Source of the DNA: Niallia sp. Man26 | GTDB lineage: Bacteria; Bacillota; Bacilli; Bacillales; Cytobacillaceae | NCBI RefSeq assembly: GCF_022049065.2 | Contig: NZ_CP095743.1 | Coordinates: forward strand, 2,061,001-2,125,000 | DNA length: 64,000 nucleotides | Direction: 5' to 3' | Shown: positions 1-64,000 of the stretch, one piece after another | Layout: each line of letters begins with the position of its first letter | How positions within the stretch are numbered: the stretch's first letter is position 1 | Position numbers and translations under genes: made by a program | The notes under the pieces: model-generated | Database searches by the model: none | Told to the model about the DNA's origin: nothing | The model's input: the letters and a program-made list of their open reading frames with translations, nothing else

Positions 1-325
1 GGCCATCTCTGATAACACGATGTAAATACTCACTGGCCGCTTCGCCTAATTGCTTTTTTGACGTCTCCTTGCCAACACTCTCTATGCATACTACTTCCCT
101 TAATGCATAAAGACGCTCTATTTTCCGTTCAATATTTCTAAATTGATGAATATGGTCATCATGAATGATAATTTCGACAATACCATCTTCCCTCGCTTTC
201 GTTAACAGCTTAGAAACGAGGGACCTGCTGATTCCAATTCTGTCGGCAATTTCCGATTGGGTGGCACCTTCCTCATAATACATTTGGGCAATTTTAACGA
301 GCATCCTTCTATCCTGTTTAAACAC
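1..325 (-). CDS. SorC/DeoR-family sugar-responsive transcriptional regulator, N-terminal part (cut by window edge)
   Basis: Reading leftward from a GTG at 325, about 108 residues are visible before the window ends. The start is supported by a GGATAGGG sequence just upstream. The N-terminus holds a helix-turn-helix of the SorC type (IAQMYYEEGATQSEIADRIG, then SRSLVSKLLTKAREDGIV), followed by the beginning of the sugar-phosphate-binding half. SorC regulators bind phosphorylated sugars and control the neighbouring transport operon. It sits 23 bases behind srlE, so it is probably co-transcribed with the glucitol PTS genes and regulates them. The C-terminal effector domain is outside the window, so the ligand is inferred from context only. 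Confidence 0.85.
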   Translation of the reverse strand, partial: MFKQDRRMLVKIAQMYYEEGATQSEIADRIGISRSLVSKLLTKAREDGIVEIIIHDDHIHQFRNIERKIERLYALREVVCIESVGKETSKKQLGEAASEYLHRVIRDG

Positions 326-348
326 ATCGACCCTATCCTTCCACGTAT

Positions 349-1368
349 TTAATACATGCCAAAACTAGCAAAATAAGCAATGACTACAGCAACAACACCT
401 GTGATCAAACGACTGTAAAGAATCGCAGGTACTCCGTAGCGAACTGTTTCTGGCTTAGCTTCGCCAAGAGACAAACCAACAGGAATAAAATCACAGCCAA
501 CTTGCCCATTAATGGCAAATAGGGCAGGAAGAGCATATTGGGGCGGAATATTGCCTAACGCTATTTGCGAACCGATTAATACGCCAATAACTTGGGCGAT
601 TACGGCGCCAGGTCCTAACACTGGAGATAAGAAGGGCAATGTACAGACAACCGCTATGACAAGCAGCCCCCAAAGGGAACCAGCAAGAGGAGTAAGTGCC
701 TGTGCAATCCAATCGCCCACACCTGTATAATTAATAATTCCCATGAGCATACTTACAAACGCCATAAAAGGCAGAATATTCTTTAGCAAAATATCCATTG
801 TGTCCCGGCCAGCTTGATAAAATGTGCCTGTGACATTGCCAATTCCTTTTGAGAAACGCAGCAAGATATTTTCTTTTTGTTTTGCTGCAATGTTTTGTTT
901 TAATTGTTTATAGTTCTCCTGGAATTTGTCTTTATCTTTAGTATCAAATTTAGGACGCTCTGCTGCTTCTTCGGCACTTGCAGATTGATTATAGCTTTCT
1001 GAAATCGCCACATCTTTCGTTGTTACACCTGAAACAAAAATATCATCGGTTATATATTTGGACAGCGGACCTGATGGAGAGGAAGGAAGAACATCGACTG
1101 TCAAAATTCGTTTCATTGGGTAAACGCCAATCCGTGCAGTTCCGCCACAGTCAATAACAACACAGGCCATTTCTTCTTCTGGATAGGAGCCTTTAAAGCC
1201 ATCTACTGCCTCAGCACCAGTTAACTCTGCTATTTTTGCGGCAACTGGATGAATCCCTCCGCCTGTAATCGAAACAATTTTGCTCTTTTTAGAATCTGGT
1301 TCCACATACAGACCAACACCCCAGCCGCCTGAGCCTTTGGATACGAAAACACCGCGATAAGCTGTCAT
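349..1368 (-). CDS. srlE: PTS glucitol/sorbitol transporter subunit IIB (EIIBC-type)
   Basis: Membrane component of the glucitol/sorbitol phosphotransferase system, 339 residues. The N-terminal cytoplasmic IIB region carries [16 protein letters not shown], whose cysteine is the expected phosphorylation site. A linker of about 50 charged residues follows, then a C-terminal membrane half containing [17 protein letters not shown] and a glycine-rich segment with [21 protein letters not shown] placed the start at the ATG at 1368 because GGGGGAG lies seven bases before it; an in-frame TTG lies two codons upstream. It follows srlA by 18 bases. The EIIA subunit (srlB) and sorbitol-6-phosphate dehydrogenase are not in the window and may lie beyond the left edge. 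Confidence 0.93.
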
Positions 1369-1386
1369 ATACAATCTCCCCCTTTT

Positions 1387-1917
1387 CTACGCTATATCAG
1401 CGCCATCCTTTTTCGCTAAATATTTTGTGATTATTTCAGTTACGATTCCACGAATCAAAATAATAACGACACCAACGATAAAGTAACGGACAGCTAAGTC
1501 TGCTATCGGCAGCCCTAATTCTTGGATGCCGTTAGCAATTCCTAAATAGACAAAGAGCTCTCCTGCATTTGCATAAGGAAATAAACCTGTGACTGGATGA
1601 ACGAATGATACGGCTGAATCGTAGAAGGCGGGCTTTTGCTTTTCTGGTAAAAAACGGCCAAAAGTATATGCCATTGGGTTTGTTAACATAAGAAGTGATA
1701 GAATTGGCATGAGTGTATAGCGAAGGATTGTGTATTTAGCAGCAAACTGAATGATTCGTGTAACTCTTTCTTCTCCAACAAATTTCATCATTGCATACGT
1801 GAATGTTAATAGAACTACGAGAGTAGGAACAATGCCTGTTACCAGCCCCATAAAGGTTTCCCCGCCTGCCTGAAACATCCCAATAAAATGCTCTCCTAAC
1901 CATTTGATCCATTCCAT
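1387..1917 (-). CDS. srlA: PTS glucitol/sorbitol transporter subunit IIC
   Basis: Integral membrane IIC subunit, 176 residues, close to the usual length of SrlA. It begins MEWIKWLGEHFIGMFQAGGE and has several hydrophobic spans, including VTGIVPTLVVLLTFTYAMM and a C-terminal YFIVGVVIILIRGIVTEIIT. The motif GRFLPEKQKPAFYDSAVSFV with HPVTGLFPYANAGELFVY is typical of glucitol IIC. It forms the sugar channel with SrlE. AAGGGGG precedes the ATG. It lies 16 bases after gutM and 18 bases before srlE, consistent with one operon. Confidence 0.94.
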   Translation of the reverse strand: MEWIKWLGEHFIGMFQAGGETFMGLVTGIVPTLVVLLTFTYAMMKFVGEERVTRIIQFAAKYTILRYTLMPILSLLMLTNPMAYTFGRFLPEKQKPAFYDSAVSFVHPVTGLFPYANAGELFVYLGIANGIQELGLPIADLAVRYFIVGVVIILIRGIVTEIITKYLAKKDGADIA

Positions 1918-1933
1918 TGTTTGACCCCCTTAT

Positions 1934-2359
1934 TTATACTCCTAATGACACCTTTTTCTTAGCGATTGTTAATAATGCATTTTCACTTGCCTGTAACAAT
2001 GCCTTTCTTGAGGAAGGAAGTTTATTTTTGCCCTTATTAGGAATCTCATCATGGATGTAGCTGACAATTTCCCCAACATGCTTGCCTTTATAGATTTCCA
2101 TCGCCTTAAATTTAGTTAAGACTGACATCCCTTTTAACAAGTGACATTCATGAATGATATAGTTACTATCAACAATTAAGACAGCAATTGCTCCGTGCTT
2201 AAGCTTTCCGCGTGTCATTCCTGAGAACATAAAAAAACCATCCTGACCTTTGTAACCGCTGACAATTTTATCGATATTCTTTTTGTATTGCTTAATCTGA
2301 AACAGCGATAAAAGATATTGCACAATAAGTATCAAACAAAGTATAAAAGCTAACTGCAT
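1934..2359 (-). CDS. srlM: GutM-type glucitol operon protein
   Basis: A 141-residue protein with one N-terminal membrane segment (LAFILCLILIVQYLLSLFQI) and a basic cytoplasmic part, KQYKKNIDKIVSGYKGQDGF. This matches GutM (SrlM), the accessory or activator protein of glucitol operons. In Firmicutes gutM is often the first gene ahead of the IIC and IIB genes, as here. GGGGAGGAG and AGGGGG precede the ATG at 2359. The upstream region carries a cre-like site and four repeats. The exact role of GutM (transcription co-activator versus membrane regulator) cannot be judged from the sequence. Confidence 0.85.
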   Translation of the reverse strand: MQLAFILCLILIVQYLLSLFQIKQYKKNIDKIVSGYKGQDGFFMFSGMTRGKLKHGAIAVLIVDSNYIIHECHLLKGMSVLTKFKAMEIYKGKHVGEIVSYIHDEIPNKGKNKLPSSRKALLQASENALLTIAKKKVSLGV

Positions 2360-2415
2360 ATAAGCCCCCTTCTCCTCCCCTTATTTGCTTGTTATTGAGC
2401 CTCCTCACCCTAAAT

Positions 2416-2429
2416 AATAGCGCTTTCAT
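2416..2429 (-). promoter_or_regulatory. cre-like site (CcpA) upstream of gutM
   Basis: On the minus strand TGAAAGCGCTATTA fits the catabolite-responsive element pattern TGWNANCGNTNWCA with one mismatch. It lies about 55 bases ahead of the gutM start, where CcpA binding would repress the glucitol genes during growth on preferred sugars. Confidence 0.55.
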
Positions 2430-2447
2430 TTTTAAGTTAAAAAAACT

Positions 2448-2557
2448 GTAACATCTGTCACAGATAAACACTTTAAGGTTCTTCATGTCACATTTGTTAC
2501 AGCACTTAACATTTGTTATACCCTTAGGATAATAAAAAGTTCACACATTTGTCAATA
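2448..2557. promoter_or_regulatory. Cluster of four operator-like repeats ahead of the glucitol operon
   Basis: Four 16-base copies of an element close to TGTNACATTTGTNACA start at 2448 (TGTAACATCTGTCACA), 2487 (TGTCACATTTGTTACA), 2506 (CTTAACATTTGTTATA) and 2542 (TCACACATTTGTCAAT). The first two are near-palindromic. The spacing is 39, 19 and 36 bases. The position immediately upstream of gutM, and a SorC-type regulator in the same gene cluster, make these likely operators for that regulator. Confidence 0.6.
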
Positions 2558-2613
2558 ATCAAAAAAATATTTTTTAATTTTTCTGCAAATGGTTAAAAGC
2601 TCTTTGTTTCCAT

Positions 2614-2644
2614 AAAAAAACCTGAGCAAATTAATTTGCTCAGG
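2614..2644 (-). terminator. Rho-independent terminator after the MFS gene
   Basis: A perfect inverted repeat at 2621-2644 (arms CCTGAGCAAATT / AATTTGCTCAGG) is followed on the minus strand by seven T at 2620-2614. It lies 11 bases beyond the MFS stop codon. Confidence 0.9.
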
Positions 2645-2654
2645 CATTCAAGAT

Positions 2655-3863
2655 TTATCCAGCTTTCGATACATTGCTCATTAACTTAGCCTGTTTTGCC
2701 GCTTTTCCATGTAGGAAATAATAAACGACAAGTGCTAATAAGATATAGAAAGTACTGTAGAAATATAGCGAACCGAAGCCAATCATGTCTCCGACAAAAC
2801 CTACTATAAAGGACCCGATTCCGATACCGCTGTCGAATAATGACAGGAAAGTTGCTGTTGCTAAGCCGCGCTTTTCTGGAGCAGCTTTTTGAATGGCGAT
2901 TGTTTGGAAGCTTGGAAAGAGCGTTCCATAACCTAAGCCAATTAACGCTGCTGCAAACAAGAAGAAAAAGGCTGTGTTTACATTGCTCAATGTCAGCATT
3001 CCTATAGCAAATAGCAGAATGCATGGATAAACAATCACATTTGCACCATAACGGTCAAACCAGCGTCCTGCAAATGGTCTGCCGATCAGCATGATTATAG
3101 CATATACGACAAAGAAGTAGCCTGACACACTCTGCAAGCCTTTGCCGTCTGCATATACAGACACAAAGGACAAAATAGATGAATAAACGATTCCAAACAG
3201 TGCAGCAACAATGCTGATCGGAATAGCAGACGGTTCGAGAATGCCGCCGAATTTAGATGGAGTCTTTTCTGCCGGTGCTTCGCTTGCGGGAACTGTATTT
3301 TTCGGCAGTTTAATAAATAAACCTGTTAGGATTGCAAAAACCGCAAATATTACAGCCAGCAAAAATAGTGTATCTGCTCCCCATGAATTAATGGCCATCA
3401 AACCAAGGAACGGCCCTGCAACCATCGCAAGGTTCATCGACATTGAATAATAGCCCATTCCTTCGCCTCTTCTGGAGTTGGGAATAATATCTGCAACAAT
3501 CGTTCCTGTTGCAGTAGTTGCCATCCCGAATCCGATGCCATGAAAGGCACGGACAATCAGTAGGCTTCCGACAGATTCAGGCAAGAAATAGAATAGCGCC
3601 ACAAGAAAGAAGATCGCCAATGACAGTACAAGCAGTGTCTTCTTCCCGTATTTTTGCATCAGCTTGCCTGCGAACGGTCTGATGACAATGGCTGTCAGCA
3701 AGAACATTGTCGTGATCAGACCTGCGCTTGATTGTTTCCCATGCAGTTCATTGATGGCATAAACGGGCAGAGACACCATTAAAAAATAAAATGTTAAAAA
3801 TAAAAAAAAGTTGCTAACCCAAATATTAATAAAACTTTTCGTCCAAAGTGTTTCCTTACTCAA
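2655..3863 (-). CDS. MFS transporter (drug/metabolite efflux type)
   Basis: A 402-residue major facilitator with about 12 predicted membrane spans. The conserved loop between the first helices appears as RPFAGKLMQKYGKKT, and its duplicate in the second half as RPFAGRWFDRYGAN. Both are typical of proton-driven efflux pumps such as the YwoG/YfkF-like proteins of bacilli. The start is a TTG at 3863, preceded by a GGGGGAAGGAA run. It overlaps the last eight bases of the upstream marR-like gene, so the two are translationally coupled. The substrate is unknown; the MarR partner suggests induction by a lipophilic compound or antibiotic. Confidence 0.88.
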   Translation of the reverse strand: MSKETLWTKSFINIWVSNFFLFLTFYFLMVSLPVYAINELHGKQSSAGLITTMFLLTAIVIRPFAGKLMQKYGKKTLLVLSLAIFFLVALFYFLPESVGSLLIVRAFHGIGFGMATTATGTIVADIIPNSRRGEGMGYYSMSMNLAMVAGPFLGLMAINSWGADTLFLLAVIFAVFAILTGLFIKLPKNTVPASEAPAEKTPSKFGGILEPSAIPISIVAALFGIVYSSILSFVSVYADGKGLQSVSGYFFVVYAIIMLIGRPFAGRWFDRYGANVIVYPCILLFAIGMLTLSNVNTAFFFLFAAALIGLGYGTLFPSFQTIAIQKAAPEKRGLATATFLSLFDSGIGIGSFIVGFVGDMIGFGSLYFYSTFYILLALVVYYFLHGKAAKQAKLMSNVSKAG

Positions 3864-4293
3864 ATTCCTTCCCCCTAGTTGATAAATCCTGATTCCAATC
3901 TGAAATCAATGTCAGTAATTGCTGTTGAGATGCGGGATTTAATGGCTGAATCAGCTCCTCGTTCATTTGCAGGACTGCTTTTTCCCATTCTGGGTACTTC
4001 TCCAACGCTTTTTCGGTAAGCTCAATCCTTTTTGTGCGTTTGTCGATTCCCTTTACTTGTCTCACATAATCATTTGCTACTAATTTTTGCACCGTTCTTG
4101 TAATCGGCGGTGCCTCAATTGCTAAATAATCGGAAATTTCCTTCTGTGTCATAGAACCCTTTGTTTTAAGCAAAAAGAGAACAGTCCACTGTGAACTGTA
4201 AATATCGAACGGCTGAAGTGCATCATTCAATGATTTTGTCATTTGTCTGGCAAGCTGGTTTATCGAGTGAAATAATTCATGAACATCATTCAT
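3856..4293 (-). CDS. MarR-family transcriptional regulator
   Basis: A 145-residue winged helix-turn-helix protein. It contains the MarR core with SSQWTVLFLLKTKGSMTQKE, followed by ISDYLAIEAPPITRTVQKLV and the wing region VRQVKGIDKRTKRIELTEKA. MarR proteins are dimeric repressors that release DNA on binding small aromatic ligands. It is the first gene of a two-gene unit with the overlapping MFS pump. A palindrome at 4333-4350 upstream is its probable operator, so autoregulation is likely. Confidence 0.92.
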   Translation of the reverse strand: MNDVHELFHSINQLARQMTKSLNDALQPFDIYSSQWTVLFLLKTKGSMTQKEISDYLAIEAPPITRTVQKLVANDYVRQVKGIDKRTKRIELTEKALEKYPEWEKAVLQMNEELIQPLNPASQQQLLTLISDWNQDLSTRGKEFE

Positions 4294-4332
4294 AGCAGCA
4301 GGTGCTCCTAACTTATAAGGTTAAATTAAAAT

Positions 4333-4350
4333 TAGTTACCTAAGTAACTA
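4333..4350. promoter_or_regulatory. Probable MarR operator palindrome
   Basis: TAGTTAC-CTAA-GTAACTA is a perfect seven-base inverted repeat with a four-base spacer. It lies about 40 bases upstream of the marR-like start, just after a TTGATA -35-like hexamer on the minus strand. Size and place fit a MarR dimer site. Confidence 0.65.
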
Positions 4351-4480
4351 TATCAAGAAGAAAACAATTCATCAATAGGTTAAATGCATTTTTTTAGCTA
4401 ATTTCTGTACAAATCTTTCATTTTTCTTATATAATGTTCGGAAACTGCTGTGAATTTTTTCATTATAAGGAGCAAGAGTA

Positions 4481-4918
4481 ATGGAATGTAGACGAAAGAT
4501 TTTCAGAGGAATGTGCTTCTGTTTATTTGCTGTATATATAGTAATTTTATTTTATTTATTGTTTTTTTCAGGGTACAGACAAGCAGTCAAAGGAACTGTT
4601 GCTTATAATTTCATTCCATTTAGAAGTATTCTTGCAGACATAGGCGGATTGTCTTCCTTTAATCTGGGGTTATGGACGAATAATTTATTCGGAAACATCC
4701 TCGCTTTTATGCCGTTCGGGTTCTTTATTCCCCTTCTTTTTGCTAATGTCCGCAAGCTTTCCTCGGTTATTGGCTGCGCTTTTGCCTTGTCTGTTTCTGT
4801 CGAACTGCTTCAGCTTGTAACAAGGATAGGTGCTTGTGATGTGGATGATGTTATCCTTAATACACTTGGGGGATTTTGCGGATATTGGCTGTGGAAAGTA
4901 ATGAAACGTGCTTTTTAA
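4481..4918 (+). CDS. VanZ-like membrane protein
   Basis: A 145-residue protein with about four membrane segments. Recognisable VanZ features are NFIPFRSI near residue 47, NLFGNILAFMPFGFFIPLLF in the middle and SVELLQLVTRIGACDVDDVI followed by NTLGGFCGYW at the end. VanZ-like proteins are widespread in Firmicutes; VanZ itself raises teicoplanin resistance, but the biochemical role of most members is unknown. AAGGAG lies eight bases before the ATG. It is a single-gene unit between divergent neighbours. Confidence 0.9.
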   Translation: MECRRKIFRGMCFCLFAVYIVILFYLLFFSGYRQAVKGTVAYNFIPFRSILADIGGLSSFNLGLWTNNLFGNILAFMPFGFFIPLLFANVRKLSSVIGCAFALSVSVELLQLVTRIGACDVDDVILNTLGGFCGYWLWKVMKRAF

Positions 4919-5033
4919 TCAGCAAATGAGGATGCTACAAAACAAAATATAACCTATCTAAACAGGAATATTTTAAAAAATAAAGCTTGGGATTATAAAT
5001 AGTAGATAACTTTATCATTCGTTCAGTTCATTG

Positions 5034-5132
5034 CGCTTTTTGCGGGGAGGAAGCTAAAGCCTCCTCGTCTTCGCCTGCGGTGTCTCATCCACCTCTATTT
5101 CCCACAGGAGTCGAGTGCCCTCCGCCCCACAA
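5034..5132. repeat. Degenerate copy of a GC-rich Bacillaceae intergenic repeat
   Basis: This stretch is far more GC-rich than its surroundings. It contains GCGGGGAGGAAGCTAAAGCC, CCTCGTCTTCGCCTGCGGTG and CACAGGAGTCGAGTGCCCTC, with internal complementarity. From memory it resembles a repeat found many times between genes in Bacillus-type genomes. It encodes nothing obvious. The rest of 4919-5207 is AT-rich without a gene. Confidence 0.55.
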
Positions 5133-5165
5133 AAAAACCAAACTATTTATTAGTTTGGTTTTTTT
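5131..5165. terminator. Bidirectional terminator
   Basis: Stem arms CCAAACTA / TAGTTTGG at 5138-5158 are flanked by seven A on the left and seven T on the right. It can end transcription of the leftward rhamnose operon and of anything read rightward. Confidence 0.85.
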
Positions 5166-5207
5166 GTATACTTACATACTTTTGTAGCAGCCTCTTTTTA
5201 TATTACT

Positions 5208-6359
5208 TTATAAAATCTCCTTATACATGGCGATTACTTCTTCTTTTGTAGGCTGAAATGGATTCCCTGGGGCACAAGCATCCACAAGCGCAAACTGAGC
5301 AAGCTTATCTAAGTCTGCTTCAAATACGCCTAATTCTGACAGAGTTGCAGGAATACCCACACTAACGCTTAATTGTTCAATTGCATTTATCACTTCCTCT
5401 GCACATTGCAAAGCTGATTTGCCTTCTGTTTGAATTCCAATAGCCTTAGCAATTGCCGGAAACTTACTTGGGTCTCGTTTAGCATTTTCCCTCTCAACGA
5501 TTGGCAGAAGCATCGCATTACACACACCATGAGGTAAATCGTAAACGCCGCCTAACTGGTGGGCCATTGCATGGACAAATCCAAGTCCTGCATTATTAAA
5601 TGCTACACCAGCAAGGAACATGGCGAATACCATCTGCTCTCTTGCTTTGAGATCCTCCCCATTTTTGACTGCTTTTGGCAAATATTCAAAGATAATTTCA
5701 ACTGCAGCCAAAGCTTGAGCATCTGTAATCCTGTATGCTCCTTTTGACACAATCGCTTCAATCGCATGTGTTAAAGCATCCATCCCTGTAGCAGCTGTCA
5801 ATGCTTCAGGTTTTGCCGTCATCAGCTCAGGATCATTAATGGAAATTGCTGCAAGACTGTTTTTATCAACCATCACCATCTTCACTTGCCGTTCTTCATC
5901 TGTAATAACATAGTTAATCGTATACTCGCTTGAAGTGCCGGCAGTTGTGTTAACTGCTGCAATCGGGACAGATTTATGCGCTGTTTTTCCCACACCTTCG
6001 TATGTTCTTAAATCTCCGCCGTTAGCTGCCATAAGGCCAATAGCCTTTGCTGCATCCTGCGGTGAACCTCCACCGACAGAAACGATACAATCACATTGAT
6101 TTTCTTGAAATACTTGCAAGCCATTCATTACATTAGCAATTGTCGGATTAGGCTTTACTTCGTCGTAAATAATATAATCGATAGCATTGTTTTTCAGTAT
6201 ATTTATCACTTTTTCTGCAATACCATTGTTTACTAATACTTTATCAGTTACAAGCAGTGCTTTCGTAAACTTCAGCTGATGTAAATATTCGCCTGCTTCA
6301 TTTAGGCAGCCTCTTCCGATTAAGTTCGTACTTGGTATATATAAAACATGTGAAGACAT
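5208..6359 (-). CDS. fucO: Iron-containing alcohol dehydrogenase, probable lactaldehyde reductase
   Basis: A 383-residue group III (Fe-dependent) alcohol dehydrogenase. The nucleotide-binding GGGSPQDAAKAIG motif lies near residue 98, and metal-ligand segments GMDALTHAIEAIVS and FVHAMAHQLGG plus LPHGVCNAMLLP follow. These match FucO-type enzymes, which reduce L-lactaldehyde to L-1,2-propanediol with NADH. It is the last gene of the rhamnose operon, 64 bases after rhaD, whose aldolase makes L-lactaldehyde. That context supports lactaldehyde reductase over a generic butanol or 1,3-propanediol dehydrogenase. Start supported by AGGAGG upstream. Confidence 0.87.
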   Translation of the reverse strand: MSSHVLYIPSTNLIGRGCLNEAGEYLHQLKFTKALLVTDKVLVNNGIAEKVINILKNNAIDYIIYDEVKPNPTIANVMNGLQVFQENQCDCIVSVGGGSPQDAAKAIGLMAANGGDLRTYEGVGKTAHKSVPIAAVNTTAGTSSEYTINYVITDEERQVKMVMVDKNSLAAISINDPELMTAKPEALTAATGMDALTHAIEAIVSKGAYRITDAQALAAVEIIFEYLPKAVKNGEDLKAREQMVFAMFLAGVAFNNAGLGFVHAMAHQLGGVYDLPHGVCNAMLLPIVERENAKRDPSKFPAIAKAIGIQTEGKSALQCAEEVINAIEQLSVSVGIPATLSELGVFEADLDKLAQFALVDACAPGNPFQPTKEEVIAMYKEIL

Positions 6360-6423
6360 GATGTTTATCCTCCTTTATATGTTCAATATTTCACAAATAA
6401 AACGAAAAAGATTCGGTAATCTA

Positions 6424-7260
6424 TTAAGCAATAATAATGCCAGGACGGGGGGTAACATGAAATGCTTTTGCTAAGTCAGCTAATTCTCTGTCTGTTATGG
6501 TTTGTTTTATGCGCGCTGGGTCTCCGATTGCTGTGTAAATTTGCGCTGCTTTTTCAGCAGTTTCAATTAGACCGAATGTCTCATCAATTGTTGTACCTGC
6601 ACCGAATATACCATGATGGGGCCATATGACGAGGCGATGCTCCTTCATCTTTTGTGCTGTTTGCAGTCCGATTTCTGCCGTACCAGGAATCATCCATGGC
6701 ACAATGCCAATTCCGTCCGGAAATACAACGATGCATTCTGTGCACATTTGCCAGAGGGTTTTCGTAAACATTGCTTCATCCAGTTCATGAGTAAAAGTCA
6801 TGGCAATAATATTTGTCGCATGATTATGCATGATAACACGATGTTCGCTGTCCACCTTTAGTCTTTCTGTGTGACTTTTGAAATGGGCAGGAAGCTCACT
6901 TGTCGGAAGTGTTCCATCCTCCAATCCCCACAACAGATCAATGCTTTGCCCTCTCTCTCCTACCTTAATAATTCCAAACGTGTTGCAAGGGTCTTCCTTC
7001 GCATTTTTAAAGTATTTGCCTGATCCAGTTACGATAAAAAATTTGCCTTCGAGTTCTTCTACAGACGTCGGAATCGGTATTGTGCGTACCACCTTACTCG
7101 CATCTAAGTATTCTTTCACCTCTTCTTCCTTCAGCAAATAACTGATATTGCCGCCATTTCGTTCATCCCATCCAAGCCTCCACATATTAAAAGCAGCATT
7201 ATACATTTCCTTCAGGAAGGGGGCGTCTTCTAGGTTTTTCTTCTGAACCTTTGTTGGCAT
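6424..7260 (-). CDS. rhaD: Rhamnulose-1-phosphate aldolase
   Basis: Class II (zinc) aldolase that splits L-rhamnulose 1-phosphate into dihydroxyacetone phosphate and L-lactaldehyde; 278 residues, close to the 274 of E. coli RhaD. Visible landmarks are [14 protein letters not shown] near the N-terminus, [12 protein letters not shown], the zinc-binding [12 protein letters not shown] and the second histidine pair [11 protein letters not shown] chose the ATG at 7260 because AAGGAG lies nine bases before it; an ATG two codons upstream is too close to that site. A good promoter and an A/T-rich operator-like tract lie upstream, so it can be transcribed apart from the rest of the rha operon. Confidence 0.94.
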
Positions 7261-7332
7261 TCTCATGCACTCCTTTGTTTTCTCTTAATCTGCTATTTTT
7301 GCTTTTTTCGTATGTTGTCTTTTTACATCTTT

Positions 7333-7390
7333 ATCATAAAAGGATAACAAATATAAGTCAACATAAACAAAAACAAACAAAAGAAAAAAT
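7333..7390 (-). promoter_or_regulatory. rhaD promoter with adjoining repeat-type operator
   Basis: On the minus strand TTGACT (7361-7356) and TATGAT (7338-7333) are spaced by 17 bases, a good housekeeping promoter. Just upstream, at about 7363-7390, lies the T-rich tract with TTTTGTTTGTTTTTGTTTAT. Similar tracts occur before rhaR, the bifunctional aldolase and lutA. DeoR-type regulators commonly bind direct repeats of this kind. Confidence 0.6.
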
Positions 7391-7435
7391 AATGAATTTA
7401 TGAACATTTTATGTCTGTTTTCCCTTATAAAAAAA

Positions 7436-7455
7436 GAAACCCATGATTGGGTTTC
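7436..7455 (-). terminator. Terminator after rhaR
   Basis: Stem arms GAAACCCA / TGGGTTTC with a four-base loop, followed on the minus strand by a T-rich tract. The stem overlaps the rhaR stop codon and separates it from rhaD. Confidence 0.75.
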
Positions 7456-8215
7456 AAATCTTTACAATAGAATAAGGAATTGTTTTTTCCTGCAGCTCCT
7501 TCTGATAGTCAGCAGGGATGTTCACATCGGAAATGACATGATGAACATTTTTCAAATCACAAATATGAGCGAAGGTTTTTACTCCGAATTTAGAAGAATC
7601 GGCAAGCAAGATAACTTGGGAAGAAATATCGATCATCTTCTTCTTTAATATAGCCTGCCACTCATTGGAGTCACTTAAGCCTGACAAATGCACACCCTTG
7701 CATGATAGAAACAGCTTGTTGACATAATAGCTGTCTAAAGATCGTTCTGACAGGGGTCCAACATAGGACAGCGAGTTGGCAAGGAGCATTCCGCCTGTGG
7801 AAATAACTTTAATTTGTTCCTTTTTGCTAAGCTCTAGGGCTACCTTAATAGAATTCGTGATAACCGTCAAAGGCATATCAGGCAATTCCTGAGCCATATA
7901 CCATGCTGTTGTGCTTCCGTCCAATAAGATTTGCTCACTTGGCTCAATCAGCTTCACAGCTTCGGCAGCAATCGCCTTTTTTTCAGCAGAATTGGTAATT
8001 TCCCGCACAATAAACGGAATATCGGTTGCTTCTTTTTCAATGCTGACAGCTCCGCCGTGGCTTCTGCTTAACAGCTGCTCTTGTTCTAACTTTTCTAAGT
8101 CTCTTCTGATTGTTTCTTCTGTAACAGAAAAGATTTCACTCAGCTCTGATACGCGAATGCTTAATCTTTCGTTTACTAATTCAACAATTTTTCTGCGCCT
8201 TTCTGCAACAAGCAA
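7454..8215 (-). CDS. DeoR-family transcriptional regulator of the rhamnose genes
   Basis: A 253-residue DeoR protein. The N-terminal winged helix reads LSIRVSELSEIFSVTEETIR followed by RDLEKLEQEQLLSRSHGGAV, the family hallmark. The C-terminal sugar-phosphate-binding half holds ILLDGSTTAWYMA and VITNSIKVALEL. The start is TTG at 8215, supported by AAAGGGAG upstream; no ATG fits. Placed between the permease and rhaD, it is the likely rhamnose regulator (RhaR-like), sensing a rhamnose-pathway phosphate. Repeat-rich T tracts before its own gene, rhaD, the bifunctional aldolase and lutA are candidate binding sites. Repressor versus activator cannot be decided here. Confidence 0.85.
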   Translation of the reverse strand: MLVAERRRKIVELVNERLSIRVSELSEIFSVTEETIRRDLEKLEQEQLLSRSHGGAVSIEKEATDIPFIVREITNSAEKKAIAAEAVKLIEPSEQILLDGSTTAWYMAQELPDMPLTVITNSIKVALELSKKEQIKVISTGGMLLANSLSYVGPLSERSLDSYYVNKLFLSCKGVHLSGLSDSNEWQAILKKKMIDISSQVILLADSSKFGVKTFAHICDLKNVHHVISDVNIPADYQKELQEKTIPYSIVKI

Positions 8216-8245
8216 CTAATATCTCCCTTTCTTTACAGTCCCTAA

Positions 8246-8290
8246 TTTTTGTTTATTTGGTTTTATGTTTGATTTTGTATTTTTACTATA
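8246..8290. promoter_or_regulatory. T-rich repeat tract upstream of rhaR (candidate RhaR operator)
   Basis: On the plus strand this carries TTTTTGTTTATTTGG and ATGTTTGATTTTG followed by TATTTTTAC. The units resemble those ahead of rhaD, the bifunctional aldolase and lutA. It sits about 30-75 bases before the rhaR start. I do not see a clear -35/-10 pair. Confidence 0.5.
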
Positions 8291-8333
8291 CCATAATTAG
8301 CTACTATTTTATATAATACAAGCTACAAAAAAA

Positions 8334-8361
8334 GGGGCATCAGTATCATAACCTTTGCCCC
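8334..8361 (-). terminator. Terminator after the rhamnose permease
   Basis: Arms GGGGCA (8334-8339) and TGCCCC (8356-8361), followed on the minus strand by seven T. It lies 20 bases beyond the permease stop codon. Confidence 0.7.
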
Positions 8362-8380
8362 CATTCGTATTAGCTAAACT

Positions 8381-9703
8381 TTATACCGTTTTATGAACAG
8401 ATTTATGCTCAAGCACATCACCGTAACGCTCTTTTTCAATTTGCTGCAATGTTTTTCCTCTTGTGTCAGGTGCAAGAATTATACCGATAATCATATGAAT
8501 CGCAAGGAAGGCAATCATTACTATACCTGCAACAGTAAACCCTAACGTATCCATCAATAGCGGCAGGATAAACGACCAGACTGCAATACCAGTTCGTACG
8601 ATAAAATACATAAGTCCTTGTGCACTCGCACGATATTTTGTCGGGAAAAGCTCACTTGTCCATAGAGCATAAAACGCTTGTGCACCAATTCCAGCTGCAG
8701 CTCCCCACAGAATAACAAAGGCAATCAGTGTCGGCCATGTCATTGGCATGAATGTCAGGATAATCCAAGCAACAAGTCCCATGCCTGCTCCAATTCCAAA
8801 CAATGTTTTCCGGCTGACCTTATCTCCAAGCTTCATAAACAGGAAGTATGTTGTCAGCACGGTGAACAGCCACAAAAATGCTTGCAGCATATTAGCCTGC
8901 CCTGTGCTTAACCCGCCGACATTTTCATAAATATACGGCATGAAATACCCCATTGCACCTGCTGTTAAATTCCAGAATAAATAAATTCCGATTAACAAAA
9001 CCAATGCCTGACGATTAGCTTTTAGTGTAAATAATTCCTTCAATACATTCGTTTTTGCTTTGCCTTGTAATGCTTCTGCTTTTTCTTTCGCTTGTTGTTC
9101 TTCCCAAATTTTCGATTCATCCAAGCCTCGTCTTATATACCATGTCACAAACGCGATAACCAGCAAGTGTAGAAAAATAATTCTTGAACCAGCAAGCCCT
9201 AGTGGAGCCAAAATAACTGCAAACACAAAGGTTAACGTTGGACCAATTGACCATGCCAACTGGGCGGTTCCGACATGGGCTGCCCGTTTATGCTGCGGAG
9301 ATTCTTCTGCGATATACGTCCATGAAACAGGAACACCGGCACCAACTGCCAACCCTGTAATAATCGTTCCGATTAGCAGCATCGGGAAATTGACAGAGGC
9401 TGCAATCAATGCAACACCAATCATATAGACGAGCAAATCATAGCTAAAAATAAATTTCCGTCCAAATTTATCTGTTAATGGCCCACCAATCAATGCACCT
9501 ATCGCCGCACCGAAAGCGTTTGCACTTAATGCACTTAACAACCCTACACCCATGCTGTCAATATTCAAGTATGCTTGCCACATTGTTAAACTGCTTGCAG
9601 CGGCGATAATAGAGCCTGCTTCAATATAGTTTGCCATTGCTACAGCAATCGTTGCTTTCCAGCCTGTTACGTTTTTTGCCGCAAATTTTTTGTCTTTCGC
9701 CAT
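8381..9703 (-). CDS. MFS sugar permease, probable L-rhamnose transporter
   Basis: A 440-residue major facilitator of the sugar-porter type with about 12 spans. Family motifs include GGPLTDKFGRKFIF after the second helix, a central basic loop of about 60 residues, and KLGDKVSRKTLFG in the second half. It ends with PDTRGKTLQQIEKERYG, very like the PETKGxSLEEIE tail of sugar porters. It lies between rhaM and rhaR in the rhamnose operon, so L-rhamnose/H+ symport is the likely job. It is not related to the E. coli RhaT family. Start supported by AAAGGAGAG upstream. Confidence 0.85.
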   Translation of the reverse strand: MAKDKKFAAKNVTGWKATIAVAMANYIEAGSIIAAASSLTMWQAYLNIDSMGVGLLSALSANAFGAAIGALIGGPLTDKFGRKFIFSYDLLVYMIGVALIAASVNFPMLLIGTIITGLAVGAGVPVSWTYIAEESPQHKRAAHVGTAQLAWSIGPTLTFVFAVILAPLGLAGSRIIFLHLLVIAFVTWYIRRGLDESKIWEEQQAKEKAEALQGKAKTNVLKELFTLKANRQALVLLIGIYLFWNLTAGAMGYFMPYIYENVGGLSTGQANMLQAFLWLFTVLTTYFLFMKLGDKVSRKTLFGIGAGMGLVAWIILTFMPMTWPTLIAFVILWGAAAGIGAQAFYALWTSELFPTKYRASAQGLMYFIVRTGIAVWSFILPLLMDTLGFTVAGIVMIAFLAIHMIIGIILAPDTRGKTLQQIEKERYGDVLEHKSVHKTV

Positions 9704-9744
9704 GTTCTCTCTCTCCTTTAGTCATCATGCACACCTTTAAATCG

Positions 9745-10059
9745 TTAATCCATATGGAAAACTTCTGCTAATGAAATAGTAACAGGACTGTTATCAGCAT
9801 TGGTTTCCATTAAAGGCTCCATGAATTCCCACCATTTCTGGTTGATGGCAGTGCTTGCCATCTTGCTCCATTTTTCCTCATCTTTTATTTCAACATAGCC
9901 AAACAGCTTGCTTGACTCTTTATCAAGAAATATCGTGTAGTTTTTTGCACCATGATCATGAAGTGCTGCTACCATTTCCGGCCATATTTCATTATGGCGT
10001 TTTTCATATTCAGCATGCTTATCTGGATAAACATTCATAATAAAGCCTTTGCGTATCAT
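9745..10059 (-). CDS. rhaM: L-rhamnose mutarotase
   Basis: A 104-residue protein interconverting alpha and beta anomers of L-rhamnose so that the isomerase gets its preferred form. Motifs match RhaM: MNVYPDKHAEYEKRHNEIWP with the catalytic histidine region, HGAKNYTIFLD, FGYVEIKDEEKW and QKWWEFMEPLM. I set the start at the ATG at 10059 rather than an ATG 11 codons upstream, because AAGGGGA lies nine bases before it and the result has exactly the E. coli RhaM length. It lies between rhaA and the permease. Confidence 0.95.
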   Translation of the reverse strand: MIRKGFIMNVYPDKHAEYEKRHNEIWPEMVAALHDHGAKNYTIFLDKESSKLFGYVEIKDEEKWSKMASTAINQKWWEFMEPLMETNADNSPVTISLAEVFHMD

Positions 10060-10138
10060 ACTCTCCATCCCCTTTTTTGTAAAGGTTTTCATTTTTGTTG
10101 TTTTTTCTCCTCCCTAATATTAGTGAGGAGTTAACAAA

Positions 10139-11392
10139 CTAGCGCTGAGCTAAAACATCCTGTTCATATGCTTTCACATTTTCCAGCCATGTTTCTCTTA
10201 CAGGCACATTCATTGTTTCACAATAATAATCCCAAACCGCTCCGAAAGGATATGTCTTAAATTCTTCCATTAATGCTAATCTTTCTGTGAAATTGCCACT
10301 TTCTTGCAGCTGTTTTAATTTCTCATTCGGCATCAATAGGGCATTAAGCAATGCCTTAATCATATTTCTTGTGCCGATTGTCCATGCTGCCACACGATTG
10401 ATGCTTGCGTCAAAGAAATCCAAGCCAATAAGCACCTTGTCAATGGCATTATTGCGGACAATCTCAAGACCAATTTCTTTTAGTTCATCATCAAGTATAA
10501 CGACATGGTCACTATCCCATCTGACAGGTCTTGATACATGAAGTGCTAATTTATCGGAAAACAGCAGCATCGATGAAATCTTATTGGATACTGTTTCAGT
10601 CGGGTGATAATGGCCTGTATCCATCAAGCAGAGCTTATTATTTTTTAAGGCATAGCCCATATAAAACTCATGAGAGCCGACAACATATGATTCAGATCCG
10701 ATGCCAAAGACTTTGCTTTCTACTGCATCTAAATTGTAGCGTTCATCCGTTTTTTCAGCATAGATTTTATCTAATGATTCCTTTAAGCGGATACGAGGTG
10801 TGAGTCTGTCACTTGGAATGTCTTTATATCCGTCTGGTATCCAAATATTTGTTAATGCAGGCGTTCCTAATTCCTTGCCAAAGTACTCTGCAATTTGTCT
10901 GCTTTTAATACAGTGTCTGATCCAAAACTCACGGATGTCTTCGTCTGGATGAGAAAGTGTCAGTCCGTCTTCTGCTTTTTTATGAGAAAATAAAGTCGGG
11001 TTAAAATCAAGGCCTAATCCTTGCTCTTTAGCCCAAGCTACCCAATTTTCGAAATGCTTCGGTTCAATTTCATCCCTTTCGACCGCTTCTCCGTTTGTTT
11101 CTGCATAAATGGCATGCAAGTTTACGCGATGTTTGCCGGGAATGAGCGATAAAGCTACTTCTAAATCACTGCGCAGCTGTTCAGGTGTAGTTGCTTTGCC
11201 AGGATAATTGCCTGTTACATCAATCCCGCCTGACAATTCACTTGGATTGGCCTCAAATCCGCCAATATCATCACCTTGCCAACAATGTATGGAAATAGGA
11301 ATCTCTTGTAACTTTTTCAAGGCTGCCTCTACATCCACGCCCCATTGTTCGTATTGTTTTTTTGCTGCTTCAAAGTTTTCTTTTACTGACAT
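10139..11392 (-). CDS. rhaA: L-rhamnose isomerase
   Basis: Converts L-rhamnose to L-rhamnulose using divalent metal ions in the cytoplasm; 417 residues, the normal length. Landmarks are [17 protein letters not shown] near residue 33, [21 protein letters not shown] around the first metal site and [20 protein letters not shown] at the second. Two adjacent ATG codons are possible starts; the second (11392) has the better seven-base spacing from AGGAGG. It follows rhaB by 12 bases and precedes rhaM, forming the core of the operon. Confidence 0.96.
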
Positions 11393-11404
11393 CATTGCGC
11401 CTCC

Positions 11405-12817
11405 TCATATTGTTTGTGCTGCTTCATATCCTTTTACATCAAAAGAATGCTTTATTAACTTCCTCGCTTCATGTATATCCTTTATTTCTCCTAAAGCAAT
11501 TAATTGCGAAACGATATTGCCGATTGCTGTTGCCTCAACAGGCCCTGCAAACACTTGCTTTTTTGTGGCATCAGCTATGAGCTGGTTCAGCAGTTCGTTT
11601 TGACAGCCCCCGCCGATAATATTAATCTTTGTAAATTTCTTCTCGAAGATTTCTTCAATTTCACCAATTGCTGCAACATAGCACTCTACTAGAGAGTCAT
11701 ATACACATTTGGCGATCTCACCTGGTGTTGAAGGAATAGCTTGATTTGTTTCTGCACAGTATTTTTGTATTTCTTCTATCATATTTTCTGGATTTAAAAA
11801 ACGGTCATCGTTAACATTGACAATCGATGTGAAGTGGCTTGCCGCTTTTGCAAGCTCCACAAATTCAGCAAATGAATATTGATTATCATAATTTCTGCGC
11901 ACTTCTTGAATCATCCATAATCCCATGATGTTCTTCAAAAACCGGAAGCGGTAGTCAATGCCTCCTTCATTTGTGAAGTTGTAATCCAATGCCTTCGTCA
12001 CACATATCGGGAACCTGTTTTCTACTCCAATTAAAGACCATGTGCCTGAACTGATATAAATAGTCTCCTCATGTTCCGGCACTGCAATTACGGCAGAAGC
12101 AGTGTCATGTGTCGCAGGCAGCACAACCTTTAAGCTGAACCCGAATTCCTCTGCCAACTCTTCTTTTATTTCTCCTAATACGGTGCCTGGTGTTTTGATT
12201 TCCTGAAAGATTTCTGGTTTGATAGAAATCGCTTCAAGCAATTGTTTATCCCACTTTTTCGTAAAGGCATTAACGAGCTGTGTGGACGTGGCATTAGTAT
12301 ATTCATTAACCGCTTTACCTGTCAGCAAGTAATGGAAGTAATCTGGAATCATTAAAAATGTAGCTGCTTTATCCAAACTTTCTTGATCTGTTTTCTGAAG
12401 GGCGCGGAGCTGATACATCGTATTGAATTTTTGAAACTGAATGCCGGTTTCCAAGTAAATCCTTTCCTTGATGATATGCTCGAAAACCTCCTCCATCATG
12501 CCGTCAGTCCGGTCATCCCTGTAAGACACTGCCTCTGTCAGCAGCTCACCGTTATCATCGAGCAGTACAAAGTCGACTGCCCATGTATCAATGCCGATAC
12601 TTTCCGGCTTTACATTTAAATCACTGCATTTTTTTATTCCTTGTTTTATTTCGACAAAGAGCTGCTCTAAATCCCAGCAATAGTATTGTCCTTTTTTGAC
12701 AATGCTGTTCGAAAAGCGGTGCACTTCTTCCAAAAACAGTCTCCCCTGTTTTAAAGAACCGAGCATCAGTCGCCCGCTTGAGGCTCCAATATCAACGGCC
12801 AAGACAGATTTGTTCAT
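11405..12817 (-). CDS. rhaB: Rhamnulokinase
   Basis: FGGY-family sugar kinase that phosphorylates L-rhamnulose at O1 with ATP; 470 residues. It starts with the ATP-binding AVDIGASSGRLMLG, continues with GIDTWAVDFVLLD, PATHDTASAV and SSGTWSLIGVE, and ends with the adenine-binding IIGGGCQNELLNQLIADAT. These fit RhaB closely. AAGGAGAGG lies before the ATG. It is the first gene of the leftward rhamnose operon. Its upstream region carries a cre-like site and a perfect AAAATAACGTTATTTT palindrome. Confidence 0.95.
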   Translation of the reverse strand: MNKSVLAVDIGASSGRLMLGSLKQGRLFLEEVHRFSNSIVKKGQYYCWDLEQLFVEIKQGIKKCSDLNVKPESIGIDTWAVDFVLLDDNGELLTEAVSYRDDRTDGMMEEVFEHIIKERIYLETGIQFQKFNTMYQLRALQKTDQESLDKAATFLMIPDYFHYLLTGKAVNEYTNATSTQLVNAFTKKWDKQLLEAISIKPEIFQEIKTPGTVLGEIKEELAEEFGFSLKVVLPATHDTASAVIAVPEHEETIYISSGTWSLIGVENRFPICVTKALDYNFTNEGGIDYRFRFLKNIMGLWMIQEVRRNYDNQYSFAEFVELAKAASHFTSIVNVNDDRFLNPENMIEEIQKYCAETNQAIPSTPGEIAKCVYDSLVECYVAAIGEIEEIFEKKFTKINIIGGGCQNELLNQLIADATKKQVFAGPVEATAIGNIVSQLIALGEIKDIHEARKLIKHSFDVKGYEAAQTI

Positions 12818-12842
12818 ATAATACCTCTCCTTGTTCCCCTTT

Positions 12843-12904
12843 TGAAAACGTTTCCTAATTAGTATTTTACTGAATGAAAACGCATAATAAAATAACGTTA
12901 TTTT
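12843..12904 (-). promoter_or_regulatory. rhaB control region: cre-like site and palindrome
   Basis: At 12843-12856 TGAAAACGTTTCCT resembles a cre site (best agreement with TGAAAACGTTTTCA). At 12889-12904 lies a perfect 16-base palindrome AAAATAACGTTATTTT, which could bind the AraC-type or DeoR-type regulator. Both lie within 90 bases of the rhaB start. Confidence 0.5.
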
Positions 12905-12948
12905 TCTTATTTGTTGTCCTTAAATTCCTAAATAGTAAAATTAACCAC

Positions 12949-12978
12949 AAAAAAACCGGCAAGTTTCGCTACCTTGCC
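12949..12978 (-). terminator. Terminator after the first AraC regulator gene
   Basis: Arms GGCAAG / CTTGCC at 12958-12978, followed on the minus strand by CC and seven T. The first arm overlaps the last codons of the AraC gene. Confidence 0.8.
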
Positions 12979-13934
12979 AGTGCTTTTCTCAGTTCTTTTG
13001 GTGTTTTCTTATATTTTTCTTTAAAGATTCGGTAAAAATAACTGATATTATCATAGCCTACTTCTTCCACTACGGTCCGGACAGGAAAATCGGTCGTTTC
13101 CAGTAGTTCTTTCGCTTTCGTTAAGCGCTTTTCCTGTATTAAATCTTTAAATGTAAAGCCAGTCGCTTTTTTAATATTTTTACTTAAGCTTGAGCTAGAT
13201 TGCATTAAGTGATTGGCAAGCTCCTGAAGAGTGCCGCTTTTATAGTGCTCTTCAATATATTTTAATGATTCAACAATAAGGAAATGCTGAGAAGAGGATG
13301 AAAGGTTTTTCGTGATTTTATCCGTATTTTTCACAAGCTCAATTAAAAGCAGACCCATATACAGCTTCATTTTTGATTCTGCTAGCAGGGAGTTTGCGTT
13401 CTCCTCCTTAATGAGATTTTCAACCAGTACTTGAATTTCCGCCACATCTGCTACAGCATAATATAAATATTGTCCATTTTGCGTGTGATTAAATAAGCTG
13501 TTAATTAAAAACTCGGTAATGATATTCTCACCGTTTAAGTATTGAAAGATAAATTGAAAAAACAATGGCTGAATAATGAAATTAAGGACAAGATCATCTT
13601 CCCCGCATGCCTCAATCTCATGCTCGATATGCTGATTAAGAAAAAGCAGCTCCCCTTTTTTCAAAATAATGGCGTTATTATCTACCTTTTGCCGCAGTTC
13701 TCCCTTCACAACATAATTAATTTCAATATAGTTATGTTTGTGCTTTGGAAAATCAATAAATCTAGTATGTTTCCTAACGGTTATCATTTTGTTTTTATCC
13801 AGAAATTTTTCACTTTCAATAATGAAATGATTTTGACTTGTATATAGGTCTTTCCTGACCTTTTTCTCTTGAGATAATATCTCGGCCTCTTCTTCTGTCA
13901 GTTCCATTAATTGCTTTAAAAGAAGTGCATCCAT
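12969..13934 (-). CDS. AraC-family transcriptional regulator (cupin sensor), rhamnose-side copy
   Basis: A 321-residue AraC regulator. The N-terminal half contains a cupin-like sugar-sensing core, FPKHKHNYIEINYVVKG and LLFLNQHIEHEI. The C-terminal 100 residues form the two helix-turn-helix motifs, TLQELANHLMQSSSSLSKNI and the signature YDNISYFYRIFKEKYKKTPK. I moved the start to the ATG at 13934 because AGGGGGA lies seven bases before it. It lies directly upstream of the rhaB operon on the same strand and is a paralogue of the AraC at 18318. It probably activates rhamnose or rhamnoside genes; the effector is inferred from position. Confidence 0.88.
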   Translation of the reverse strand: MDALLLKQLMELTEEEAEILSQEKKVRKDLYTSQNHFIIESEKFLDKNKMITVRKHTRFIDFPKHKHNYIEINYVVKGELRQKVDNNAIILKKGELLFLNQHIEHEIEACGEDDLVLNFIIQPLFFQFIFQYLNGENIITEFLINSLFNHTQNGQYLYYAVADVAEIQVLVENLIKEENANSLLAESKMKLYMGLLLIELVKNTDKITKNLSSSSQHFLIVESLKYIEEHYKSGTLQELANHLMQSSSSLSKNIKKATGFTFKDLIQEKRLTKAKELLETTDFPVRTVVEEVGYDNISYFYRIFKEKYKKTPKELRKALAR

Positions 13935-14028
13935 ATAAATTCCCCCTGACTTCTCAGTTAGAAGCTTCATTACTATATTACTAACAATCTCAAAGTTTAG
14001 GCAATCAAAAAATGAAACCGTTTTACTA

Positions 14029-14070
14029 AAAAAAAAAAAAACAGGATTGATATAAAACCAGTCCTGTTTT
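14029..14070 (-). terminator. Terminator after the GH106-like gene
   Basis: Arms AAAACAGGA / TCCTGTTTT separated by about 15 bases, followed on the minus strand by a run of more than ten T. It lies just beyond the glycosidase stop at 14079. Confidence 0.8.
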
Positions 14071-14078
14071 AGCTGCGA

Positions 14079-16733
14079 CTATTTTTGAAATGTTTTTAGT
14101 TTCACACTTCCAAGCAGCCCAGTTGGCTGCAAGATTCTGTATTGAGAAAGATAGTCTTTTTGGGCAGTTCCAAGTGTATTCGTCACTTCCACTGTCAACA
14201 AATTCCGGCCTTTTTGAACAAAGGGAGAAATATCATAAACGTATGGCTTACTTACCTTTACTCCTGCAGAAGAGCCATTTATAAACACTTCGGCAATTTC
14301 ATAAGCTTCGCCTAAATCAAGCTGATAATCAGTTGAACAATCATTTATGAATAACTCTTTTTGGTATCGAACACTACCAGAAAATGCTGGATACAAAGAA
14401 GGTTTAGCGATGTTTGTTAATTCCTCCAACACAAAGCTTTTATGGAAGCTCGGATACTCAGCTGCTGTTGCTAATGCAACCTCCCACGGGCCAGTTATTT
14501 CACATTCTCCCGTTTGCTTGCTGGCAGGAACTTGTTGAGCGTCGAGCTGACAATCGGACACAATCCATATTGCTGCTTCCTGCGGTGCCAAGAATAATGG
14601 AATTTCATTTTGAATTGTCTCCACCCAACGAAGGCAATTGTTTTCCCATGGATCATATTTATATAGATAACCTGATTCCTTGAGTGTCACTTTATTGATA
14701 ATCTCACTATCTGGTGATTCATTAAAAAACATATACACGGTGTTTTCTAAATGATGATATTGGTAATATCGCAGGTCAGCTGCTGCCTTTTCTAACATAA
14801 TTTCATAGGCCCCTTCTGCTCTCATCATGCTTGCAAGCTTTTCTAAAGGCACTATCTTGACTTGTTCTGATTCTTCTAGCCATTTTATTTCGTCACTTAC
14901 TAAATCATCCTCACTTGCTCCAACAGGGAGAGCATTAATAAATATCAGCATTGCTCCGGCGCGAATCAGCTGTGCTGCTTTTTCAAAGAATGCTTTCGGC
15001 AGCCGTTCTGCATATGGAATGACTAGGTTATGAAACTCCTCCTGATGTAAGAGGATTTTATTATTTTTCACCTCAGCATTCATAAGCAAGTCTAGTGATA
15101 CTATATCAAAATCGATTTGATTCTGTGTTAATACCTTTGCTGGTTTTTGGAAAAGCATTGCATTCCCTGACCACTCTGCTTCTGCATGATAAAGAATTAG
15201 TGATGTGGCGACATGCTGTCCGTCACTTAACAGCTCTGACACCCGATTTGTATAATTCATTAATAAATGCAAATAGCGATGCTGCGGATTGATGCCATGT
15301 GCATAAAAATGGGGCGGACAGTCTGCATCTGGAAATGGTGCCATGTCAAAAGAATGGGGCACAAAGTGATTGATTCCTCTAACAAGCATATGGTCTGTCA
15401 TCCATTTCATCAGATTTAATCCTTCAGACCAGCCGTAGGCTCCGTATATTTCACACATTGTTCTGCCTTTTTTCTGGGAGTCCAAATGACCAAGCGATGC
15501 CCCAAGTTTACCTAAGCCATAATGAAAGAATTCTCCGTCCCATCCTGTTGAAGTGAATGTTTTGAAATAGCCTTCATCCATTCCAGGAAGGAGCTGATGC
15601 AAGACTACATCAATGCCTGACATACTTTGGCCGCCAAGTGCGCGGAAGAAATGTCCGGCACCATAGCCTAATCTTCCATGTGCATTATTATCCTCTATTA
15701 AATGACCAACATATTCTACCCCATGCTCAGTACACCAGTGAGCTAGTTTATTTGTAAAATTTTCTGCATACATTTTTGAAACGAGATTCATATAAGCATG
15801 CCTTATTTGATGCTGTTTTTTTGTACCATCTGTAAGGAGCAGAGGCAATAGTTCCTTGGCTGATTTTCCGAATGTCTCCTCCAACATAGCAACGATGTTT
15901 GCATGCCACGGCAGCACCATTTCCGTTTTTCCGATAATAGCATCCGGGCCTTTTATATTGCCGAATCTAGGTTCATCTGTAAAAAAACCAGCAATCGTTG
16001 TCCCGAAATACGATGAGAATTTGTCAAAATGAGGCTGATAAACTGTATCTATTAATACTTGGGTGGCATTTGGATCAATTGGATTTAAATAACCTTCTGT
16101 TGATCTTTCTCCACCGCTGAAAGTTTCTACTAAAATAAAAATTCGCCAATTGCCTTCTGGAACATCCCAATAAACAACACCATTTTCTAAATGCTTCGTA
16201 ATATCAACAAGTGTATCGGTATCGACTGTATTGTAATCTATGATTTTTGCAGCTATTATGCCAATAATCTGGTCAGCTGTGTCCTTTTGTCCGTTTATTT
16301 CCGCAGTTCCGTCTGTTCCTACAGACAGAATTGAATTTCGGTCCCCACTTGCATGTCTAACGATAATGCCAGCATTTCTTTGCGGGCCATGAAAATCAAG
16401 CTGTGTTATTTTTAAAAATTTCTTTCTTAATTCTGGATGATGCTTTATTATTGCCCCGTTTGCATAGCCTGTTGGAAAATGTGCATCATCAAACAACCAT
16501 ACCTTCATGTTCTTTTCCTTAGCCACTTCTAATACGATCTGTAAATCTTTCCACCATCTTTCACCGACAAAATCAGGATGGGGCCGGGGCTCGACGCAAA
16601 CCGCTCTTATCCCGCTTTTATAAATTTCGTGCATATATTCCTCAATTACTTCCTCAGACTCTCCATGCATCCATAGAAAAGGAAATATATAATTATTTTC
16701 TTGCTGCGTTAATAATTTAGTTAATTTTTCCAT
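14079..16733 (-). CDS. Cytoplasmic GH106-like glycoside hydrolase (putative alpha-L-rhamnosidase)
   Basis: An 884-residue protein with no signal peptide. The N-terminal half is a TIM-barrel of the type seen in GH106-like enzymes: FLWMHGESEEVIEEYM, CVEPRPHPDFVGERWW, KVWLFDDAHFPTGYANG and TTIAGFFTDEPRFGN. A middle Rossmann-like region follows. The last 170 residues are jelly-roll domains with RYQKELFINDC, EVFINGSSAGVKVSKPYVYD and GRNLLTVEVTNTLGT. GH106 members are alpha-L-rhamnosidases, but relatives with other activities exist, so the substrate is inferred. Its start overlaps the PTS gene by 17 bases, implying coupled translation and action on a PTS-imported, phosphorylated sugar. It lies next to the rhamnose operon. 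Confidence 0.75.
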   Translation of the reverse strand: MEKLTKLLTQQENNYIFPFLWMHGESEEVIEEYMHEIYKSGIRAVCVEPRPHPDFVGERWWKDLQIVLEVAKEKNMKVWLFDDAHFPTGYANGAIIKHHPELRKKFLKITQLDFHGPQRNAGIIVRHASGDRNSILSVGTDGTAEINGQKDTADQIIGIIAAKIIDYNTVDTDTLVDITKHLENGVVYWDVPEGNWRIFILVETFSGGERSTEGYLNPIDPNATQVLIDTVYQPHFDKFSSYFGTTIAGFFTDEPRFGNIKGPDAIIGKTEMVLPWHANIVAMLEETFGKSAKELLPLLLTDGTKKQHQIRHAYMNLVSKMYAENFTNKLAHWCTEHGVEYVGHLIEDNNAHGRLGYGAGHFFRALGGQSMSGIDVVLHQLLPGMDEGYFKTFTSTGWDGEFFHYGLGKLGASLGHLDSQKKGRTMCEIYGAYGWSEGLNLMKWMTDHMLVRGINHFVPHSFDMAPFPDADCPPHFYAHGINPQHRYLHLLMNYTNRVSELLSDGQHVATSLILYHAEAEWSGNAMLFQKPAKVLTQNQIDFDIVSLDLLMNAEVKNNKILLHQEEFHNLVIPYAERLPKAFFEKAAQLIRAGAMLIFINALPVGASEDDLVSDEIKWLEESEQVKIVPLEKLASMMRAEGAYEIMLEKAAADLRYYQYHHLENTVYMFFNESPDSEIINKVTLKESGYLYKYDPWENNCLRWVETIQNEIPLFLAPQEAAIWIVSDCQLDAQQVPASKQTGECEITGPWEVALATAAEYPSFHKSFVLEELTNIAKPSLYPAFSGSVRYQKELFINDCSTDYQLDLGEAYEIAEVFINGSSAGVKVSKPYVYDISPFVQKGRNLLTVEVTNTLGTAQKDYLSQYRILQPTGLLGSVKLKTFQK

Positions 16734-18135
16734 TATATCTCCCTGCCCTATTTTTTTTAACCATTAATTTAGCTGTTTGCTTTCCAGTCAGAATATAAGT
16801 AATAGCTAATGTTACGAAAAATGCTACAAGCGCTGAAATTATATAAGCTGTAAAGCTAGAATCAATCCCTTTTGGATTGATGAACAGTGGTGCAGCGAAA
16901 AGTGCATTGCCGCCAAATCCATACATTTTTGCATTCATAAAGGCTGTTATGCCCCCGGCAATTCCTCCACCTATAAAGGCAGCGACAAATGGCTTTTTGT
17001 AGGGAATCGCAATACTGTAAATAATCGGCTCCGTTACTCCAAAGAGCCCTGTCATGCCTGTCGAAAATCCTAGTGAGCGATTCGCTTTATCTTTTTGCTT
17101 TAAAGCAAAACCAATGGCTGCTCCTGCCAAGGCAAATACAGTTACATTTAAAATGGCATTGATCGGGTCTTCTCCCATTGTTGTAATATTGTTCATTAGA
17201 ATCGGGATAAACGCATAATGCAGACCAAAGATAACGACCAATTGCCAAAATGCTCCAAGGATTATTCCTGTTATTACTGGGCTTATCCCATAAACTGCTT
17301 GTGTACCAGATGCAAGAATATCACTTAAATAAGTCATCAGCGGTCCAATTAATAAAAAGGTTGTAGGTACTGTAATGATGAGAACAAGGAGCGGAGTCAG
17401 GAAGAACTTCACCGCATCCGGCACTTTATCTTTTATTCTTTTTTCTATAAATGCTGCCAAGGCAACTGCTGCAATAATCGGAAACACCGAATTTCCATAA
17501 CTCGCCAGCACAACCGGTATTTGCAGGAACGTAATATGAGCTCCTTCATTGTAAAGAGCAGTAATATTAGGGTAAACAAGCCCTGCTCCAATCGTTGCTG
17601 CCACAAATGGATTGGAGTTCAGTTTCATCGCAGCAGAAACGCCAAGAATAATCGGCATAAAATAGAAGAATCCATCTGAAAAAGCGTACAATATTTGATA
17701 GGTGCCACTTTCAGTTGATAGCAGCTGAAAGGAAGTAAAACCTGCAAGCAAGCCCTTTATGATACCGGCGGCTGTCATGACACCCATTACTGGGAAGAGA
17801 ATGCCAGATATGAGTTTAAAAAAGCGATTAAATGCCCCTTCTTTGACTTGACTAGAACGTTCGGTATTTTGTGCAGACTGCTCATGCTCTATCGATAGCA
17901 GTTTTATAACCTGATCATATGCTTTCGACACTCCTGTTCCAACAATTATCTGATATTGTCCGCCAGATACAGCTGTTCCTAATACACCTTGTATTTTTTT
18001 TATGGCTTCTGTGTTTGCTTTGCTTTCATCCTTCAGCACGAATCGCAGCCTTGTCATACAATGTGTAATGCTTGAAACATTTTCCTTGCCTCCAATTTCA
18101 GAAACAACACTTTCTGCCAACTTTGTATAATCCAT
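16717..18135 (-). CDS. PTS beta-glucoside-type transporter subunit IIBC
   Basis: A 472-residue PTS permease of the glucose-sucrose-beta-glucoside superfamily. The N-terminal IIB domain (residues 1-85) has the phosphorylated cysteine in SSITHCMTRLRFVLKD. A IIC domain of about 10 spans follows, with ISGILFPVMGVMTAAGIIKG near residue 110 and the loop GLFGVTEPIIYSIAIPYKKP. There is no C-terminal IIA domain, so an EIIA must act in trans. It heads a two-gene operon with the overlapping GH106-like gene. Its substrate would be a disaccharide bearing a phosphorylatable primary hydroxyl. GAGGAG lies eight bases before the ATG. Confidence 0.9.
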   Translation of the reverse strand: MDYTKLAESVVSEIGGKENVSSITHCMTRLRFVLKDESKANTEAIKKIQGVLGTAVSGGQYQIIVGTGVSKAYDQVIKLLSIEHEQSAQNTERSSQVKEGAFNRFFKLISGILFPVMGVMTAAGIIKGLLAGFTSFQLLSTESGTYQILYAFSDGFFYFMPIILGVSAAMKLNSNPFVAATIGAGLVYPNITALYNEGAHITFLQIPVVLASYGNSVFPIIAAVALAAFIEKRIKDKVPDAVKFFLTPLLVLIITVPTTFLLIGPLMTYLSDILASGTQAVYGISPVITGIILGAFWQLVVIFGLHYAFIPILMNNITTMGEDPINAILNVTVFALAGAAIGFALKQKDKANRSLGFSTGMTGLFGVTEPIIYSIAIPYKKPFVAAFIGGGIAGGITAFMNAKMYGFGGNALFAAPLFINPKGIDSSFTAYIISALVAFFVTLAITYILTGKQTAKLMVKKNRAGRYNGKIN

Positions 18136-18212
18136 TTACGCCACTCCTCTATCGGTATATGACCAACTAATTTACCTGCCTTTGCATTACGTTAATTCAG
18201 TAATATCGTTAT

Positions 18213-18226
18213 TGGAACCGCTAACA
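18213..18226. promoter_or_regulatory. cre-like site between the PTS gene and AraC
   Basis: TGGAACCGCTAACA fits TGWNANCGNTNWCA except for one position. It lies in the 182-base divergent control region, about 80 bases from the PTS start. Confidence 0.55.
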
Positions 18227-18317
18227 ATTTTTATTGTAATGTAAATATATTTATATTAAAATTGCTGAATATAACTACTTACTTTACCAAACTTAACTTT
18301 TTAGAAAGAGGTGGAGC

Positions 18318-19352
18318 ATGCAAAAAACTGAATTAATGGAGCTCTTGTTTACTATGTCTGACAGAGAGCTCTATTATAAAACCAATCCAGATTACTATAA
18401 TTCCTTGTTTGATAGCTGTGACAGCATAGAGCTTAATAACCAAAAAGTATATGTCTTCAAGTTCAACGATCAAAAAAAGGAGAATGCCTATTCTCCGCCT
18501 AACCCAACTCTTGAAATTGTTAAGCATTCCAGGTATTCTACTATTCCTTTCCATATTCATGACTATATAGAAATGAACTATGTATATGCAGGGACCTGCA
18601 CGGCTATCGTCCAGGATAAAGTTATCCCGTTACAGTGCGGAGATGTTTGTATCATGGATACAAACGTGCCTCATACAATCTGTGATGCAGAGGAAAAGGA
18701 TATTATCATCAATATTCTCATGGATAAAAGCTACTTTACTGCTTCCATGCTCGGACAGCTGTCAAGCAATAGCATTATTTCCGACTTTATATTAGAGGCT
18801 ATATCACATGATCGCCTGCATAACCGCTTTCTTTTATTTCACTGTCAGAACAGTGATAAGCTAGGCTCACACGTCGAGAATCTGTTATGTGAATTCTACG
18901 AACCTAGCTTTTGCTCAAAAGATATTATCAACGCTTATATGGTATTAATCTTTGCAGAAATGCTTCGACATTTTCAAACAGACAATAACAGCAAATCGGC
19001 TAATGGGAAACAGAATCCGATATTGGATATCCTTCTATACATGGAGGAAAATTTTCAAAGCTGTACCTTACAAGAGGTAGCACAGCATTTCAGCTTCCAT
19101 CCCAACTATTTAAGCAGGCTTATTAAAAAAAGTACTGGGAAAAGCTTCAAACAGCTACTTCAGGAACAAAAGCTTAACAAAGCTTCCTATTTGCTAAATC
19201 ACACATCCATGACAATTGCCGAAATTTTAAATGAAATAGGATATCAAAATCATGGCTTCTTTAATAGAATCTTTAAAGAGAGATATAATGTGACACCTAA
19301 AGAGTATCAAAGGAATATTCACCTTGGACAAAAAAGCACGCCCATTTCTTAA
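18318..19352 (+). CDS. AraC-family transcriptional regulator (cupin sensor), rhamnoside-side copy
   Basis: A 344-residue regulator divergent from the PTS/glycosidase operon. The N-terminal half has a cupin core with IPFHIHDYIEMNYVYAG and CGDVCIMDTNVPHTI. The C-terminal DNA-binding part shows TLQEVAQHFSFHPNYLSRLI and QNHGFFNRIFKERYNVTPKE. It is clearly homologous along its length to the AraC protein at 12969-13934. The divergent arrangement suggests it activates the PTS operon when the imported sugar or a product is present. AGAGGTGGA precedes the ATG. Confidence 0.9.
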   Translation: MQKTELMELLFTMSDRELYYKTNPDYYNSLFDSCDSIELNNQKVYVFKFNDQKKENAYSPPNPTLEIVKHSRYSTIPFHIHDYIEMNYVYAGTCTAIVQDKVIPLQCGDVCIMDTNVPHTICDAEEKDIIINILMDKSYFTASMLGQLSSNSIISDFILEAISHDRLHNRFLLFHCQNSDKLGSHVENLLCEFYEPSFCSKDIINAYMVLIFAEMLRHFQTDNNSKSANGKQNPILDILLYMEENFQSCTLQEVAQHFSFHPNYLSRLIKKSTGKSFKQLLQEQKLNKASYLLNHTSMTIAEILNEIGYQNHGFFNRIFKERYNVTPKEYQRNIHLGQKSTPIS

Positions 19353-19369
19353 ATGTGGGCGTGCTTTTT
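19331..19369. terminator. Bidirectional terminator between AraC and the GGDEF/EAL gene
   Basis: Arms GCACGCCCA (19336-19344) and TGGGCGTGC (19356-19364), flanked by five A and five T. The left arm lies within the last codons of the AraC gene. Confidence 0.88.
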
Positions 19370-19384
19370 GATTCCATTATTCTG

Positions 19385-21721
19385 TCACAATGCATTGTTC
19401 ACAAGAAACTTCTCACAGTCTTCCACATTTAGCGGCCGGCTGAACAAGTAACCTTGCAATTCATCACATTGGACTTCTTCTAGAAATGCTCTTTGATGTT
19501 CGTCTTCTACACCTTCCGCAATAACTTTTACGTTTAATGCCTTTGACATCATTACAATCATTCGGACAATCGCTGTATCTTTCTCGCTTTTTTCCAACGA
19601 GGTGATGAAAGACCGGTCAATTTTTAATCTGTCAATCTGAAATTTGCTTAAATAATGCAAAGAGGAATAGCCTGTTCCAAAATCATCAATGGCAATATTA
19701 AAGCCCATTTCCTTTAGACAAGCAAGCTTGGACATATTTTGTTCAATTGGTCCCATCGCAATACTCTCCGTTATTTCTAGCTCAATGTTTTTTGGATTTG
19801 CACCAGTTTCGTTCATAATCGTCTTTACTAGGTTAACGAAATTCTCTTGCTGAAACTGCAGAGATGAAATATTGACAGCAATTCGTAAATCAGGGAATCC
19901 CTTTTTACACCATAGCACAGACTGCCTGCAAGCCTGCCATAAAACACTTTCTCCGATTGGCAAAATGAGGCCTGTTTCCTCAGCTATGGGAATAAACTCA
20001 CCTGGCGGAACAAGACCGATTCCTGGTCGCTCCCAGCGCACCAATGCTTCCACGCCAACAATTTGACGAGTGTGTAAGGATATTTGCGGCTGGTAATGCA
20101 AGATGAATTCATTTCGTTCAAGCCCTTTTCTTATCGAGCGCTCTAATTCCATTATAGACTTCATACTCATGGAGCCATTATATACTTTAAAATGATCTTT
20201 ACCATTTTCTTTCACATTGTACATGGCCGTATCTGCCTTCATCAATAAAGCATCTAGGTCGCTGCCGTGATCAGGATACATAGCAATGCCAATACTTGGT
20301 GTAATATTCAATTCAACATTATTTATAAAATAGGACTCTCGCAAGCTCTTAAGTATTAATTGCGCAAGTTCTTCGATTTTACAGATCTCTGCATTTTCAA
20401 TCAGGAGCGCATACTCATCACCGCCAATTCTGCAGACAACCCCATTTGGGGAAACGTTGGCTGACAATCTTTCCCCCACTTCCTTCAAAAGCAAGTCACC
20501 ATAGGAATGGCCAAGACTGTCATTTATATGCTTGAATCGGTCTAAATCTAGAAGGATAAAGGCAAGCTTTTTACTTGAGCAGTTATTCTCTAAAGCCTGT
20601 GCAAGCCGCTTTTCCATATACCTGCGATTTGGCAGTCCTGTAACAACATCATGAAAGGCAAGGTATTCCATCGAATTGATAATTTCGACGAGCTTGTCTG
20701 TCCTTTCTTTTACCTTCTGCTCTAAACCTTCATTTAATCTGTTTAAATCATCGACTAATCTGTCGTTTTCAAGCAATGTAAAGATTTGCCTTATTATCAG
20801 CAGGATAATGCTGATGGATAATCCAAGAAAAACCGGATGTGTGCCATACAGCAAATACGTAAAATAGAAGGTCAATATCAATACACCAAAATAGGGAATA
20901 ATATGCTTTATGTAAATATTTTCATTTTCCTGTGTGTTATTGCGCGATAATGCAAAAGCAGGCGCTGGTTGATGATAGATACCTGAGAGCCCAATTAAAA
21001 GGGCAGATAATATCCACATTGGTTCATTAATACTGCCGACAGAATAAGCATCGATCACTTTAAGATAAGTAAAAATCGTGTCTGCGACTATTTGTGTAAG
21101 TAAACCAGCAACAAGCAGAAAGGTAGTTTTCTTAGCCAAAACTCTTTTCGATGTATTAAAAAGACTAATTACCCCTACTAGGACAATAAGATCTAATATG
21201 GGATAAATCAATTCTGTTAACGAAAAGCTAATATTAGCAGATTGACTGAATAAAGGTCTAATTAAAAACAACCAGCTAAAGGTTACTGCTGCCGACATCG
21301 CAATTAAGATATCCAGCAAAAATCTAATGGTTAAAAGCGAACTTTTAATCTGGTTAATCAGGACAAGCAAGGACAAAAAATATAAAATGTTCTGTACGAT
21401 AAAAAATTTCTCTGCTAATTTACCATAGCCGCTATTATTATTTAAAATAAATTGGTTATAGCTCCAAAGCATTGTGCCGACAAGATAGAACAGCACCCCT
21501 AATGCAAGCAAAAGCCAAAAGCTTTTAGCTGAAGTTTTATCTTTTAAAAATGTGGATAGGATCCAATAGATAGATGCACTGCAGGCAATCAACTGGAAGC
21601 TTACACCGCCCCAGTCCAGCAGCTGTTGATTGCTGCTGAAGATGATATTCCAAAGGACGTTTGCCACAATAAAAAAAACGATAAAGGAATAGGCAAACCG
21701 TTTTGTACTTAGACTAGACAT
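19385..21721 (-). CDS. Membrane-bound bifunctional GGDEF/EAL cyclic-di-GMP protein
   Basis: A 778-residue protein. Residues 1-320 form about nine membrane spans, a probable sensor. A short coiled linker (LNRLNEGLEQKVKERTDKLV) leads to a GGDEF domain with VTGLPNRRYMEKRL and IGGDEYALL, then an EAL domain with VEALVRWERP, ELEITES, DDFGTGYSSLHYL, LKIDRSFI and VIAEGVED. Both catalytic signatures look intact, so it may make and degrade c-di-GMP. The RxxD inhibitory site expected five residues before GGDEF is absent (SPNG stands there). It is 14 bases downstream of the GNAT-like gene, probably one transcript. GGAG precedes the ATG. Confidence 0.93.
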   Translation of the reverse strand: MSSLSTKRFAYSFIVFFIVANVLWNIIFSSNQQLLDWGGVSFQLIACSASIYWILSTFLKDKTSAKSFWLLLALGVLFYLVGTMLWSYNQFILNNNSGYGKLAEKFFIVQNILYFLSLLVLINQIKSSLLTIRFLLDILIAMSAAVTFSWLFLIRPLFSQSANISFSLTELIYPILDLIVLVGVISLFNTSKRVLAKKTTFLLVAGLLTQIVADTIFTYLKVIDAYSVGSINEPMWILSALLIGLSGIYHQPAPAFALSRNNTQENENIYIKHIIPYFGVLILTFYFTYLLYGTHPVFLGLSISIILLIIRQIFTLLENDRLVDDLNRLNEGLEQKVKERTDKLVEIINSMEYLAFHDVVTGLPNRRYMEKRLAQALENNCSSKKLAFILLDLDRFKHINDSLGHSYGDLLLKEVGERLSANVSPNGVVCRIGGDEYALLIENAEICKIEELAQLILKSLRESYFINNVELNITPSIGIAMYPDHGSDLDALLMKADTAMYNVKENGKDHFKVYNGSMSMKSIMELERSIRKGLERNEFILHYQPQISLHTRQIVGVEALVRWERPGIGLVPPGEFIPIAEETGLILPIGESVLWQACRQSVLWCKKGFPDLRIAVNISSLQFQQENFVNLVKTIMNETGANPKNIELEITESIAMGPIEQNMSKLACLKEMGFNIAIDDFGTGYSSLHYLSKFQIDRLKIDRSFITSLEKSEKDTAIVRMIVMMSKALNVKVIAEGVEDEHQRAFLEEVQCDELQGYLFSRPLNVEDCEKFLVNNAL

Positions 21722-21735
21722 CTATATCTCCATTC

Positions 21736-22302
21736 TTATTTAAATATCGTTTTTCTTTTTATATCTTTTGGCTGAATCAGCCAAGAAAATTTATCTTTAT
21801 GTTCATATATCTCTTGTGGATATAGGATAGCAGGAATGACATAATCTCCTTTATAGTATATTTTTTCGCCGGCAGTTTCCAGTGGTATTTTGTAAACAGT
21901 TTTTAATGCTCGAAAAAAAACTCTTTCCAACAGAACGACACAATGGGTGATTTGGCGGGATTGTGCGTAATCCACATACAAAGTTAACAGCCTTTCTAAA
22001 TTTTTGCCGCGATGGTTCTTTAAAATTGCTACCTTATCAATCTCCATAATTTGCTCTAGTTTCAACGATTTAATTTTCTCCAGCTCGTGAAAGGGGAAAA
22101 CACTGTTAATATTATTAGTCGGATGGAGAGAATATGGCTTAAATTCAATAGTTCCTACTTTTTGTTCATTTGGATCAATTATTAAAAAACGGTCTGCATC
22201 CATCTCAGACATTTCAAAGCCATATCCCTTTTCAACCCAGCACTCCATCCAGATTTGATTAAACTCATTAAGCAATGCAAACGAATCAACTTTCATATAC
22301 AC
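21736..22302 (-). CDS. GNAT-like acyltransferase fold protein (N-acyl-amino-acid-synthase-like)
   Basis: A 188-residue protein that I recognise only by fold pattern. The middle reads MEIDKVAILKNHRGKNLERL, which resembles the acetyl-CoA-binding or acyl-donor loop of GNAT proteins, followed by THCVVLLERVFFRALKTVY and a C-terminal beta stretch. This order is reminiscent of LuxI-like and FeeM-type N-acyl synthases rather than ordinary acetyltransferases. The likely start is GTG at 22302 with GGAGG eight bases before; an in-frame ATG lies two codons later. It is the first gene of a probable operon with the GGDEF/EAL protein. Substrates are unknown, and no close family name can be given. Confidence 0.55.
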   Translation of the reverse strand: MYMKVDSFALLNEFNQIWMECWVEKGYGFEMSEMDADRFLIIDPNEQKVGTIEFKPYSLHPTNNINSVFPFHELEKIKSLKLEQIMEIDKVAILKNHRGKNLERLLTLYVDYAQSRQITHCVVLLERVFFRALKTVYKIPLETAGEKIYYKGDYVIPAILYPQEIYEHKDKFSWLIQPKDIKRKTIFK

Positions 22303-22416
22303 ATTACTTCCCTCCCATAAATTACAAGCTTTATGCCTTTCTAGTATGTATGCAAGGTTATTATACTTATTTTTTCTTAAGCTAGTAACGAAAAAAGTGA
22401 AAAAAATCTAATAAAA

Positions 22417-22430
22417 TGAAAACGTTTTCC
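22417..22430 (-). promoter_or_regulatory. cre-like site upstream of the GNAT-like gene
   Basis: TGAAAACGTTTTCC matches the near-palindromic cre consensus TGAAAACGTTTTCA except for the last base. It lies about 115 bases upstream of the GNAT-like start; a TATAAT hexamer on the minus strand lies between. The rest of 22303-22533 is AT-rich with no gene. Confidence 0.5.
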
Positions 22431-22533
22431 AGTAGGTTCCACAACTGTCAAAAAAGCGGATAATTTTATTGCTGATTTAGACATTTCTTACTTTATTTGG
22501 ATACGTAAAATTTATTTACAAGAGAATAAAAAA

Positions 22534-22555
22534 GCTAAGCGGGTATCCGCTTAGC
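22534..22555 (-). terminator. Terminator after the DUF4181-like gene
   Basis: Arms GCTAAGCGG / CCGCTTAGC with a four-base loop, followed on the minus strand by six T. Located two bases beyond the stop codon. Confidence 0.85.
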
Positions 22556-22557
22556 AA

Positions 22558-22917
22558 TTAGACTTTAAGTATCCATTCAAAATATATGGCGAGATAAAAT
22601 GCTACTCCAAAGATAATCATGAAAATAATGGTGCCAATATATTGTTTTGATCCTTTTATGTATTTCCATTCCATGAATGCTTCGTATCCGAATATGACAA
22701 GCAAATATGCCGGCCAGATAAAGGAGCTATCGGCATCCAATATAAACGGCGAGGTACAAACGATTAATATGGCGATGATTACCCTTCCGAATATGTCTGC
22801 CTTCTTTCCCTCTGTTTTAGATACCTTCTTTTTTTGAACACCTAGCAATTTAAATAGGAGTTTTTCAATTAAGTATACACCTGCCCATACTATGGCAAAT
22901 AAGATGATATATTTCAT
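22558..22917 (-). CDS. Small membrane protein, DUF4181-like
   Basis: A 119-residue protein with four predicted membrane segments: IILFAIVWAGVYLIEKLLF, VIIAILIVCTSPFI, WPAYLLVIFGYEAFMEW and TIIFMIIFGVAFYLAIYFEW. The basic stretch KKKVSKTEGKK lies between the first two. The order and the YxAFMEWKYxKGSKQYI segment resemble the DUF4181 family of bacilli, which has no known function. It lies 38 bases downstream of a decayed small gene with which it was probably co-transcribed. Confidence 0.65.
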   Translation of the reverse strand: MKYIILFAIVWAGVYLIEKLLFKLLGVQKKKVSKTEGKKADIFGRVIIAILIVCTSPFILDADSSFIWPAYLLVIFGYEAFMEWKYIKGSKQYIGTIIFMIIFGVAFYLAIYFEWILKV

Positions 22918-22955
22918 GCTGCTTATTATTTCCTCTCTATTTTCTATTGTTTAGC

Positions 22956-23188
22956 TTAGTCAGCTACAGGTGAATCTTGCTTCTCCCAGTCTGTCGGTCC
23001 TTTTAGACGGCACAAATTTTTGCCAATACTCACCGGTTTCTTTATTGAATAAAAGAATATTATTATCGTTTACTGGGAATTACCTCATAGTTTCCTTCTG
23101 ATTTTAAAGAGCTGGCAATGCCCCATCAGCCTGCTGCTACGCAAAGTCCTAGAAAAATTATGGAATAGGCCAAAAGATTTTTATGCAT
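22956..23188 (-). pseudogene. Decayed small membrane/secreted protein gene
   Basis: From an ATG at 23188 with AAGGAG before it, the reading begins MHKNLLAYSIIFLGLCVAAG, hits an in-frame TGA, and resumes WGIASSLKSEGNYEVIP. A frameshift is then needed to read NDNNILLFNKETGEYWQKFV, and another to reach GPTDWEKQDSPVAD and a stop at 22956. The pieces together resemble a small bacillus protein with an N-terminal membrane anchor and a GEYWxKFxP motif. One stop and at least two frameshifts show that it no longer encodes a functional product, unless the assembly is wrong. Confidence 0.7.
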
Positions 23189-23278
23189 CTAACAACTCCT
23201 TCCTTATTTATCCATTATAACCTTTACAGTTATTAACAGATAGACTTTTTTCTGAGCATGTTTATGAAAAATAAAAAA

Positions 23279-23296
23279 AGCTGCCAAGCGGCAGCT
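23279..23296 (-). terminator. Terminator after the LysM/SH3 gene
   Basis: Arms AGCTGCC / GGCAGCT with a four-base loop, followed on the minus strand by seven T. It lies about 70 bases beyond the stop codon at 23365. Confidence 0.8.
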
Positions 23297-23364
23297 TATA
23301 AAATCATCCTTTTCATATACAGAAGCACTTATTTAATAGGAAGGAATTGCTGCATTCTTTTAGA

Positions 23365-24606
23365 TTACTTAACCGCCGTAATAACCATCTGCTGCCCTCT
23401 TTTTGCCTTTACAGTTAAAGTAGCCTTTTGCCCTTGCTTTTCATAAAGGCTGTTGAGGATTCCATCTGTTTCCGGCTTTGCAGCATAAGTAACGCCGTCA
23501 TTTGTAATAAAACGCACGGTGCCGTCTGGACTAATTCCGCCAATTGTCGCCTCCACCTTCAGGAGACTGTCAGAAGATGTAATCGCAGGTATGTTAATAA
23601 CTTGGCCGACTCGAAGTTTAGTTGGATCAACATTCGGATTTGCTTCTTGTAATAGGGAAACAGAGATTCCATAACTTTTGCTGATTTTATAAAAAGTGTC
23701 ACCCTTTTTAATAGTATATGTTTTTGTATCCTTTGCAGTTTCCGTATTTTTGACAGCTTCACTCGCTGATGTCTTATTTGCTAAGTAAGCACTGCTTACA
23801 TAGGCTTTTTTCCCTTTGTAATCGATTGAGGACCAGCCATTTTTGTCTGCTTTCACTGTAACTTTCGCTCCTTCTTTCAATGAGCCAAGTACAGCATCTT
23901 TTGTAGACGGGCCGCTCCTCACCCTTAAAGAGTCTGCTGTCACGTATTTAGTCACTGTCTTGATTGTTGTTTCCGATGTCTTAACAGCCGAATCTGCTAA
24001 ATAAGCAGCGCTTACATAGGCAAGACGGCCATCAATAAGAATGCCGGCCCAGCCGTTTTTAATAAATGAAACTTTGACCATATTCCCCTGTTTCAGCTTG
24101 CCGATAATGCTGCTGTCTGTTGTTGCCTTTGCACGAATATTAAGCACGGTTGCTGTTACTTTTTTGTCTTGCACCTTTGGCAACAAAATTTTATCCCCTT
24201 GGGACACAGTGCCATTCACATTTGTAATCGCTTCTGCCGTTACACCATGAGTAGCTGCAATCTCTGTAATTGTTTCATTCTTTTTCACTTCATATGTATA
24301 TTCCTGGATGCATGCAGAAGCAGTACTTGCGCCTAATGAAAAGAGAACCGTAAAAATCCCTGTAACTACAAGCCGTTTTGCCGGACTTGCTTGCACCATT
24401 TTCCTAACCTTTGCCACATGCTCCATAAAGCTTTCTTTAATGCTTTCCAGAACGGATTTGATATTCCAAGCGTCTCTTATATCTAAGCTTGGAAGATTTC
24501 TCTCTAATTCACGCTTTTCCATTCTAGTAGTATAGACAGGTTTGTCTGTATGTCTGTTTCTCCTTAAGACTTTAAGCTCGCCGTCAGCTCCTACTAAACT
24601 TGTCAT
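23365..24606 (-). CDS. LysM and SH3 domain cell-wall protein with a long N-terminal extension
   Basis: A 413-residue exported or membrane-anchored wall protein. A charged N-terminal stretch of about 75 residues precedes a single hydrophobic segment, RLVVTGIFTVLFSLGASTAS. The domains in order are LysM (YEVKKNETITEIAATHGV), bacterial SH3 (TVLNIRAKATTDSSIIGKLK), a second SH3 (DSLRVRSGPSTKDAVLGSLK) and a second LysM (YTIKKGDTFYKISKSYGISV). A C-terminal module of about 80 residues follows. LysM binds peptidoglycan glycan chains. No catalytic domain is evident. I used the ATG at 24606; a TTG six codons upstream is an alternative. It is transcribed alone after a leader of about 300 bases. Confidence 0.85.
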   Translation of the reverse strand: MTSLVGADGELKVLRRNRHTDKPVYTTRMEKRELERNLPSLDIRDAWNIKSVLESIKESFMEHVAKVRKMVQASPAKRLVVTGIFTVLFSLGASTASACIQEYTYEVKKNETITEIAATHGVTAEAITNVNGTVSQGDKILLPKVQDKKVTATVLNIRAKATTDSSIIGKLKQGNMVKVSFIKNGWAGILIDGRLAYVSAAYLADSAVKTSETTIKTVTKYVTADSLRVRSGPSTKDAVLGSLKEGAKVTVKADKNGWSSIDYKGKKAYVSSAYLANKTSASEAVKNTETAKDTKTYTIKKGDTFYKISKSYGISVSLLQEANPNVDPTKLRVGQVINIPAITSSDSLLKVEATIGGISPDGTVRFITNDGVTYAAKPETDGILNSLYEKQGQKATLTVKAKRGQQMVITAVK

Positions 24607-24927
24607 GAATAAAACGACCCCCAATAACTCTTTGTAAGATAATATTAAGACATCTAGGAAAAAGAATATATGCGATAAATGGAGGATTCCAACCTATAAC
24701 TATTTGCCCAAAGATTACCAACCCGTTGTCAATTTACCCGAGGTTTTGCCGAAAAAAACATTATTCTCCCAATCTCCTTCCATAATTAGTGAAAAAACAG
24801 TTAAAATGTAATACTTTTGTCATAGTATTATCCTTGATTTTTAATCTTTAATATTTTTTGTCTATGACAAGGTTATTTTCTATATTCGCATAAAATCCCT
24901 CTGCTTTTTCCTTATAAAATAGAAAAC
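24607..24927. other. Intergenic leader and promoter region of the LysM/SH3 gene
   Basis: No gene is visible in this 320-base stretch. It holds a WalR-like element TGTAAT-N5-TGTCAT at 24807-24823 and an inverted pair GTCATAG / CTATGAC at about 24819-24868. A moderately GC-rich part at 24675-24755 could fold as a leader RNA. I could not match it to a riboswitch. Confidence 0.4.
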
Positions 24928-24950
24928 AGGAGGACAAATTTTGTCCTCCT
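24928..24950 (-). terminator. Hairpin after the bifunctional aldolase gene
   Basis: Arms GGAGGACAAA / TTTGTCCTCC, followed on the minus strand by TGTTTTCTATTTT. The T tract is interrupted, so termination may be incomplete. Confidence 0.6.
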
Positions 24951-24958
24951 TCTCTTAT

Positions 24959-27028
24959 TTATCTTGTAAATGCTGCTGGAACTCCACCGTCGACTGTAAT
25001 CATGCAGCCTGTTGTTTTCTCTGCTTTTGATGATGCAAAATAGCTGATAGCTTCTGCAATATCTTTCGGATAAATGTTAACGAGTAAAGTGGTGCGTTTA
25101 CGGTAATGCTCATCAAGCTGATCTGGTTCAATTCCGTAGGCTGCCGCTCTTTCTTCACGCCAGCTAGATCCCCAAATAGCAGAACCTTGCAAGACTGCAT
25201 CAGGCAGTACTGAATTGACGCGGATGCCATATTCTCCTCCTTCGGCAGCGATGCAGCGGGCAAGATGTGTTTCCATTGCCTTGACTGCACTGTATGCAGC
25301 TGCGTTTTTGCCTGCATAAACGGAGTTTTTCGAACCGATGAATACCATGCTTCCGCCTAGAGCCTGTTCCTTCATTTGTTTAAATGCTTCTCTTGCAACA
25401 AGGAAATACCCTGTGCCAAGCACATTCATATTTAAATTCCACTCTTTTAACGATGTTTCATCAAACGGGCTAGAAGTTGCCAAGCCTGCATTATTAACGA
25501 TAATATCAACACCGCCAAAAGCAAGAGCTGTCCGCTTGTAGGCAGCTTGTACTGCTTCCTCACTTGTAACATCCATTTTCACTGCAATAGCACGCTCTTC
25601 TCCATATGTCTCATTGATTTCTGCGGCTACCTTTTCTGCACCTTCTAAGTTCAAGTCTGCCAGAACAACATGCGCGCCTTGTGATGCGAGCAGCCTGCAT
25701 GTTTCACTGCCGATTCCGCCAGCTCCGCCTGTGACGAATGCCACTTTACGTGAAAATTCTGCTTCCTTAGGTGCTAGTGATAATTTATATAGCTCTAATG
25801 GCCAATATTCCACATTGAAGGATTCATTTTCATTCAAGGACACAAAGTTTCCTAGTGCTGTTGCACCTTTCATAACAGAAATTGCTCTGTGATACAAGGC
25901 ACCGCTTACTTTAGACATAGCAACGTTTTTGCCTGTGTTAACCATGCCGATTCCTGGTATTAAAATAACGCGGGGTGCTGTTTCAAATATTTGATCTCCT
26001 TCATTCTTATTTCTATCAAAATAAGCTGTATAGGATTCTTTAAATGCTGCTATTCCCTCTTTCACTGCTTCCTTCAATGCAGCGATATCCTTTGTTGCTG
26101 GGTCCCATTCTACATATAATGGCACCATTTTTGTATGAACTAAATGATCTGGACAAGCTGCTCCGACTTGTGACAATGTTTTTGCATCATGGCTGTTCAC
26201 AAACTCAAGGACGTCTTCTCCTCTGTCATAAGTTAACAGCATCTTCTTTTCTTCACTAACAGCTCCGCGGATAACTGGCATAACAGCAGCCAAAATCTCT
26301 TCAGCATCTTCCACGCGTAGTGAATCATATTTAGCGCCGCCGAATGTTTGTGATTCGTTTATTTTACTATTAATATAGGATTCTGCTTCATTAATGATAG
26401 AAATTGTTTTTTCATAGCTTTCCGAAGCTGTATCTCCCCACACAACTAAACCATGCTTTTCCATTAGTACTAGCTCAGCATTGGGATTGTTTTTTACCCC
26501 TTCTGCTATCATTTTAGATAAAGTGAATCCAGGGCGAATGTATGGAACCCAAACAAAGCGGTTGCCGTAAATTTCTTCAGCAATTTGCTTGCCGTTATCT
26601 GCACAGCAAAGGCTAATGATTGCATCAGGGTGCGTATGGTCTACATGCTTGAATGGCAAAAATGCATGCAATAATGTTTCAATAGATGCACGAGGATGTT
26701 TGCTGTCGATCATGCAGTGTGACAAATATTCAACCATCTCTTCATCTGGCATTTCTTCTTTTTCAATAAGCGGGGTGATGTCGTCTAGTTTCAAACCTGT
26801 AAAATTATGCGCTTTCATTGTTGCTAAGTCAGAGCCGCTTCCTTTTACCCACATCACTTCAACTTCACGGCCTCTGAAATCTGTTACGGTTGTTTTCATG
26901 GAAGTATTTCCGCCGCCCCAGTTGCAGACAGCCCGGTCTGTCCCGATTAAATTGGAGCGATAAACTAACTCATCAAGTCCACTAGCTAATTGTGCTGCCT
27001 TTTCTTCTTGCCATAAGCTTTTTACCAT
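24959..27028 (-). CDS. rhaE: Bifunctional rhamnulose-1-phosphate aldolase / lactaldehyde dehydrogenase
   Basis: A 689-residue fusion. Residues 1-400 form a class II aldolase domain with CNWGGGNTSMKTT, MWVKGSGSDLATM, the zinc-site VDHTHPDAIISLCCAD and MEKHGLVVWGDT. Residues 430-689 are a short-chain dehydrogenase with FVTGGAGGIGSETCRLLAS, NNAGLATSSPFD and the catalytic YSAVKAMETHLAR. This matches the RhaEW/YuxG-type enzyme, which splits rhamnulose 1-phosphate and oxidises L-lactaldehyde to L-lactate. It lies 110 bases after lutC, and LutABC oxidises L-lactate to pyruvate, so the neighbourhood forms a complete drain. A T-rich repeat tract and a TATAAT hexamer precede it, suggesting its own promoter. 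Confidence 0.9.
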   Translation of the reverse strand: MVKSLWQEEKAAQLASGLDELVYRSNLIGTDRAVCNWGGGNTSMKTTVTDFRGREVEVMWVKGSGSDLATMKAHNFTGLKLDDITPLIEKEEMPDEEMVEYLSHCMIDSKHPRASIETLLHAFLPFKHVDHTHPDAIISLCCADNGKQIAEEIYGNRFVWVPYIRPGFTLSKMIAEGVKNNPNAELVLMEKHGLVVWGDTASESYEKTISIINEAESYINSKINESQTFGGAKYDSLRVEDAEEILAAVMPVIRGAVSEEKKMLLTYDRGEDVLEFVNSHDAKTLSQVGAACPDHLVHTKMVPLYVEWDPATKDIAALKEAVKEGIAAFKESYTAYFDRNKNEGDQIFETAPRVILIPGIGMVNTGKNVAMSKVSGALYHRAISVMKGATALGNFVSLNENESFNVEYWPLELYKLSLAPKEAEFSRKVAFVTGGAGGIGSETCRLLASQGAHVVLADLNLEGAEKVAAEINETYGEERAIAVKMDVTSEEAVQAAYKRTALAFGGVDIIVNNAGLATSSPFDETSLKEWNLNMNVLGTGYFLVAREAFKQMKEQALGGSMVFIGSKNSVYAGKNAAAYSAVKAMETHLARCIAAEGGEYGIRVNSVLPDAVLQGSAIWGSSWREERAAAYGIEPDQLDEHYRKRTTLLVNIYPKDIAEAISYFASSKAEKTTGCMITVDGGVPAAFTR

Positions 27029-27039
27029 TTTTGTTCTCC

Positions 27040-27136
27040 TCCGCTTTATCTTTATTTATGTTTGTTTTATCTGTTTTTATTATAACTCACTTTTGTTTAT
27101 TTTGTATATACTTTTGTTTTATTTTTATTTATTTTT
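27040..27136 (-). promoter_or_regulatory. Promoter and T-rich repeat tract upstream of the bifunctional aldolase
   Basis: The plus strand carries TTTATGTTTGTTTTATCTG, CTTTTGTTTATTTTG and TATTTATTTTTGTTTATTTG. On the minus strand TATAAT at 27084-27079 is a good -10, though no good -35 is seen. The repeat units match those before rhaD, rhaR and lutA. Confidence 0.5.
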
Positions 27137-27138
27137 GT

Positions 27139-27855
27139 TTATTTGTCTTTTACAAGTATATAGGTAGCTTTTATCGGTCCATGGACGCCAACAATAAGAT
27201 TAAGCTCAATGTCAGCACTGTTGCTTGGTCCTGTGATAAAGTCAATGCAGCTTGCAATATCCTCGCCATCCGCTACAAGCTTGGCAATCGCTGTTGCTGC
27301 CTGTGTCATTCGCGGCACAACCGTGCTTTTTGGCACGATTGCGATAAAGGTTTTGGGCAGAAGGCTGACAGATCTGCCTTTATTACGGTTGGAAAATAAC
27401 AGTACTGTGCCTGATTCAGCCAATGTCATGTCGCTGATTGTAATACCAACATCCGCTGTTTCAGCAGCGTTTATATTTTCTTGCTTTTTGGTGTTATCCC
27501 AAATATAAGTGCTAATTCCGTTTACTTTCCATTCATTCTGTTTGATTTCATTAAGGCCGTACTCATTAAAGCGGGGGTCATCATATGTAATTACTGAACG
27601 CAATTGATTAGTTTTTAAGATCTTTTCCATTGTTTCAGCAACCTCATCAGCAGATGCCTCTATATAGTCTGTATGGATGACTTCGCATTGCTTTTTCAGC
27701 ACTTCAGCCAAGTCATCCTGATTGGCGTTTTGCAGGACATTCAGCTGGGGCTTATAGTTCCAGTCAGGTTTTTTAATAGCTTGCCCTCTCGGCCGGTTCA
27801 GCTTTTGGGCGATATGGTCCAAAAATGATTCCTTATTTGTGACATTACCCTCCAT
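27139..27855 (-). CDS. lutC: Lactate utilization protein C
   Basis: A 238-residue LUD-domain protein, subunit of the LutABC L-lactate oxidation complex. The central segment [20 protein letters not shown] and the following [20 protein letters not shown] are diagnostic of the family. I placed the start at the ATG at 27855, inside the last codons of lutB, because AGGAGG lies nine bases before it and the protein then has the usual LutC length; the longer open frame is lutB coding read in another frame. It is the last lut gene before the bifunctional aldolase. Confidence 0.94.
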
Positions 27856-29284
27856 TATGCTGATCCTCCTGTTTTCTTTTTTGTTTATACCAATCTCGGA
27901 ATCTTTGTTTGCTTGGTGCCGGCAAGTCGCGGGTATCTGTCCAAAGCTTAACTGGACCAGGCCCACTTTTAATGCTGTTATCCTTAGTGAATGGTTTGAG
28001 AGCAACTGGAGCTGATTTTGTGCCAGCCTGGTAAATGCTCGGATGTTTAACAGCAAACTCATAGCCTTTCATCGCCAGCTTTTCTGCCATCGGGGCCTTC
28101 CCTTCATCCTCCACTATTTTGCGGCGATGCTTAATCAGCAATTCATGAAGGGGTATTTTCACTGGACAAGCATCTGTACAAGCAGCACAAAGGGACGAGG
28201 CGTAAGGCAGTTCTTTATATTCTTCATAGCCTCCAAGCAAGGGTGTCAAAACAGCTCCAATTGGACCGGGATAAATGGAACCATACGAATGGCCGCCAAT
28301 ATGACGATAAACAGGGCAGACATTAATACATGCAGCACATCTAATACAATGGAGCGCACTTTGGAATTCTGTTCCAAGAATATTGGATCTGCCATTATCA
28401 ACGATAACTAAGTGAAATTCCTCTGGTCCGTCTACATCGCCTTCTTCCTTCGGCCCAGTTAGACCTGTGATATAGCTTGTTAGTTTTTGGCCGACAGAGC
28501 TGCGGCACAGTAAGGAAACAAGGATATCAAGCTCCTCCCATGTCGGGACAATTCTTTCCATTCCCATGACAGTGATTTGTGTTTTTGGAAGTGCAGTCAC
28601 TAGTCCTGCATTCCCTTCATTAGTGACGAGACAGACTGTGCCAGCATCAGCAACAGCGAAATTACAGCCTGTTATCCCTAAATCTGCTGTCAAAAATTCC
28701 TGGCGCAGCTGTTCTCTCGCAAACAATGCCAATTCTTCTGGTATTTCTGTTTTTTGGTAGCCTTTCTTTTCCTTAAACGTATCTCTGATTTGTTCTTTAT
28801 TTTTATGCAGTGCTGGCACGACAATATGGGATGGCGGATCATGGTCATCCAGCTGGAGGATATATTCTCCCAAATCGGTTTCTATCACTTCACATCCGGC
28901 AGCCTCTAGTGTTTCGTTTAAATTGATTTCTTCTGTTACCATCGATTTAGACTTCACGATTTTTTTTGCTTGTTTTTTTTCAACAACGCTTTTAATATAA
29001 TCGTTTGCTTCTTCCTTTGTTTTAGCAAAAAACACATGGCCGCCTCTTTTAGCTGTATTTTCACTGAGTTTTTCTAAATAGTAGTCCAGATTCTCCAGCG
29101 TATGTGTGCGGATTTCCTCTCCAAGCTTGCGCCATTCCTCCCAGTCTCCAAGCTCCTCCACTGCTGCAAGCCGCTTGCCTTGCATTCTCTCTTGTGCGGA
29201 AGTAACAGCAGAGCGCATAAAGCTGTCTTCCAAACCATCCTTTACTCTTCCGAAAAATGGCTGATCTCCTATTTTCATCGGCAT
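27845..29284 (-). CDS. lutB: Lactate utilization protein B (iron-sulfur)
   Basis: A 479-residue LUD-domain protein with a C-terminal pair of 4Fe-4S motifs, [19 protein letters not shown] and [18 protein letters not shown]. The LUD part includes [20 protein letters not shown]. With LutA and LutC it oxidises L-lactate to pyruvate in the cytoplasm, passing electrons to the respiratory chain. It starts one base after the lutA stop and overlaps lutC by 11 bases, so the three genes are translationally coupled. Confidence 0.96.
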
Positions 29285-29285
29285 A

Positions 29286-30008
29286 TTATTTCACCTCACT
29301 ATTTAGAACTTCTGCTATATGCATCACTTTTATTTGTTTACCTTGTCTGTTGATATAACCGCCAATATTCATTAAACAGCCGCAATCAGCACCAATCAGC
29401 ACATCTGCATTGGCTGCTTCAACCGATTCAACTTTTTCCTGCACCATTTGTTCGGAAATTGGCCCCATCTTAACAGAGAACGTTCCGCCAAAGCCGCAGC
29501 AATTTTCACTGTTTGGAAGAGGATTAACTGTTAAGCCGTCAACCTGTGAAAGCAGCTTGCTTGGTGCATCCTTTACTCCGAGCAGCCTCGTCATATGGCA
29601 TGATTTATGATAAGTAGCACACGCCGGCAGGCTTGCCTTGACATCCTCAACTTTTAAAACCTCTACAATGAATTGTGTCAGCTCATAGGATTTGGCTGCG
29701 AGTTTATCTGCTCTTTCCTTCCATTCTTTTTCGTCTTTTAATAAGTGCGGGTATTCATGAAGCATGGCCACACAGGAGCCAGATGGAGCGACAACATACT
29801 CTGAAGCTTCAAATACCTTAATCATATGCTTGGCGACTTCCTTTGTTTCTTTGTGATAACCGCTGTTAAAGGAAACTTGGCCGCAGCATGTCTGCTGCTC
29901 AGGAAAATCGACTTCACAACCAAGCTTCTCCAATAATTCCACCGTGCTTTTTCCGACATTGGAATAAAACATGTCTGCTAAACAAGTTATAAATATTGAG
30001 ACTTTCAT
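29286..30008 (-). CDS. lutA: Lactate utilization protein A (cysteine-rich CCG-domain)
   Basis: A 240-residue protein with two CCG cysteine-rich motifs, [14 protein letters not shown] and [14 protein letters not shown], as in the heterodisulfide-reductase-like subunit of LutABC. It heads the leftward lut operon. Two adjacent ATGs are possible; the one at 30008 is better spaced from the GGAG sequence. No LutR-type GntR regulator lies nearby; instead the upstream region has T-rich repeats like those before the rhamnose genes. Confidence 0.95.
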
Positions 30009-30054
30009 CATATCTCCAAACCCTTTCTTGTAAGCCTTTTCTTTTTATTATGTT

Positions 30055-30165
30055 TCTATTATACTACCAACATCTTGTTTTTTCATCTGTTTTTATTTGT
30101 TTTTTTGTATTTTTACAAAATAATATGTTTGTATTGTTGTTTTTAGTTTGTTTTATTTGGATTTC
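30055..30165 (-). promoter_or_regulatory. lutA promoter with T-rich repeat tract
   Basis: On the minus strand TATAAT (30063-30058) is a good -10, with a weak ATGAAA -35 at 17 bases. Upstream the plus strand carries CTGTTTTTATTTG, TTTTTTTGTATTTTTAC and TAGTTTGTTTTATTTGG. The TTTTGTATTTTTAC unit also occurs before rhaR. Confidence 0.5.
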
Positions 30166-30224
30166 AAACACTATCGCTATATGCACTCGTTAATTATTAT
30201 GATAGCTGCAGAAAAATCAGCCAT

Positions 30225-30266
30225 AAAAAAACCTGCAAACAGTTTGTTTCCAAACTTGTTTGCAGG
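30225..30266 (-). terminator. Terminator after the LLM oxidoreductase gene
   Basis: Arms CCTGCAAACA (30232-30241) and TGTTTGCAGG (30257-30266), followed on the minus strand by seven T. Confidence 0.88.
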
Positions 30267-30278
30267 TTTGCATATTTC

Positions 30279-31328
30279 TTATAGTGTTTTTTCCCAATCC
30301 GCTACTTCTTTGCGGACAATTGGTGCAACTTCCTTGCCAAGCAGCTCAATTGCTTTCATAACGTCTTCATGTGGCATACTGCCGACAGGTACATGAAGCA
30401 TAAATCTAGTTACACCGACATGTTTGCGAAGATGGATGATTTTATCTGCAACTGTGCGAGGATCGCCGACATATAGTGCGCCCTCAAAGCTTCTAGCCGC
30501 ATCAAAGCTTGCCCTGCTGTATGGCCCCCAGCCTCTTTCCTTACCAAGGACATTCATTGCCTGAGCTGTAGACGGGAAGAATTTATCAGCTGCTGTTTCC
30601 GTTGTTTCCGCTACGAACCCATGCGAATGGGATGCAACTGGAAGCCGAGCTGGATCATGACCAGCCTGTGCTGCTGCTCGCTTATACAGCTGCACTAATG
30701 GTGCAAATTGCACTGGGCTCCCACCAATTATTGCTAAACATAACGGCAGACCCAAAATACCGGCCCTTACAGCGGATTCCGCATTACCGCCGCTTCCTAT
30801 CCAAATCGGCAGCGGATCTTGAACAGGTCTTGGATATACGCCTCTATTATTAATAGCAGGTCGATACTTGCCGCTCCATGTTACCATTTCAGACGATTGA
30901 AGCTTTAACAGTAAATCAAGCTTCTCGGCAAAAAGCTCATCATAATCCTGCAAATCGTTGCCAAACAGCGGGAATGATTCAATGAACGAACCTCTTCCAG
31001 CCATTATTTCTGCTCTTCCGTTTGAAATTCCGTCAAGTGTGGCAAAATCCTGATATACTCTCACAGGATCTGCCGAAGACAACACAGTTACCGCACTTGT
31101 CAGCCTAATATTATTTGTTTGTGCTGCTGCAGCTGCAAGAATAACAGCTGGTGATGATGCCGCATAGTCTTTTCTGTGATGCTCTCCTACACCAAAAATA
31201 TCTAATCCTACCTTGTCAGCAAGAACGATTTCTTCCACAACTTCTCTGATCCGCTCTGCATGCGAGATTGTTTTGCCAGTGTTCGTATCTGGTGTTGTTT
31301 CTACGAACGTACTTATTCCAATTTCCAT
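30279..31328 (-). CDS. LLM-class flavin-dependent oxidoreductase (luciferase-like)
   Basis: A 349-residue bacterial luciferase-like monooxygenase. Landmarks are [20 protein letters not shown] near residue 43, [20 protein letters not shown] and [17 protein letters not shown]. Such enzymes use FMNH2 supplied by a reductase; the substrate is usually unknown. It is a single-gene unit between the lut promoter and the divergent RpiR gene. There is no sequence clue to its pathway. Confidence 0.9.
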
Positions 31329-31550
31329 GTAATTGCCCCCAAAAATTTCACTTGTTTTTCCTACAAATTCTTTTCTTTCTTATTAAATCAATATACATAT
31401 GCTTATTCAACTATTTTGACCTATTCATGTGGAGATAAACGTATACAAAATATCTGCTGTATTGGTGAACAATAAACAGAAGCGCATTTTGCAGATTTAG
31501 ACTATTTTATTTAGTACAGCTATTGATAAGATACATATATAAAACTTTAT

Positions 31551-32369
31551 ATGAGGAATGATTTATTCGTGAAAAATATTGATCATCTTTACTTTGATTA
31601 TGCTAATGAAAGACATTTAACAGAAGCAGAGAATGAAATCCTTCTGTTTTTAATCCGAAAAAAATTAGAGAACGAAACACTGAGCATCCGCGCTGCAGCA
31701 CTTGAATTATTTGTGTCGACTACAACGATTATCAGGCTTTGTAAAAAACTGGGGTTTAGCGGCTATAGCGAATTTATTTATCATTTGAATTTAAAGGCAG
31801 CAAAGCTTGTAGACATTGATGCTGAATACATAGAAGACATTCATCAGCCTTTAACAGAAGCAGTAAATACATTTAAACAGCATTTTGAACAAACGTTTGA
31901 TTCATTAAATGAAAAGAGCATTGAGCGATTTTTATCTGTCATCAACGAAAATAACATGATTTATTTCTATGGAGCAGGCTTTTCAACATTATTCGCCAAT
32001 TACTTAGCAAAAAAACTGGAGCTGTTCGGTTATTATGTATCGAATTCATCAACTAGTGACAGCAGGGCGATATTTCTCAACAATATTGAAAAATACAGGC
32101 TGCTTATTATCTTTTCCCGCTCTGGAAACACGGCGAAAGTCGTCGAGAAGGTGGAGATTGCTAAAGAAAGAGGATTAACAACGATTCTATTTACTGGGAA
32201 CAGCAAAAGTGCTACTGCTAATATTGCCGATATCGTTTTTACTGTTCTTGATCCGACGATAGAATCACAGCAGGAATTTGAAGTTACTTCCTATGAGTCG
32301 AATATGTTCATGCTCATTGACCTGCTTTTAGCACTTGCTGTTAAAAAAGGCATTATCACTGAATATTAA
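31551..32369 (+). CDS. MurR/RpiR-family regulator of the maltose-type PTS locus
   Basis: A 272-residue regulator. The N-terminal HTH_6 domain contains LSIRAAALELFVSTTTIIRL and CKKLGFSGYSEFIYHL. The C-terminal SIS sugar-phosphate-binding domain has MIYFYGAGFSTLFANYLA and LLIIFSRSGNTAKVVEKVEI. It resembles GlvR (YfiA), the regulator of the glvA-glvR-glvC locus of B. subtilis. It lies directly upstream of the PTS and GH4 genes, separated by a cre-like site. The ATG at 31551 has no clear ribosome binding site; a GTG at 31569 with GAGG upstream is a plausible alternative start. Confidence 0.9.
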   Translation: MRNDLFVKNIDHLYFDYANERHLTEAENEILLFLIRKKLENETLSIRAAALELFVSTTTIIRLCKKLGFSGYSEFIYHLNLKAAKLVDIDAEYIEDIHQPLTEAVNTFKQHFEQTFDSLNEKSIERFLSVINENNMIYFYGAGFSTLFANYLAKKLELFGYYVSNSSTSDSRAIFLNNIEKYRLLIIFSRSGNTAKVVEKVEIAKERGLTTILFTGNSKSATANIADIVFTVLDPTIESQQEFEVTSYESNMFMLIDLLLALAVKKGIITEY

Positions 32370-32431
32370 AATACTTAAGAATGTAACATGTTACATGATT
32401 GAAAGACAAAGTACAGATGGCTTGAATACCC

Positions 32432-32486
32432 TTTCAAAGGATACGGCATGCCGCTATACTTTAATTATAATTTGATAACGCTTTCG
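32432..32486 (+). promoter_or_regulatory. malP promoter region with cre-like site
   Basis: A weak promoter is TTTCAA (32432) and TATACT (32455-32460), 17 bases apart. A cre-like TGATAACGCTTTCG at 32473-32486 fits the consensus except for the last base. It lies just before the AGGAGG of the PTS gene, where CcpA could block transcription. Confidence 0.6.
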
Positions 32487-32505
32487 CACATAAGGAGGAT
32501 CATAT

Positions 32506-34071
32506 ATGAAAAGAATGGTGAATGGTCTCCAAGCCTTTGGAAAATCATTATTTGCACCAATATTGTTACTGCCGATTATCGGACTTTTTATCGCTTTTGG
32601 CAATGTGTTTGGAAATGGAAATCTTGCACAATACATTCCATTTTTAGAGATACCTATTATTCAAAATACAGGCAAGTTTATTTCTGCTTCTGCTGTTTCT
32701 ATCCTGCAGAACTTGGCATTAATATTTGCTGTCGGTATTCCGATCGGGCTGGCAAAAAAGGATAAAGGCTATGCTGCCTTAACAGGACTAGTTACTTTCG
32801 TCATCTTTATTAATGCCATGCATCAAGTCTTAAATCTCACGGGACGGCTTGTGCCGCTAGAATCCATGCAATCAGCTGGACAAGCAATGGTGCTGAATGT
32901 GCAAGTGCTTGAAATGGGTGTTTTCTCCGGCATTATGCTTGGGGCCCTTGTCGGAATATTGCATAACAAATATTGTGACATCGAATTTAAAGGTGTATTT
33001 GCTATCTACTCCGGCCACCGCTTTGTTGCAATTCTCGCCATTCCTAGTGCGATGATACTAGGTGCGCTGGCTGCAGAGTTTTGGCCATTCGCACAAAGTG
33101 CAATCACAACACTTGCTAGCGGCATCAAAAATCTTGGTGTTTTCGGTCTCCTTGTATATGGTTTTCTGGAAAGAATTCTTATCCCGACAGGACTGCATCA
33201 CCTTGTTTATACACCGTTCCTTTATACAGAGCTTGGCGATATTGCCCATATCGGCTCAGAGATCATCTATGGTGCGCGAAACATTTATTTTGCCGAAATG
33301 GCTGATCCCACTATTGAAGTATTAAGCAGTACAGTTAACTGGGATGCTCGTGGTCTTAGTAAAATGTTTGGCCTAATGGGTGCAGCCCTTGCGATGTATA
33401 TGACTGCAGATAAAAAGAAAAAGAAAACGGCAAAAGCGATTCTCTTCCCTGCAGCATTCACATCCTTCTTATTAGGTGTGACAGAGCCGCTTGAATTCGC
33501 ATTCCTGTTCACAGCACCTATCCTGTTCGTTGTTCATGCAGTATTAACAGGTACAGGCATGATGCTGCTTAGCCTATTCGGTGTCCATGCAATTGGTGCA
33601 AACGGATTCATTGACTTCCTGCTGTACAATCTTCCGTTAGGAACTACGAAGTCAAACTGGCCAATGTTCATCTTAACAGGCTTACTGATGGCTGCTTTAT
33701 ATTTCATCATCTTCCGCTTCCTAATCCTGAAATTAAATTTAAAAACACCTGGACGTGAAGAAGAAGAAGCTGCTTCAGAAAACATAAAACAAGCAGAAAC
33801 ATTGCAAACACCTGGACAAAACAGCTCCCCTACTGCACTAGGTGCTACTATTATTGGAGCGCTTGGAGGCAGTGAAAATATAGAAAATGTAGATAATTGC
33901 TATACGAGGCTGCGCTTGATTTTAAAAGACCCAGATGCAGTCAATGAACAAGTTCTAAAGGAAACAGGCTCAAAAGGAATTATTAAATCTGGCAACAATG
34001 TGCAAGTTGTATATGGATTGAATGTGAAGAGTGTACGTGACCAAGTAGACCAACAATTAGGAGGATTATAA
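32506..34071 (+). CDS. malP: PTS maltose-type transporter subunit IICB
   Basis: A 521-residue permease with a membrane IIC domain (about residues 1-410), FGKSLFAPILLLPIIGLFIA at the start and FLLGVTEPLEFAFLFTAP in the characteristic loop. A charged linker (GREEEEAASENIKQ) and a C-terminal IIB domain follow, with the phosphorylated cysteine in VDNCYTRLRLILKD. Length and order match B. subtilis MalP/GlvC. It imports and phosphorylates maltose or similar alpha-glucosides; EIIA must come from elsewhere. It ends one base before malA. Confidence 0.92.
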   Translation: MKRMVNGLQAFGKSLFAPILLLPIIGLFIAFGNVFGNGNLAQYIPFLEIPIIQNTGKFISASAVSILQNLALIFAVGIPIGLAKKDKGYAALTGLVTFVIFINAMHQVLNLTGRLVPLESMQSAGQAMVLNVQVLEMGVFSGIMLGALVGILHNKYCDIEFKGVFAIYSGHRFVAILAIPSAMILGALAAEFWPFAQSAITTLASGIKNLGVFGLLVYGFLERILIPTGLHHLVYTPFLYTELGDIAHIGSEIIYGARNIYFAEMADPTIEVLSSTVNWDARGLSKMFGLMGAALAMYMTADKKKKKTAKAILFPAAFTSFLLGVTEPLEFAFLFTAPILFVVHAVLTGTGMMLLSLFGVHAIGANGFIDFLLYNLPLGTTKSNWPMFILTGLLMAALYFIIFRFLILKLNLKTPGREEEEAASENIKQAETLQTPGQNSSPTALGATIIGALGGSENIENVDNCYTRLRLILKDPDAVNEQVLKETGSKGIIKSGNNVQVVYGLNVKSVRDQVDQQLGGL

Positions 34072-34072
34072 C

Positions 34073-35428
34073 ATGAAAAAATATATCTTAGCAGTTGCAG
34101 GCGGAGGAAGCACTTATACACCAGGCATTATTAGAAGTTTAATGGACAGACTGGAAGATTTGCCTCTATCAGAAATACGCTTCTATGACATTGATGGCCA
34201 AAGACAAGCAAAAGTGGTGGTTGCTGCAAAGGCTGTTATTGCAGAGTATACGGACTCTATCGTTGTTACAGAAACGACAGATCCGAAAACAGCATTCGAA
34301 AATGCAGACTTTGTTTTTGCTCAAATGAGGGTCGGAAAATATGCGATGCGTGAGCTCGATGAAAAAATCCCACTTTCTCACAATGTAGTCGGTCAAGAAA
34401 CATGCGGACCTGGAGGTTTAGCATACGGTTTAAGAACCATTTCTCCAATGATTGAGCTTATTGATTATGTAGAGCAGTACGCGAAAGAAACAGCATGGAT
34501 TGTTAACTATTCGAATCCTGCTTCCATTGTGGCAGAAGGTGTTCGCAAGCTTCGCCCGAAAGCAAGAGTCCTAAATATTTGTGACATGCCAGTTGCTACA
34601 ATGCGCAATATAGCAGCAATCCTTGGTGTGGAACGGGAAGAGCTTGTTGTCGACTACTTCGGCTTAAACCATTTCGGCTGGTTCACTTCTATTAAAGTGG
34701 ACGGTGTGGAGCGACTGAATGAAGTGAGAGAGCATGTTTATAAACATGGATTATTAACGGAGGATGTTTCTAAAATTGACTACCGTCATGCTGATTCATC
34801 TTGGATTAAAACATTTAAGAATATTAAATTGATAATGGATCATTTCCCTGAATATTTGCCAAACCCATACTTGCAATACTATTTGTTCCCGGATCATATT
34901 GTAGAAACATCCAACAAAGACTACACAAGGGCTAATGAAGTAATGGACGGCAGAGAAAAAACATTATTTGAAACAGTTGATAAATTTCAGGAAACTGGCA
35001 TTTTAGAGGATTCCTTTGCAGTTGGTGTACATGGGACATTCATTGTGGATGTGACCGTATCAATCGCTCAAGATCTTGGTAAACGCTATTTAGTTATGAC
35101 AGAAAATAATGGCACCATTCCAAACCTGCCACAAGATGCAATGATAGAAGTACCTGCATTCATTACAGCAGACGGACCTAAGCCGGAATTTGTCGGGGAC
35201 ATACCATACTTCTATAAAGCGATGATTGAACAGCAGCTCGCTTCTGAGAAGATTCTTGTAGAAGCAATAATCGAAGGGTCATACGAAAAAGCCCTTCAAG
35301 CGTTTACGCTAAATAAAACACTTCCGTCTGCCCAAACAGCTAAAGCAGTACTGGACGATTTAATTGAGGCAAATAAAGACTTTTGGCCAACATTAAAAAA
35401 AGAATATAAAGAAGGCTTACTAGTGTAA
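34073..35428 (+). CDS. malA: 6-phospho-alpha-glucosidase (GH4)
   Basis: A 451-residue family 4 glycosidase that hydrolyses maltose 6'-phosphate-type sugars with NAD+ and a divalent metal through a redox mechanism. The N-terminal dinucleotide fold reads VAGGGSTYTPGIIRSL. The metal and specificity motif is NICDMPVATM; CDMP marks alpha-specific members, whereas beta-specific ones have CNVP. NHFGWFTSI follows. It is translationally coupled to malP. A hairpin terminator ends the unit at 35467. Confidence 0.94.
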   Translation: MKKYILAVAGGGSTYTPGIIRSLMDRLEDLPLSEIRFYDIDGQRQAKVVVAAKAVIAEYTDSIVVTETTDPKTAFENADFVFAQMRVGKYAMRELDEKIPLSHNVVGQETCGPGGLAYGLRTISPMIELIDYVEQYAKETAWIVNYSNPASIVAEGVRKLRPKARVLNICDMPVATMRNIAAILGVEREELVVDYFGLNHFGWFTSIKVDGVERLNEVREHVYKHGLLTEDVSKIDYRHADSSWIKTFKNIKLIMDHFPEYLPNPYLQYYLFPDHIVETSNKDYTRANEVMDGREKTLFETVDKFQETGILEDSFAVGVHGTFIVDVTVSIAQDLGKRYLVMTENNGTIPNLPQDAMIEVPAFITADGPKPEFVGDIPYFYKAMIEQQLASEKILVEAIIEGSYEKALQAFTLNKTLPSAQTAKAVLDDLIEANKDFWPTLKKEYKEGLLV

Positions 35429-35445
35429 AATCTTCTTTCCATAAA

Positions 35446-35467
35446 CTCCACTAGAGACCTAGTGGAG
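35446..35467 (+). terminator. Terminator after malA
   Basis: Arms CTCCACTAG / CTAGTGGAG with a four-base loop, followed by TTTATTAGTTT. The weak T tract suggests moderate strength. Confidence 0.7.
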
Positions 35468-35484
35468 TTTATTAGTTTATTAAC

Positions 35485-35814
35485 TTATGGAGCCTCTTCT
35501 TTCAAGTCCACATTGATCAATCTTTCTGTTCTTGTGTCAAACGTCAAATTAACCATGACTCCTACTTTCTTATCTTGCTGCTTTACAATTAACTTGAACT
35601 TTTCAATTGAAGTGCTTTTTTGCGTATCTTTTCCGATATGTTTATAGTCAATAATCTCACTGTTCGGATACTTTTCCTTTGTCTTTGTCATCGCTATCTG
35701 GCCCCATTTCACATAAGATGGGAGCTCTTTTTCTGCTGGGGCTGCCTGCGTATGAAATGAAAATAAACAACTGAGTAATGTTATACCAATAATGCTTTTG
35801 ATCATTTTTTGCAT
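35485..35814 (-). CDS. Secreted DUF3889 (YqzG/YhdC-like) protein
   Basis: A 109-residue protein with a clear N-terminal signal peptide, SIIGITLLSCLFSFHTQA, cleaved near APA. The mature part contains YVKWGQIAMTKTKEKYPNSE and KFKLIVKQQDKKVGVMVNLT, the pattern of the DUF3889 family of bacilli, which has no established function. It is a single-gene unit, convergent with malA. Confidence 0.82.
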   Translation of the reverse strand: MQKMIKSIIGITLLSCLFSFHTQAAPAEKELPSYVKWGQIAMTKTKEKYPNSEIIDYKHIGKDTQKSTSIEKFKLIVKQQDKKVGVMVNLTFDTRTERLINVDLKEEAP

Positions 35815-35890
35815 GGGTATTCTCCTTTCTGCTTTTGTTTATTAGTAGTATGAAACAATCCAGCAAGCTTTATGTATGTTCATCTAATTA

Positions 35891-35946
35891 AATAGGTTAA
35901 CTAAAAAATAAAATAGGTTGACATATATACAATCTCCCTTTATAGT
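35891..35946 (+). promoter_or_regulatory. bioY promoter with direct-repeat operator candidate
   Basis: TTGACA (35918-35923) and TATAGT (35941-35946) are exactly 17 bases apart. Two direct repeats, AATAGGTTAACTAA (35891) and AATAGGTTGACATA (35912), are spaced 21 bases apart; the second overlaps the -35. The GGTTAAC core recalls BirA half-sites, which would make biotin the signal. Confidence 0.6.
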
Positions 35947-35987
35947 AAATTTTAGTCAATATACATAATTTATAAAGGATGATTCTT

Positions 35988-36560
35988 ATGAAAAAATGGA
36001 GAGCGATTGATATTACAATGGTAGCTTTGTTTGTGGCATTGATGGCAATTGGTGCAAATGTAACGAGCTTCCTAGTAATCGGAGGCGTACCTATCACCTT
36101 GCAAACATTCTTTGCGATTATGGCCGGTTTATTATTAGGCAAAAGACTCGGAGCTGTCGCCATGCTATGCTATATGCTGATTGGTCTTGCCGGATTTCCG
36201 ATATTTTCCGGGCTTTCAGGCGGCTTAAGAATCCTTATTAGTCCAACATTCGGCTTCATTCTCAGCTATATCTTACTTGCCTTTACAGTTGGCTGGATTC
36301 GCGAGAAAAACAGCTCATTAGCTGGATTCATTATTAGCAGCTTTGTCGGGTTAATCCTTAACTATCTTTTCGGCACGAACTGGATGTATTTTTCCTATAA
36401 ATGGTGGGCGCAAGCGCCTGACAGCTTCTCCTATGCTCTTGCTTGGAGCTGGATGCTCATACCGCTAATAAAAGATATTATCTTTACCGCAGTGGCAGGA
36501 ATCATTGCTTACCGGTTAAACAACGCTTATTTCAAAAGAAGCAGCTTAAAAATCCATTAA
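35988..36560 (+). CDS. bioY: Biotin transporter BioY
   Basis: A 190-residue S-component of the biotin ECF transporter with six membrane spans. Family motifs are GGVPITLQTFFAIMAGLLLG near residue 30, YMLIGLAGFPIFSGLSGG and PTFGFILSYILLAF. It needs the shared EcfA/EcfT module, not encoded here. I chose the ATG at 35988 because AAAGGATG lies at the right distance; an ATG three codons upstream overlaps that site. A strong promoter with a BirA-like repeat lies upstream. Confidence 0.95.
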   Translation: MKKWRAIDITMVALFVALMAIGANVTSFLVIGGVPITLQTFFAIMAGLLLGKRLGAVAMLCYMLIGLAGFPIFSGLSGGLRILISPTFGFILSYILLAFTVGWIREKNSSLAGFIISSFVGLILNYLFGTNWMYFSYKWWAQAPDSFSYALAWSWMLIPLIKDIIFTAVAGIIAYRLNNAYFKRSSLKIH

Positions 36561-36563
36561 ATA

Positions 36564-36602
36564 GAAAAGCCATGCCTTTCAGTTTACTAAAGGCACGGCT
36601 TT
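36564..36602. terminator. Terminator after bioY
   Basis: An imperfect stem AAGCCATGCCT / AGGCACGGCTT is followed by TTTCTTCTTT on the plus strand. It may also end the leftward copCD transcript weakly, although that gene reads in this direction only from 38359 to 36716. Confidence 0.65.
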
Positions 36603-36715
36603 TCTTCTTTACAAACATATGTTTCTCTTTCGACAGAAACTCTGCAAAAGCGACTTAACATGAGAATTCTGTCATTTCTTGCGCTTTCCCAAGAAATAAT
36701 TATTTCTCTAACAAG

Positions 36716-38359
36716 CTATCTAACATTAAATTCAAACGGAATGTCATAGCTGTCCAAGTTTTTAAACAACAGATGAACGGTCACTTCCCATTTCCCAGGT
36801 TTATTGAGCTGAAGATTATTAGATGTGTATTTCCCGTCTTCTGCCTTTTCAAGAGCGAAGGAAGTTTCCTGGTCTCCCTGCTTTAATTCGATTGTAATCT
36901 GTTCAGGATCCTCTAACGGATCTCTGTCATTATCAAATAGAGTTACTTCATACTGATTTTGGATTCCTGTTTTCTTTGGGGAGACAGTCAGACTCAAGTT
37001 CTCATTATAATCGATTTCTGCTTCTCCATAAAAAGGTTGATCAATCGGCAGTGTCGGTGTTTGCAATTGTGTAAAGACGCTTGTGATAACAAGCAGGAGC
37101 ACACCAAGGACCATTTCTATTATGATTGTCTTTTTATAAAATTTCTGGCGGGAAAGCAAGGTTCTGCTGACAAGATGATAAGCCCCGAATCCGATCATTA
37201 ATACAAAAATGCCAATTTTCACTAGCAAGGTGATTCCGTATGTCGTGCTTACTAGTGAATGAAAATCTGGGATGAGCAAGGAGCCGTTAACAGCCCCTGA
37301 AATAGCAAGAACTGCTACTGTGAACAAGGCCCACAGAGAATAGGACTGAAGTGTATTCCAGTACACATCATGCTGCTGCCCTTCTTTTGCAAAAATCCCT
37401 TCCTTCAAGAGAAAGATGGTGACGATAATCCCACCAAGCCAAATCGAAGCTGCTGTAAGATGGAAAAAGTCCATCAGAACCGCGACAGTTTCATATGGAG
37501 AACTCGATGGGTGTCCAATAAAAGCTTTGCAGACAACAATTCCTATAAAACTGATTAACGGCAAAATCCATAGCCTTCTTTTTAATAACTCGCCTTTTTT
37601 AAACACATAGATTACAGCAAGCAGCAGCACTATGTACAGAAGCATTTGAATAGCCCAAATAGTTCCTTCTTTTGTGCTTTTCAGTGTCTCAATCAGCAAG
37701 GACGGACTCCATGCCCGGAAGAAGGATACACCTGCATTTACTTGTGTCTGAATGATAATAAAGGACAGTAAGCTAATTCCAATCAGAGTCAAAGCAGCTG
37801 CAGCAACTCGTTTTGATCTGATTCTGACCTTTTGTTCAAGTGCATCAGGTCTGAACCAAACAAGATAAAATAGAACAAGTCCCATAAAGACAGACAATCC
37901 AGTGTATAAAAATACTTTATTAATCGAAACACTCACCATACTGCTTGTATCTGCTGTATATTGCTGTTTTGGAAGCTCAACACCTTCAGGCAGCTCACCG
38001 ATACTGAATGGAACGAGCCCGGAGATGGAATGTCCATCTGCCGATACGACACGCCATTCCATTGTATAGACATCATCTTTTAAATTTTCCTGTAAATCTA
38101 CAGACAAGGTTTTATTGTTTACTTCCACATTTCCTTTATCGACTTTTTCACCAGCTGAATTCGTAACATTAAACACAGCAAAACCCGACTGTATTTTTTC
38201 ATTGTATTCAATAGAAGCTTTCTTCGGTGCCTCGTCCAAGCTTTCATTTTCACTTGGATTTGAATTGACGATATAGGCATGTGCAGAAGCATTTGACACA
38301 TTTATCATAAACAGAAGCATAAATGCTAGAAATACTCCAGAAAAATATTTAATTCTCAT
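36716..38359 (-). CDS. ycnJ: CopC-CopD-type copper transport protein (YcnJ-like)
   Basis: A 547-residue membrane protein. A signal peptide ends at NASA, leaving the copper-binding CopC domain that starts HAYIVNSNPSENESL and includes WRVVSADGHSISGLVPFSIG. A CopD domain of about eight spans follows, with LMDFFHLTAASIWLGGI as its metal-site helix. An extracellular C-terminal domain of about 110 residues completes it. The architecture and length match B. subtilis YcnJ (541 residues), a copper uptake protein expressed on copper starvation. It stands alone here, without ycnI or ycnK neighbours. Confidence 0.92.
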   Translation of the reverse strand: MRIKYFSGVFLAFMLLFMINVSNASAHAYIVNSNPSENESLDEAPKKASIEYNEKIQSGFAVFNVTNSAGEKVDKGNVEVNNKTLSVDLQENLKDDVYTMEWRVVSADGHSISGLVPFSIGELPEGVELPKQQYTADTSSMVSVSINKVFLYTGLSVFMGLVLFYLVWFRPDALEQKVRIRSKRVAAAALTLIGISLLSFIIIQTQVNAGVSFFRAWSPSLLIETLKSTKEGTIWAIQMLLYIVLLLAVIYVFKKGELLKRRLWILPLISFIGIVVCKAFIGHPSSSPYETVAVLMDFFHLTAASIWLGGIIVTIFLLKEGIFAKEGQQHDVYWNTLQSYSLWALFTVAVLAISGAVNGSLLIPDFHSLVSTTYGITLLVKIGIFVLMIGFGAYHLVSRTLLSRQKFYKKTIIIEMVLGVLLLVITSVFTQLQTPTLPIDQPFYGEAEIDYNENLSLTVSPKKTGIQNQYEVTLFDNDRDPLEDPEQITIELKQGDQETSFALEKAEDGKYTSNNLQLNKPGKWEVTVHLLFKNLDSYDIPFEFNVR

Positions 38360-38400
38360 ATTAGTCCCTACACTCCCTTTTAAATTGAAACGGCCTAACT

Positions 38401-38456
38401 TGTGCAGTTTTGCACTTAACCCCTATTATTATATAGTTTGCTAAACGTTGCGACAA
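38401..38456 (-). promoter_or_regulatory. ycnJ promoter with downstream palindrome
   Basis: On the minus strand TTGTCG (38456-38451) and TATAAT (38433-38428) are 17 bases apart. A palindrome with arms GTGCA / TGCAC at 38402-38415 lies 12 bases past the -10, near the expected transcription start, where a metal-sensing repressor would block initiation. Confidence 0.6.
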
Positions 38457-38608
38457 ACAAAAAGCAGCTAAATTTTTAAACAGCCTGTGTCAAACGGTAG
38501 TCTAAAATGACATATCATGCGGTTTCCAAGGAAATAAAATAAACTTGCCTTGTTTAAATAAAATAAAAGGGGCAATAATGTAGATAATCTACTGAAGGAG
38601 GCAAGTTA

Positions 38609-38776
38609 ATGGAAGTGACAATGAGTCTTGATGAAGTAATCACTGCAATTCAAGGTTTGCGTTCTAACGGAGAGCAATTGAACAAAAAGAAAATAAAAAC
38701 AAGCCATCCAGATTTAATGAGGCATGCCCTTCATTATTTTCCTGATTGGAATGCTGCAGTAGAAAAAGCGATCTAA
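38609..38776 (+). CDS. Small protein with one HTH-like modular DNA-binding repeat
   Basis: A 55-residue reading frame with GGAGG eight bases before its ATG. The sequence LDEVITAIQGLRSNGEQLNK, then SHPDLMRHALHYFPDWNAAV followed by EKAI, has the helix pattern and spacing of the roughly 50-residue repeat that occurs in arrays in some HNH nucleases and related bacillus proteins. Here a single repeat makes up the whole protein. It lies alone, divergent from ycnJ. A nucleic-acid-binding role is inference only. Confidence 0.7.
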   Translation: MEVTMSLDEVITAIQGLRSNGEQLNKKKIKTSHPDLMRHALHYFPDWNAAVEKAI

Positions 38777-38859
38777 TGTGCTGTTCCATCCTTTTTGTTT
38801 CATGTTCTTGTAGAGAAGCATAATATAACTTTCAAGAATTAACTTACATAATATTACAG

Positions 38860-38890
38860 TCTGTCGTCTTATTAGGCAGACTTCTTTTTA
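38860..38890 (+). terminator. Hairpin with T tract upstream of the cation transporter
   Basis: Arms AGTCTG / CAGACT around about 13 bases, followed by TCTTTTTAG. It probably ends the small upstream gene; the rest of 38777-39004 is AT-rich and holds no gene. Confidence 0.55.
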
Positions 38891-39004
38891 GTTTACATCC
38901 CATAACTAATGGATTGCATTGTATGTAGATTATTGGGAATCATGTATTTATAAAACAACTGCAGCTGTATACTGTTTTGGAACAATCAAGGAGAGGGTTA
39001 AAAA

Positions 39005-39982
39005 ATGAAAGATTTTATTGGGTTGCTAAGGAACGGAAATAAATCGGCACTTTACGCAACAGTCATTAATACAGTGATTGCTGCTATTAAGGGGACAGCT
39101 TTCGGGCTGACAGGAAACGTTGCTATGTTTGCAGAAACCATGCATTCACTCGGAGATGCAGCAAACCAATTTTTTGTGTTTATCGGTTCCGCCTTAAGCA
39201 AAAAAGCACCGACCAAACGCTTTCCAGGAGGTTTCGGCAGATTGGTCAATCTCGTGTTGTTATTTGCCGTCCTGATTGTAGGCATCATGAGCTATGAAAC
39301 CATTCGTGAAGGAATTGATCATCTTTTCCATCCAACAGAATCAACGGGTTTTTATCTCAACATTTCCGTACTTGCTCTAGCTGTTGTACTTGAGTTCTTT
39401 GTGTTAATGAAAGCTATGAAAGAAATAGTCGCCGAAGAAGGACTCTCTTCTAGAGGTTTAAGGCTATTTAAAGACAGCTTTCTATATTTAAAAAAAGCAA
39501 AACCAGCAACAAAACTCGTGTTTTTAGAAGATTTAGTAGCAACAGGCGGCGGTCTACTTGCGATGGCTGCTGTTATTATCGCACAAATCACTCCATTCTA
39601 TCAGGCAGAAGGGCTTGCCTCTATCATTATCGGGATTTTCATGTTTTTTGTAGTTGGCCGAGTATTTCTTGATAACGCAGCTGGGGCAATTGGCGAAAGT
39701 GATGCTGAAATGGAAGGCAGAATCGGCATTATTGCAATGGCTGATCCAGATGTGCGTGACATTCAAGGTGTTTCTGTTTATAAAGAAGGCGAGAATTTCC
39801 ATGTGGAGCTAAGCATTGAGCTCGATAGCAAATTAACCGTTGAACAAGCTGATTTAATCCGACACCGGATTGAAGATCAGATTATTAAAGAAAAAGGGGT
39901 ATCAGACGTCATTATTGAGTACGATAAAGATGATGGCATTCTAAAATGGAAAGAACCTGACAATGAACAAAAAACTACATAA
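39005..39982 (+). CDS. Cation diffusion facilitator family transporter
   Basis: A 325-residue CDF protein with about six membrane spans and a cytoplasmic C-terminal domain. The metal-site helix in span II reads FAETMHSLGDAANQFFVFIG. A second site lies in KLVFLEDLVATGGGLLAM. The C-terminal domain contains DVRDIQGVSVYKEGENFHVE. CDF proteins export divalent metals such as Zn2+, Mn2+ or Fe2+ against protons. The helix residues (E/H/D) do not allow the metal to be named. AGGAGAGGG precedes the ATG. Confidence 0.9.
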   Translation: MKDFIGLLRNGNKSALYATVINTVIAAIKGTAFGLTGNVAMFAETMHSLGDAANQFFVFIGSALSKKAPTKRFPGGFGRLVNLVLLFAVLIVGIMSYETIREGIDHLFHPTESTGFYLNISVLALAVVLEFFVLMKAMKEIVAEEGLSSRGLRLFKDSFLYLKKAKPATKLVFLEDLVATGGGLLAMAAVIIAQITPFYQAEGLASIIIGIFMFFVVGRVFLDNAAGAIGESDAEMEGRIGIIAMADPDVRDIQGVSVYKEGENFHVELSIELDSKLTVEQADLIRHRIEDQIIKEKGVSDVIIEYDKDDGILKWKEPDNEQKTT

Positions 39983-39984
39983 AA

Positions 39985-40013
39985 AAGAGGAAGGAACTCC
40001 TTCCTCTTTTACT
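39985..40013. terminator. Bidirectional terminator
   Basis: Arms GAGGAAGG / CCTTCCTC with an AACT loop, flanked by A and T runs, lies between the convergent cation transporter and the 137-residue gene. Confidence 0.82.
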
Positions 40014-40422
40014 TATCCTCTTTTACGGCCTCTTCAAATGGAGCGTAAAAAATCCCTTTCGGAGCTAATATATCCGTTTCTGTTTCCTCTTCTTGACCAT
40101 TCACAGTATAAGTTCCTGCTGGAAAATAGTCATAAAAGCCAGATTCAATATGAAGCTGCACATAATATTCATCAAGCTCTTTCATTAATGCAATAAACTG
40201 GTCATTATCGAGCACCTCACCGAACTCATCAAGCTCGAAGTTCTCTTTAATCGCATCGAGGAGTTCTTCGTGGGAGTCCACTGTCACAAATAGATCAACG
40301 TCACAGCATTCCATACACAGCAAGACCTCTTCCCCTTCAATTTCTTTAAAAGAGTCACTAACTATATCTTTTAATATTTGATTAATTTTATCAGCATTTT
40401 TTAGAACCATTGTCGTTTTCAA
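40009..40422 (-). CDS. Hypothetical acidic protein
   Basis: A 137-residue, strongly acidic protein that I do not recognise. It has two cysteine-bearing residues in VLLCMECCDVDLFV and several acidic helices (SHEELLDAIKENFELDEFGE). There is no signal peptide or membrane segment. The start is a TTG at 40422 with GGAGG seven bases before. It is a single gene between a convergent CDF transporter and an LLM oxidoreductase gene on the same strand, with about 85 bases before it. Confidence 0.72.
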   Translation of the reverse strand: MKTTMVLKNADKINQILKDIVSDSFKEIEGEEVLLCMECCDVDLFVTVDSHEELLDAIKENFELDEFGEVLDNDQFIALMKELDEYYVQLHIESGFYDYFPAGTYTVNGQEEETETDILAPKGIFYAPFEEAVKEDK

Positions 40423-40507
40423 AAAAAAACCTCCATGTATAGCACATGTAAGAAAGATAAATCATATCCGGGTATATAGTCAAGCAATAACCTAAAGACA
40501 GCAAATG

Positions 40508-41512
40508 CTACATGACAATTTCCTTCAATAGTCGGAAGGATTCTAGTCTTTCTTGATGATCAAACACGGCCGTATTGACGATAATTTCGTTTGCTTGTGT
40601 TTCATTTAGAAATGCCTCAAGCTTTTGGGCAACCGTTTCTTGAGTCCCTATAATAGAGGATTTTAATTGCTGCTGAACGACATTTCTTTCATAAGGACTC
40701 CAAACTTCATCCATGTTATCAACTGGCGGCTTCAGCTGTGTCGGTCTGCCTCTAATTAAGCTTAAAAATTGCTGCTGAGAGGAGGTAGATAAATATTTTG
40801 CTCTCTCTTCCGTTTCTGAAATGATCACATTCGCTCCAACCATGACATAAGGTTTTTCTAAGTCTTTCGATGGTCTGAAATGTTGGTGGTATATTTGTAG
40901 TGCAGGAATGGTATAATCTGGTGAAAAATGGCTTGCAAAAGCAAAAGGCAAACCTAGTTCCCCTGCCAATTTTGCACTGAATCCGCTTGAGCCGAGGAGC
41001 CAAATCGGAATATTCAATCCCTCACCAGGAATCGCCCGTACAGGCAGGCCTGTCTGTTCGTAAGGCTTTAAATAGTTCCTTAAATCCTCTAACATTTCCG
41101 GAAAATCACTGCCATCACCTTTCCCGCCTCGACGTAATGCATTTGCTGTTAGCTGGTCACTCCCTGGTGCACGTCCAAGCCCTAAATCAATTCTGTTTGG
41201 ATATAATGATTCTAATGTCCCAAACTGCTCGGCAATTACTAGTGGTGCATGGTTTGGCAGCATGATGCCTCCGCTTCCAACGCGAATTTTGCTGGTGCCT
41301 CCAGCAAGATATCCGATCAAGACAGATGTGGCACTGCTGGCAATACCTGGCATACTGTGATGCTCGGCAACCCAATATCTGTTATATCCCCAATTTTCTG
41401 CATGCTGAGCCAAGTCTAAAGAGTTTCGAAAGGCATCGGCTGCTGTATTGCCTTCTGTTATCGGCGATAAATCAAGGACAGAAAATTTAGCATCTTTTAA
41501 TGTTTTCATCAT
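40508..41512 (-). CDS. LLM-class flavin-dependent oxidoreductase (MsnO8-like)
   Basis: A 334-residue luciferase-like monooxygenase. Motifs are [19 protein letters not shown] at the start, [40 protein letters not shown] and [17 protein letters not shown], which define the single-component MsnO8-type subgroup common in bacilli. I set the start at the ATG at 41512 with AGGAGG nine bases upstream. The substrate is unknown. It is 79 bases beyond the metallophosphatase gene on the same strand. Confidence 0.9.
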
Positions 41513-41591
41513 CGTTTCTGACCTCCTTTTACGTTCTATTTCACTATAGTATGTTTGCCTACCGAGAAGCAATTTTCCTGCTTACAGTATC

Positions 41592-42719
41592 TTACTTTAA
41601 GGTTTTAACATACTCCAATGTTTCTTGATGGTAAGGCTCCATTAAATATTCAATTGGTTGATACGGTGAAACAACGGGTACCTTTTTGCCGTTTATGATG
41701 CGAATAATCGGCTTCGCCTGTGATTTCGATGCTGCAATTTTCCAAACGCTGTCCCGTTTTTCCAATGATAAATCAATAATGCCTAAATGATTTCCCCAAA
41801 AACCAGCTTGCACCGCTGGCTTTTTATTAATCGTTCCAGCTTGGTGATTAATACCCTCTATATTTTTTTCGCCCTTTTTCGGAAACAGACTGTGAGAATG
41901 CCCGTACAACAAAACATCAATTCCTTCTACCTTGCTGACATCCACCACATTATTGCCTCGTTTATCCTTTAAGGCATCATCTGATTGAAGACCTGCATGA
42001 ACAAGGGCAATGATAATATCAGCTCCCGCTTTTTTCATTATTGGTACAATCTCTGCAGCTGTTTCGCTCATATTCTTAATGATGAGATTATCTTTGAAGT
42101 ATTCCTTGTCCCATTCGGCTGCAATGGGCGTAAGTAAGCCTATGACACCAACATTGATTGTTTCGACTGTTCCAGCCTCTGTCTTGATGGGATATGGCAT
42201 GATTGTATAAGGATTAAAAAAATGCAGGTCATCCTCTGCCATTTGATTATGATCGTCAATATAAATATTCGCATTCACTACTGGGAAATCAGCTCCTGAA
42301 ACAGTCTTTAATAAAAAATCCAGTCCATAGTTAAACTCATGGTTTCCCACTGTTGCTGCGTCATACTGTAATAAATTCATTGTTTTGTAAGCAGGGTGAA
42401 TGTCTGTAACAGGAAGAAATGGACTTTTGGCGATAAAGTCTGCTAAAGCATTTCCTTTTATCATATCGCCTACATCAAATAACAAGGTATTTTCGTTTTG
42501 TGACCTGATTTTTTGAATAAGAGAAGCTGTTCTGCTTAAACCATACTCAATTGTCCTGTTATTATTTTTATAATCATAATCTAGAATATTTGCATGGATG
42601 TCGGTTGTTTGTAGTATTTTCAATTTAGCTTTAATTGGATTATGTAGTTCCTCTGCCTCTGAATGGTGAAATGGCAATAGCATGAACACCAGAGTCAAAA
42701 GAATAAATCGTCTTCTCAC
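41592..42719 (-). CDS. Secreted metallophosphatase (5'-nucleotidase/CpdB-like), lacking the C-terminal domain
   Basis: A 375-residue protein with a signal peptide (FILLTLVFMLLPFHHSEA). The calcineurin-like catalytic domain is complete in outline: LQTTDIHANILDYDY, LFDVGDMIKGNALAD, VGNHEFNYGLDFLL, IIALVHAGLQSD and VLLYGHSHSLFP carry the metal ligands. Related 2',3'-cyclic-nucleotide phosphodiesterases have a further domain of about 200 residues that binds the nucleotide base; here the protein stops shortly after the catalytic domain. The start is GTG with GAGGTGG upstream. It may be a truncated relic or a genuinely one-domain phosphatase. Confidence 0.82.
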   Translation of the reverse strand: MRRRFILLTLVFMLLPFHHSEAEELHNPIKAKLKILQTTDIHANILDYDYKNNNRTIEYGLSRTASLIQKIRSQNENTLLFDVGDMIKGNALADFIAKSPFLPVTDIHPAYKTMNLLQYDAATVGNHEFNYGLDFLLKTVSGADFPVVNANIYIDDHNQMAEDDLHFFNPYTIMPYPIKTEAGTVETINVGVIGLLTPIAAEWDKEYFKDNLIIKNMSETAAEIVPIMKKAGADIIIALVHAGLQSDDALKDKRGNNVVDVSKVEGIDVLLYGHSHSLFPKKGEKNIEGINHQAGTINKKPAVQAGFWGNHLGIIDLSLEKRDSVWKIAASKSQAKPIIRIINGKKVPVVSPYQPIEYLMEPYHQETLEYVKTLK

Positions 42720-42963
42720 AGGCTGACCACCTCGGATGCTCCCATTTTAAGGGTATTTCCCTTATTCTTCTCCAAAACGCCCAAAACTACCCATACACTT
42801 TTATGAGCAGGTTTGAAGCTTGCTGAAATATGTCTACTATTAAGAGGTTTTGATAGCTTTTGTCTTCTTGCAGGAAATTAGCACTGCACTATGTAATTGG
42901 TAAGCATAGCCATTTATAAATTTATCTTTTTTTCTATTCAACCTACCTTAAGGAGTGTATAAT

Positions 42964-43923
42964 ATGAACATTTATTCTATTCATGAAGCATCTCAAAAGC
43001 TGACGACAAGTCCGAAAACATTAAAGCAATGGGAAAATAAATTTAAAGAGCTGCTAGTTATTCCTCGTACAAAAAACGGAGCACGTTTTTATACAGACAA
43101 AGAGCTTTCCCTACTGCTGGAAGTAAAGAATCTTTATGCTGAAAAGCGAAATACGACAGAAGTTAAAAAAACACTAAGTATGATTCTTCAGCCTAAGGAA
43201 GCAAAGCAAGAACAAGACGTGGCGACTAAAGAAATGACACCACCTGTCTTAGAAGAAGCTGCTGCTAATGAGATTCAAATCATTCATAATGATGATTTAA
43301 TAACGAAAATAGACAGAAATACAGAGGATGATAATCAGCTTCAAGTATTGCTCTCGTCTTTAGAAACATATAAACAGGATTTTCTTCATGAAGTGAAGCA
43401 AGAAATACGCAACGGCATTAAACAAGAGGTGCTTGAAACAATCTCAACAGAAATACAAGCAGGCAAAACAGAAACGATTGAAAAACTGTCAAGTGCACTT
43501 GCTGACCACAAGGATGCTGCCAAAGAAGAGATGGAGCATATCGCAGAAATCGTACATACAAGCACACAAAAAACAACGGACGACTATGAATCCATTAAAA
43601 CTAATATTAGAAAGCTGTCGCAAATTTCAAAAGCAGAAAGAAAAACCTATTCAAAGCAATGGACAGCAGCAACTACCTCTACTAAAGAAATTAAAGCAAT
43701 GATGGATCATCTGTCTAAATCAAACAGTGAAATCAACAAAACGGTAGAGCAGCTTCATAAAAATGATCGGATGCTGATGGAGGCTATCCAAGTAGAGCGT
43801 GAGCAAATGTCTAAGGATATTAAAGACAGAGAAAAAAGCTTTCAGGAGCTTGTCCAGTCATTCAGACAAACGGCTGTAGCCGAACCTCCTAAAAAAACAT
43901 GGTGGAAAATTTGGCATAAATAA
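42964..43923 (+). CDS. MerR-type HTH protein with long coiled coil and DUF3967-like tail
   Basis: A 319-residue protein. The N-terminal 60 residues are a MerR-like DNA-binding domain, SIHEASQKLTTSPKTLKQWE followed by IPRTKNGARFYTDKELSLLL. Residues 100-290 are largely coiled coil (heavy in E, K, Q). The tail, REKSFQELVQSFRQTAV then PPKKTWWKIWHK, is like the DUF3967 end found in plasmid-borne bacillus proteins. The layout also recalls RacA, which anchors chromosomes. AGGAG lies eight bases before the ATG. Chromosome or plasmid organisation, rather than gene regulation, is plausible. Confidence 0.8.
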   Translation: MNIYSIHEASQKLTTSPKTLKQWENKFKELLVIPRTKNGARFYTDKELSLLLEVKNLYAEKRNTTEVKKTLSMILQPKEAKQEQDVATKEMTPPVLEEAAANEIQIIHNDDLITKIDRNTEDDNQLQVLLSSLETYKQDFLHEVKQEIRNGIKQEVLETISTEIQAGKTETIEKLSSALADHKDAAKEEMEHIAEIVHTSTQKTTDDYESIKTNIRKLSQISKAERKTYSKQWTAATTSTKEIKAMMDHLSKSNSEINKTVEQLHKNDRMLMEAIQVEREQMSKDIKDREKSFQELVQSFRQTAVAEPPKKTWWKIWHK

Positions 43924-43941
43924 TGTTCTCTGTAACTTTTA

Positions 43942-43970
43942 GATCAGGAGCCCTCCTGGTCTTTTTCTAT
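43942..43970 (+). terminator. Terminator after the MerR/coiled-coil gene
   Basis: Arms GATCAGGAG / CTCCTGGTC with a two-base loop centre, followed by TTTTTC. Located about 20 bases after the stop. Confidence 0.75.
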
Positions 43971-44035
43971 TTCTTGCCTTTATGTTAGAATGTTCTCATA
44001 TGAGCATTTTCTAAAATTGACAACTGGAGGACATA

Positions 44036-44827
44036 ATGGCAAATTTCCAAGCATTATTTCTAGATATTGATGGCACTATTCTGCAGCCTGATGACACGAT
44101 GCAAGAGTCAACTAAAACCGCAGTCAAACTGATGAAGGAAAAAGGACTTGAAATATTCTTGGCAACAGGCAGACCGCTTCATGAAATAGCAGATATAGGA
44201 GAAATATTAAAAATTAATTCTTTCATCGGCTATAATGGCGCTTTAGCTATTTACGACGGGCAAGACATTGTGAAAAGCCCAATGGATCCAAATTTAGTGG
44301 ACTTATACATAAAAATCGCTGCTGAAAAAAACAATGAGCTTGTGCTTTACACAAGCAGCCATAATCTCCTCTCTAATCCAGACAGTGAAGTAACAAAGCA
44401 ATTCTGCAAGAAATTCCATTTAAGAAGCAATAAGCAGTACACGGAAGATGAAAAAGCAAATATATTAGGCATTACGGTCATGAACTTGAACGAAGAGGAT
44501 ATTCATCTGTATGAAGGTTTCCCTGAGATTCATTTATCCCAAGTGAATATCGAAGGTTTTCGCCACTCCTATGATGTAATCAGTGACAAAGTAAATAAAG
44601 GAATGGCCATTAGTACCGTATTAAAAAGGCTGAATATCGATGCGAAGAACGCGATTGCTTTTGGTGATGGCATGAACGATAAAGAAATGCTGTCTGTTGT
44701 TGGCGAAGGCTTTGCCATGGGTAATGCTCATGAAAAGCTGTTTGCTTATGCAAAACATACCACTACCTCTGTAAGTGATTCTGGTATTTATAATGGCTTA
44801 AAAACGCTTGGTCTCATAGAAGAATAA
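44036..44827 (+). CDS. Cof-type HAD-IIB family phosphatase
   Basis: A 263-residue HAD hydrolase of the IIB (Cof) subgroup. Motif I is ALFLDIDGTILQPDD, motif II is LATGRPLHE, and the C-terminal motifs are KGMAISTVLKRLNI and AIAFGDGMNDKEML. Such enzymes dephosphorylate sugar phosphates, FMN or pyridoxal phosphate; substrate is not predictable here. GGAGG precedes the ATG. A strong terminator follows at 44836. Confidence 0.92.
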   Translation: MANFQALFLDIDGTILQPDDTMQESTKTAVKLMKEKGLEIFLATGRPLHEIADIGEILKINSFIGYNGALAIYDGQDIVKSPMDPNLVDLYIKIAAEKNNELVLYTSSHNLLSNPDSEVTKQFCKKFHLRSNKQYTEDEKANILGITVMNLNEEDIHLYEGFPEIHLSQVNIEGFRHSYDVISDKVNKGMAISTVLKRLNIDAKNAIAFGDGMNDKEMLSVVGEGFAMGNAHEKLFAYAKHTTTSVSDSGIYNGLKTLGLIEE

Positions 44828-44835
44828 GCAAAAAA

Positions 44836-44872
44836 GAGCGATACCCGAAATACAAGGTATCGCTCTTTTTTA
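44836..44872. terminator. Bidirectional terminator
   Basis: Arms GAGCGATACC / GGTATCGCTC at 44836-44865 are flanked by A and T runs between two convergent genes. Confidence 0.88.
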
Positions 44873-45304
44873 GTCAACTTGCTCTGTTTCCGTTTCATTT
44901 TCAGCCATTACACTCGTTACCTTTTTATCGTAATAGCTTTCATTCATTTTATAGGAAAGTTCAAATGCAGGAGATGCTGCATTTTCTGTTTTAATCCAAT
45001 AGAATCCTTCATTATGCGCAATTGAATCAAGTTCAAGCATAACGGTAAGTTCAACTGTAATTAAATTTTTTGTTTTCGTGATGGCTACTGATGGATTCGA
45101 CGTTCTAGAAGGCTTATTCATCATTTTTTTGGCAAATAACACGGAAAAATACAATTCATTTCCGCTCTTGCTCTTCTTGTTCATTTTCAGCAAAAAGGAA
45201 TCTCCCAAATCTACTAGCTTTTCCTTATCCATATCCGAAACGGACATGTTTAGTTTTATGTATTTGTTCTCTACTGGTGCAATATTAATTTTCGTAGCAG
45301 CCAT
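44870..45304 (-). CDS. Hypothetical cytoplasmic protein
   Basis: A 144-residue protein that I do not recognise. It is mostly predicted beta strand with a possible Lys-rich surface loop (KMNKKSKSGNEL), and has no signal peptide or membrane span. I set the start at the ATG at 45304 because AGGAGG lies six bases before it; the longer open frame begins without a site. It stands alone between a convergent HAD gene and a 217-base spacer. Confidence 0.7.
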   Translation of the reverse strand: MAATKINIAPVENKYIKLNMSVSDMDKEKLVDLGDSFLLKMNKKSKSGNELYFSVLFAKKMMNKPSRTSNPSVAITKTKNLITVELTVMLELDSIAHNEGFYWIKTENAASPAFELSYKMNESYYDKKVTSVMAENETETEQVD

Positions 45305-45477
45305 TTGTATCCTCCTCTTTACAATCAACTGACACATTGCCATTTTACACATACTTTTTATTATATTACACTTAGGCAACATTTATGACAAAAAATTATC
45401 GTCACGTCATATTTTTATACTATAGTATAGCTGACAGTATTAATTCAAGTGGAAGATATCAAAAATATTGATTATAA

Positions 45478-45510
45478 AGGACATCTCCCAATGAAGATGT
45501 CCCTTTTTTA
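45478..45510. terminator. Terminator between the CAP lipoprotein and its neighbour
   Basis: Arms GGACATCT / AGATGTCC around an eight-base loop, with CTTTTTT on the plus-strand side. It lies 12 bases beyond the CAP gene stop; the minus-strand T tract is weaker. Confidence 0.65.
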
Positions 45511-45521
45511 ATTCATTGCAC

Positions 45522-46304
45522 TTATTTTTTTACAAACATTTGAACCCATTCATGACCAGTTTCTTCAAAACCTACACCTATATGACTGAAATCTTTGCTG
45601 AGAATATTAGCACGGTGTCCCTCACTGTTCATCCATGCGTTAACGACTTCTTCTGGTGTTCTTTGTCCTTGGGCAATGTTTTCACCAGCTGACTTATACT
45701 TGATGCCAAAATCTCTCATCATGTCGAATGGTGATCCATATGTCGGACTTGTATGAGAAAAATAGCCTTTTTCATTCATATCTTGTGCTTTTACATTGGC
45801 TACATCATTTAATTCCGGATACGCTGTTAGCGCAGATAGTCCAGCTTTTTGTCTTTCTTTATTTGTTAAGCTAATAACAGCGTCCACGTATTCACTAGAG
45901 CCTTTATTTTCACCGGCAATTTCAGCTGCCTTTTTAGCTGACGGTTGTGCTGGTGCAGGCTGGGCAGGCGCTGGCTGTGATTGTTGGATGTTATTTGTAG
46001 TCGGATTTTGAGTCTTTTGATTCGCAGTTGCATTATTTGTATTAGCATTTGTGTTTCCATTTGCATTTCCATTCGGCACGGCACCGCGATTCACTATTCT
46101 GAACTCATATTTCGCATCCTGAATCTTAATCGGTTGTGTATGTGGATAACGGTTGCTGTTTGTGTCCGTTTTCAGGTTCGAAATCTGGCCTGTTTCGTTA
46201 ATATTGTTGGTAGTATCCATATCATCAGGGTCTGGACTACAAGCTGCAAGCATACCTACAGCCATACTCATTGTTAAAACTGTTTTTAAAGTATTTTTTA
46301 GCAT
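45522..46304 (-). CDS. CAP/SCP-domain lipoprotein (YkwD-like)
   Basis: A 260-residue lipoprotein. The signal peptide ends in the lipobox LAAC at residue 22. A low-complexity linker rich in N, T, P and Q (about residues 78-130) leads to a C-terminal CAP domain with VISLTNKERQKAGLSALTAY, YFSHTSPTYGSPFDMM, AGENIAQGQRTPEEVV and WMNSEGHRANIL. This is the YkwD/SafA-associated type seen in bacilli; function in the wall is not settled. It is a single gene. AAGGAG lies seven bases before the ATG. Confidence 0.9.
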   Translation of the reverse strand: MLKNTLKTVLTMSMAVGMLAACSPDPDDMDTTNNINETGQISNLKTDTNSNRYPHTQPIKIQDAKYEFRIVNRGAVPNGNANGNTNANTNNATANQKTQNPTTNNIQQSQPAPAQPAPAQPSAKKAAEIAGENKGSSEYVDAVISLTNKERQKAGLSALTAYPELNDVANVKAQDMNEKGYFSHTSPTYGSPFDMMRDFGIKYKSAGENIAQGQRTPEEVVNAWMNSEGHRANILSKDFSHIGVGFEETGHEWVQMFVKK

Positions 46305-46473
46305 TGGAATTCTCCTTTCTTTTTATTTTTAGTTTCTCAATTTACAGGAGAAATACAGATGGTATTTTTGTGTAAATAATTTCAGTTCTGCAAACAGGAA
46401 ATATTTAATATTTAGTGTATAATGGCGTTAGTAGCTTTTGTGGCTAGTATAAAATATTGCTAAGAGGTGTATC

Positions 46474-46794
46474 ATGAAACAAATCAGTACAACAGAGGAA
46501 TTCAACGAGATTATCAATAATGGCGAAACAAATATTGTTAAATTTTTCACGACTTGGTGCCCTGACTGCACAAGAATGGATATGTTCATTGGGGAGATCA
46601 TCGAGGAAAATGCAGACAAAAAATGGTTCAGCCTCAATAAAGACGAACTGCCTGAACTAGCAGAAAAGTATGATGTTATGGGTATTCCAAGTCTGCTTGT
46701 CTTCAAAGACGGTGAAAAAATCGGCCATTTGCACAGCGCTAACGCAAAAACACCAGAGCAAGTGGAAGAGTTTTTAGCTCCATTTAAAAAATAA
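46474..46794 (+). CDS. Thioredoxin-family protein (YdbP-like)
   Basis: A 106-residue thioredoxin fold with the active site FTTWCPDCTRMDMFI, in place of the usual WCGPC, and the cis-proline region MGIPSLLVFKDGEKIGHLHS. It closely resembles YdbP of B. subtilis in length and in the ending SANAKTPEQVEEFL. The WCPDC site is common in bacillus thioredoxin-like proteins; the partner is unknown. AGAGGTG precedes the ATG. It is monocistronic with a terminator downstream. Confidence 0.9.
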   Translation: MKQISTTEEFNEIINNGETNIVKFFTTWCPDCTRMDMFIGEIIEENADKKWFSLNKDELPELAEKYDVMGIPSLLVFKDGEKIGHLHSANAKTPEQVEEFLAPFKK

Positions 46795-46851
46795 GTTAAA
46801 TTAAGAAACAGCAAAGTGCAAACGAGTTTGCTACTAAATAACAGCATAATT

Positions 46852-46890
46852 GGAGACACACATTCAAACAGTGATTGGTGTCTCCTTTTT
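46852..46890 (+). terminator. Terminator after the YdbP-like gene
   Basis: Arms GGAGACAC / GTGTCTCC around an 18-base loop, followed by five T. Confidence 0.78.
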
Positions 46891-47034
46891 GTTGTCTTTT
46901 AAACTTTAGCCAATTATAAAAGAAAAGAATTGTTTTTTTTTTCTAAAATATAGTTAATAATGATGGAACTGTTTTTCAACGAGGCAACACCGTTTACTTA
47001 ATAGGATCAAACAGAAAAAAGTGAGGTGAGTTTT

Positions 47035-47814
47035 TTGTGTTTACGTTACCAAGAGTATGGGGATAAGAACGCTTCATTGATGGTATTTTTGCACGGAGGT
47101 GGAGTAAGTAGCTGGATGTGGGATAAACAAACTCCATATTTCAGTCATTATCATTGCCTGACAATTGACTTGCCAGAACATGGGGAGAACGATTGTGAGT
47201 TGAATTTTTCCATTCAAACAAGTGCAGAAAAAATAAATGACTTGATAGAAAAAATCGCGAATGGTAAAAAAATAATCGTGATTGGATTTTCCCTAGGTGC
47301 ACAGGTAACGATACAAATGTTAAGTATGAAACCTAATTTAATTCATTATGCGGTCATAAACAGTGCATTAGTAAGACCTAATTCTTTTGTTAAAAGGATG
47401 ATTAAACCTACGATAAAATTAACCTTTCCTTTAGTTAGAAATCAATCTTTTGCAAAGCTTCAAGCGAAAGCACTTTACATTGATAAAGAGTACTTTGCAA
47501 CCTATTATAAGGAAATTTCTCAAATGAAATCAGATGCTCTTGTTAGAATATTAGAAGAAAATATGTCATTTGAAATCCCTGAAAATTTCAAAAAAGCAAA
47601 GAGCAAAATATTAGTTTCTGTTGGTGAAAGAGAAAAGGCAGTAATGAAAAAATCAGCAACAGATATAGTATTAAATAATTCAAATTGTACTGGGATCATT
47701 ATCCGAGACGTCGGTCACGGAGTATCCCTGTTATATCCTACTTTCTTTAATCAAATGATTGAAAAATGGATACAGGAGGATGCTTTGCCGCAAGACGTAA
47801 TACCAATAAAGTAA
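47035..47814 (+). CDS. Alpha/beta-fold hydrolase
   Basis: A 259-residue hydrolase. The oxyanion loop reads FLHGGGVSSWMWDKQ, the nucleophile elbow is GFSLGAQ with the catalytic serine, and the histidine lies in DVGHGVSLL. The acidic residue probably lies in SVGEREKAVM. I prefer the TTG start at 47035, because GAGGTG lies six bases before it; a GTG three codons upstream falls on that site. The substrate is unknown. A strong terminator follows. Confidence 0.88.
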   Translation: MCLRYQEYGDKNASLMVFLHGGGVSSWMWDKQTPYFSHYHCLTIDLPEHGENDCELNFSIQTSAEKINDLIEKIANGKKIIVIGFSLGAQVTIQMLSMKPNLIHYAVINSALVRPNSFVKRMIKPTIKLTFPLVRNQSFAKLQAKALYIDKEYFATYYKEISQMKSDALVRILEENMSFEIPENFKKAKSKILVSVGEREKAVMKKSATDIVLNNSNCTGIIIRDVGHGVSLLYPTFFNQMIEKWIQEDALPQDVIPIK

Positions 47815-47830
47815 CAGCTTTGATATACAC

Positions 47831-47862
47831 AAAAAAACGCTCAGAAAAATCTGAGCGTTTTT
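47831..47862. terminator. Bidirectional terminator
   Basis: Arms ACGCTCAG / CTGAGCGT with a six-base loop, flanked by six A and five T, between the convergent hydrolase and ppc genes. Confidence 0.88.
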
Positions 47863-47868
47863 ATTATA

Positions 47869-50628
47869 TCAGCCTGTATTACGCAAGCCAGCAGCAATTC
47901 CATTGATTGTAAGCAGCACTTGATTCAGCAGCTCTGGATCTGGTGTTTCTTGATCACGCAGCTGTTTAATTAGCTCTACTTGGAAGAAATTCAGTGGGTC
48001 TACATACGGGTTTCTTCTATAGACAGATTCCTGAATCGTTGGTGTATGATCCAACAGCTCTTCCTCTCCAGAAATTTCAAGTAAAATGGCTTTTGTCTTA
48101 TTATATTCTTCTTTAATGTTTTCATAAATTCTTGTGCCAATTGACTCATCTTCAACAAGTGATGAATATTCTCTTGCTGTTGTTAAGTCTGCTTTCATTA
48201 ATGCCATTTGCAAATTATCGATTGTGGAACGGAAGAATGGCCATTTTTGGTACATTTCTTTTAAGATACCGATGTTGCTTGTGTTTCTATCTGCGAATTC
48301 ATGAAGACCAGTTCCCGCTGCATACCATGCCGGCAATAGCTGGCGGCTTTGCGTCCAAGCAAATACCCATGGAATGGCGCGTAAATCTTCAAATGTTTGC
48401 TTGCTTTTTCGACTCATCGGTCTTGACCCTATTTTCAAGTTGCCAATCTCATTCAAAGGTGTTGCTTCTTTAAAATATGTCATAAAATCATCATCAAAGA
48501 ACACTAATGACTGATATTTTTTCAACGAGATCGCAGAAATGTCTTCCATCGCTGTTTCCCATTTGTCTTTTTCCGTTTGATCTAGCTCATTATTAGAGAT
48601 ATGCGCAAAAGCTTTCAGCAAGGTCGAAATAGCTTGCTCGAGACTGCGGAAGGCAATGTCTTCCAACAAGTAGCGAGAAGATAATACTTCCCCTTGTTCT
48701 GTAATTTTCACACCATCTCCAAGTGTCTCAGCCGGCTGGGACAAGATACTCTTGTTCAGCGGACCGCCACCCCTGCCGAGAGAACCACCGCGACCATGGA
48801 AGAACTTAAGGCCTATTTTATATCTGCTTGCCATTTCATGAATTTCTCTTTGGGCTTTATACAGCTTCCAGTTGGCAGTCAATGTTCCGCCGTCTTTACT
48901 TCCGTCAGAATAACCAAGCATAATTTCCTGCTGGTTCTCATGCTGGATTAAATGATTTTTGTAAACAGGCAGTTCAAACAGTGTTTGCATAATATCAGGA
49001 CCTGCCACTAAATCATCGATTGTTTCAAGAAGCGGTGCCACATTTAAATGGCTTTCCACTGTACCATCTGCATGAAGACGGTAGATTCCTGCTTCTTTTG
49101 CAAGAACAAGCACTTCAAGCAAATCGCTGGCAGATTGAGTCATACTGATAAGATAGACTGTGATTGACCGCTTGCCGAATTTTTTGTGAGCATTGCGAAT
49201 CATCTGGAAAGTTTTAATCATTTCCTGTGTTTGTGCAGAATAATCCTCATTTAATAACAAAATCGGTCTCGGGTCCTTCAAAACAGACTCAAGGATATTC
49301 ATTTTGCTCTCTTCATCAAGGCTGCTGTAATCCTCGGCAATTCCTACCTTTTTCAGAATTTCCGAAATAGCTGCTTCATGCTCACCACTGTGATTGCGAA
49401 TATCTAATGTCGCAAGGTGGAAGCCGAATAAACGCACTTGGCGAATTAATTTCTGTAAGTCTTTTTGTTCATGATCCTTCGGCTGGTGGATCACAAAGCT
49501 GTCCTGAATTAAGATTAAATCTTTCAGCAGTTCTTCAGAGTCAGTGTAGCCTTTCTCTGATTTCCCAGTAGCTTTCAGTCGCTCAATAATGACTGCAAAC
49601 TTTCTTCGATATACTTCTGTTTCAACAGCCCATTTAGTGTCTTCATCTAAGTACAGCTGTTCCTCTTCCACGATTGATTGAATCAGCTTCGAGCTTACTT
49701 TGATTCTGTTCGTAGAATGGCTGAATCTTTTCATTAACTCAATGACTGCATCTGTATATTTTTTAAGAACAAGCTTATTTTGCTTATGAAGTGTTTGCCA
49801 TGTCACTTCTGGAGTTACGTTTGGATTTCCATCTCGGTCTCCGCCGATCCATGAACCGAATGTCAGGAAGTTCGGCACATTCCAGTTGTACGTAGGATAA
49901 TTCTCATGAAGAGCATCCTGTACTTCTTGATGAATCTCTGGCAATACATCAAACAATGTCTGATCGAAATAATATAAACCATTTCGAACCTCATCCATTA
50001 CTGTCGGTCTCGTTAAACGGAGCTCATCTGTTTGCCACATAATCGTAATTTCCTCAAACAGCTCCTGATCAATTTGCTTACGCTCTTTTCTTGTAAGCAT
50101 TGGATTATCAAGCTGTTTCAGAAGGTTTGCGATTCTCTTCTGAATTTCAAGAATAGACCGCTTTGTCGACTCCGTCGGATGCGCTGTAATAATCAGCTCC
50201 AATGATAAAGTATCAAGGACATTTTGAATAGCATCCTCAGTCAGGTTTTTACTCTTAAATGCCTGAATGGCACTTTCAATTGATGCAGGCTGAACAAGAT
50301 TATTTTCCTGCAGCTGATATTCTCTTCTTCTTCTGATACGGTGATTAAGCTCTGCCACGTTCACTAAGTGGAAGTATTTAGAGAATGCACGGATAACCTG
50401 CCTTCTCATCGGTCTTTCTAAGTTTTCCATTTCTTTTTTCAGTTCTTGATATGTACCATCATTATAATTGTTGCGCAGTTCCTTCGCTAATTTACGGATT
50501 GTTTCGACTTTTTGCAAAAGTTCTTGCCCGCCATGATGCACAAGCACTTCACCAAGTATGATTCCTAGTCGCTTAACATCCCTGCGTAAGGATGAACTGC
50601 TTTCGTTAACTTTTAGTCTTGTTGTCAT
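47869..50628 (-). CDS. ppc: Phosphoenolpyruvate carboxylase
   Basis: A 919-residue PEP carboxylase that makes oxaloacetate from PEP and bicarbonate, replenishing the TCA cycle. The catalytic histidine region reads LIITAHPTESTKRSILE, the second signature is GYSDGSKDGGTLTANWKLY, followed by FFHGRGGSLGRGGGP. The C-terminus ends RNTG, as is usual for bacterial members. Length is normal. It is monocistronic with AAGGGATGG before the ATG and a long upstream region. B. subtilis uses pyruvate carboxylase instead, so this gene separates the source organism from that species. Confidence 0.97.
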   Translation of the reverse strand: MTTRLKVNESSSSLRRDVKRLGIILGEVLVHHGGQELLQKVETIRKLAKELRNNYNDGTYQELKKEMENLERPMRRQVIRAFSKYFHLVNVAELNHRIRRRREYQLQENNLVQPASIESAIQAFKSKNLTEDAIQNVLDTLSLELIITAHPTESTKRSILEIQKRIANLLKQLDNPMLTRKERKQIDQELFEEITIMWQTDELRLTRPTVMDEVRNGLYYFDQTLFDVLPEIHQEVQDALHENYPTYNWNVPNFLTFGSWIGGDRDGNPNVTPEVTWQTLHKQNKLVLKKYTDAVIELMKRFSHSTNRIKVSSKLIQSIVEEEQLYLDEDTKWAVETEVYRRKFAVIIERLKATGKSEKGYTDSEELLKDLILIQDSFVIHQPKDHEQKDLQKLIRQVRLFGFHLATLDIRNHSGEHEAAISEILKKVGIAEDYSSLDEESKMNILESVLKDPRPILLLNEDYSAQTQEMIKTFQMIRNAHKKFGKRSITVYLISMTQSASDLLEVLVLAKEAGIYRLHADGTVESHLNVAPLLETIDDLVAGPDIMQTLFELPVYKNHLIQHENQQEIMLGYSDGSKDGGTLTANWKLYKAQREIHEMASRYKIGLKFFHGRGGSLGRGGGPLNKSILSQPAETLGDGVKITEQGEVLSSRYLLEDIAFRSLEQAISTLLKAFAHISNNELDQTEKDKWETAMEDISAISLKKYQSLVFFDDDFMTYFKEATPLNEIGNLKIGSRPMSRKSKQTFEDLRAIPWVFAWTQSRQLLPAWYAAGTGLHEFADRNTSNIGILKEMYQKWPFFRSTIDNLQMALMKADLTTAREYSSLVEDESIGTRIYENIKEEYNKTKAILLEISGEEELLDHTPTIQESVYRRNPYVDPLNFFQVELIKQLRDQETPDPELLNQVLLTINGIAAGLRNTG

Positions 50629-51041
50629 TAGATTACCATCCCTTAATCTAAATAATATTTATCGATTCGATATCTTAATCCTATCACTATTCTTTCAAAA
50701 ATTCATTAAGAATTCGCAAGTATTAATAGATAGAAAAGATTAGTTTAATAAAATTAATCTAATTTTTGTATAGATCACACGGAAAATGGGAATAATTTCT
50801 TAGTTAACCGTTTTCAAACTTCACCATTTTTTGTATTATACCTTTCATTACATTATTTGCACATCAATTTGTCTTATACCAATAATTCTTGTTCGGGGAG
50901 TGTTTTTCCTTCTTTAAAGGAATCTTTTTCATTAGTAAATAAGTTTCGTACAGATGCAATGCTAATAATTACTATCTTGGTCTTATTTTTAGTAAAATTA
51001 ACTTATGCTCAGCCAATATAATTAGAACAGGAAGTGTTAAA
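50629..51041. other. Intergenic region with divergent ppc and thioredoxin-like promoters
   Basis: This 413-base AT-rich stretch shows no coding potential. It contains an inverted repeat AGATTA / TAATCT at about 50738-50760 and a TTAACCGTTTTCAA stretch near 50812. I could not assign a convincing promoter on either side. Confidence 0.4.
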
Positions 51042-51611
51042 TTGAGTAATCTTAAAGTTTGGTTTGATAAAGGAATGTCTTCTCATCAGTACATATCCAG
51101 CATGCAGGTGAATAAAGAGAATCTTTTAAAGGTTTATAATGAATTCTCTGTACCAGCACAAGATATGAAAAATCTGCAGGGTCTGCAATCAAAAGGAATG
51201 AAGGCTATAATTCTTAGTGCAGATTGGTGCGGGGATGCCATGGTCAATGTGCCTATCTTTTTGCGCTTAGCTAATGAAGCGTTAATCGAGACAAGATTTT
51301 TAATCAGAGATGATAATCTGGAATTAATGGATCAATTTTTGACAAATGGAACTGCACGCTCGATTCCAATTATCATCTTCCTCGATGAAAATGATGAGTT
51401 AATCGGCAGATGGGGACCTAGAGCAGAAATTATTCAAAAAGAAGTGGATGTCCTGAAAAAAGACGTGCCTGCTAAAGACTCTCCAGACTATGACGCTGCT
51501 TTTAAAGCATTCATAAAGGAAATGGTTCAGCAATTTATCAACAATCGTGAGTGGTGGACGATCATTAAAGATGACCTGATTCAAAGCCTATCATCCTTAG
51601 ATAAGAAATAA
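51042..51611 (+). CDS. Thioredoxin-family protein with a single active-site cysteine
   Basis: A 189-residue thioredoxin-like protein. The active-site segment reads SADWCGDAMVNVP, so only the first cysteine of the usual pair is kept. Later SIPIIIFLDENDELIGRWGP holds the cis-proline region. This is typical of a bacillus thioredoxin-like family of about 190 residues. The missing second cysteine argues against a classical dithiol reductase and for a monothiol role. The start is TTG at 51042 with AGGAAG upstream. Confidence 0.85.
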   Translation: MSNLKVWFDKGMSSHQYISSMQVNKENLLKVYNEFSVPAQDMKNLQGLQSKGMKAIILSADWCGDAMVNVPIFLRLANEALIETRFLIRDDNLELMDQFLTNGTARSIPIIIFLDENDELIGRWGPRAEIIQKEVDVLKKDVPAKDSPDYDAAFKAFIKEMVQQFINNREWWTIIKDDLIQSLSSLDKK

Positions 51612-51615
51612 AAAA

Positions 51616-51639
51616 ACGGGGATTCCCCCGTTTTTTTTA
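51616..51639. terminator. Bidirectional terminator
   Basis: Arms ACGGGG / CCCCGT with a four-base loop, flanked by an A run and eight T, between convergent genes. Confidence 0.85.
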
Positions 51640-51936
51640 ATGGCTATGCATTTCTTTGTTTGGATTGTAAATAACAAATCCTGGCTCTGGCATATGGAAG
51701 TATTGAATCCAGATACCGTCTAAGAACTCACTGTCTCGTGTATCTAAAAGGACCGCAACTTCTTTATCTGATTCTACCACTTCATCATTTTCTGTCTGCT
51801 TGTCCAGCTTAAGATCATAATGAGCATGGTTTCCATGATGTTCTGTTATGTATACACGCAGCATTTCACCTTCATCCGCTTTGCTCAGCATTTGTTTCAT
51901 GACTTTCGCTGCATGTCTGTTTACTTTAACTTTCAT
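51637..51936 (-). CDS. HesB/IscA-superfamily protein without cysteines
   Basis: A 99-residue protein of the HesB-like fold: AKVMKQMLSKADEGEMLRVY, HYDLKLDK and a C-terminal QYFHMPEPGFVIYNPNK. The family includes IscA/SufA iron-sulfur carriers with three conserved cysteines, but no cysteine is present here, so it cannot bind a cluster in that way. It is rich in histidine (HHGNHAHYD, MHSH). AGGAGGCAAT precedes the ATG... the exact role is unknown. Monocistronic. Confidence 0.75.
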   Translation of the reverse strand: MKVKVNRHAAKVMKQMLSKADEGEMLRVYITEHHGNHAHYDLKLDKQTENDEVVESDKEVAVLLDTRDSEFLDGIWIQYFHMPEPGFVIYNPNKEMHSH

Positions 51937-52033
51937 TGTATTGCCTCCATCTTTCGAATGTTTTGTACGCCTCTATTGTAGTCCTCTAAACAGCTGTTTG
52001 CAAACAATCGGTACTGACATATAAAAAAACAGC

Positions 52034-52048
52034 CTGGCATACTGCCAG
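52034..52048 (-). terminator. Terminator after the IDEAL-domain gene
   Basis: Arms CTGGCA / TGCCAG with a three-base loop, followed on the minus strand by GCTG and seven T. Confidence 0.78.
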
Positions 52049-52063
52049 ACCATTTTCTGTCTA

Positions 52064-52444
52064 TTATGATAATGCACCGATTTCGGTCATTTCCTTTATC
52101 TTAGCCAAGTCTTTAGCATATAGCTCAAAACTTTCTTTATCCATTTTATCCAATGATTCATTTACCTTAAACTGAAGATAGTTGCGTTTTAATTCCATAT
52201 CGATAATGGAAACGATTTTTTCTTCGTTAATGAAATCCTCCAGCTCCTGGACAAACATATATACAGTATAATCATTGATCATTACAAGCATCAGCCAACC
52301 TAGAGAATCAACATATTTCTTCTCATCTGTAACAGTAATAATATCCCCTTTATGTAAATCAATAAAAAATGTATGGTCAGGTCTAGGACAAGTACATTCT
52401 ACCATATATTGAAACGGCTTAGTTACCAAGAATTGATTTTGCAT
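52064..52444 (-). CDS. IDEAL-domain protein, Fur-box regulated
   Basis: A 126-residue cytoplasmic protein. The N-terminal 70 residues are a predicted beta-rich domain with a CTCP dicysteine (MVECTCPRPDHTFF). The C-terminal 40 residues, IIDMELKRNYLQFKVNESLD then KMDKESFELYAKDLAKI, fit the IDEAL domain found in small bacillus proteins, thought to mediate protein contacts. Its promoter carries a good Fur box, so it should be induced by iron starvation. No function is established. Confidence 0.75.
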   Translation of the reverse strand: MQNQFLVTKPFQYMVECTCPRPDHTFFIDLHKGDIITVTDEKKYVDSLGWLMLVMINDYTVYMFVQELEDFINEEKIVSIIDMELKRNYLQFKVNESLDKMDKESFELYAKDLAKIKEMTEIGALS

Positions 52445-52496
52445 ATAATTACACCTTCCTAGCTCTTATTTATTATCTGTTTTTTTGGTTATTCTC

Positions 52497-52526
52497 ATTG
52501 TAAATGAAAATGATTATCAGTGTCAA
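52497..52526 (-). promoter_or_regulatory. Promoter with Fur box ahead of the IDEAL-domain gene
   Basis: On the minus strand TTGACA (52526-52521) and TACAAT (52502-52497) are 18 bases apart. Between them TGATAATCATTTTCA (52519-52505) fits the 7-1-7 Fur consensus TGATAATNATTATCA with one mismatch. Confidence 0.75.
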
Positions 52527-52586
52527 TTTATTTAAACAAAAAAATTCTCCTTTTAAAAAGGCGACAAAAAATTAGCAGTGAAGATA

Positions 52587-52621
52587 TAAAAAACCTGAGT
52601 CTGATTTATAATCAAACTCAG
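52587..52621 (-). terminator. Terminator after the GH2 operon
   Basis: Imperfect arms CCTGAGTCTGATT / AATCAAACTCAGG around TATA, followed on the minus strand by six T. About 37 bases beyond the last GH2 stop. Confidence 0.85.
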
Positions 52622-52657
52622 GAGGTAGTCAAGATAATGGATAGATAACTAAGCTAA

Positions 52658-54484
52658 TCAATCTTTTCGCTGTTTTAATACTACAGGAAGTCTATTTGGG
52701 TAAAATTGATTATTAATTTCCCTTAAAATAGAAAGATCACATTTAGGTTTGCGGTTATACGTAAGTATCCCATTTATTTCTTGTTCCACATCTGTTAACT
52801 GTGTATAACAGTAACCCCATAACCCTTTCGATTGGTAGACAGCCTCCATAATGCGCCGATAATCCCGGATATATTCTTCTACCGTTTCAACCGAAGTATA
52901 GCCCCAGCCTTTTTGATCATCCACTTTAAAGCCTATTCCTCCAAACTCTGTCAGCATAATTGGTTCGCCTTGATGAGAATATCCATTTGCATAAACTTGC
53001 CACTTACCGTGTGCATATGATAATAGATTTTCAACAGAAGAGAGTGCTTCTTTAAAATAACGATACTTATCCTTTTCATCATGATTTCCATGATTATAAT
53101 TGTGAATAGCACATATATCTGTAGTAGTAGCTTCCCAGCCATCATTAGAGATGACAAGCCTCGTACCATCAATAGCATGCAGCATATGATACATTGTTTT
53201 GGAGAATTGTTGCTGCTTTTTGTCAGCGTGAATATTAGGAACTCCCCAACTTTCATTTAACGGAACCCAGGTGACAATGGACGGGTGATTATAATCTCGT
53301 TCTACAATTTCCACCCATTCCTTCATAAGCCTCGTAGCCGCTTTTTCTGTATACACAGGAGCAGAAGCACACTCACCCCATACTAAGAACCCTAAAGTAT
53401 CCGCATAATATAAGAACAAGGGATCTTCTGTTTTTTGGTGCTTACGACAACCATTAAATCCTATCTCTTTCGCTAATTCAATATCTCTTTTAAAATCACT
53501 TGCTGAAGGTGCTGTCAATAATCCTTCTGGCCAATAACCTTGGTCCAGGACTAACTTTTGATAGTATGGCTTATTATTTAAAAACACCATCCCATTTTCA
53601 CTATGTACTTTTCTATATCCGAAATAAGATTTTATAGTATCAAGTACGTGACCAGCATCATTAACCAATTCTAGTTTTACATCAAAAAGGTTTGGATTTT
53701 CAGGTGTCCACGCAAAACCTGCATCATGGAAATTGGATCGAAATATTTTATTCTGCATGATATCAATTGCTCTTTTCACATTATGACTGTTTAACTTAAT
53801 CTGATCCTCTGCAATCATGATATCTTTATAACTAATAGTGTAGTTTAAGAATCTATTTTCTTCTATTAAGTTCGTAAAATCACTGATAAGAAGATCTATC
53901 GATACCATGCCATGATCAAAATCAGAGGTGAACTTTACACTTTCAATATGTTCTTTATCAAGCTGCTCTATCCAGACTGTTTGCCAAATACCAGTAGAAT
54001 TGGTGTACCAAATCCCCCTCGATTCCTTTTCCCAAAACTGTTTCCCACGAGGAATGGTTTCATCATCAAATGGATCATGCACAAAAACCGTGATTGTTTG
54101 TTTTCCCTTAACTAGCTTATCTGATATGTTAAAATGAAAGGACGTATGTCCCCCTTCGTGCTCTCCAACAAATTGCCCGTTCACATAAACTTTACAATAG
54201 TAATCCACTGCACCAAAGTGTAATAACGTCTCCTTATCATGTGGATGATCTAGTTCTATTTCTTTTTTATACCATATATATTCGTGAATTGTGCGGTCAT
54301 TTATGCCGCTTAACTCCGATTGATAAACAAAAGGAACGTTTATTTCTCTAGTTAGTTTCTCCTGATTAGCATACTTTTCTTTCCAGCCTTCGTTCTTATC
54401 ATCAAACTCGAATTGCCATTTGCCGTTTAAATTTATCCATTCAGATCGTACAAATTGAGGTCTTGGATACTCTGCTCTACTCAT
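52658..54484 (-). CDS. Glycoside hydrolase family 2 enzyme (second copy)
   Basis: A 608-residue cytoplasmic GH2 beta-glycosidase. A sugar-binding jelly roll (residues 1-170) and an immunoglobulin-like domain precede the TIM barrel. The acid/base glutamate lies in TWVPLNESWGVPN and the nucleophile in MLTEFGGIGF; LVLDQGYWPEGLL and GCRKHQKTEDPLF are family signatures. It shares clear similarity with the adjacent 582-residue GH2. GH2 includes beta-galactosidases, beta-glucuronidases and beta-mannosidases, and I cannot tell which. Located eight bases downstream of its paralogue, last gene of the ABC operon. TAGGAGG precedes the ATG. Confidence 0.88.
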   Translation of the reverse strand: MSRAEYPRPQFVRSEWINLNGKWQFEFDDKNEGWKEKYANQEKLTREINVPFVYQSELSGINDRTIHEYIWYKKEIELDHPHDKETLLHFGAVDYYCKVYVNGQFVGEHEGGHTSFHFNISDKLVKGKQTITVFVHDPFDDETIPRGKQFWEKESRGIWYTNSTGIWQTVWIEQLDKEHIESVKFTSDFDHGMVSIDLLISDFTNLIEENRFLNYTISYKDIMIAEDQIKLNSHNVKRAIDIMQNKIFRSNFHDAGFAWTPENPNLFDVKLELVNDAGHVLDTIKSYFGYRKVHSENGMVFLNNKPYYQKLVLDQGYWPEGLLTAPSASDFKRDIELAKEIGFNGCRKHQKTEDPLFLYYADTLGFLVWGECASAPVYTEKAATRLMKEWVEIVERDYNHPSIVTWVPLNESWGVPNIHADKKQQQFSKTMYHMLHAIDGTRLVISNDGWEATTTDICAIHNYNHGNHDEKDKYRYFKEALSSVENLLSYAHGKWQVYANGYSHQGEPIMLTEFGGIGFKVDDQKGWGYTSVETVEEYIRDYRRIMEAVYQSKGLWGYCYTQLTDVEQEINGILTYNRKPKCDLSILREINNQFYPNRLPVVLKQRKD

Positions 54485-54492
54485 ATTGCCTC

Positions 54493-56241
54493 CTACGGTT
54501 TCAGTCTTCTTGTATTTACTTCGCTTACTCTGCTGACAGATACTTTTGGCTTTCGATCAATAGTAAGCAGCCCATTTAGTTCCTGTTGTACATCTGTGAG
54601 CTGTGTATAACAATAGCCAACCACATAGTCTAAATCCTGAATCGCATAATGAATTTCTTCAAATCGTTTGAAAAACGCTTCCTCATCCTTCACTTGATTT
54701 CCATAACCCCAGCCTTCTTCTGTTTGGAAAGCAATCCCGCCAAATTCAGAAATAATGATCGGCTGACCTTTATAGGCATAATTTTCAGCAAACGGATAGA
54801 AATCTTTGTTGAATTGCATCTTATTTGATAAAACATGTTCTTTATTTTCATAGCGTTTCGTAAATGCTTTGCCGAATTCTTCATAATCATGAAGCGTAAT
54901 AATATCAGAAATGGTATGCTCCCAGCCATCGTTCGTTATCACAGGGCGCATTTGATCATAAGTTTTCGTCATATAATAAATACTTTCGGTAAATGCTTGT
55001 TGTTTCCTATTTACATGAATATCGTGAACTCCCCAAGATTCATTGAAAGGAACCCATGTAATAACACTAGGATGATTGTAGTTTTGCTTCACAATTTCCA
55101 TCCATTCTTGTGAGAAGTTCTTAACTGCTACATCATTAAATGCATATGTAGAGCCCACTTCTACCCATACTAGCAACCCATATTTATCTGCTAAATATAA
55201 AAAGCGAGAATCCTCTACCTTTTGATGTTTTCTAACTCCGTTATATCCAAGCTCTAACACTTTTTGTATGTCTTCCTCTAAAGCTTCTGTACTCGGCGGC
55301 GTCATATCAGAATCCTGCCAGTAGCCTTGATCTAGAATAAGGCGTTGATATAATTCTCTATTATTAAGCAGTATCTTATTTCCTTCTATTGATATCTTTC
55401 TCATGCCAAAATAAGAATGCACTGTATCAAGTAATTCGTTGCCTTTATATAAATGAAGCTGAAGATCATACAAATGAGGGTTCTCTGGACTCCAAGGTTT
55501 CATGGTCCAAGGATCTTTTCTTTCCAGCACACTTCCCCGCAGTGAAGCAGAACCATCTATTATATTTGCAGTAAAAGAATTAATAAACCTTCCATCAAAA
55601 AGAATCTTTGCTTCTACAGTATATCCATCTGATTCAATCGGAAGATTTTTTGTATCTATTTCAATCTGAATTTCTTGTTCATCAAATAAAGGAGTGATTT
55701 TTGCATGCTCTATATAAATAGGAGAAACATATTCAAGCCAAACTGATTTCCATATCCCTGTTGTTTGTACATACCAGCATCCAAAGTTCTCCTCTCGCCA
55801 CCTCTGCTTTCCTCTTGGCTGAGAACAGTCCTTTGAATCATACACTTTAACACTCAATTTATTTTCACCGATATGAACTTTCCCCTGTAAATTTACTGAA
55901 AATGCATGATAACCGCCTTGATGCTGTGCAGCAAGCTTACCATTTACATATATAAACGCCTCATAGTCTACTCCTTCAAAATGAAGAATAGGGTGTTTCT
56001 CTAAATCCTTTATATTAAATGTTCTTTCATACCAAACTATTTCATGATGTTCTGTTTGATGAATGCCACTTGCCTTTGTTTCATAAGTGAAAGGCACTTC
56101 AATCACCGTTCCCTTAGGAAACTTTTCATACCACTTATTTTTTTCGCCTTCTTTCTCATCGTCAAAGGCGAAATCCCATTTGCCATCTAAGGAAAACCAT
56201 TCCTCTCTTCTAAACTGAGGATTAGGATGTAATTCATTCAT
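54493..56241 (-). CDS. Glycoside hydrolase family 2 enzyme (first copy)
   Basis: A 582-residue cytoplasmic GH2 beta-glycosidase. The N-terminal sugar-binding domain includes HFEGVDYEAFIYVNGKLAA and QHQGGYHAFSVNL; the barrel has GYNGVRKHQKVEDSRF, the acid/base glutamate in TWVPFNESWGVHD and the nucleophile in IISEFGGIAF. No signal peptide, so it acts on imported oligosaccharide. It starts inside the stop codon of the preceding small membrane gene (TAATG arrangement), with GGAGG inside that gene. Likely substrate is a beta-linked galactoside or glucuronide-type sugar; context with a CUT1 ABC importer supports a di- or oligosaccharide. Confidence 0.88.
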   Translation of the reverse strand: MNELHPNPQFRREEWFSLDGKWDFAFDDEKEGEKNKWYEKFPKGTVIEVPFTYETKASGIHQTEHHEIVWYERTFNIKDLEKHPILHFEGVDYEAFIYVNGKLAAQHQGGYHAFSVNLQGKVHIGENKLSVKVYDSKDCSQPRGKQRWREENFGCWYVQTTGIWKSVWLEYVSPIYIEHAKITPLFDEQEIQIEIDTKNLPIESDGYTVEAKILFDGRFINSFTANIIDGSASLRGSVLERKDPWTMKPWSPENPHLYDLQLHLYKGNELLDTVHSYFGMRKISIEGNKILLNNRELYQRLILDQGYWQDSDMTPPSTEALEEDIQKVLELGYNGVRKHQKVEDSRFLYLADKYGLLVWVEVGSTYAFNDVAVKNFSQEWMEIVKQNYNHPSVITWVPFNESWGVHDIHVNRKQQAFTESIYYMTKTYDQMRPVITNDGWEHTISDIITLHDYEEFGKAFTKRYENKEHVLSNKMQFNKDFYPFAENYAYKGQPIIISEFGGIAFQTEEGWGYGNQVKDEEAFFKRFEEIHYAIQDLDYVVGYCYTQLTDVQQELNGLLTIDRKPKVSVSRVSEVNTRRLKP

Positions 56242-56678
56242 TAGTTTATACCTCCAATATGTTGATTACTTTTCATCATTAACTTCTTGATAGACTTGTT
56301 TTTAGCCAACAGTATCATCCCAGCAGACATGTATAAGACAACACTGATGATATCCATAATGATGTAGCTCATAGCTCCACATACTAAAAACCACACTGCC
56401 ACTTTTACATGAACTTGATCATCTTTAATATATTTTTTTGCACAGACCAAGTTAAACATGCCGACTCCGATAAGAATGGATCCAAATATTGCGATAAATA
56501 TATAGATACTTCCAACAACTGATTCCAATGCTTTCATATAAGCAAAGCTCGTGTTTTCAATTAGATTTGCACCTTCTACTTTTTTCAAAGTTCCATACAC
56601 TAAGATCGTAAATAAACCATCAATTATCTGCCAAATCCCAGCTATTCTCACTAAGTTTCTTTCCAATCTTCTGTTCAT
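56241..56678 (-). CDS. Small membrane protein inside the ABC/GH2 operon
   Basis: A 145-residue protein of unknown family with about four hydrophobic segments: IWQIIDGLFTILVYGTL, SIYIFIAIFGSILIGVGMFN, AVWFLVCGAMSYIIMDIISV and VLYMSAGMILLA. Its start overlaps the permease stop (TAATG) and its stop overlaps the GH2 start in the same way, so it is tightly coupled to sugar uptake and hydrolysis. A role in the transporter complex is possible but not shown by the sequence. Confidence 0.75.
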   Translation of the reverse strand: MNRRLERNLVRIAGIWQIIDGLFTILVYGTLKKVEGANLIENTSFAYMKALESVVGSIYIFIAIFGSILIGVGMFNLVCAKKYIKDDQVHVKVAVWFLVCGAMSYIIMDIISVVLYMSAGMILLAKNKSIKKLMMKSNQHIGGIN

Positions 56679-57523
56679 TAACCTTTCACTCCAGCAGATA
56701 GAGACATAGAATCTAAGAAATACTTTTGAGCAAATAAGTAAAGAATGAAGGTTGGAACAATCGCAACAATCGCTCCTGCCATTAATAAAGTAGGCTGCGC
56801 CTGATACATCCCTTGAAGCAATTGAAGCCCTGGTGTAATCGGCATTTTTTCCACATCATTAAACACGATTGATGGCCATAAAAAATCATTCCAAGAACCA
56901 GTAAAAGAGAATAAGGAAACGACTAACAGCACTGGTTTAATTAAAGGGAGAATTACCCTTGATAATATTTGAAAATCATTCGCACCATCCATTCTTGCTG
57001 CTTCATCAAACTCTGTTGGTATATTATTCATAAATTGTCTCACTAGGAAAATATTAAAAACGCCAGCAGCTCCAGGAACGATCATGGCGATTGGAGAATT
57101 AACCCACCCTAATAGATCAATAATTTTATAAAGGGGAATTAAATTTACTACTGCCGGAAACATCATCGTTGCCATTAAAAAAGCAAACAATCCATGCTTT
57201 CCTCTAAAATTTAATCTACTAAAAGCAAAGGCAGAAAGTGTAACAACAAGTAATACTAATAAAGTGTGAGAAATGGAGATAAATAAGGAATTCGTAAACC
57301 AGCGCACTAACGGCGTACTTGCATTATCTACTAAAAGAGAGGTGTAATTGGATAGCACCCATTCGATTGGTAGAAATTTAAACCCAACAGATTGTAGTTC
57401 AATTTCCGATTTAAAAGAAGTTACGATTCCCCATACTAAAGGTATAACCCAAATAACTGACATCGCGAGCAAAAAGATAAATGCAATGATTTTTGGAAAT
57501 GGATTAACTCTCTTTCCACTCAT
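56678..57523 (-). CDS. Sugar ABC transporter permease (MalG-type)
   Basis: A 281-residue CUT1 permease with about six membrane spans. The EAA loop that contacts the ATPase reads EFDEAARMDGANDFQILSRV followed by ILPLIKPVLL. It begins with a basic N-terminus and ends AGVKG. It pairs with the upstream permease (gap 18 bases). No ATPase gene lies in the operon, so a shared MsmX-type ATPase is expected. GGAGG-like site before the ATG. Confidence 0.93.
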   Translation of the reverse strand: MSGKRVNPFPKIIAFIFLLAMSVIWVIPLVWGIVTSFKSEIELQSVGFKFLPIEWVLSNYTSLLVDNASTPLVRWFTNSLFISISHTLLVLLVVTLSAFAFSRLNFRGKHGLFAFLMATMMFPAVVNLIPLYKIIDLLGWVNSPIAMIVPGAAGVFNIFLVRQFMNNIPTEFDEAARMDGANDFQILSRVILPLIKPVLLVVSLFSFTGSWNDFLWPSIVFNDVEKMPITPGLQLLQGMYQAQPTLLMAGAIVAIVPTFILYLFAQKYFLDSMSLSAGVKG

Positions 57524-57541
57524 TTCAAACCCTCCTTCACT

Positions 57542-58465
57542 TTAATTCTTCCTTTCTCTTAAGAAAAAGAACTGCAAGGATGCAACAACCATTATGCACA
57601 CGCCTAGAATAACTGCCATTGCTGATGAAATTCCTGCGATAGATTGGCCTGAACCAAATGCATTTTGCTGAATATCCATTAAGAGAACCCTTGTCGAGTC
57701 AGTCGGCCCTCCACCTGTAAGCATTAGCGGCTGTCCATATACATTAAAGTGTGCAATAGTAGTAATTACTACGGTATAAAGAATTTGTCCTCTTATACTA
57801 GGAAGTGTGATTTTAATGAATTTCTGAAATGGTGATGCTCCATCAATATCTGCAGCTTCATATAAATCTTTAGCAATGCCATTTAATGCTGCTTGATAAA
57901 TAATCATATTGCCGCCGATAGACCACCAAACAGTTAAAATTACTAATGCAATCCATGCATAGGGTTGTGTTCCTGTCCATACCGTTTCTAAATTCAGGAT
58001 ATTATTTATTGGGCCATATGTGACGTTGAACATTAAAGTCCAAATAATCACGACCGCAGAAATCGCGAATAAAGATGGTAAATAAAAAAGTGATTGAAAG
58101 AACTTCCAAAAAGCAGGTTTAGTATTTAAAGCTGCTGCAAGGCATAATGGCACAAGGATACAAAACGGTACAACAAAAAGCACGAATAAAAACGTATTCT
58201 TCAAGCCTGTATGTAGCTGTTCATAAAAGATAGAATCAGATTGCAGTAATATTTCCTTATAATTATCAAGGCCAATAAACGTAGGGGAACTTATTAAATC
58301 CCATTCTGTAAAAGATATATAGATACCAAAGAAAACAGGAATCAAGAAAAAGACAGCAAATATTAGCAAATGAGGTGTTAAGAAAATCCATGGTGTAACA
58401 GACACTTTTTTGGACCTCTTATTTTTGACTTGCTTCACTTGTTTTGTAGCAGGAACAGTTTCCAT
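57542..58465 (-). CDS. Sugar ABC transporter permease (MalF-type)
   Basis: A 307-residue CUT1 permease. The N-terminus KQVKQVKNKRSKKVSVTP is basic; the first span is WIFLTPHLLIFAVFFLIPVF, and the EAA loop is DLYEAADIDGASPFQKFIKI followed by TLPSIRGQI. Partner of the MalG-type permease. It lies 127 bases after the binding-protein gene on the same transcript. Confidence 0.93.
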   Translation of the reverse strand: METVPATKQVKQVKNKRSKKVSVTPWIFLTPHLLIFAVFFLIPVFFGIYISFTEWDLISSPTFIGLDNYKEILLQSDSIFYEQLHTGLKNTFLFVLFVVPFCILVPLCLAAALNTKPAFWKFFQSLFYLPSLFAISAVVIIWTLMFNVTYGPINNILNLETVWTGTQPYAWIALVILTVWWSIGGNMIIYQAALNGIAKDLYEAADIDGASPFQKFIKITLPSIRGQILYTVVITTIAHFNVYGQPLMLTGGGPTDSTRVLLMDIQQNAFGSGQSIAGISSAMAVILGVCIMVVASLQFFFLRERKN

Positions 58466-58592
58466 CGCTCCACTCCCCCTTTTTTTCTATGTTTGAATAG
58501 AAAAAATATACTAAACTCGCAAAATATCAATGGTTAAAGCTTACCTTCTGCTGTATACAAAAGGTAAGCTTCTACCTTCTATTTTCTCCAAA

Positions 58593-59861
58593 TCATTTAT
58601 TCGATTTATCTTTTTCAACCTTCGCAGATACTTCTTTTTGCATTTGCGTAAGCGCTTTATCAACATCCAGCTTTCCAAAAACTACATCGCCTGCTTGAGC
58701 ATCAAGCGCTTCTGAAACATAGCCATTGTACTTATAATCAAAAATTTTCAAAGTTGCTTGTTGCTCTGGTGTAGATAAGAAAAATGCTTGCGGCATCTGT
58801 TTATACTCTTCCTCTTCTAACAGTGATAACGTGGCAGGATTTTGCCCGGACTTCGCCCATTCCATTGAATTGTCTCTAACCCAATTTAAGAACTCCATTA
58901 CACCTTTTGCTTTTTCATCACTGCGTGATTCATCTTTAAACATGACAAATTGATGGGAGGAAGACCAGTTAACTGTTTTTGACAAGTCATCAGATACCTG
59001 CGGTGCATTAGTTAGTCCCCAATTTATCTTGCTTTGCTTCACTTGGTTTTGCATCCAAATTCCTTCAGGCAAAAAGACTACTTTTCCTGTTAAAAACATT
59101 TGCGTAGGATCTTCCCCATCCTTTGTTGTATATCCTGTCTTCACTAATTCCTTCCACAAGTTAAACGTATCTTGAGCTGCTTGATTATCTAACGTCGGTT
59201 GTATGCCATCCTCTGTTAGAACCCCACCGTTTTGTGCATACAGGGATAAAAAGTTCGGTTTTAACCAAGAGACACCGATAGATGCAATCTTATCTTTTTT
59301 TGAAACTTCGCCTACTTGCTCTATTTCAGCAAATGTCACAATATTGTCGTCTAACGCTGTCGGCAAATACTTATTCACTAGGTCTTTATTGTAATAAAGT
59401 CCAAACGTATGTATATCTAGCGGTATACTATATCGTTCAGATTCGATTTCTCCAATATTCCAAGCTTCTTGCACATAATTTTCTGCTTTAATCTCTGGGT
59501 AATCTGTTAATAAATCATTATAAGAGGTTAACATATCATTGTCTTTAAACTGCTTAATACGCTCTGCATGAACAATTGTTAAATCAGGTATATTCTTTTC
59601 GGAGTTCACAATAGTTGGAATTTTTGTATACATATCTGTTTCTTTAAGAGAGATATTCTTAATCTTATACTCTGGATTTGTCTTGTTGTATTCATCTACC
59701 ATTGCTTGCATGTTTTTCCCATCAGGCCCTGTAAACGGATTCCAAAAGGTGATTTCATTTTTAGCGCTACTACTTGCACCTGAACTACTACAACCTGCCA
59801 TAAGTCCAATTGCTAAACCTAACACACCTAAAAGCTTCCACCGTTTTTTTGAAGTACCCAT
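58593..59861 (-). CDS. Sugar ABC transporter substrate-binding lipoprotein
   Basis: A 422-residue family 1 solute-binding protein. The signal peptide ends in the lipobox LMAGCSSSG at about residue 24. The mature protein starts with a typical EITFWNPFTGPDGKNMQAMV, with NKTNPEYKIK and MYTKIPTIVNSEKNIPDL further on, as in CUT1 binding proteins. It captures a sugar outside the cell and delivers it to the two permeases downstream. It heads the operon, with a promoter overlapping a cre-like site. Ligand unknown; the GH2 enzymes suggest a beta-linked oligosaccharide. Confidence 0.93.
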   Translation of the reverse strand: MGTSKKRWKLLGVLGLAIGLMAGCSSSGASSSAKNEITFWNPFTGPDGKNMQAMVDEYNKTNPEYKIKNISLKETDMYTKIPTIVNSEKNIPDLTIVHAERIKQFKDNDMLTSYNDLLTDYPEIKAENYVQEAWNIGEIESERYSIPLDIHTFGLYYNKDLVNKYLPTALDDNIVTFAEIEQVGEVSKKDKIASIGVSWLKPNFLSLYAQNGGVLTEDGIQPTLDNQAAQDTFNLWKELVKTGYTTKDGEDPTQMFLTGKVVFLPEGIWMQNQVKQSKINWGLTNAPQVSDDLSKTVNWSSSHQFVMFKDESRSDEKAKGVMEFLNWVRDNSMEWAKSGQNPATLSLLEEEEYKQMPQAFFLSTPEQQATLKIFDYKYNGYVSEALDAQAGDVVFGKLDVDKALTQMQKEVSAKVEKDKSNK

Positions 59862-59895
59862 CCGATTTCCTCCCCATTTGATTAATTTATATATT

Positions 59896-59921
59896 TAACC
59901 GAATAGTTAAATATATAAATA
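59896..59921. promoter_or_regulatory. Operator-like dyad between the ABC operon and its regulator
   Basis: TTTAACCGAATAGTTAAA (59897-59914) is an imperfect inverted repeat with TTAAC / GTTAA arms. It lies between the binding-protein promoter and its start. A related AACTATTTAATC...GGTTAAGG arrangement at 60042-60065 lies just before the divergent ArsR-type gene. Confidence 0.5.
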
Positions 59922-59924
59922 TGT

Positions 59925-59967
59925 TCGTCTTACATTTTTAATTTAACAACAAAAGAAAGCGTTGTCA
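59925..59967 (-). promoter_or_regulatory. Binding-protein gene promoter overlapping a cre-like site
   Basis: On the minus strand TTGACA (59968-59963) and TAAATT (59945-59940) are 17 bases apart. TGACAACGCTTTCT (59967-59954) fits the cre pattern except for the last base and covers the -35 and spacer. Confidence 0.65.
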
Positions 59968-60077
59968 ACGTTATTTTATCAGGTGTTATAGAGTTTTCTG
60001 TTGAGGTTAAACATGTGTAATGTTACAATAAAAGTACAAGCAACTATTTAATCTTTTGGTTAAGGAGATGAGCATTT

Positions 60078-61013
60078 ATGCAAATTCAGGTTTCTAAAGA
60101 TTACTTCCATGTTTATCAAGCTCTCGCTAGTGAAACGCGCATCGAGATTATCGAACTATTAGCGGTTAACCAAGCTAATATTTCAGATTTAGCTAAACAA
60201 TTAAATATAAGTCCAGCTATCGTTACACGCCATGTGCAGAAGCTAGAAGAAGCTGGGATTGTAAAATCAATTAGAACTGCTGGTAAGTCAGGGTTACAAA
60301 AAATAGTGGAGCTCGCAGTAGATAATATTGACATACATTTTCCTAAGAAAATATTTAAAGAATATTCCCTGCATTTAACCGATTTAAAGATTGGCCATTA
60401 TACGGATTTCCAAGCAAAACCAACATGTGGAATTGCATCAGAAACGGAAATAATCGGCAAGCCAGATGACCCTAAATATTTTATGGATACAAAAAGGGTT
60501 GATACACAGCTCCTATGGTTGTCAGAAGGATTTGTAGAATATAAAATCCCAAATCTCCTAGGTCCTAACCAAATACCAGAAATGGTAGAAATCAGCATGG
60601 AATTAGCTTCCGAATTCCCTTTATCTAACAATGTTTGGCCAAGTGATATTACTTTTTATTTAAACGGTGTAAAACTTGGTACTTATACAGTCCCAGGAAA
60701 CTTTTCAGATGTGCGAGGTCGATATACCCCAAGTTGGTGGAATGATAAATTCAGTCAGTATGGCCTGCTGAAAACAATTCGCATCAATAAAATCGATACA
60801 GGTATTGATGGAGAGGCTTTATCTAGTGTAACTATCGATGACATCCAATTAGATCAATCACCATTTTTAACACTTAAAGTTGCAGTCGAACAAGATTCAG
60901 AAAAAGTAGGAGGGCTCACTCTTTTCGGGGAGCACTTCGGAAACCATAAGCAAAATATTCGAGTGGGAATCTATTATTTAGAAAAAGAAGTACAAACTTT
61001 AAAAATCCCTTAA
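60078..61013 (+). CDS. ArsR-type transcriptional regulator with a large C-terminal domain
   Basis: A 311-residue protein. Residues 1-85 are an ArsR winged helix: YHVYQALASETRIEIIELLA-like start, then NISDLAKQLNISPAIVTRHV and QKLEEAGIVKS. The following 220 residues are a beta-rich domain with WLSEGFVEYKIPNLLGP, ITFYLNGVKLGTYTVPGNF and GRYTPSWWNDKFSQYG, resembling a carbohydrate-binding jelly roll. Ordinary ArsR proteins are about 100 residues long and sense metals; this form is more likely a sugar sensor. It is divergent from the ABC/GH2 operon, which it probably controls. AAGGAG lies nine bases before the ATG. Confidence 0.85.
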   Translation: MQIQVSKDYFHVYQALASETRIEIIELLAVNQANISDLAKQLNISPAIVTRHVQKLEEAGIVKSIRTAGKSGLQKIVELAVDNIDIHFPKKIFKEYSLHLTDLKIGHYTDFQAKPTCGIASETEIIGKPDDPKYFMDTKRVDTQLLWLSEGFVEYKIPNLLGPNQIPEMVEISMELASEFPLSNNVWPSDITFYLNGVKLGTYTVPGNFSDVRGRYTPSWWNDKFSQYGLLKTIRINKIDTGIDGEALSSVTIDDIQLDQSPFLTLKVAVEQDSEKVGGLTLFGEHFGNHKQNIRVGIYYLEKEVQTLKIP

Positions 61014-61130
61014 GCGTAAATGTGTAGACTGTTTTAATAAGAGGTCTAATCCTTAGTAAGGAGAAAGAATGATTTTTAGAGGCGTGTCACAGTGATGTTA
61101 CACTTCTAAAACTGCCTTGAAACAAAAAAA

Positions 61131-61178
61131 AGCACCTTTAGGTAGACTTTTTCAAGAGCCTGCTAAAGGTGCTTTTTC
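61131..61178. terminator. Bidirectional terminator
   Basis: Arms AGCACCTTTAG (61131-61141) and CTAAAGGTGCT (61163-61173), flanked by an A run and five T, between the convergent ArsR-type and YitT genes. Confidence 0.88.
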
Positions 61179-61184
61179 CCTTTA

Positions 61185-61814
61185 TTACATAGTACTTGTT
61201 TCCAATATCGGTTCCTTTTTTGATACTTTTACAGTAGTCTTATTATTGCGTTTTGCTATTTGTTCCTTAAAGAAGCTCATCATAGTAGACACAATTAGCA
61301 CAGATAATATACTGTATAAGCCTCTCACAACCCCAATACTGTACATGCCAATAAGAATAACTACCGTGTCAAAAATAAAGTTTGTTTTTCCCATATTCCA
61401 GTTAAACTGCTTCTGCAGTGTAATGGAGAGAATTTGTGCTCCTCCTAGGGATGAGCCATTCATAAATAGAACAACAACACCTGCTCCAATAATGATTCCT
61501 CCGACAACTGAACCGATGAGCGGATGAAAAGTTAGAGGCGGGAAATACGCAGAAATCAGGGATGATAATACAGTGACTGTTGTTACTGCCAAAATCGTTG
61601 AAAATGTAAATTGTTTGCCCATTTTTTTATAGGACAACACATAAAACGGAATATTTATGACCGTGAACAAAACCGCAAACGAAATGGGCATTAAATAAGA
61701 GGCACTTAAGCTTAAGCCTGCCGTTCCGCCCGTCACAAGGGAAGAGCTTTTGAGCACATACAAGCCTAATGATGTAAAGAAACAGCCGGCAATCATGATT
61801 AATATTTTTTTCAA
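61185..61814 (-). CDS. YitT-family membrane protein
   Basis: A 209-residue protein with about five membrane spans, of the YitT/DUF161 family. Motifs are SSLVTGGTAGLSLSASYLM near the N-terminus, AVLFTVINIPFYVLSYKKMG and GVVVLFMNGSSLGGAQILSI. The usual cytoplasmic C-terminal DUF2179 domain is absent, so it is the short form. I chose TTG at 61814 as start, with AGGAG eight bases before it; a GTG three codons upstream overlaps that site. Function unknown. Single gene. Confidence 0.85.
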   Translation of the reverse strand: MKKILIMIAGCFFTSLGLYVLKSSSLVTGGTAGLSLSASYLMPISFAVLFTVINIPFYVLSYKKMGKQFTFSTILAVTTVTVLSSLISAYFPPLTFHPLIGSVVGGIIIGAGVVVLFMNGSSLGGAQILSITLQKQFNWNMGKTNFIFDTVVILIGMYSIGVVRGLYSILSVLIVSTMMSFFKEQIAKRNNKTTVKVSKKEPILETSTM

Positions 61815-62031
61815 ACAAAACACTCCTAATATGATAAAATATTGAGTTGGGTATGAGAGAGGATGGCGAAATCGCCAAAATTCACAGGTAAATTTGGTGG
61901 TTATGTTACATATTTAATGATAGAATAAGAAGGAGCATTTTTACATATCAAAAAGCATATATTAAACAAAATTAACCTTAAAAATGAAGCGAATAATCTA
62001 TATATAATTTCAATTTGCAAAGGAGTTAAAA

Positions 62032-62478
62032 ATGGATAAGGTAGACGTGCAATTATTAAAATTATTGCAGGAGGATGGAAGAATAACGGTAAGCGATCTT
62101 TCTAAACAGCTTTCTTTAAGCCGGCCAAGCGTATCAGAACGCCTCCTCCGCCTGCAAGAAAGAGGAATTATTCTTGAATTCACAGCAAGAGTCTCTCCTG
62201 CAAAGCTTGGCAGGGAAACACTTCTGTTCATTCAAATAAGTGAACTGAAGGAAGATCCCCATAAGTTTGAGGAGTTTATTAAGACAGAAGCGGATATATT
62301 GGAATGTCACCGTGTGACTGGACCGATTAGTTATACAATAAAGGCTGCTGTATCTGGAATTGATGGCATGCGGATATTGGTCGACCGGTTAATACCGTTT
62401 GGCACCATCAATACTTCGGTTGTACTGGCATCACCTGTTCCATACAGACATCTGCTGCCAAAGGATGACAAGGAATAA
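62032..62478 (+). CDS. Lrp/AsnC-family transcriptional regulator
   Basis: A 148-residue Lrp-type regulator. The N-terminal helix-turn-helix reads LLQEDGRITVSDLSKQLSLS followed by RPSVSERLLRLQERGII. The C-terminal RAM domain contains ECHRVTGPISYTIKAAVSGI. Such proteins respond to amino acids. AAAGGAG precedes the ATG. It is divergent from yitT and ends at a strong terminator; its target is not apparent. Confidence 0.92.
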   Translation: MDKVDVQLLKLLQEDGRITVSDLSKQLSLSRPSVSERLLRLQERGIILEFTARVSPAKLGRETLLFIQISELKEDPHKFEEFIKTEADILECHRVTGPISYTIKAAVSGIDGMRILVDRLIPFGTINTSVVLASPVPYRHLLPKDDKE

Positions 62479-62481
62479 AAA

Positions 62482-62524
62482 AAGAAGCTCATGTTAGGCA
62501 AATGCCTTCATGAGCTTCTTTTTT
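62482..62524. terminator. Bidirectional terminator
   Basis: Arms AAGAAGCTCATG / CATGAGCTTCTT with an inner loop of 15 bases, flanked by A and T runs, between convergent genes. Confidence 0.9.
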
Positions 62525-63305
62525 AGCCAATCTCTTTAAGAAGAGGAATCAGCTCCAGCAAATCTTGAATTTCATATGTTGGATGAACCGTTTCTGGCGT
62601 TTTCTCTTCTCTGTTAATCCAAACCGACTTCATTCCAACCCTTGATGCGCCAAGAATATCTGTATTAAGATTATCCCCGACCATAATGCAGTCACTGACA
62701 TCTAGACCAAGCAAGGAAACGGCATGCTCAAAAATAGCAGGATCTGGTTTACCTTTACCGAAATCACCTGAAATAACAATTTCGTCAAAATATGGTGCAA
62801 TTTCAGGCGTAATTGTTAATTTCGTGTTTTGCAGCCCTGGCGAACCATTTGTTAAAAGCAGCAGCTTGTACTTTCCTTTAAGCTCATCGAGCACTGCAAA
62901 TGTTTCTTCGTATACGAAAGGAGATTCTTTGCGAAAAGCAGGAAATTGTTCTGCTAAATATGCTCCGAATTCCTTATCATCAATTCCCATCGCCAAAAGT
63001 CCATTCGTCCAAGCGTCTTTACGATACATCGGAACAATAGCCTTCATTTTTTGGAATGATTCATGCTGATCCGCAAACTCTCCCCATAGTCCTTCAAACG
63101 GATTGATGCCAATCATCTGTGTAAACGCATATGTTTCATATGCTTGATATAAGCTTTGCGCTTCTTTTCGGACTGCTTCTTCTAGGCTGGAAGCTGCAAT
63201 TTGGTATTTGTCTTCAGCAAGCTTGCATGTTTTTTCAAATGCTTCTTTAACACTGCGTTTATCCCAAAGGAGTGTATCATCTAAATCAAACAATATTGCT
63301 TTCAC
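62523..63305 (-). CDS. HAD family hydrolase (YjjG/phosphoglycolate-type)
   Basis: A 260-residue HAD-superfamily subfamily IA phosphatase. Motif I is [13 protein letters not shown], motif [17 protein letters not shown], and the acidic end is [20 protein letters not shown]. This fits YjjG-like nucleotidases and related haloacid-type phosphatases; the substrate is unknown. I chose GTG at 63305 because GGGGATTGG lies nine bases before it; an ATG seven codons upstream has no site. It lies alone. Confidence 0.87.
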
Positions 63306-63436
63306 TTTTTCCAATCCCCATTCCATATGTACTAATAATCAATGCTAAATATTAGATTACTAGGTAAAGACATTTAAGTAAACAGTGATTTGATAAAGAA
63401 ATTTTGCTTTTGTTAGTCAATAACTATTTTGAAAAA

Positions 63437-64000
63437 CTATTTAAGCTTTTTAATAAACACAACTTTTAAATAATTGCTTTCCTTTAAATGACGAATATTC
63501 GCAAAGTCCTCCGGTAAGCCAAATTCCTCTAGAATCGTATAACGATCTTTTTGTTTTCCGAAAGCTTCGTGGATAAATTGTTTAAACTTCTTCATATCAA
63601 AGGTGCTGCAGTTTGTCGAAGCAACGATAACACCTGATTGTTTCGTAATACTGATTGCCTCTTTCAAAAGATTAGCATAATCCTTCGCTGCACTGAAAGT
63701 ATGCTTTTTGCTTCGCGCAAAGCTTGGCGGGTCAAGGATGACCATATCAAATGCGAGCTGCTTCTTTACGGCATACTTGAAATAGTGAAAAACATCTTCT
63801 ACTACAATCTTCTGGTCTGTTAGACTGATATCATTGTATTCAAAGTTCAGTGAGGTTTTGGCTCTGCTTCTATTTGCTAAGTCAACACTTGTTGTGGATT
63901 TGCTTCCACCAATGGCTGCTGCCACAGAAAACGCACCTGTATAGGAGAACGTGTTCAGCACATCCTTGCCTTGTGCATACTTGTCGCGAATTGTTTTCCG
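63437..64000 (-). CDS. RlmI-like class I SAM-dependent rRNA methyltransferase, C-terminal part (cut by window edge)
   Basis: The last 187 residues of a larger gene that continues past the right edge; the frame is open through position 64000. Visible are the SAM-binding motif NTFSYTGAFSVAAAIGG, VDLANRSRAKTSLNFEYNDI and the catalytic-loop motif VILDPPSFARSKKHTF. These are typical of the RlmI/YwbD family that methylates a cytosine of 23S rRNA. The N-terminal PUA domain would lie outside the window. Confidence 0.88.
   Translation of the reverse strand, partial: RKTIRDKYAQGKDVLNTFSYTGAFSVAAAIGGSKSTTSVDLANRSRAKTSLNFEYNDISLTDQKIVVEDVFHYFKYAVKKQLAFDMVILDPPSFARSKKHTFSAAKDYANLLKEAISITKQSGVIVASTNCSTFDMKKFKQFIHEAFGKQKDRYTILEEFGLPEDFANIRHLKESNYLKVVFIKKLK

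Follow-up and report, generated by a model that had tools for sequence, protein, structure and literature searches.

In bgl-type systems, a PTS beta-glucoside EIIBC(A) is combined with a GH1 6-phospho-beta-glucosidase and a BglG-type antiterminator, and the PTS sucrose system works with a GH32 sucrose-6-phosphate hydrolase. The locus considered here, which lies in a window of 64,000 nucleotides (the whole stretch of DNA that was analysed) from Niallia sp. Man26, has a transporter of the same family as bgl-type systems and would follow the same logic, namely import as a 6-phosphate and subsequent action of a cytoplasmic phospho-glycosidase. However, cleavage here would start at an alpha-rhamnosidic bond whose leaving (+1) sugar would carry the phosphate, and the regulator is of the AraC type rather than a BglG-type antiterminator. 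The sucrose system provides a precedent for an enzyme with phosphate on the +1 sugar, though its GH32 enzyme belongs to an unrelated family, and fructose stands there in the place that rhamnose would take here.

On the side of the enzyme, the comparison is with the Ram106B-type members of GH106, Thermotoga maritima Tm_Ram106B and its kin. According to PMC6828813, this branch includes proven alpha-L-rhamnosidases, which among the pNP substrates assayed are active on pNP-rhamnoside alone. Relative to BT_0986, they carry D-E for D458-S459, H for E538 and D for E561, and they keep the general base. The catalytic acid E461 is likewise absent from these enzymes although they are filed in GH106, and E461 thus does not define the whole family (PMC6828813). 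The window enzyme resembles them in its proposed cytoplasmic location and in showing the same departures from BT_0986. In contrast, the Tm_Ram106B gene shares its regulation with ABC transporter genes (PMC6828813), whereas the partner of the window enzyme is a PTS, and R256 and E209 mark the window branch with respect to Ram106B, as far as the residue pattern published there allows comparison. The PTS-less GH106 relatives (loci L032, L034, L052 and others) are near kin of the window enzyme, some with flanking GH1 beta-glucosidase genes, but they differ in having GPH or ABC transporters in their flanks, a plain GH1 signature and a glycine at position 256. Searches of a library of openly licensed papers yielded no description of a PTS-rhamnosidase route, nor did passages of PMC4693232, PMC11170127, PMC3668208, PMC7055311 and PMC5439011, which agrees with the first-pass annotation of this DNA, where no such route was known either.

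The unit consists of an EIIBC gene (16717..18135, minus strand) that overlaps the gene of an 884-residue GH106 protein (14079..16733, minus strand) by 17 bases (16717-16733), the ATG at 16733 being directly preceded by a GGGAG stretch. An AraC-family regulator gene (18318..19352, plus strand; ORF and profile match), the product of which is the proposed activator of the unit, diverges from it. Both the overlap and the divergent regulator had been described in the first-pass annotation, and the ORF coordinates agree with this. The same goes for the statement that the GH106-like protein has no signal peptide, since its N-terminus MEKLTKLLTQQENNYIFPFLW, read from the sequence without a predictor, is free of a long hydrophobic run; in the predicted model, it begins with a helix (residues 2-8), followed by a strand (19-21). 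Among 37 records from the plasmid collection there was no near copy (best identity 50%).

A rhaBAM operon had also been said to adjoin the unit. The three genes are present, all on the minus strand and with products above the TIGRFAM cut-offs: the rhamnulokinase RhaB (11405..12817, TIGR02627), the L-rhamnose isomerase RhaA (10139..11395, TIGR01748) and the L-rhamnose mutarotase RhaM (9745..10092, TIGR02625). However, a second AraC-family regulator gene (12969..13970, minus strand; ORF and profile match) intervenes between the GH106 gene and rhaB. Beyond rhaM, the string continues on the same strand with an MFS sugar transporter (8381..9703; PF00083, PF07690) that by its position may serve free rhamnose, a DeoR-family regulator (7454..8215; profile match), the rhamnulose-1-phosphate aldolase RhaD (6424..7266; TIGR02624 above cut-off) and an iron-containing alcohol dehydrogenase (5208..6359; PF00465), possibly a lactaldehyde reductase, which makes the set complete. 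A member of the iron alcohol dehydrogenase family is also found near rhaBA in L017, L029 and L033 (by Pfam match in L017).

The assignment of the 884-residue protein to GH106, as made earlier, holds at the level of both profile and fold. PF17132 matches at 49.5 bits (cut-off 29), PF02837 matches as well, and the profile alignment against 27 more distant GH106-like ORFs spans 796 columns (E 8.8e-95). The predicted model (mean pLDDT 91.8) retrieves GH106 entries at Foldseek ranks 1-3, namely 6q2f (E 1.1e-43) and the BT_0986 entries 5mwk (4.3e-37) and 5mqm (9.4e-37), and the next match follows at E 3.1e-13; identity to the solved GH106 structures is only 13-14%. E428 is invariant in 52 rows and aligns with the Glu that is conserved in the distant GH106 profile, which does not contain BT_0986; it is assigned as the general base, the counterpart of BT_0986 E593. 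Together with D253-E254, H344 and D375, which are likewise invariant in the 52 rows and were located by visual reading of the profile alignment (D375, the least sure, is probable), it reproduces the Ram106B pattern. The catalytic acid E461 of BT_0986 is absent, and by the same kind of reading its position is occupied by R256. We propose that the protein is a cytoplasmic alpha-L-rhamnosidase of the Ram106B-like branch.

The EIIBC (472 aa) carries the EIIB and EIIC domains of the PTS glucose superfamily (PF00367 and PF02378, both above cut-off) and, as read from the sequence, the EIIB motif THCMTRLRF, whose Cys we take to be the phospho-Cys. Its best model is TIGR01995 (beta-glucoside IIABC), which it matches over the first 455 of 618 positions only, with 482 bits against a cut-off of 614.7, the IIA domain being absent. 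As the whole-protein cut-off is not reached, the porter is filed as beta-glucoside-like EIIBC only. Elsewhere in the genome there are 14 EIIA_1 domains, two of them in 161-aa ORFs.

To place the unit among its relatives, the best 80 of 106 were kept and the neighbourhoods of 52 (L005-L056) were read. These comprise 35 loci with a glucose-family EIIBC, two with a lactose-type EIIC, 13 without PTS, L055, which is ended by a contig edge and was counted as without PTS, and L048, whose GH106 frame is split and which was dropped from the alignment and the counts. The 28 more distant loci (L057-L084) were used for the profile alignment only, with 27 of their 32 matching ORFs (over 750 aa). A further 65 loci were taken with flanks, many of which repeat species of L005-L056; L100, L131, L132, L185, L188, L191, L197, L198, L200 and unlabelled pieces were excluded, as were additional weak GH106 ORFs in L040, L204 and L224, and dropping rows more than 97% identical reduced 118 rows to 104. 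Rows were called PTS-linked if a glucose- or lactose-family EIIC was present in the flanks, some of which end at contig ends, with mannose-type PTS outside this scope; the PTS-less rows have no such EIIC in their flanks even at E 1e-3.

By these counts, the PTS coupling of the enzyme is a conserved trait. A glucose-family EIIBC lies near the GH106 gene in 35 of the 52 loci, and a PTS porter in 41 of the 104 dereplicated rows, leaving 63 without. The PTS gene and the GH106 gene are less than 410 bases apart in 31 of the 41 PTS-linked loci and less than 3.2 kb apart in all of them. The pairing with EIIBC recurs in Bacillaceae, Paenibacillaceae, Enterococcaceae, Listeriaceae, Clostridiaceae and Lachnospiraceae, and the 37 rows with a glucose-family EIIBC form one side of a branch supported 100/99. 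The trees conflict on the PTS-less sister group, which IQ-TREE puts outside the R256 group and FastTree (104 rows) nests inside it. In the EIIBC tree, the GH106-linked rows require five changes, at least three of them forced by well-supported branches, and in L134, from the same genus as the window, an enzyme carrying the whole signature is accompanied by a lactose/cellobiose-type IIA-IIB-IIB-IIC set and a PRD regulator. Judged from gene content and trees, the PTS partner is thus one that has been swapped for other PTS types with the enzyme signature retained. L048, with its GH106 gene in two ORFs, has an AraC gene and a 6-phospho-type GH1, but no EIIBC within its 18.6 kb.

This signature of the PTS branch consists, in the window protein, of E209, T212, R256, Y357 and W398. 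R256, located in one of the loops at the barrel's catalytic end, is present in 38 of the 41 PTS-linked rows, but in none of the 63 others. The PTS-linked rows without it are L047 and L056, both with a lactose-type EIIC and a LacG-like GH1, and L222; R256 is therefore not required for PTS coupling and was rejected as a universal rule for it. Nine positions reach 95% conservation or more across the 38 rows with R256 and are missing from 13 close relatives that lack a PTS. Eight of them fall in loops at the catalytic end, as set by hand from the secondary structure of the predicted model (Fisher p 0.003 against 155 conserved positions, a test whose values are overstated because the rows are related by descent). 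Several loop positions are also found among the 63 PTS-less rows (G258 in 19, G262 in 20, G397 in 16, T212 in four, Y357 in three, W398 in one), such that only E209 and R256 of the eight occur in none of them.

Where the phosphate would reside is indicated by the GH1 partners. A GH1 gene flanks only 13 of the 41 PTS loci, and in all 13 it carries the 6-phospho signature, scored by a custom pattern, as opposed to 0 of 8 in the others. By NCBIfam, the GH1 of L008 is a 6-phospho-beta-glucosidase and that of L047 a 6-phospho-beta-galactosidase, both above cut-off, while the GH1 of L032 comes closest to plain beta-glucosidase, below cut-off. There is no GH1 gene beside the window unit (ORFs and profile scan of the neighbours); of 12 GH1 genes of this genome that were examined, 8 have the phospho signature by pattern. 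These partners support the earlier placement of the phosphate on glucose, not on rhamnose. Substrates of the rutinose type (1,6) were set aside, as their linkage blocks O6 of glucose, the position at which the 6-phospho GH1 partners imply phosphate. Linkages 1,3 and 1,4 fit as well as 1,2, the C6 hydroxyl being free in each, and the substrate may bear an aglycone.

We thus arrive at a route in which the EIIBC would import an alpha-L-rhamnosyl-(1->2, 1->3 or 1->4)-beta-D-glucoside while phosphorylating O6 of the glucose, and the GH106 enzyme would then cut rhamnose off this phosphorylated intermediate, whose 6-phospho-glucosyl part would occupy the +1 site. Candidate contacts to that part are R256, E209, T212 and Y357, which lie in loops at the barrel's catalytic end. 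The released rhamnose would pass to RhaM, RhaA, RhaB and RhaD, and the remaining 6-phospho-beta-glucoside would be split by a GH1 6-phospho-beta-glucosidase, encoded in the flank in some species and elsewhere in the genome here; from a free disaccharide, glucose 6-phosphate would enter glycolysis directly. We put the probability of this whole route, based on sequence, at about 0.68. Of the pathway as first outlined, the GH106 enzyme, the PTS coupling, the phosphate on glucose and the rhamnose end stand, the latter on RhaB, RhaA, RhaM, RhaD, the iron alcohol dehydrogenase and the flank counts (rhaA/rhaB near 5 of the 41 PTS-linked rows but none of the 63 PTS-less ones), whereas the 1,2 linkage is one of three that may apply. 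A phospho-preference of the GH106 branch is proposed from the correlation with R256. We give even odds to the more specific view that this widespread branch (38 dereplicated rows) has become a phospho-specific 6-phospho-glucoside alpha-L-rhamnosidase by virtue of an Arg at the classical acid position, that it makes up, together with its PTS, a so far undescribed route for taking up rhamnosyl glucosides, and that PTS coupling has re-arisen without this Arg in L047/L056 and L222.

An unlikely alternative to a phosphate-dependent step is that the rhamnosidase is PTS-coupled, but that a HAD phosphatase removes the phosphate first or the enzyme ignores it, acting on unphosphorylated rhamnosides like other GH106 members. 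HAD phosphatase genes that could do so lie near L007, L011, L012 and L016, and visual inspection showed HAD-like ORFs near L047, L050 and L056, but no HAD family occurs among the scanned neighbours in the window. The acceptance of pNP-rhamnoside by Ram106B enzymes (PMC6828813) and the three PTS-linked rows without R256 would fit this explanation; on the other hand, R256 otherwise tracks the PTS state, and the 6-phospho-type GH1 in PTS loci is in line with a pathway in which the phosphate is retained.

The low identity to solved structures, the arginine in place of the classical acid and the absence of rhaA/rhaB from the flanks of 36 of the 41 PTS rows could be taken to mean that this is a PTS-coupled glycosidase of the GH106 fold with a glycone other than rhamnose, the rha neighbours being coincidental. 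This we hold to be improbable, since Ram106B enzymes, which share the active-site pattern of the window protein, cleave only the rhamnoside among the pNP substrates assayed (PMC6828813), the rhaA/rhaB linkage turns up in separate parts of the GH106 tree but in no PTS-less row, and GH78 rhamnosidase genes occur near some members. As to a chance neighbourhood without a common pathway, the genome has 36 EIIC matches and a PTS gene is therefore often close to any gene. However, the EIIBC and GH106 genes overlap, and chance adjacency, to which we assign a very small probability, was rejected on account of recurrence in six families from Bacillaceae to Lachnospiraceae, the supported tree branch, the replacement of one PTS type by another beside GH106, and the short gaps.

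If PTS import followed by rhamnose removal from the phosphorylated glucoside is indeed what this unit does, alpha-L-rhamnosidase would join the short list of activities on PTS-phosphorylated glycosides, and a group of beta-glucoside-type PTS porters in Bacillota that so far lack an assignment would gain a substrate class. R256 and E209 would then serve as a simple sequence marker for annotation, and the enzymes would tell naringin-type from rutin-type glycosides. It would also be relevant to the mechanism of GH106 enzymes lacking the classical acid.

With respect to regulation, an opposite-strand AraC gene lies within 4 kb in 35 of the 41 PTS-linked loci, and the AraC protein probably induces the EIIBC-GH106 unit. 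A candidate operator, AGTTAAGTTTGGT (18286..18298, minus strand), lies between the EIIBC and AraC genes and is conserved with at most two mismatches in five of five near relatives. The window contains two further matches with two mismatches, but the sole exact match precedes EIIBC, and a shared AraC operator before rhaB was therefore rejected. Cre-like sites are found before EIIBC (18212..18226; exact in two of five near relatives, one mismatch in the other three) and before rhaB (12842..12856; consensus match). There are four such sites in the 64 kb as compared with a mean of 1.29 in shuffles, which suggests catabolite repression.

The minus-strand gene for the 472-residue EIIBC (16717-18135) shares 17 bases with the gene for an 884-residue GH106-like protein (14079-16733), both families being assigned by Pfam and NCBIfam, and an AraC gene lies divergently on the plus strand (18318-19352). 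A first-pass annotation had proposed these coordinates, the overlap and the divergent regulator, and reading of the ORFs bore them out. It had also placed the rhaBAM operon next to this unit; rhaB, rhaA and rhaM do follow, but a second AraC gene intervenes between the GH106 gene and rhaB. Past rhaM, the minus strand continues with genes for an MFS transporter, DeoR, RhaD (6424-7266, assigned by the NCBIfam model TIGR02624) and an iron alcohol dehydrogenase, such that the co-directional run comprises ten genes, from 18135 down to 5208. This run is enough to convert rhamnose into DHAP and lactaldehyde, and also covers lactaldehyde reduction if the iron alcohol dehydrogenase accepts lactaldehyde. 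The window further encodes a bifunctional rhamnulose-1-phosphate aldolase/dehydrogenase (24959-27028, TIGR02632 above cut-off), and thus carries two aldolase routes for rhamnose approximately 20 kb apart, the other being the separate RhaD.

Cre-like sites precede EIIBC (18212-18226) and rhaB (12842-12856). The window contains four cre-like matches as compared to a shuffle mean of 1.29, with 3 of 100 shuffles reaching four. All five near relatives have a match near the EIIBC site with at most one mismatch (two are exact), and AGTTAAGTTTGGT, close to the same site, is likewise found in all five with at most two mismatches. The IIA function must be supplied from elsewhere; the genome encodes 14 EIIA_1 domains.

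With respect to the enzyme, the family suggested by the first-pass annotation holds up in a Pfam GH106 profile search (49.5 bits versus a cut-off of 29). The top structural matches of an AlphaFold2 model (mean pLDDT 91.8, input of 52 rows) are the GH106 entries 6q2f (E 1.1e-43), 5mwk (4.3e-37) and 5mqm (9.4e-37), and the next match is a GH42 entry at E 3.1e-13. Active-site positions were set by eye on a profile alignment to 27 GH106-like ORFs that are more distant (796 columns, E 8.8e-95); BT_0986, the GH106 protein whose residue roles were taken from PMC6828813, is not part of this alignment. Here E428 matches the conserved general-base Glu, the D and S of the DSxE motif fall on D253 and E254, and the place of its Glu, the classical acid (E461 of BT_0986), is occupied by R256. 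Later Glu residues correspond to H344 and, less surely, D375. The same D-E, H and D changes are reported in PMC6828813 for its Ram106B enzymes, four alpha-L-rhamnosidases that were proposed to be cytoplasmic because they have no signal peptides.

The association with the PTS recurs in other genomes. Among 52 related GH106 loci, an EIIBC or EIIBCA of the glucose family lies close to the GH106 gene in 35 and a lactose-type EIIC in two; 13 have no PTS, one (L055) is incomplete and one (L048) was dropped. In an IQ-TREE tree of 53 rows, the 37 glucose-family rows (the 35 loci, the window and a second copy from the same genome) form one side of a branch with support 100/99; a PTS-less group of nine adjoins them, and further rows lie outside. 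Enlarging the set by 65 loci gave 118 rows, and 104 after dereplication (41 PTS-linked, 63 others). In the PTS-linked rows, the gap between the PTS and GH106 genes is below 410 bases in 31 and below 3.2 kb in all 41; in 35, an AraC gene on the opposite strand lies no more than 4 kb away. The second module of the same genome, on contig C3 (57145-62823; L085:9145-14823), has its own AraC and EIIBCA; the tree places its GH106 protein nearest to that of Robertmurraya (L017) rather than to the window copy. Occurrence is patchy: at E 1e-60, and with PTS-less members included, such GH106 genes were found in 3/13 genomes from the genus, 17/193 of the family, 11/398 of the class and 10/398 of the phylum, as well as in 26/291 of the class of L039 and 5/105 of the family of L033.

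A residue marker follows the PTS. In the initial alignment, 18 positions (including the start Met) reach at least 85% conservation across 36 PTS rows and occur in none of the nine PTS-less neighbours. In the enlarged set, 38 of 41 PTS-linked rows have R256, as compared to 0 of 63 others, where G, A, E, C, D, S, L, K or Y takes its place. Here nine positions withstood a stricter comparison with 13 PTS-less relatives, and eight of these (E209, T212, R256, G258, G262, Y357, G397, W398) map to loops at the catalytic end of the barrel (p 0.003 relative to the 155 conserved positions, a guide only, since the rows share descent). Of the eight, E209 and R256 alone are missing from every one of the 63 PTS-less rows; T212 is seen in 4 of them, Y357 in 3, W398 in 1, and each of the three glycines in 16 to 20. 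The PTS-linked rows without R256 are an EIIBC locus with a GH43 gene (L222) and two Enterococcus loci (L047:6693-12648, L056:6610-12741), where GH106 has a lactose-type EIIC on one side and a LacG-like GH1 on the other, which probably reflects a separate PTS coupling. The PTS-less neighbour group is nested within the R256 group in a FastTree tree of the 104 rows, but not in the IQ-TREE tree of 53; either R256 arrived with the PTS, or this group lost both together.

Flanking genes speak for a phosphorylated substrate. Wherever a PTS locus has a flanking GH1 (13/13), this carries the S..KRYG or a LacG-like signature, which we take to be a 6-phospho signature, whereas all 8 other loci with a GH1 have the plain form; NCBIfam models give the same picture for L008 and L047 and, below cut-off, for L032. 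No GH1 is found among the genes neighbouring the window unit; elsewhere the genome yields 23 GH1 matches, of which 18 are nearly full-length, and 8 of 12 GH1 genes examined show the phospho signature by pattern. Furthermore, L134 from the same genus (2341-9619) is a clean case of transporter exchange, in which a GH106 with the full signature adjoins a PRD regulator and a PTS of the lactose/cellobiose type (IIA, two IIB, IIC), and in the EIIBC tree the partners of L014/L020, L045/L050 and L017 stand apart from the two main groups. Exchange of the PTS partner while the enzyme signature stays is as expected under selection for a phosphorylated substrate. Against this reading, L048 has no EIIBC in 18.6 kb, although AraC and a GH1 of the 6-phospho type accompany its split GH106 frame. 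HAD phosphatases near L007, L011, L012 and L016, together with HAD-like ORFs recognized by eye near L047, L050 and L056, leave room for a route in which dephosphorylation comes before glycoside cleavage.

Beyond the gene content, families, conservation and correlation observed directly, we propose that import would phosphorylate glucose O6, that GH106 would act on the phosphorylated compound, possibly with a role for R256, and that the linkage may be 1,2, 1,3 or 1,4. Among plant compounds, neohesperidosides would fit as 1,2-linked and acteoside-type phenylpropanoid glycosides as 1,3-linked substrates. In favour of rhamnose itself, rhaA/rhaB genes flank 5 of the 41 PTS rows (the window, L014, L017, L029 and L033, which are scattered over the tree) and 0 of 63 others; on the other side, these genes are missing from the flanks of the remaining 36. 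GH78 rhamnosidase genes lie near some members, both with and without a PTS. Full-text searches of openly licensed papers brought up no description of a PTS route for rhamnosyl glucosides or of a phospho-rhamnosidase.

GH67-family genes (alpha-glucuronidase type) occur in the downstream flanks of five modules from Amphibacillus and Paenibacillus (L011, L019, L021, L022, L048; Pfam was run on L011 only). A separate carbohydrate locus of the window (52658-59861) has two GH2-family genes adjoining an ABC sugar transporter with two permeases and a binding protein.
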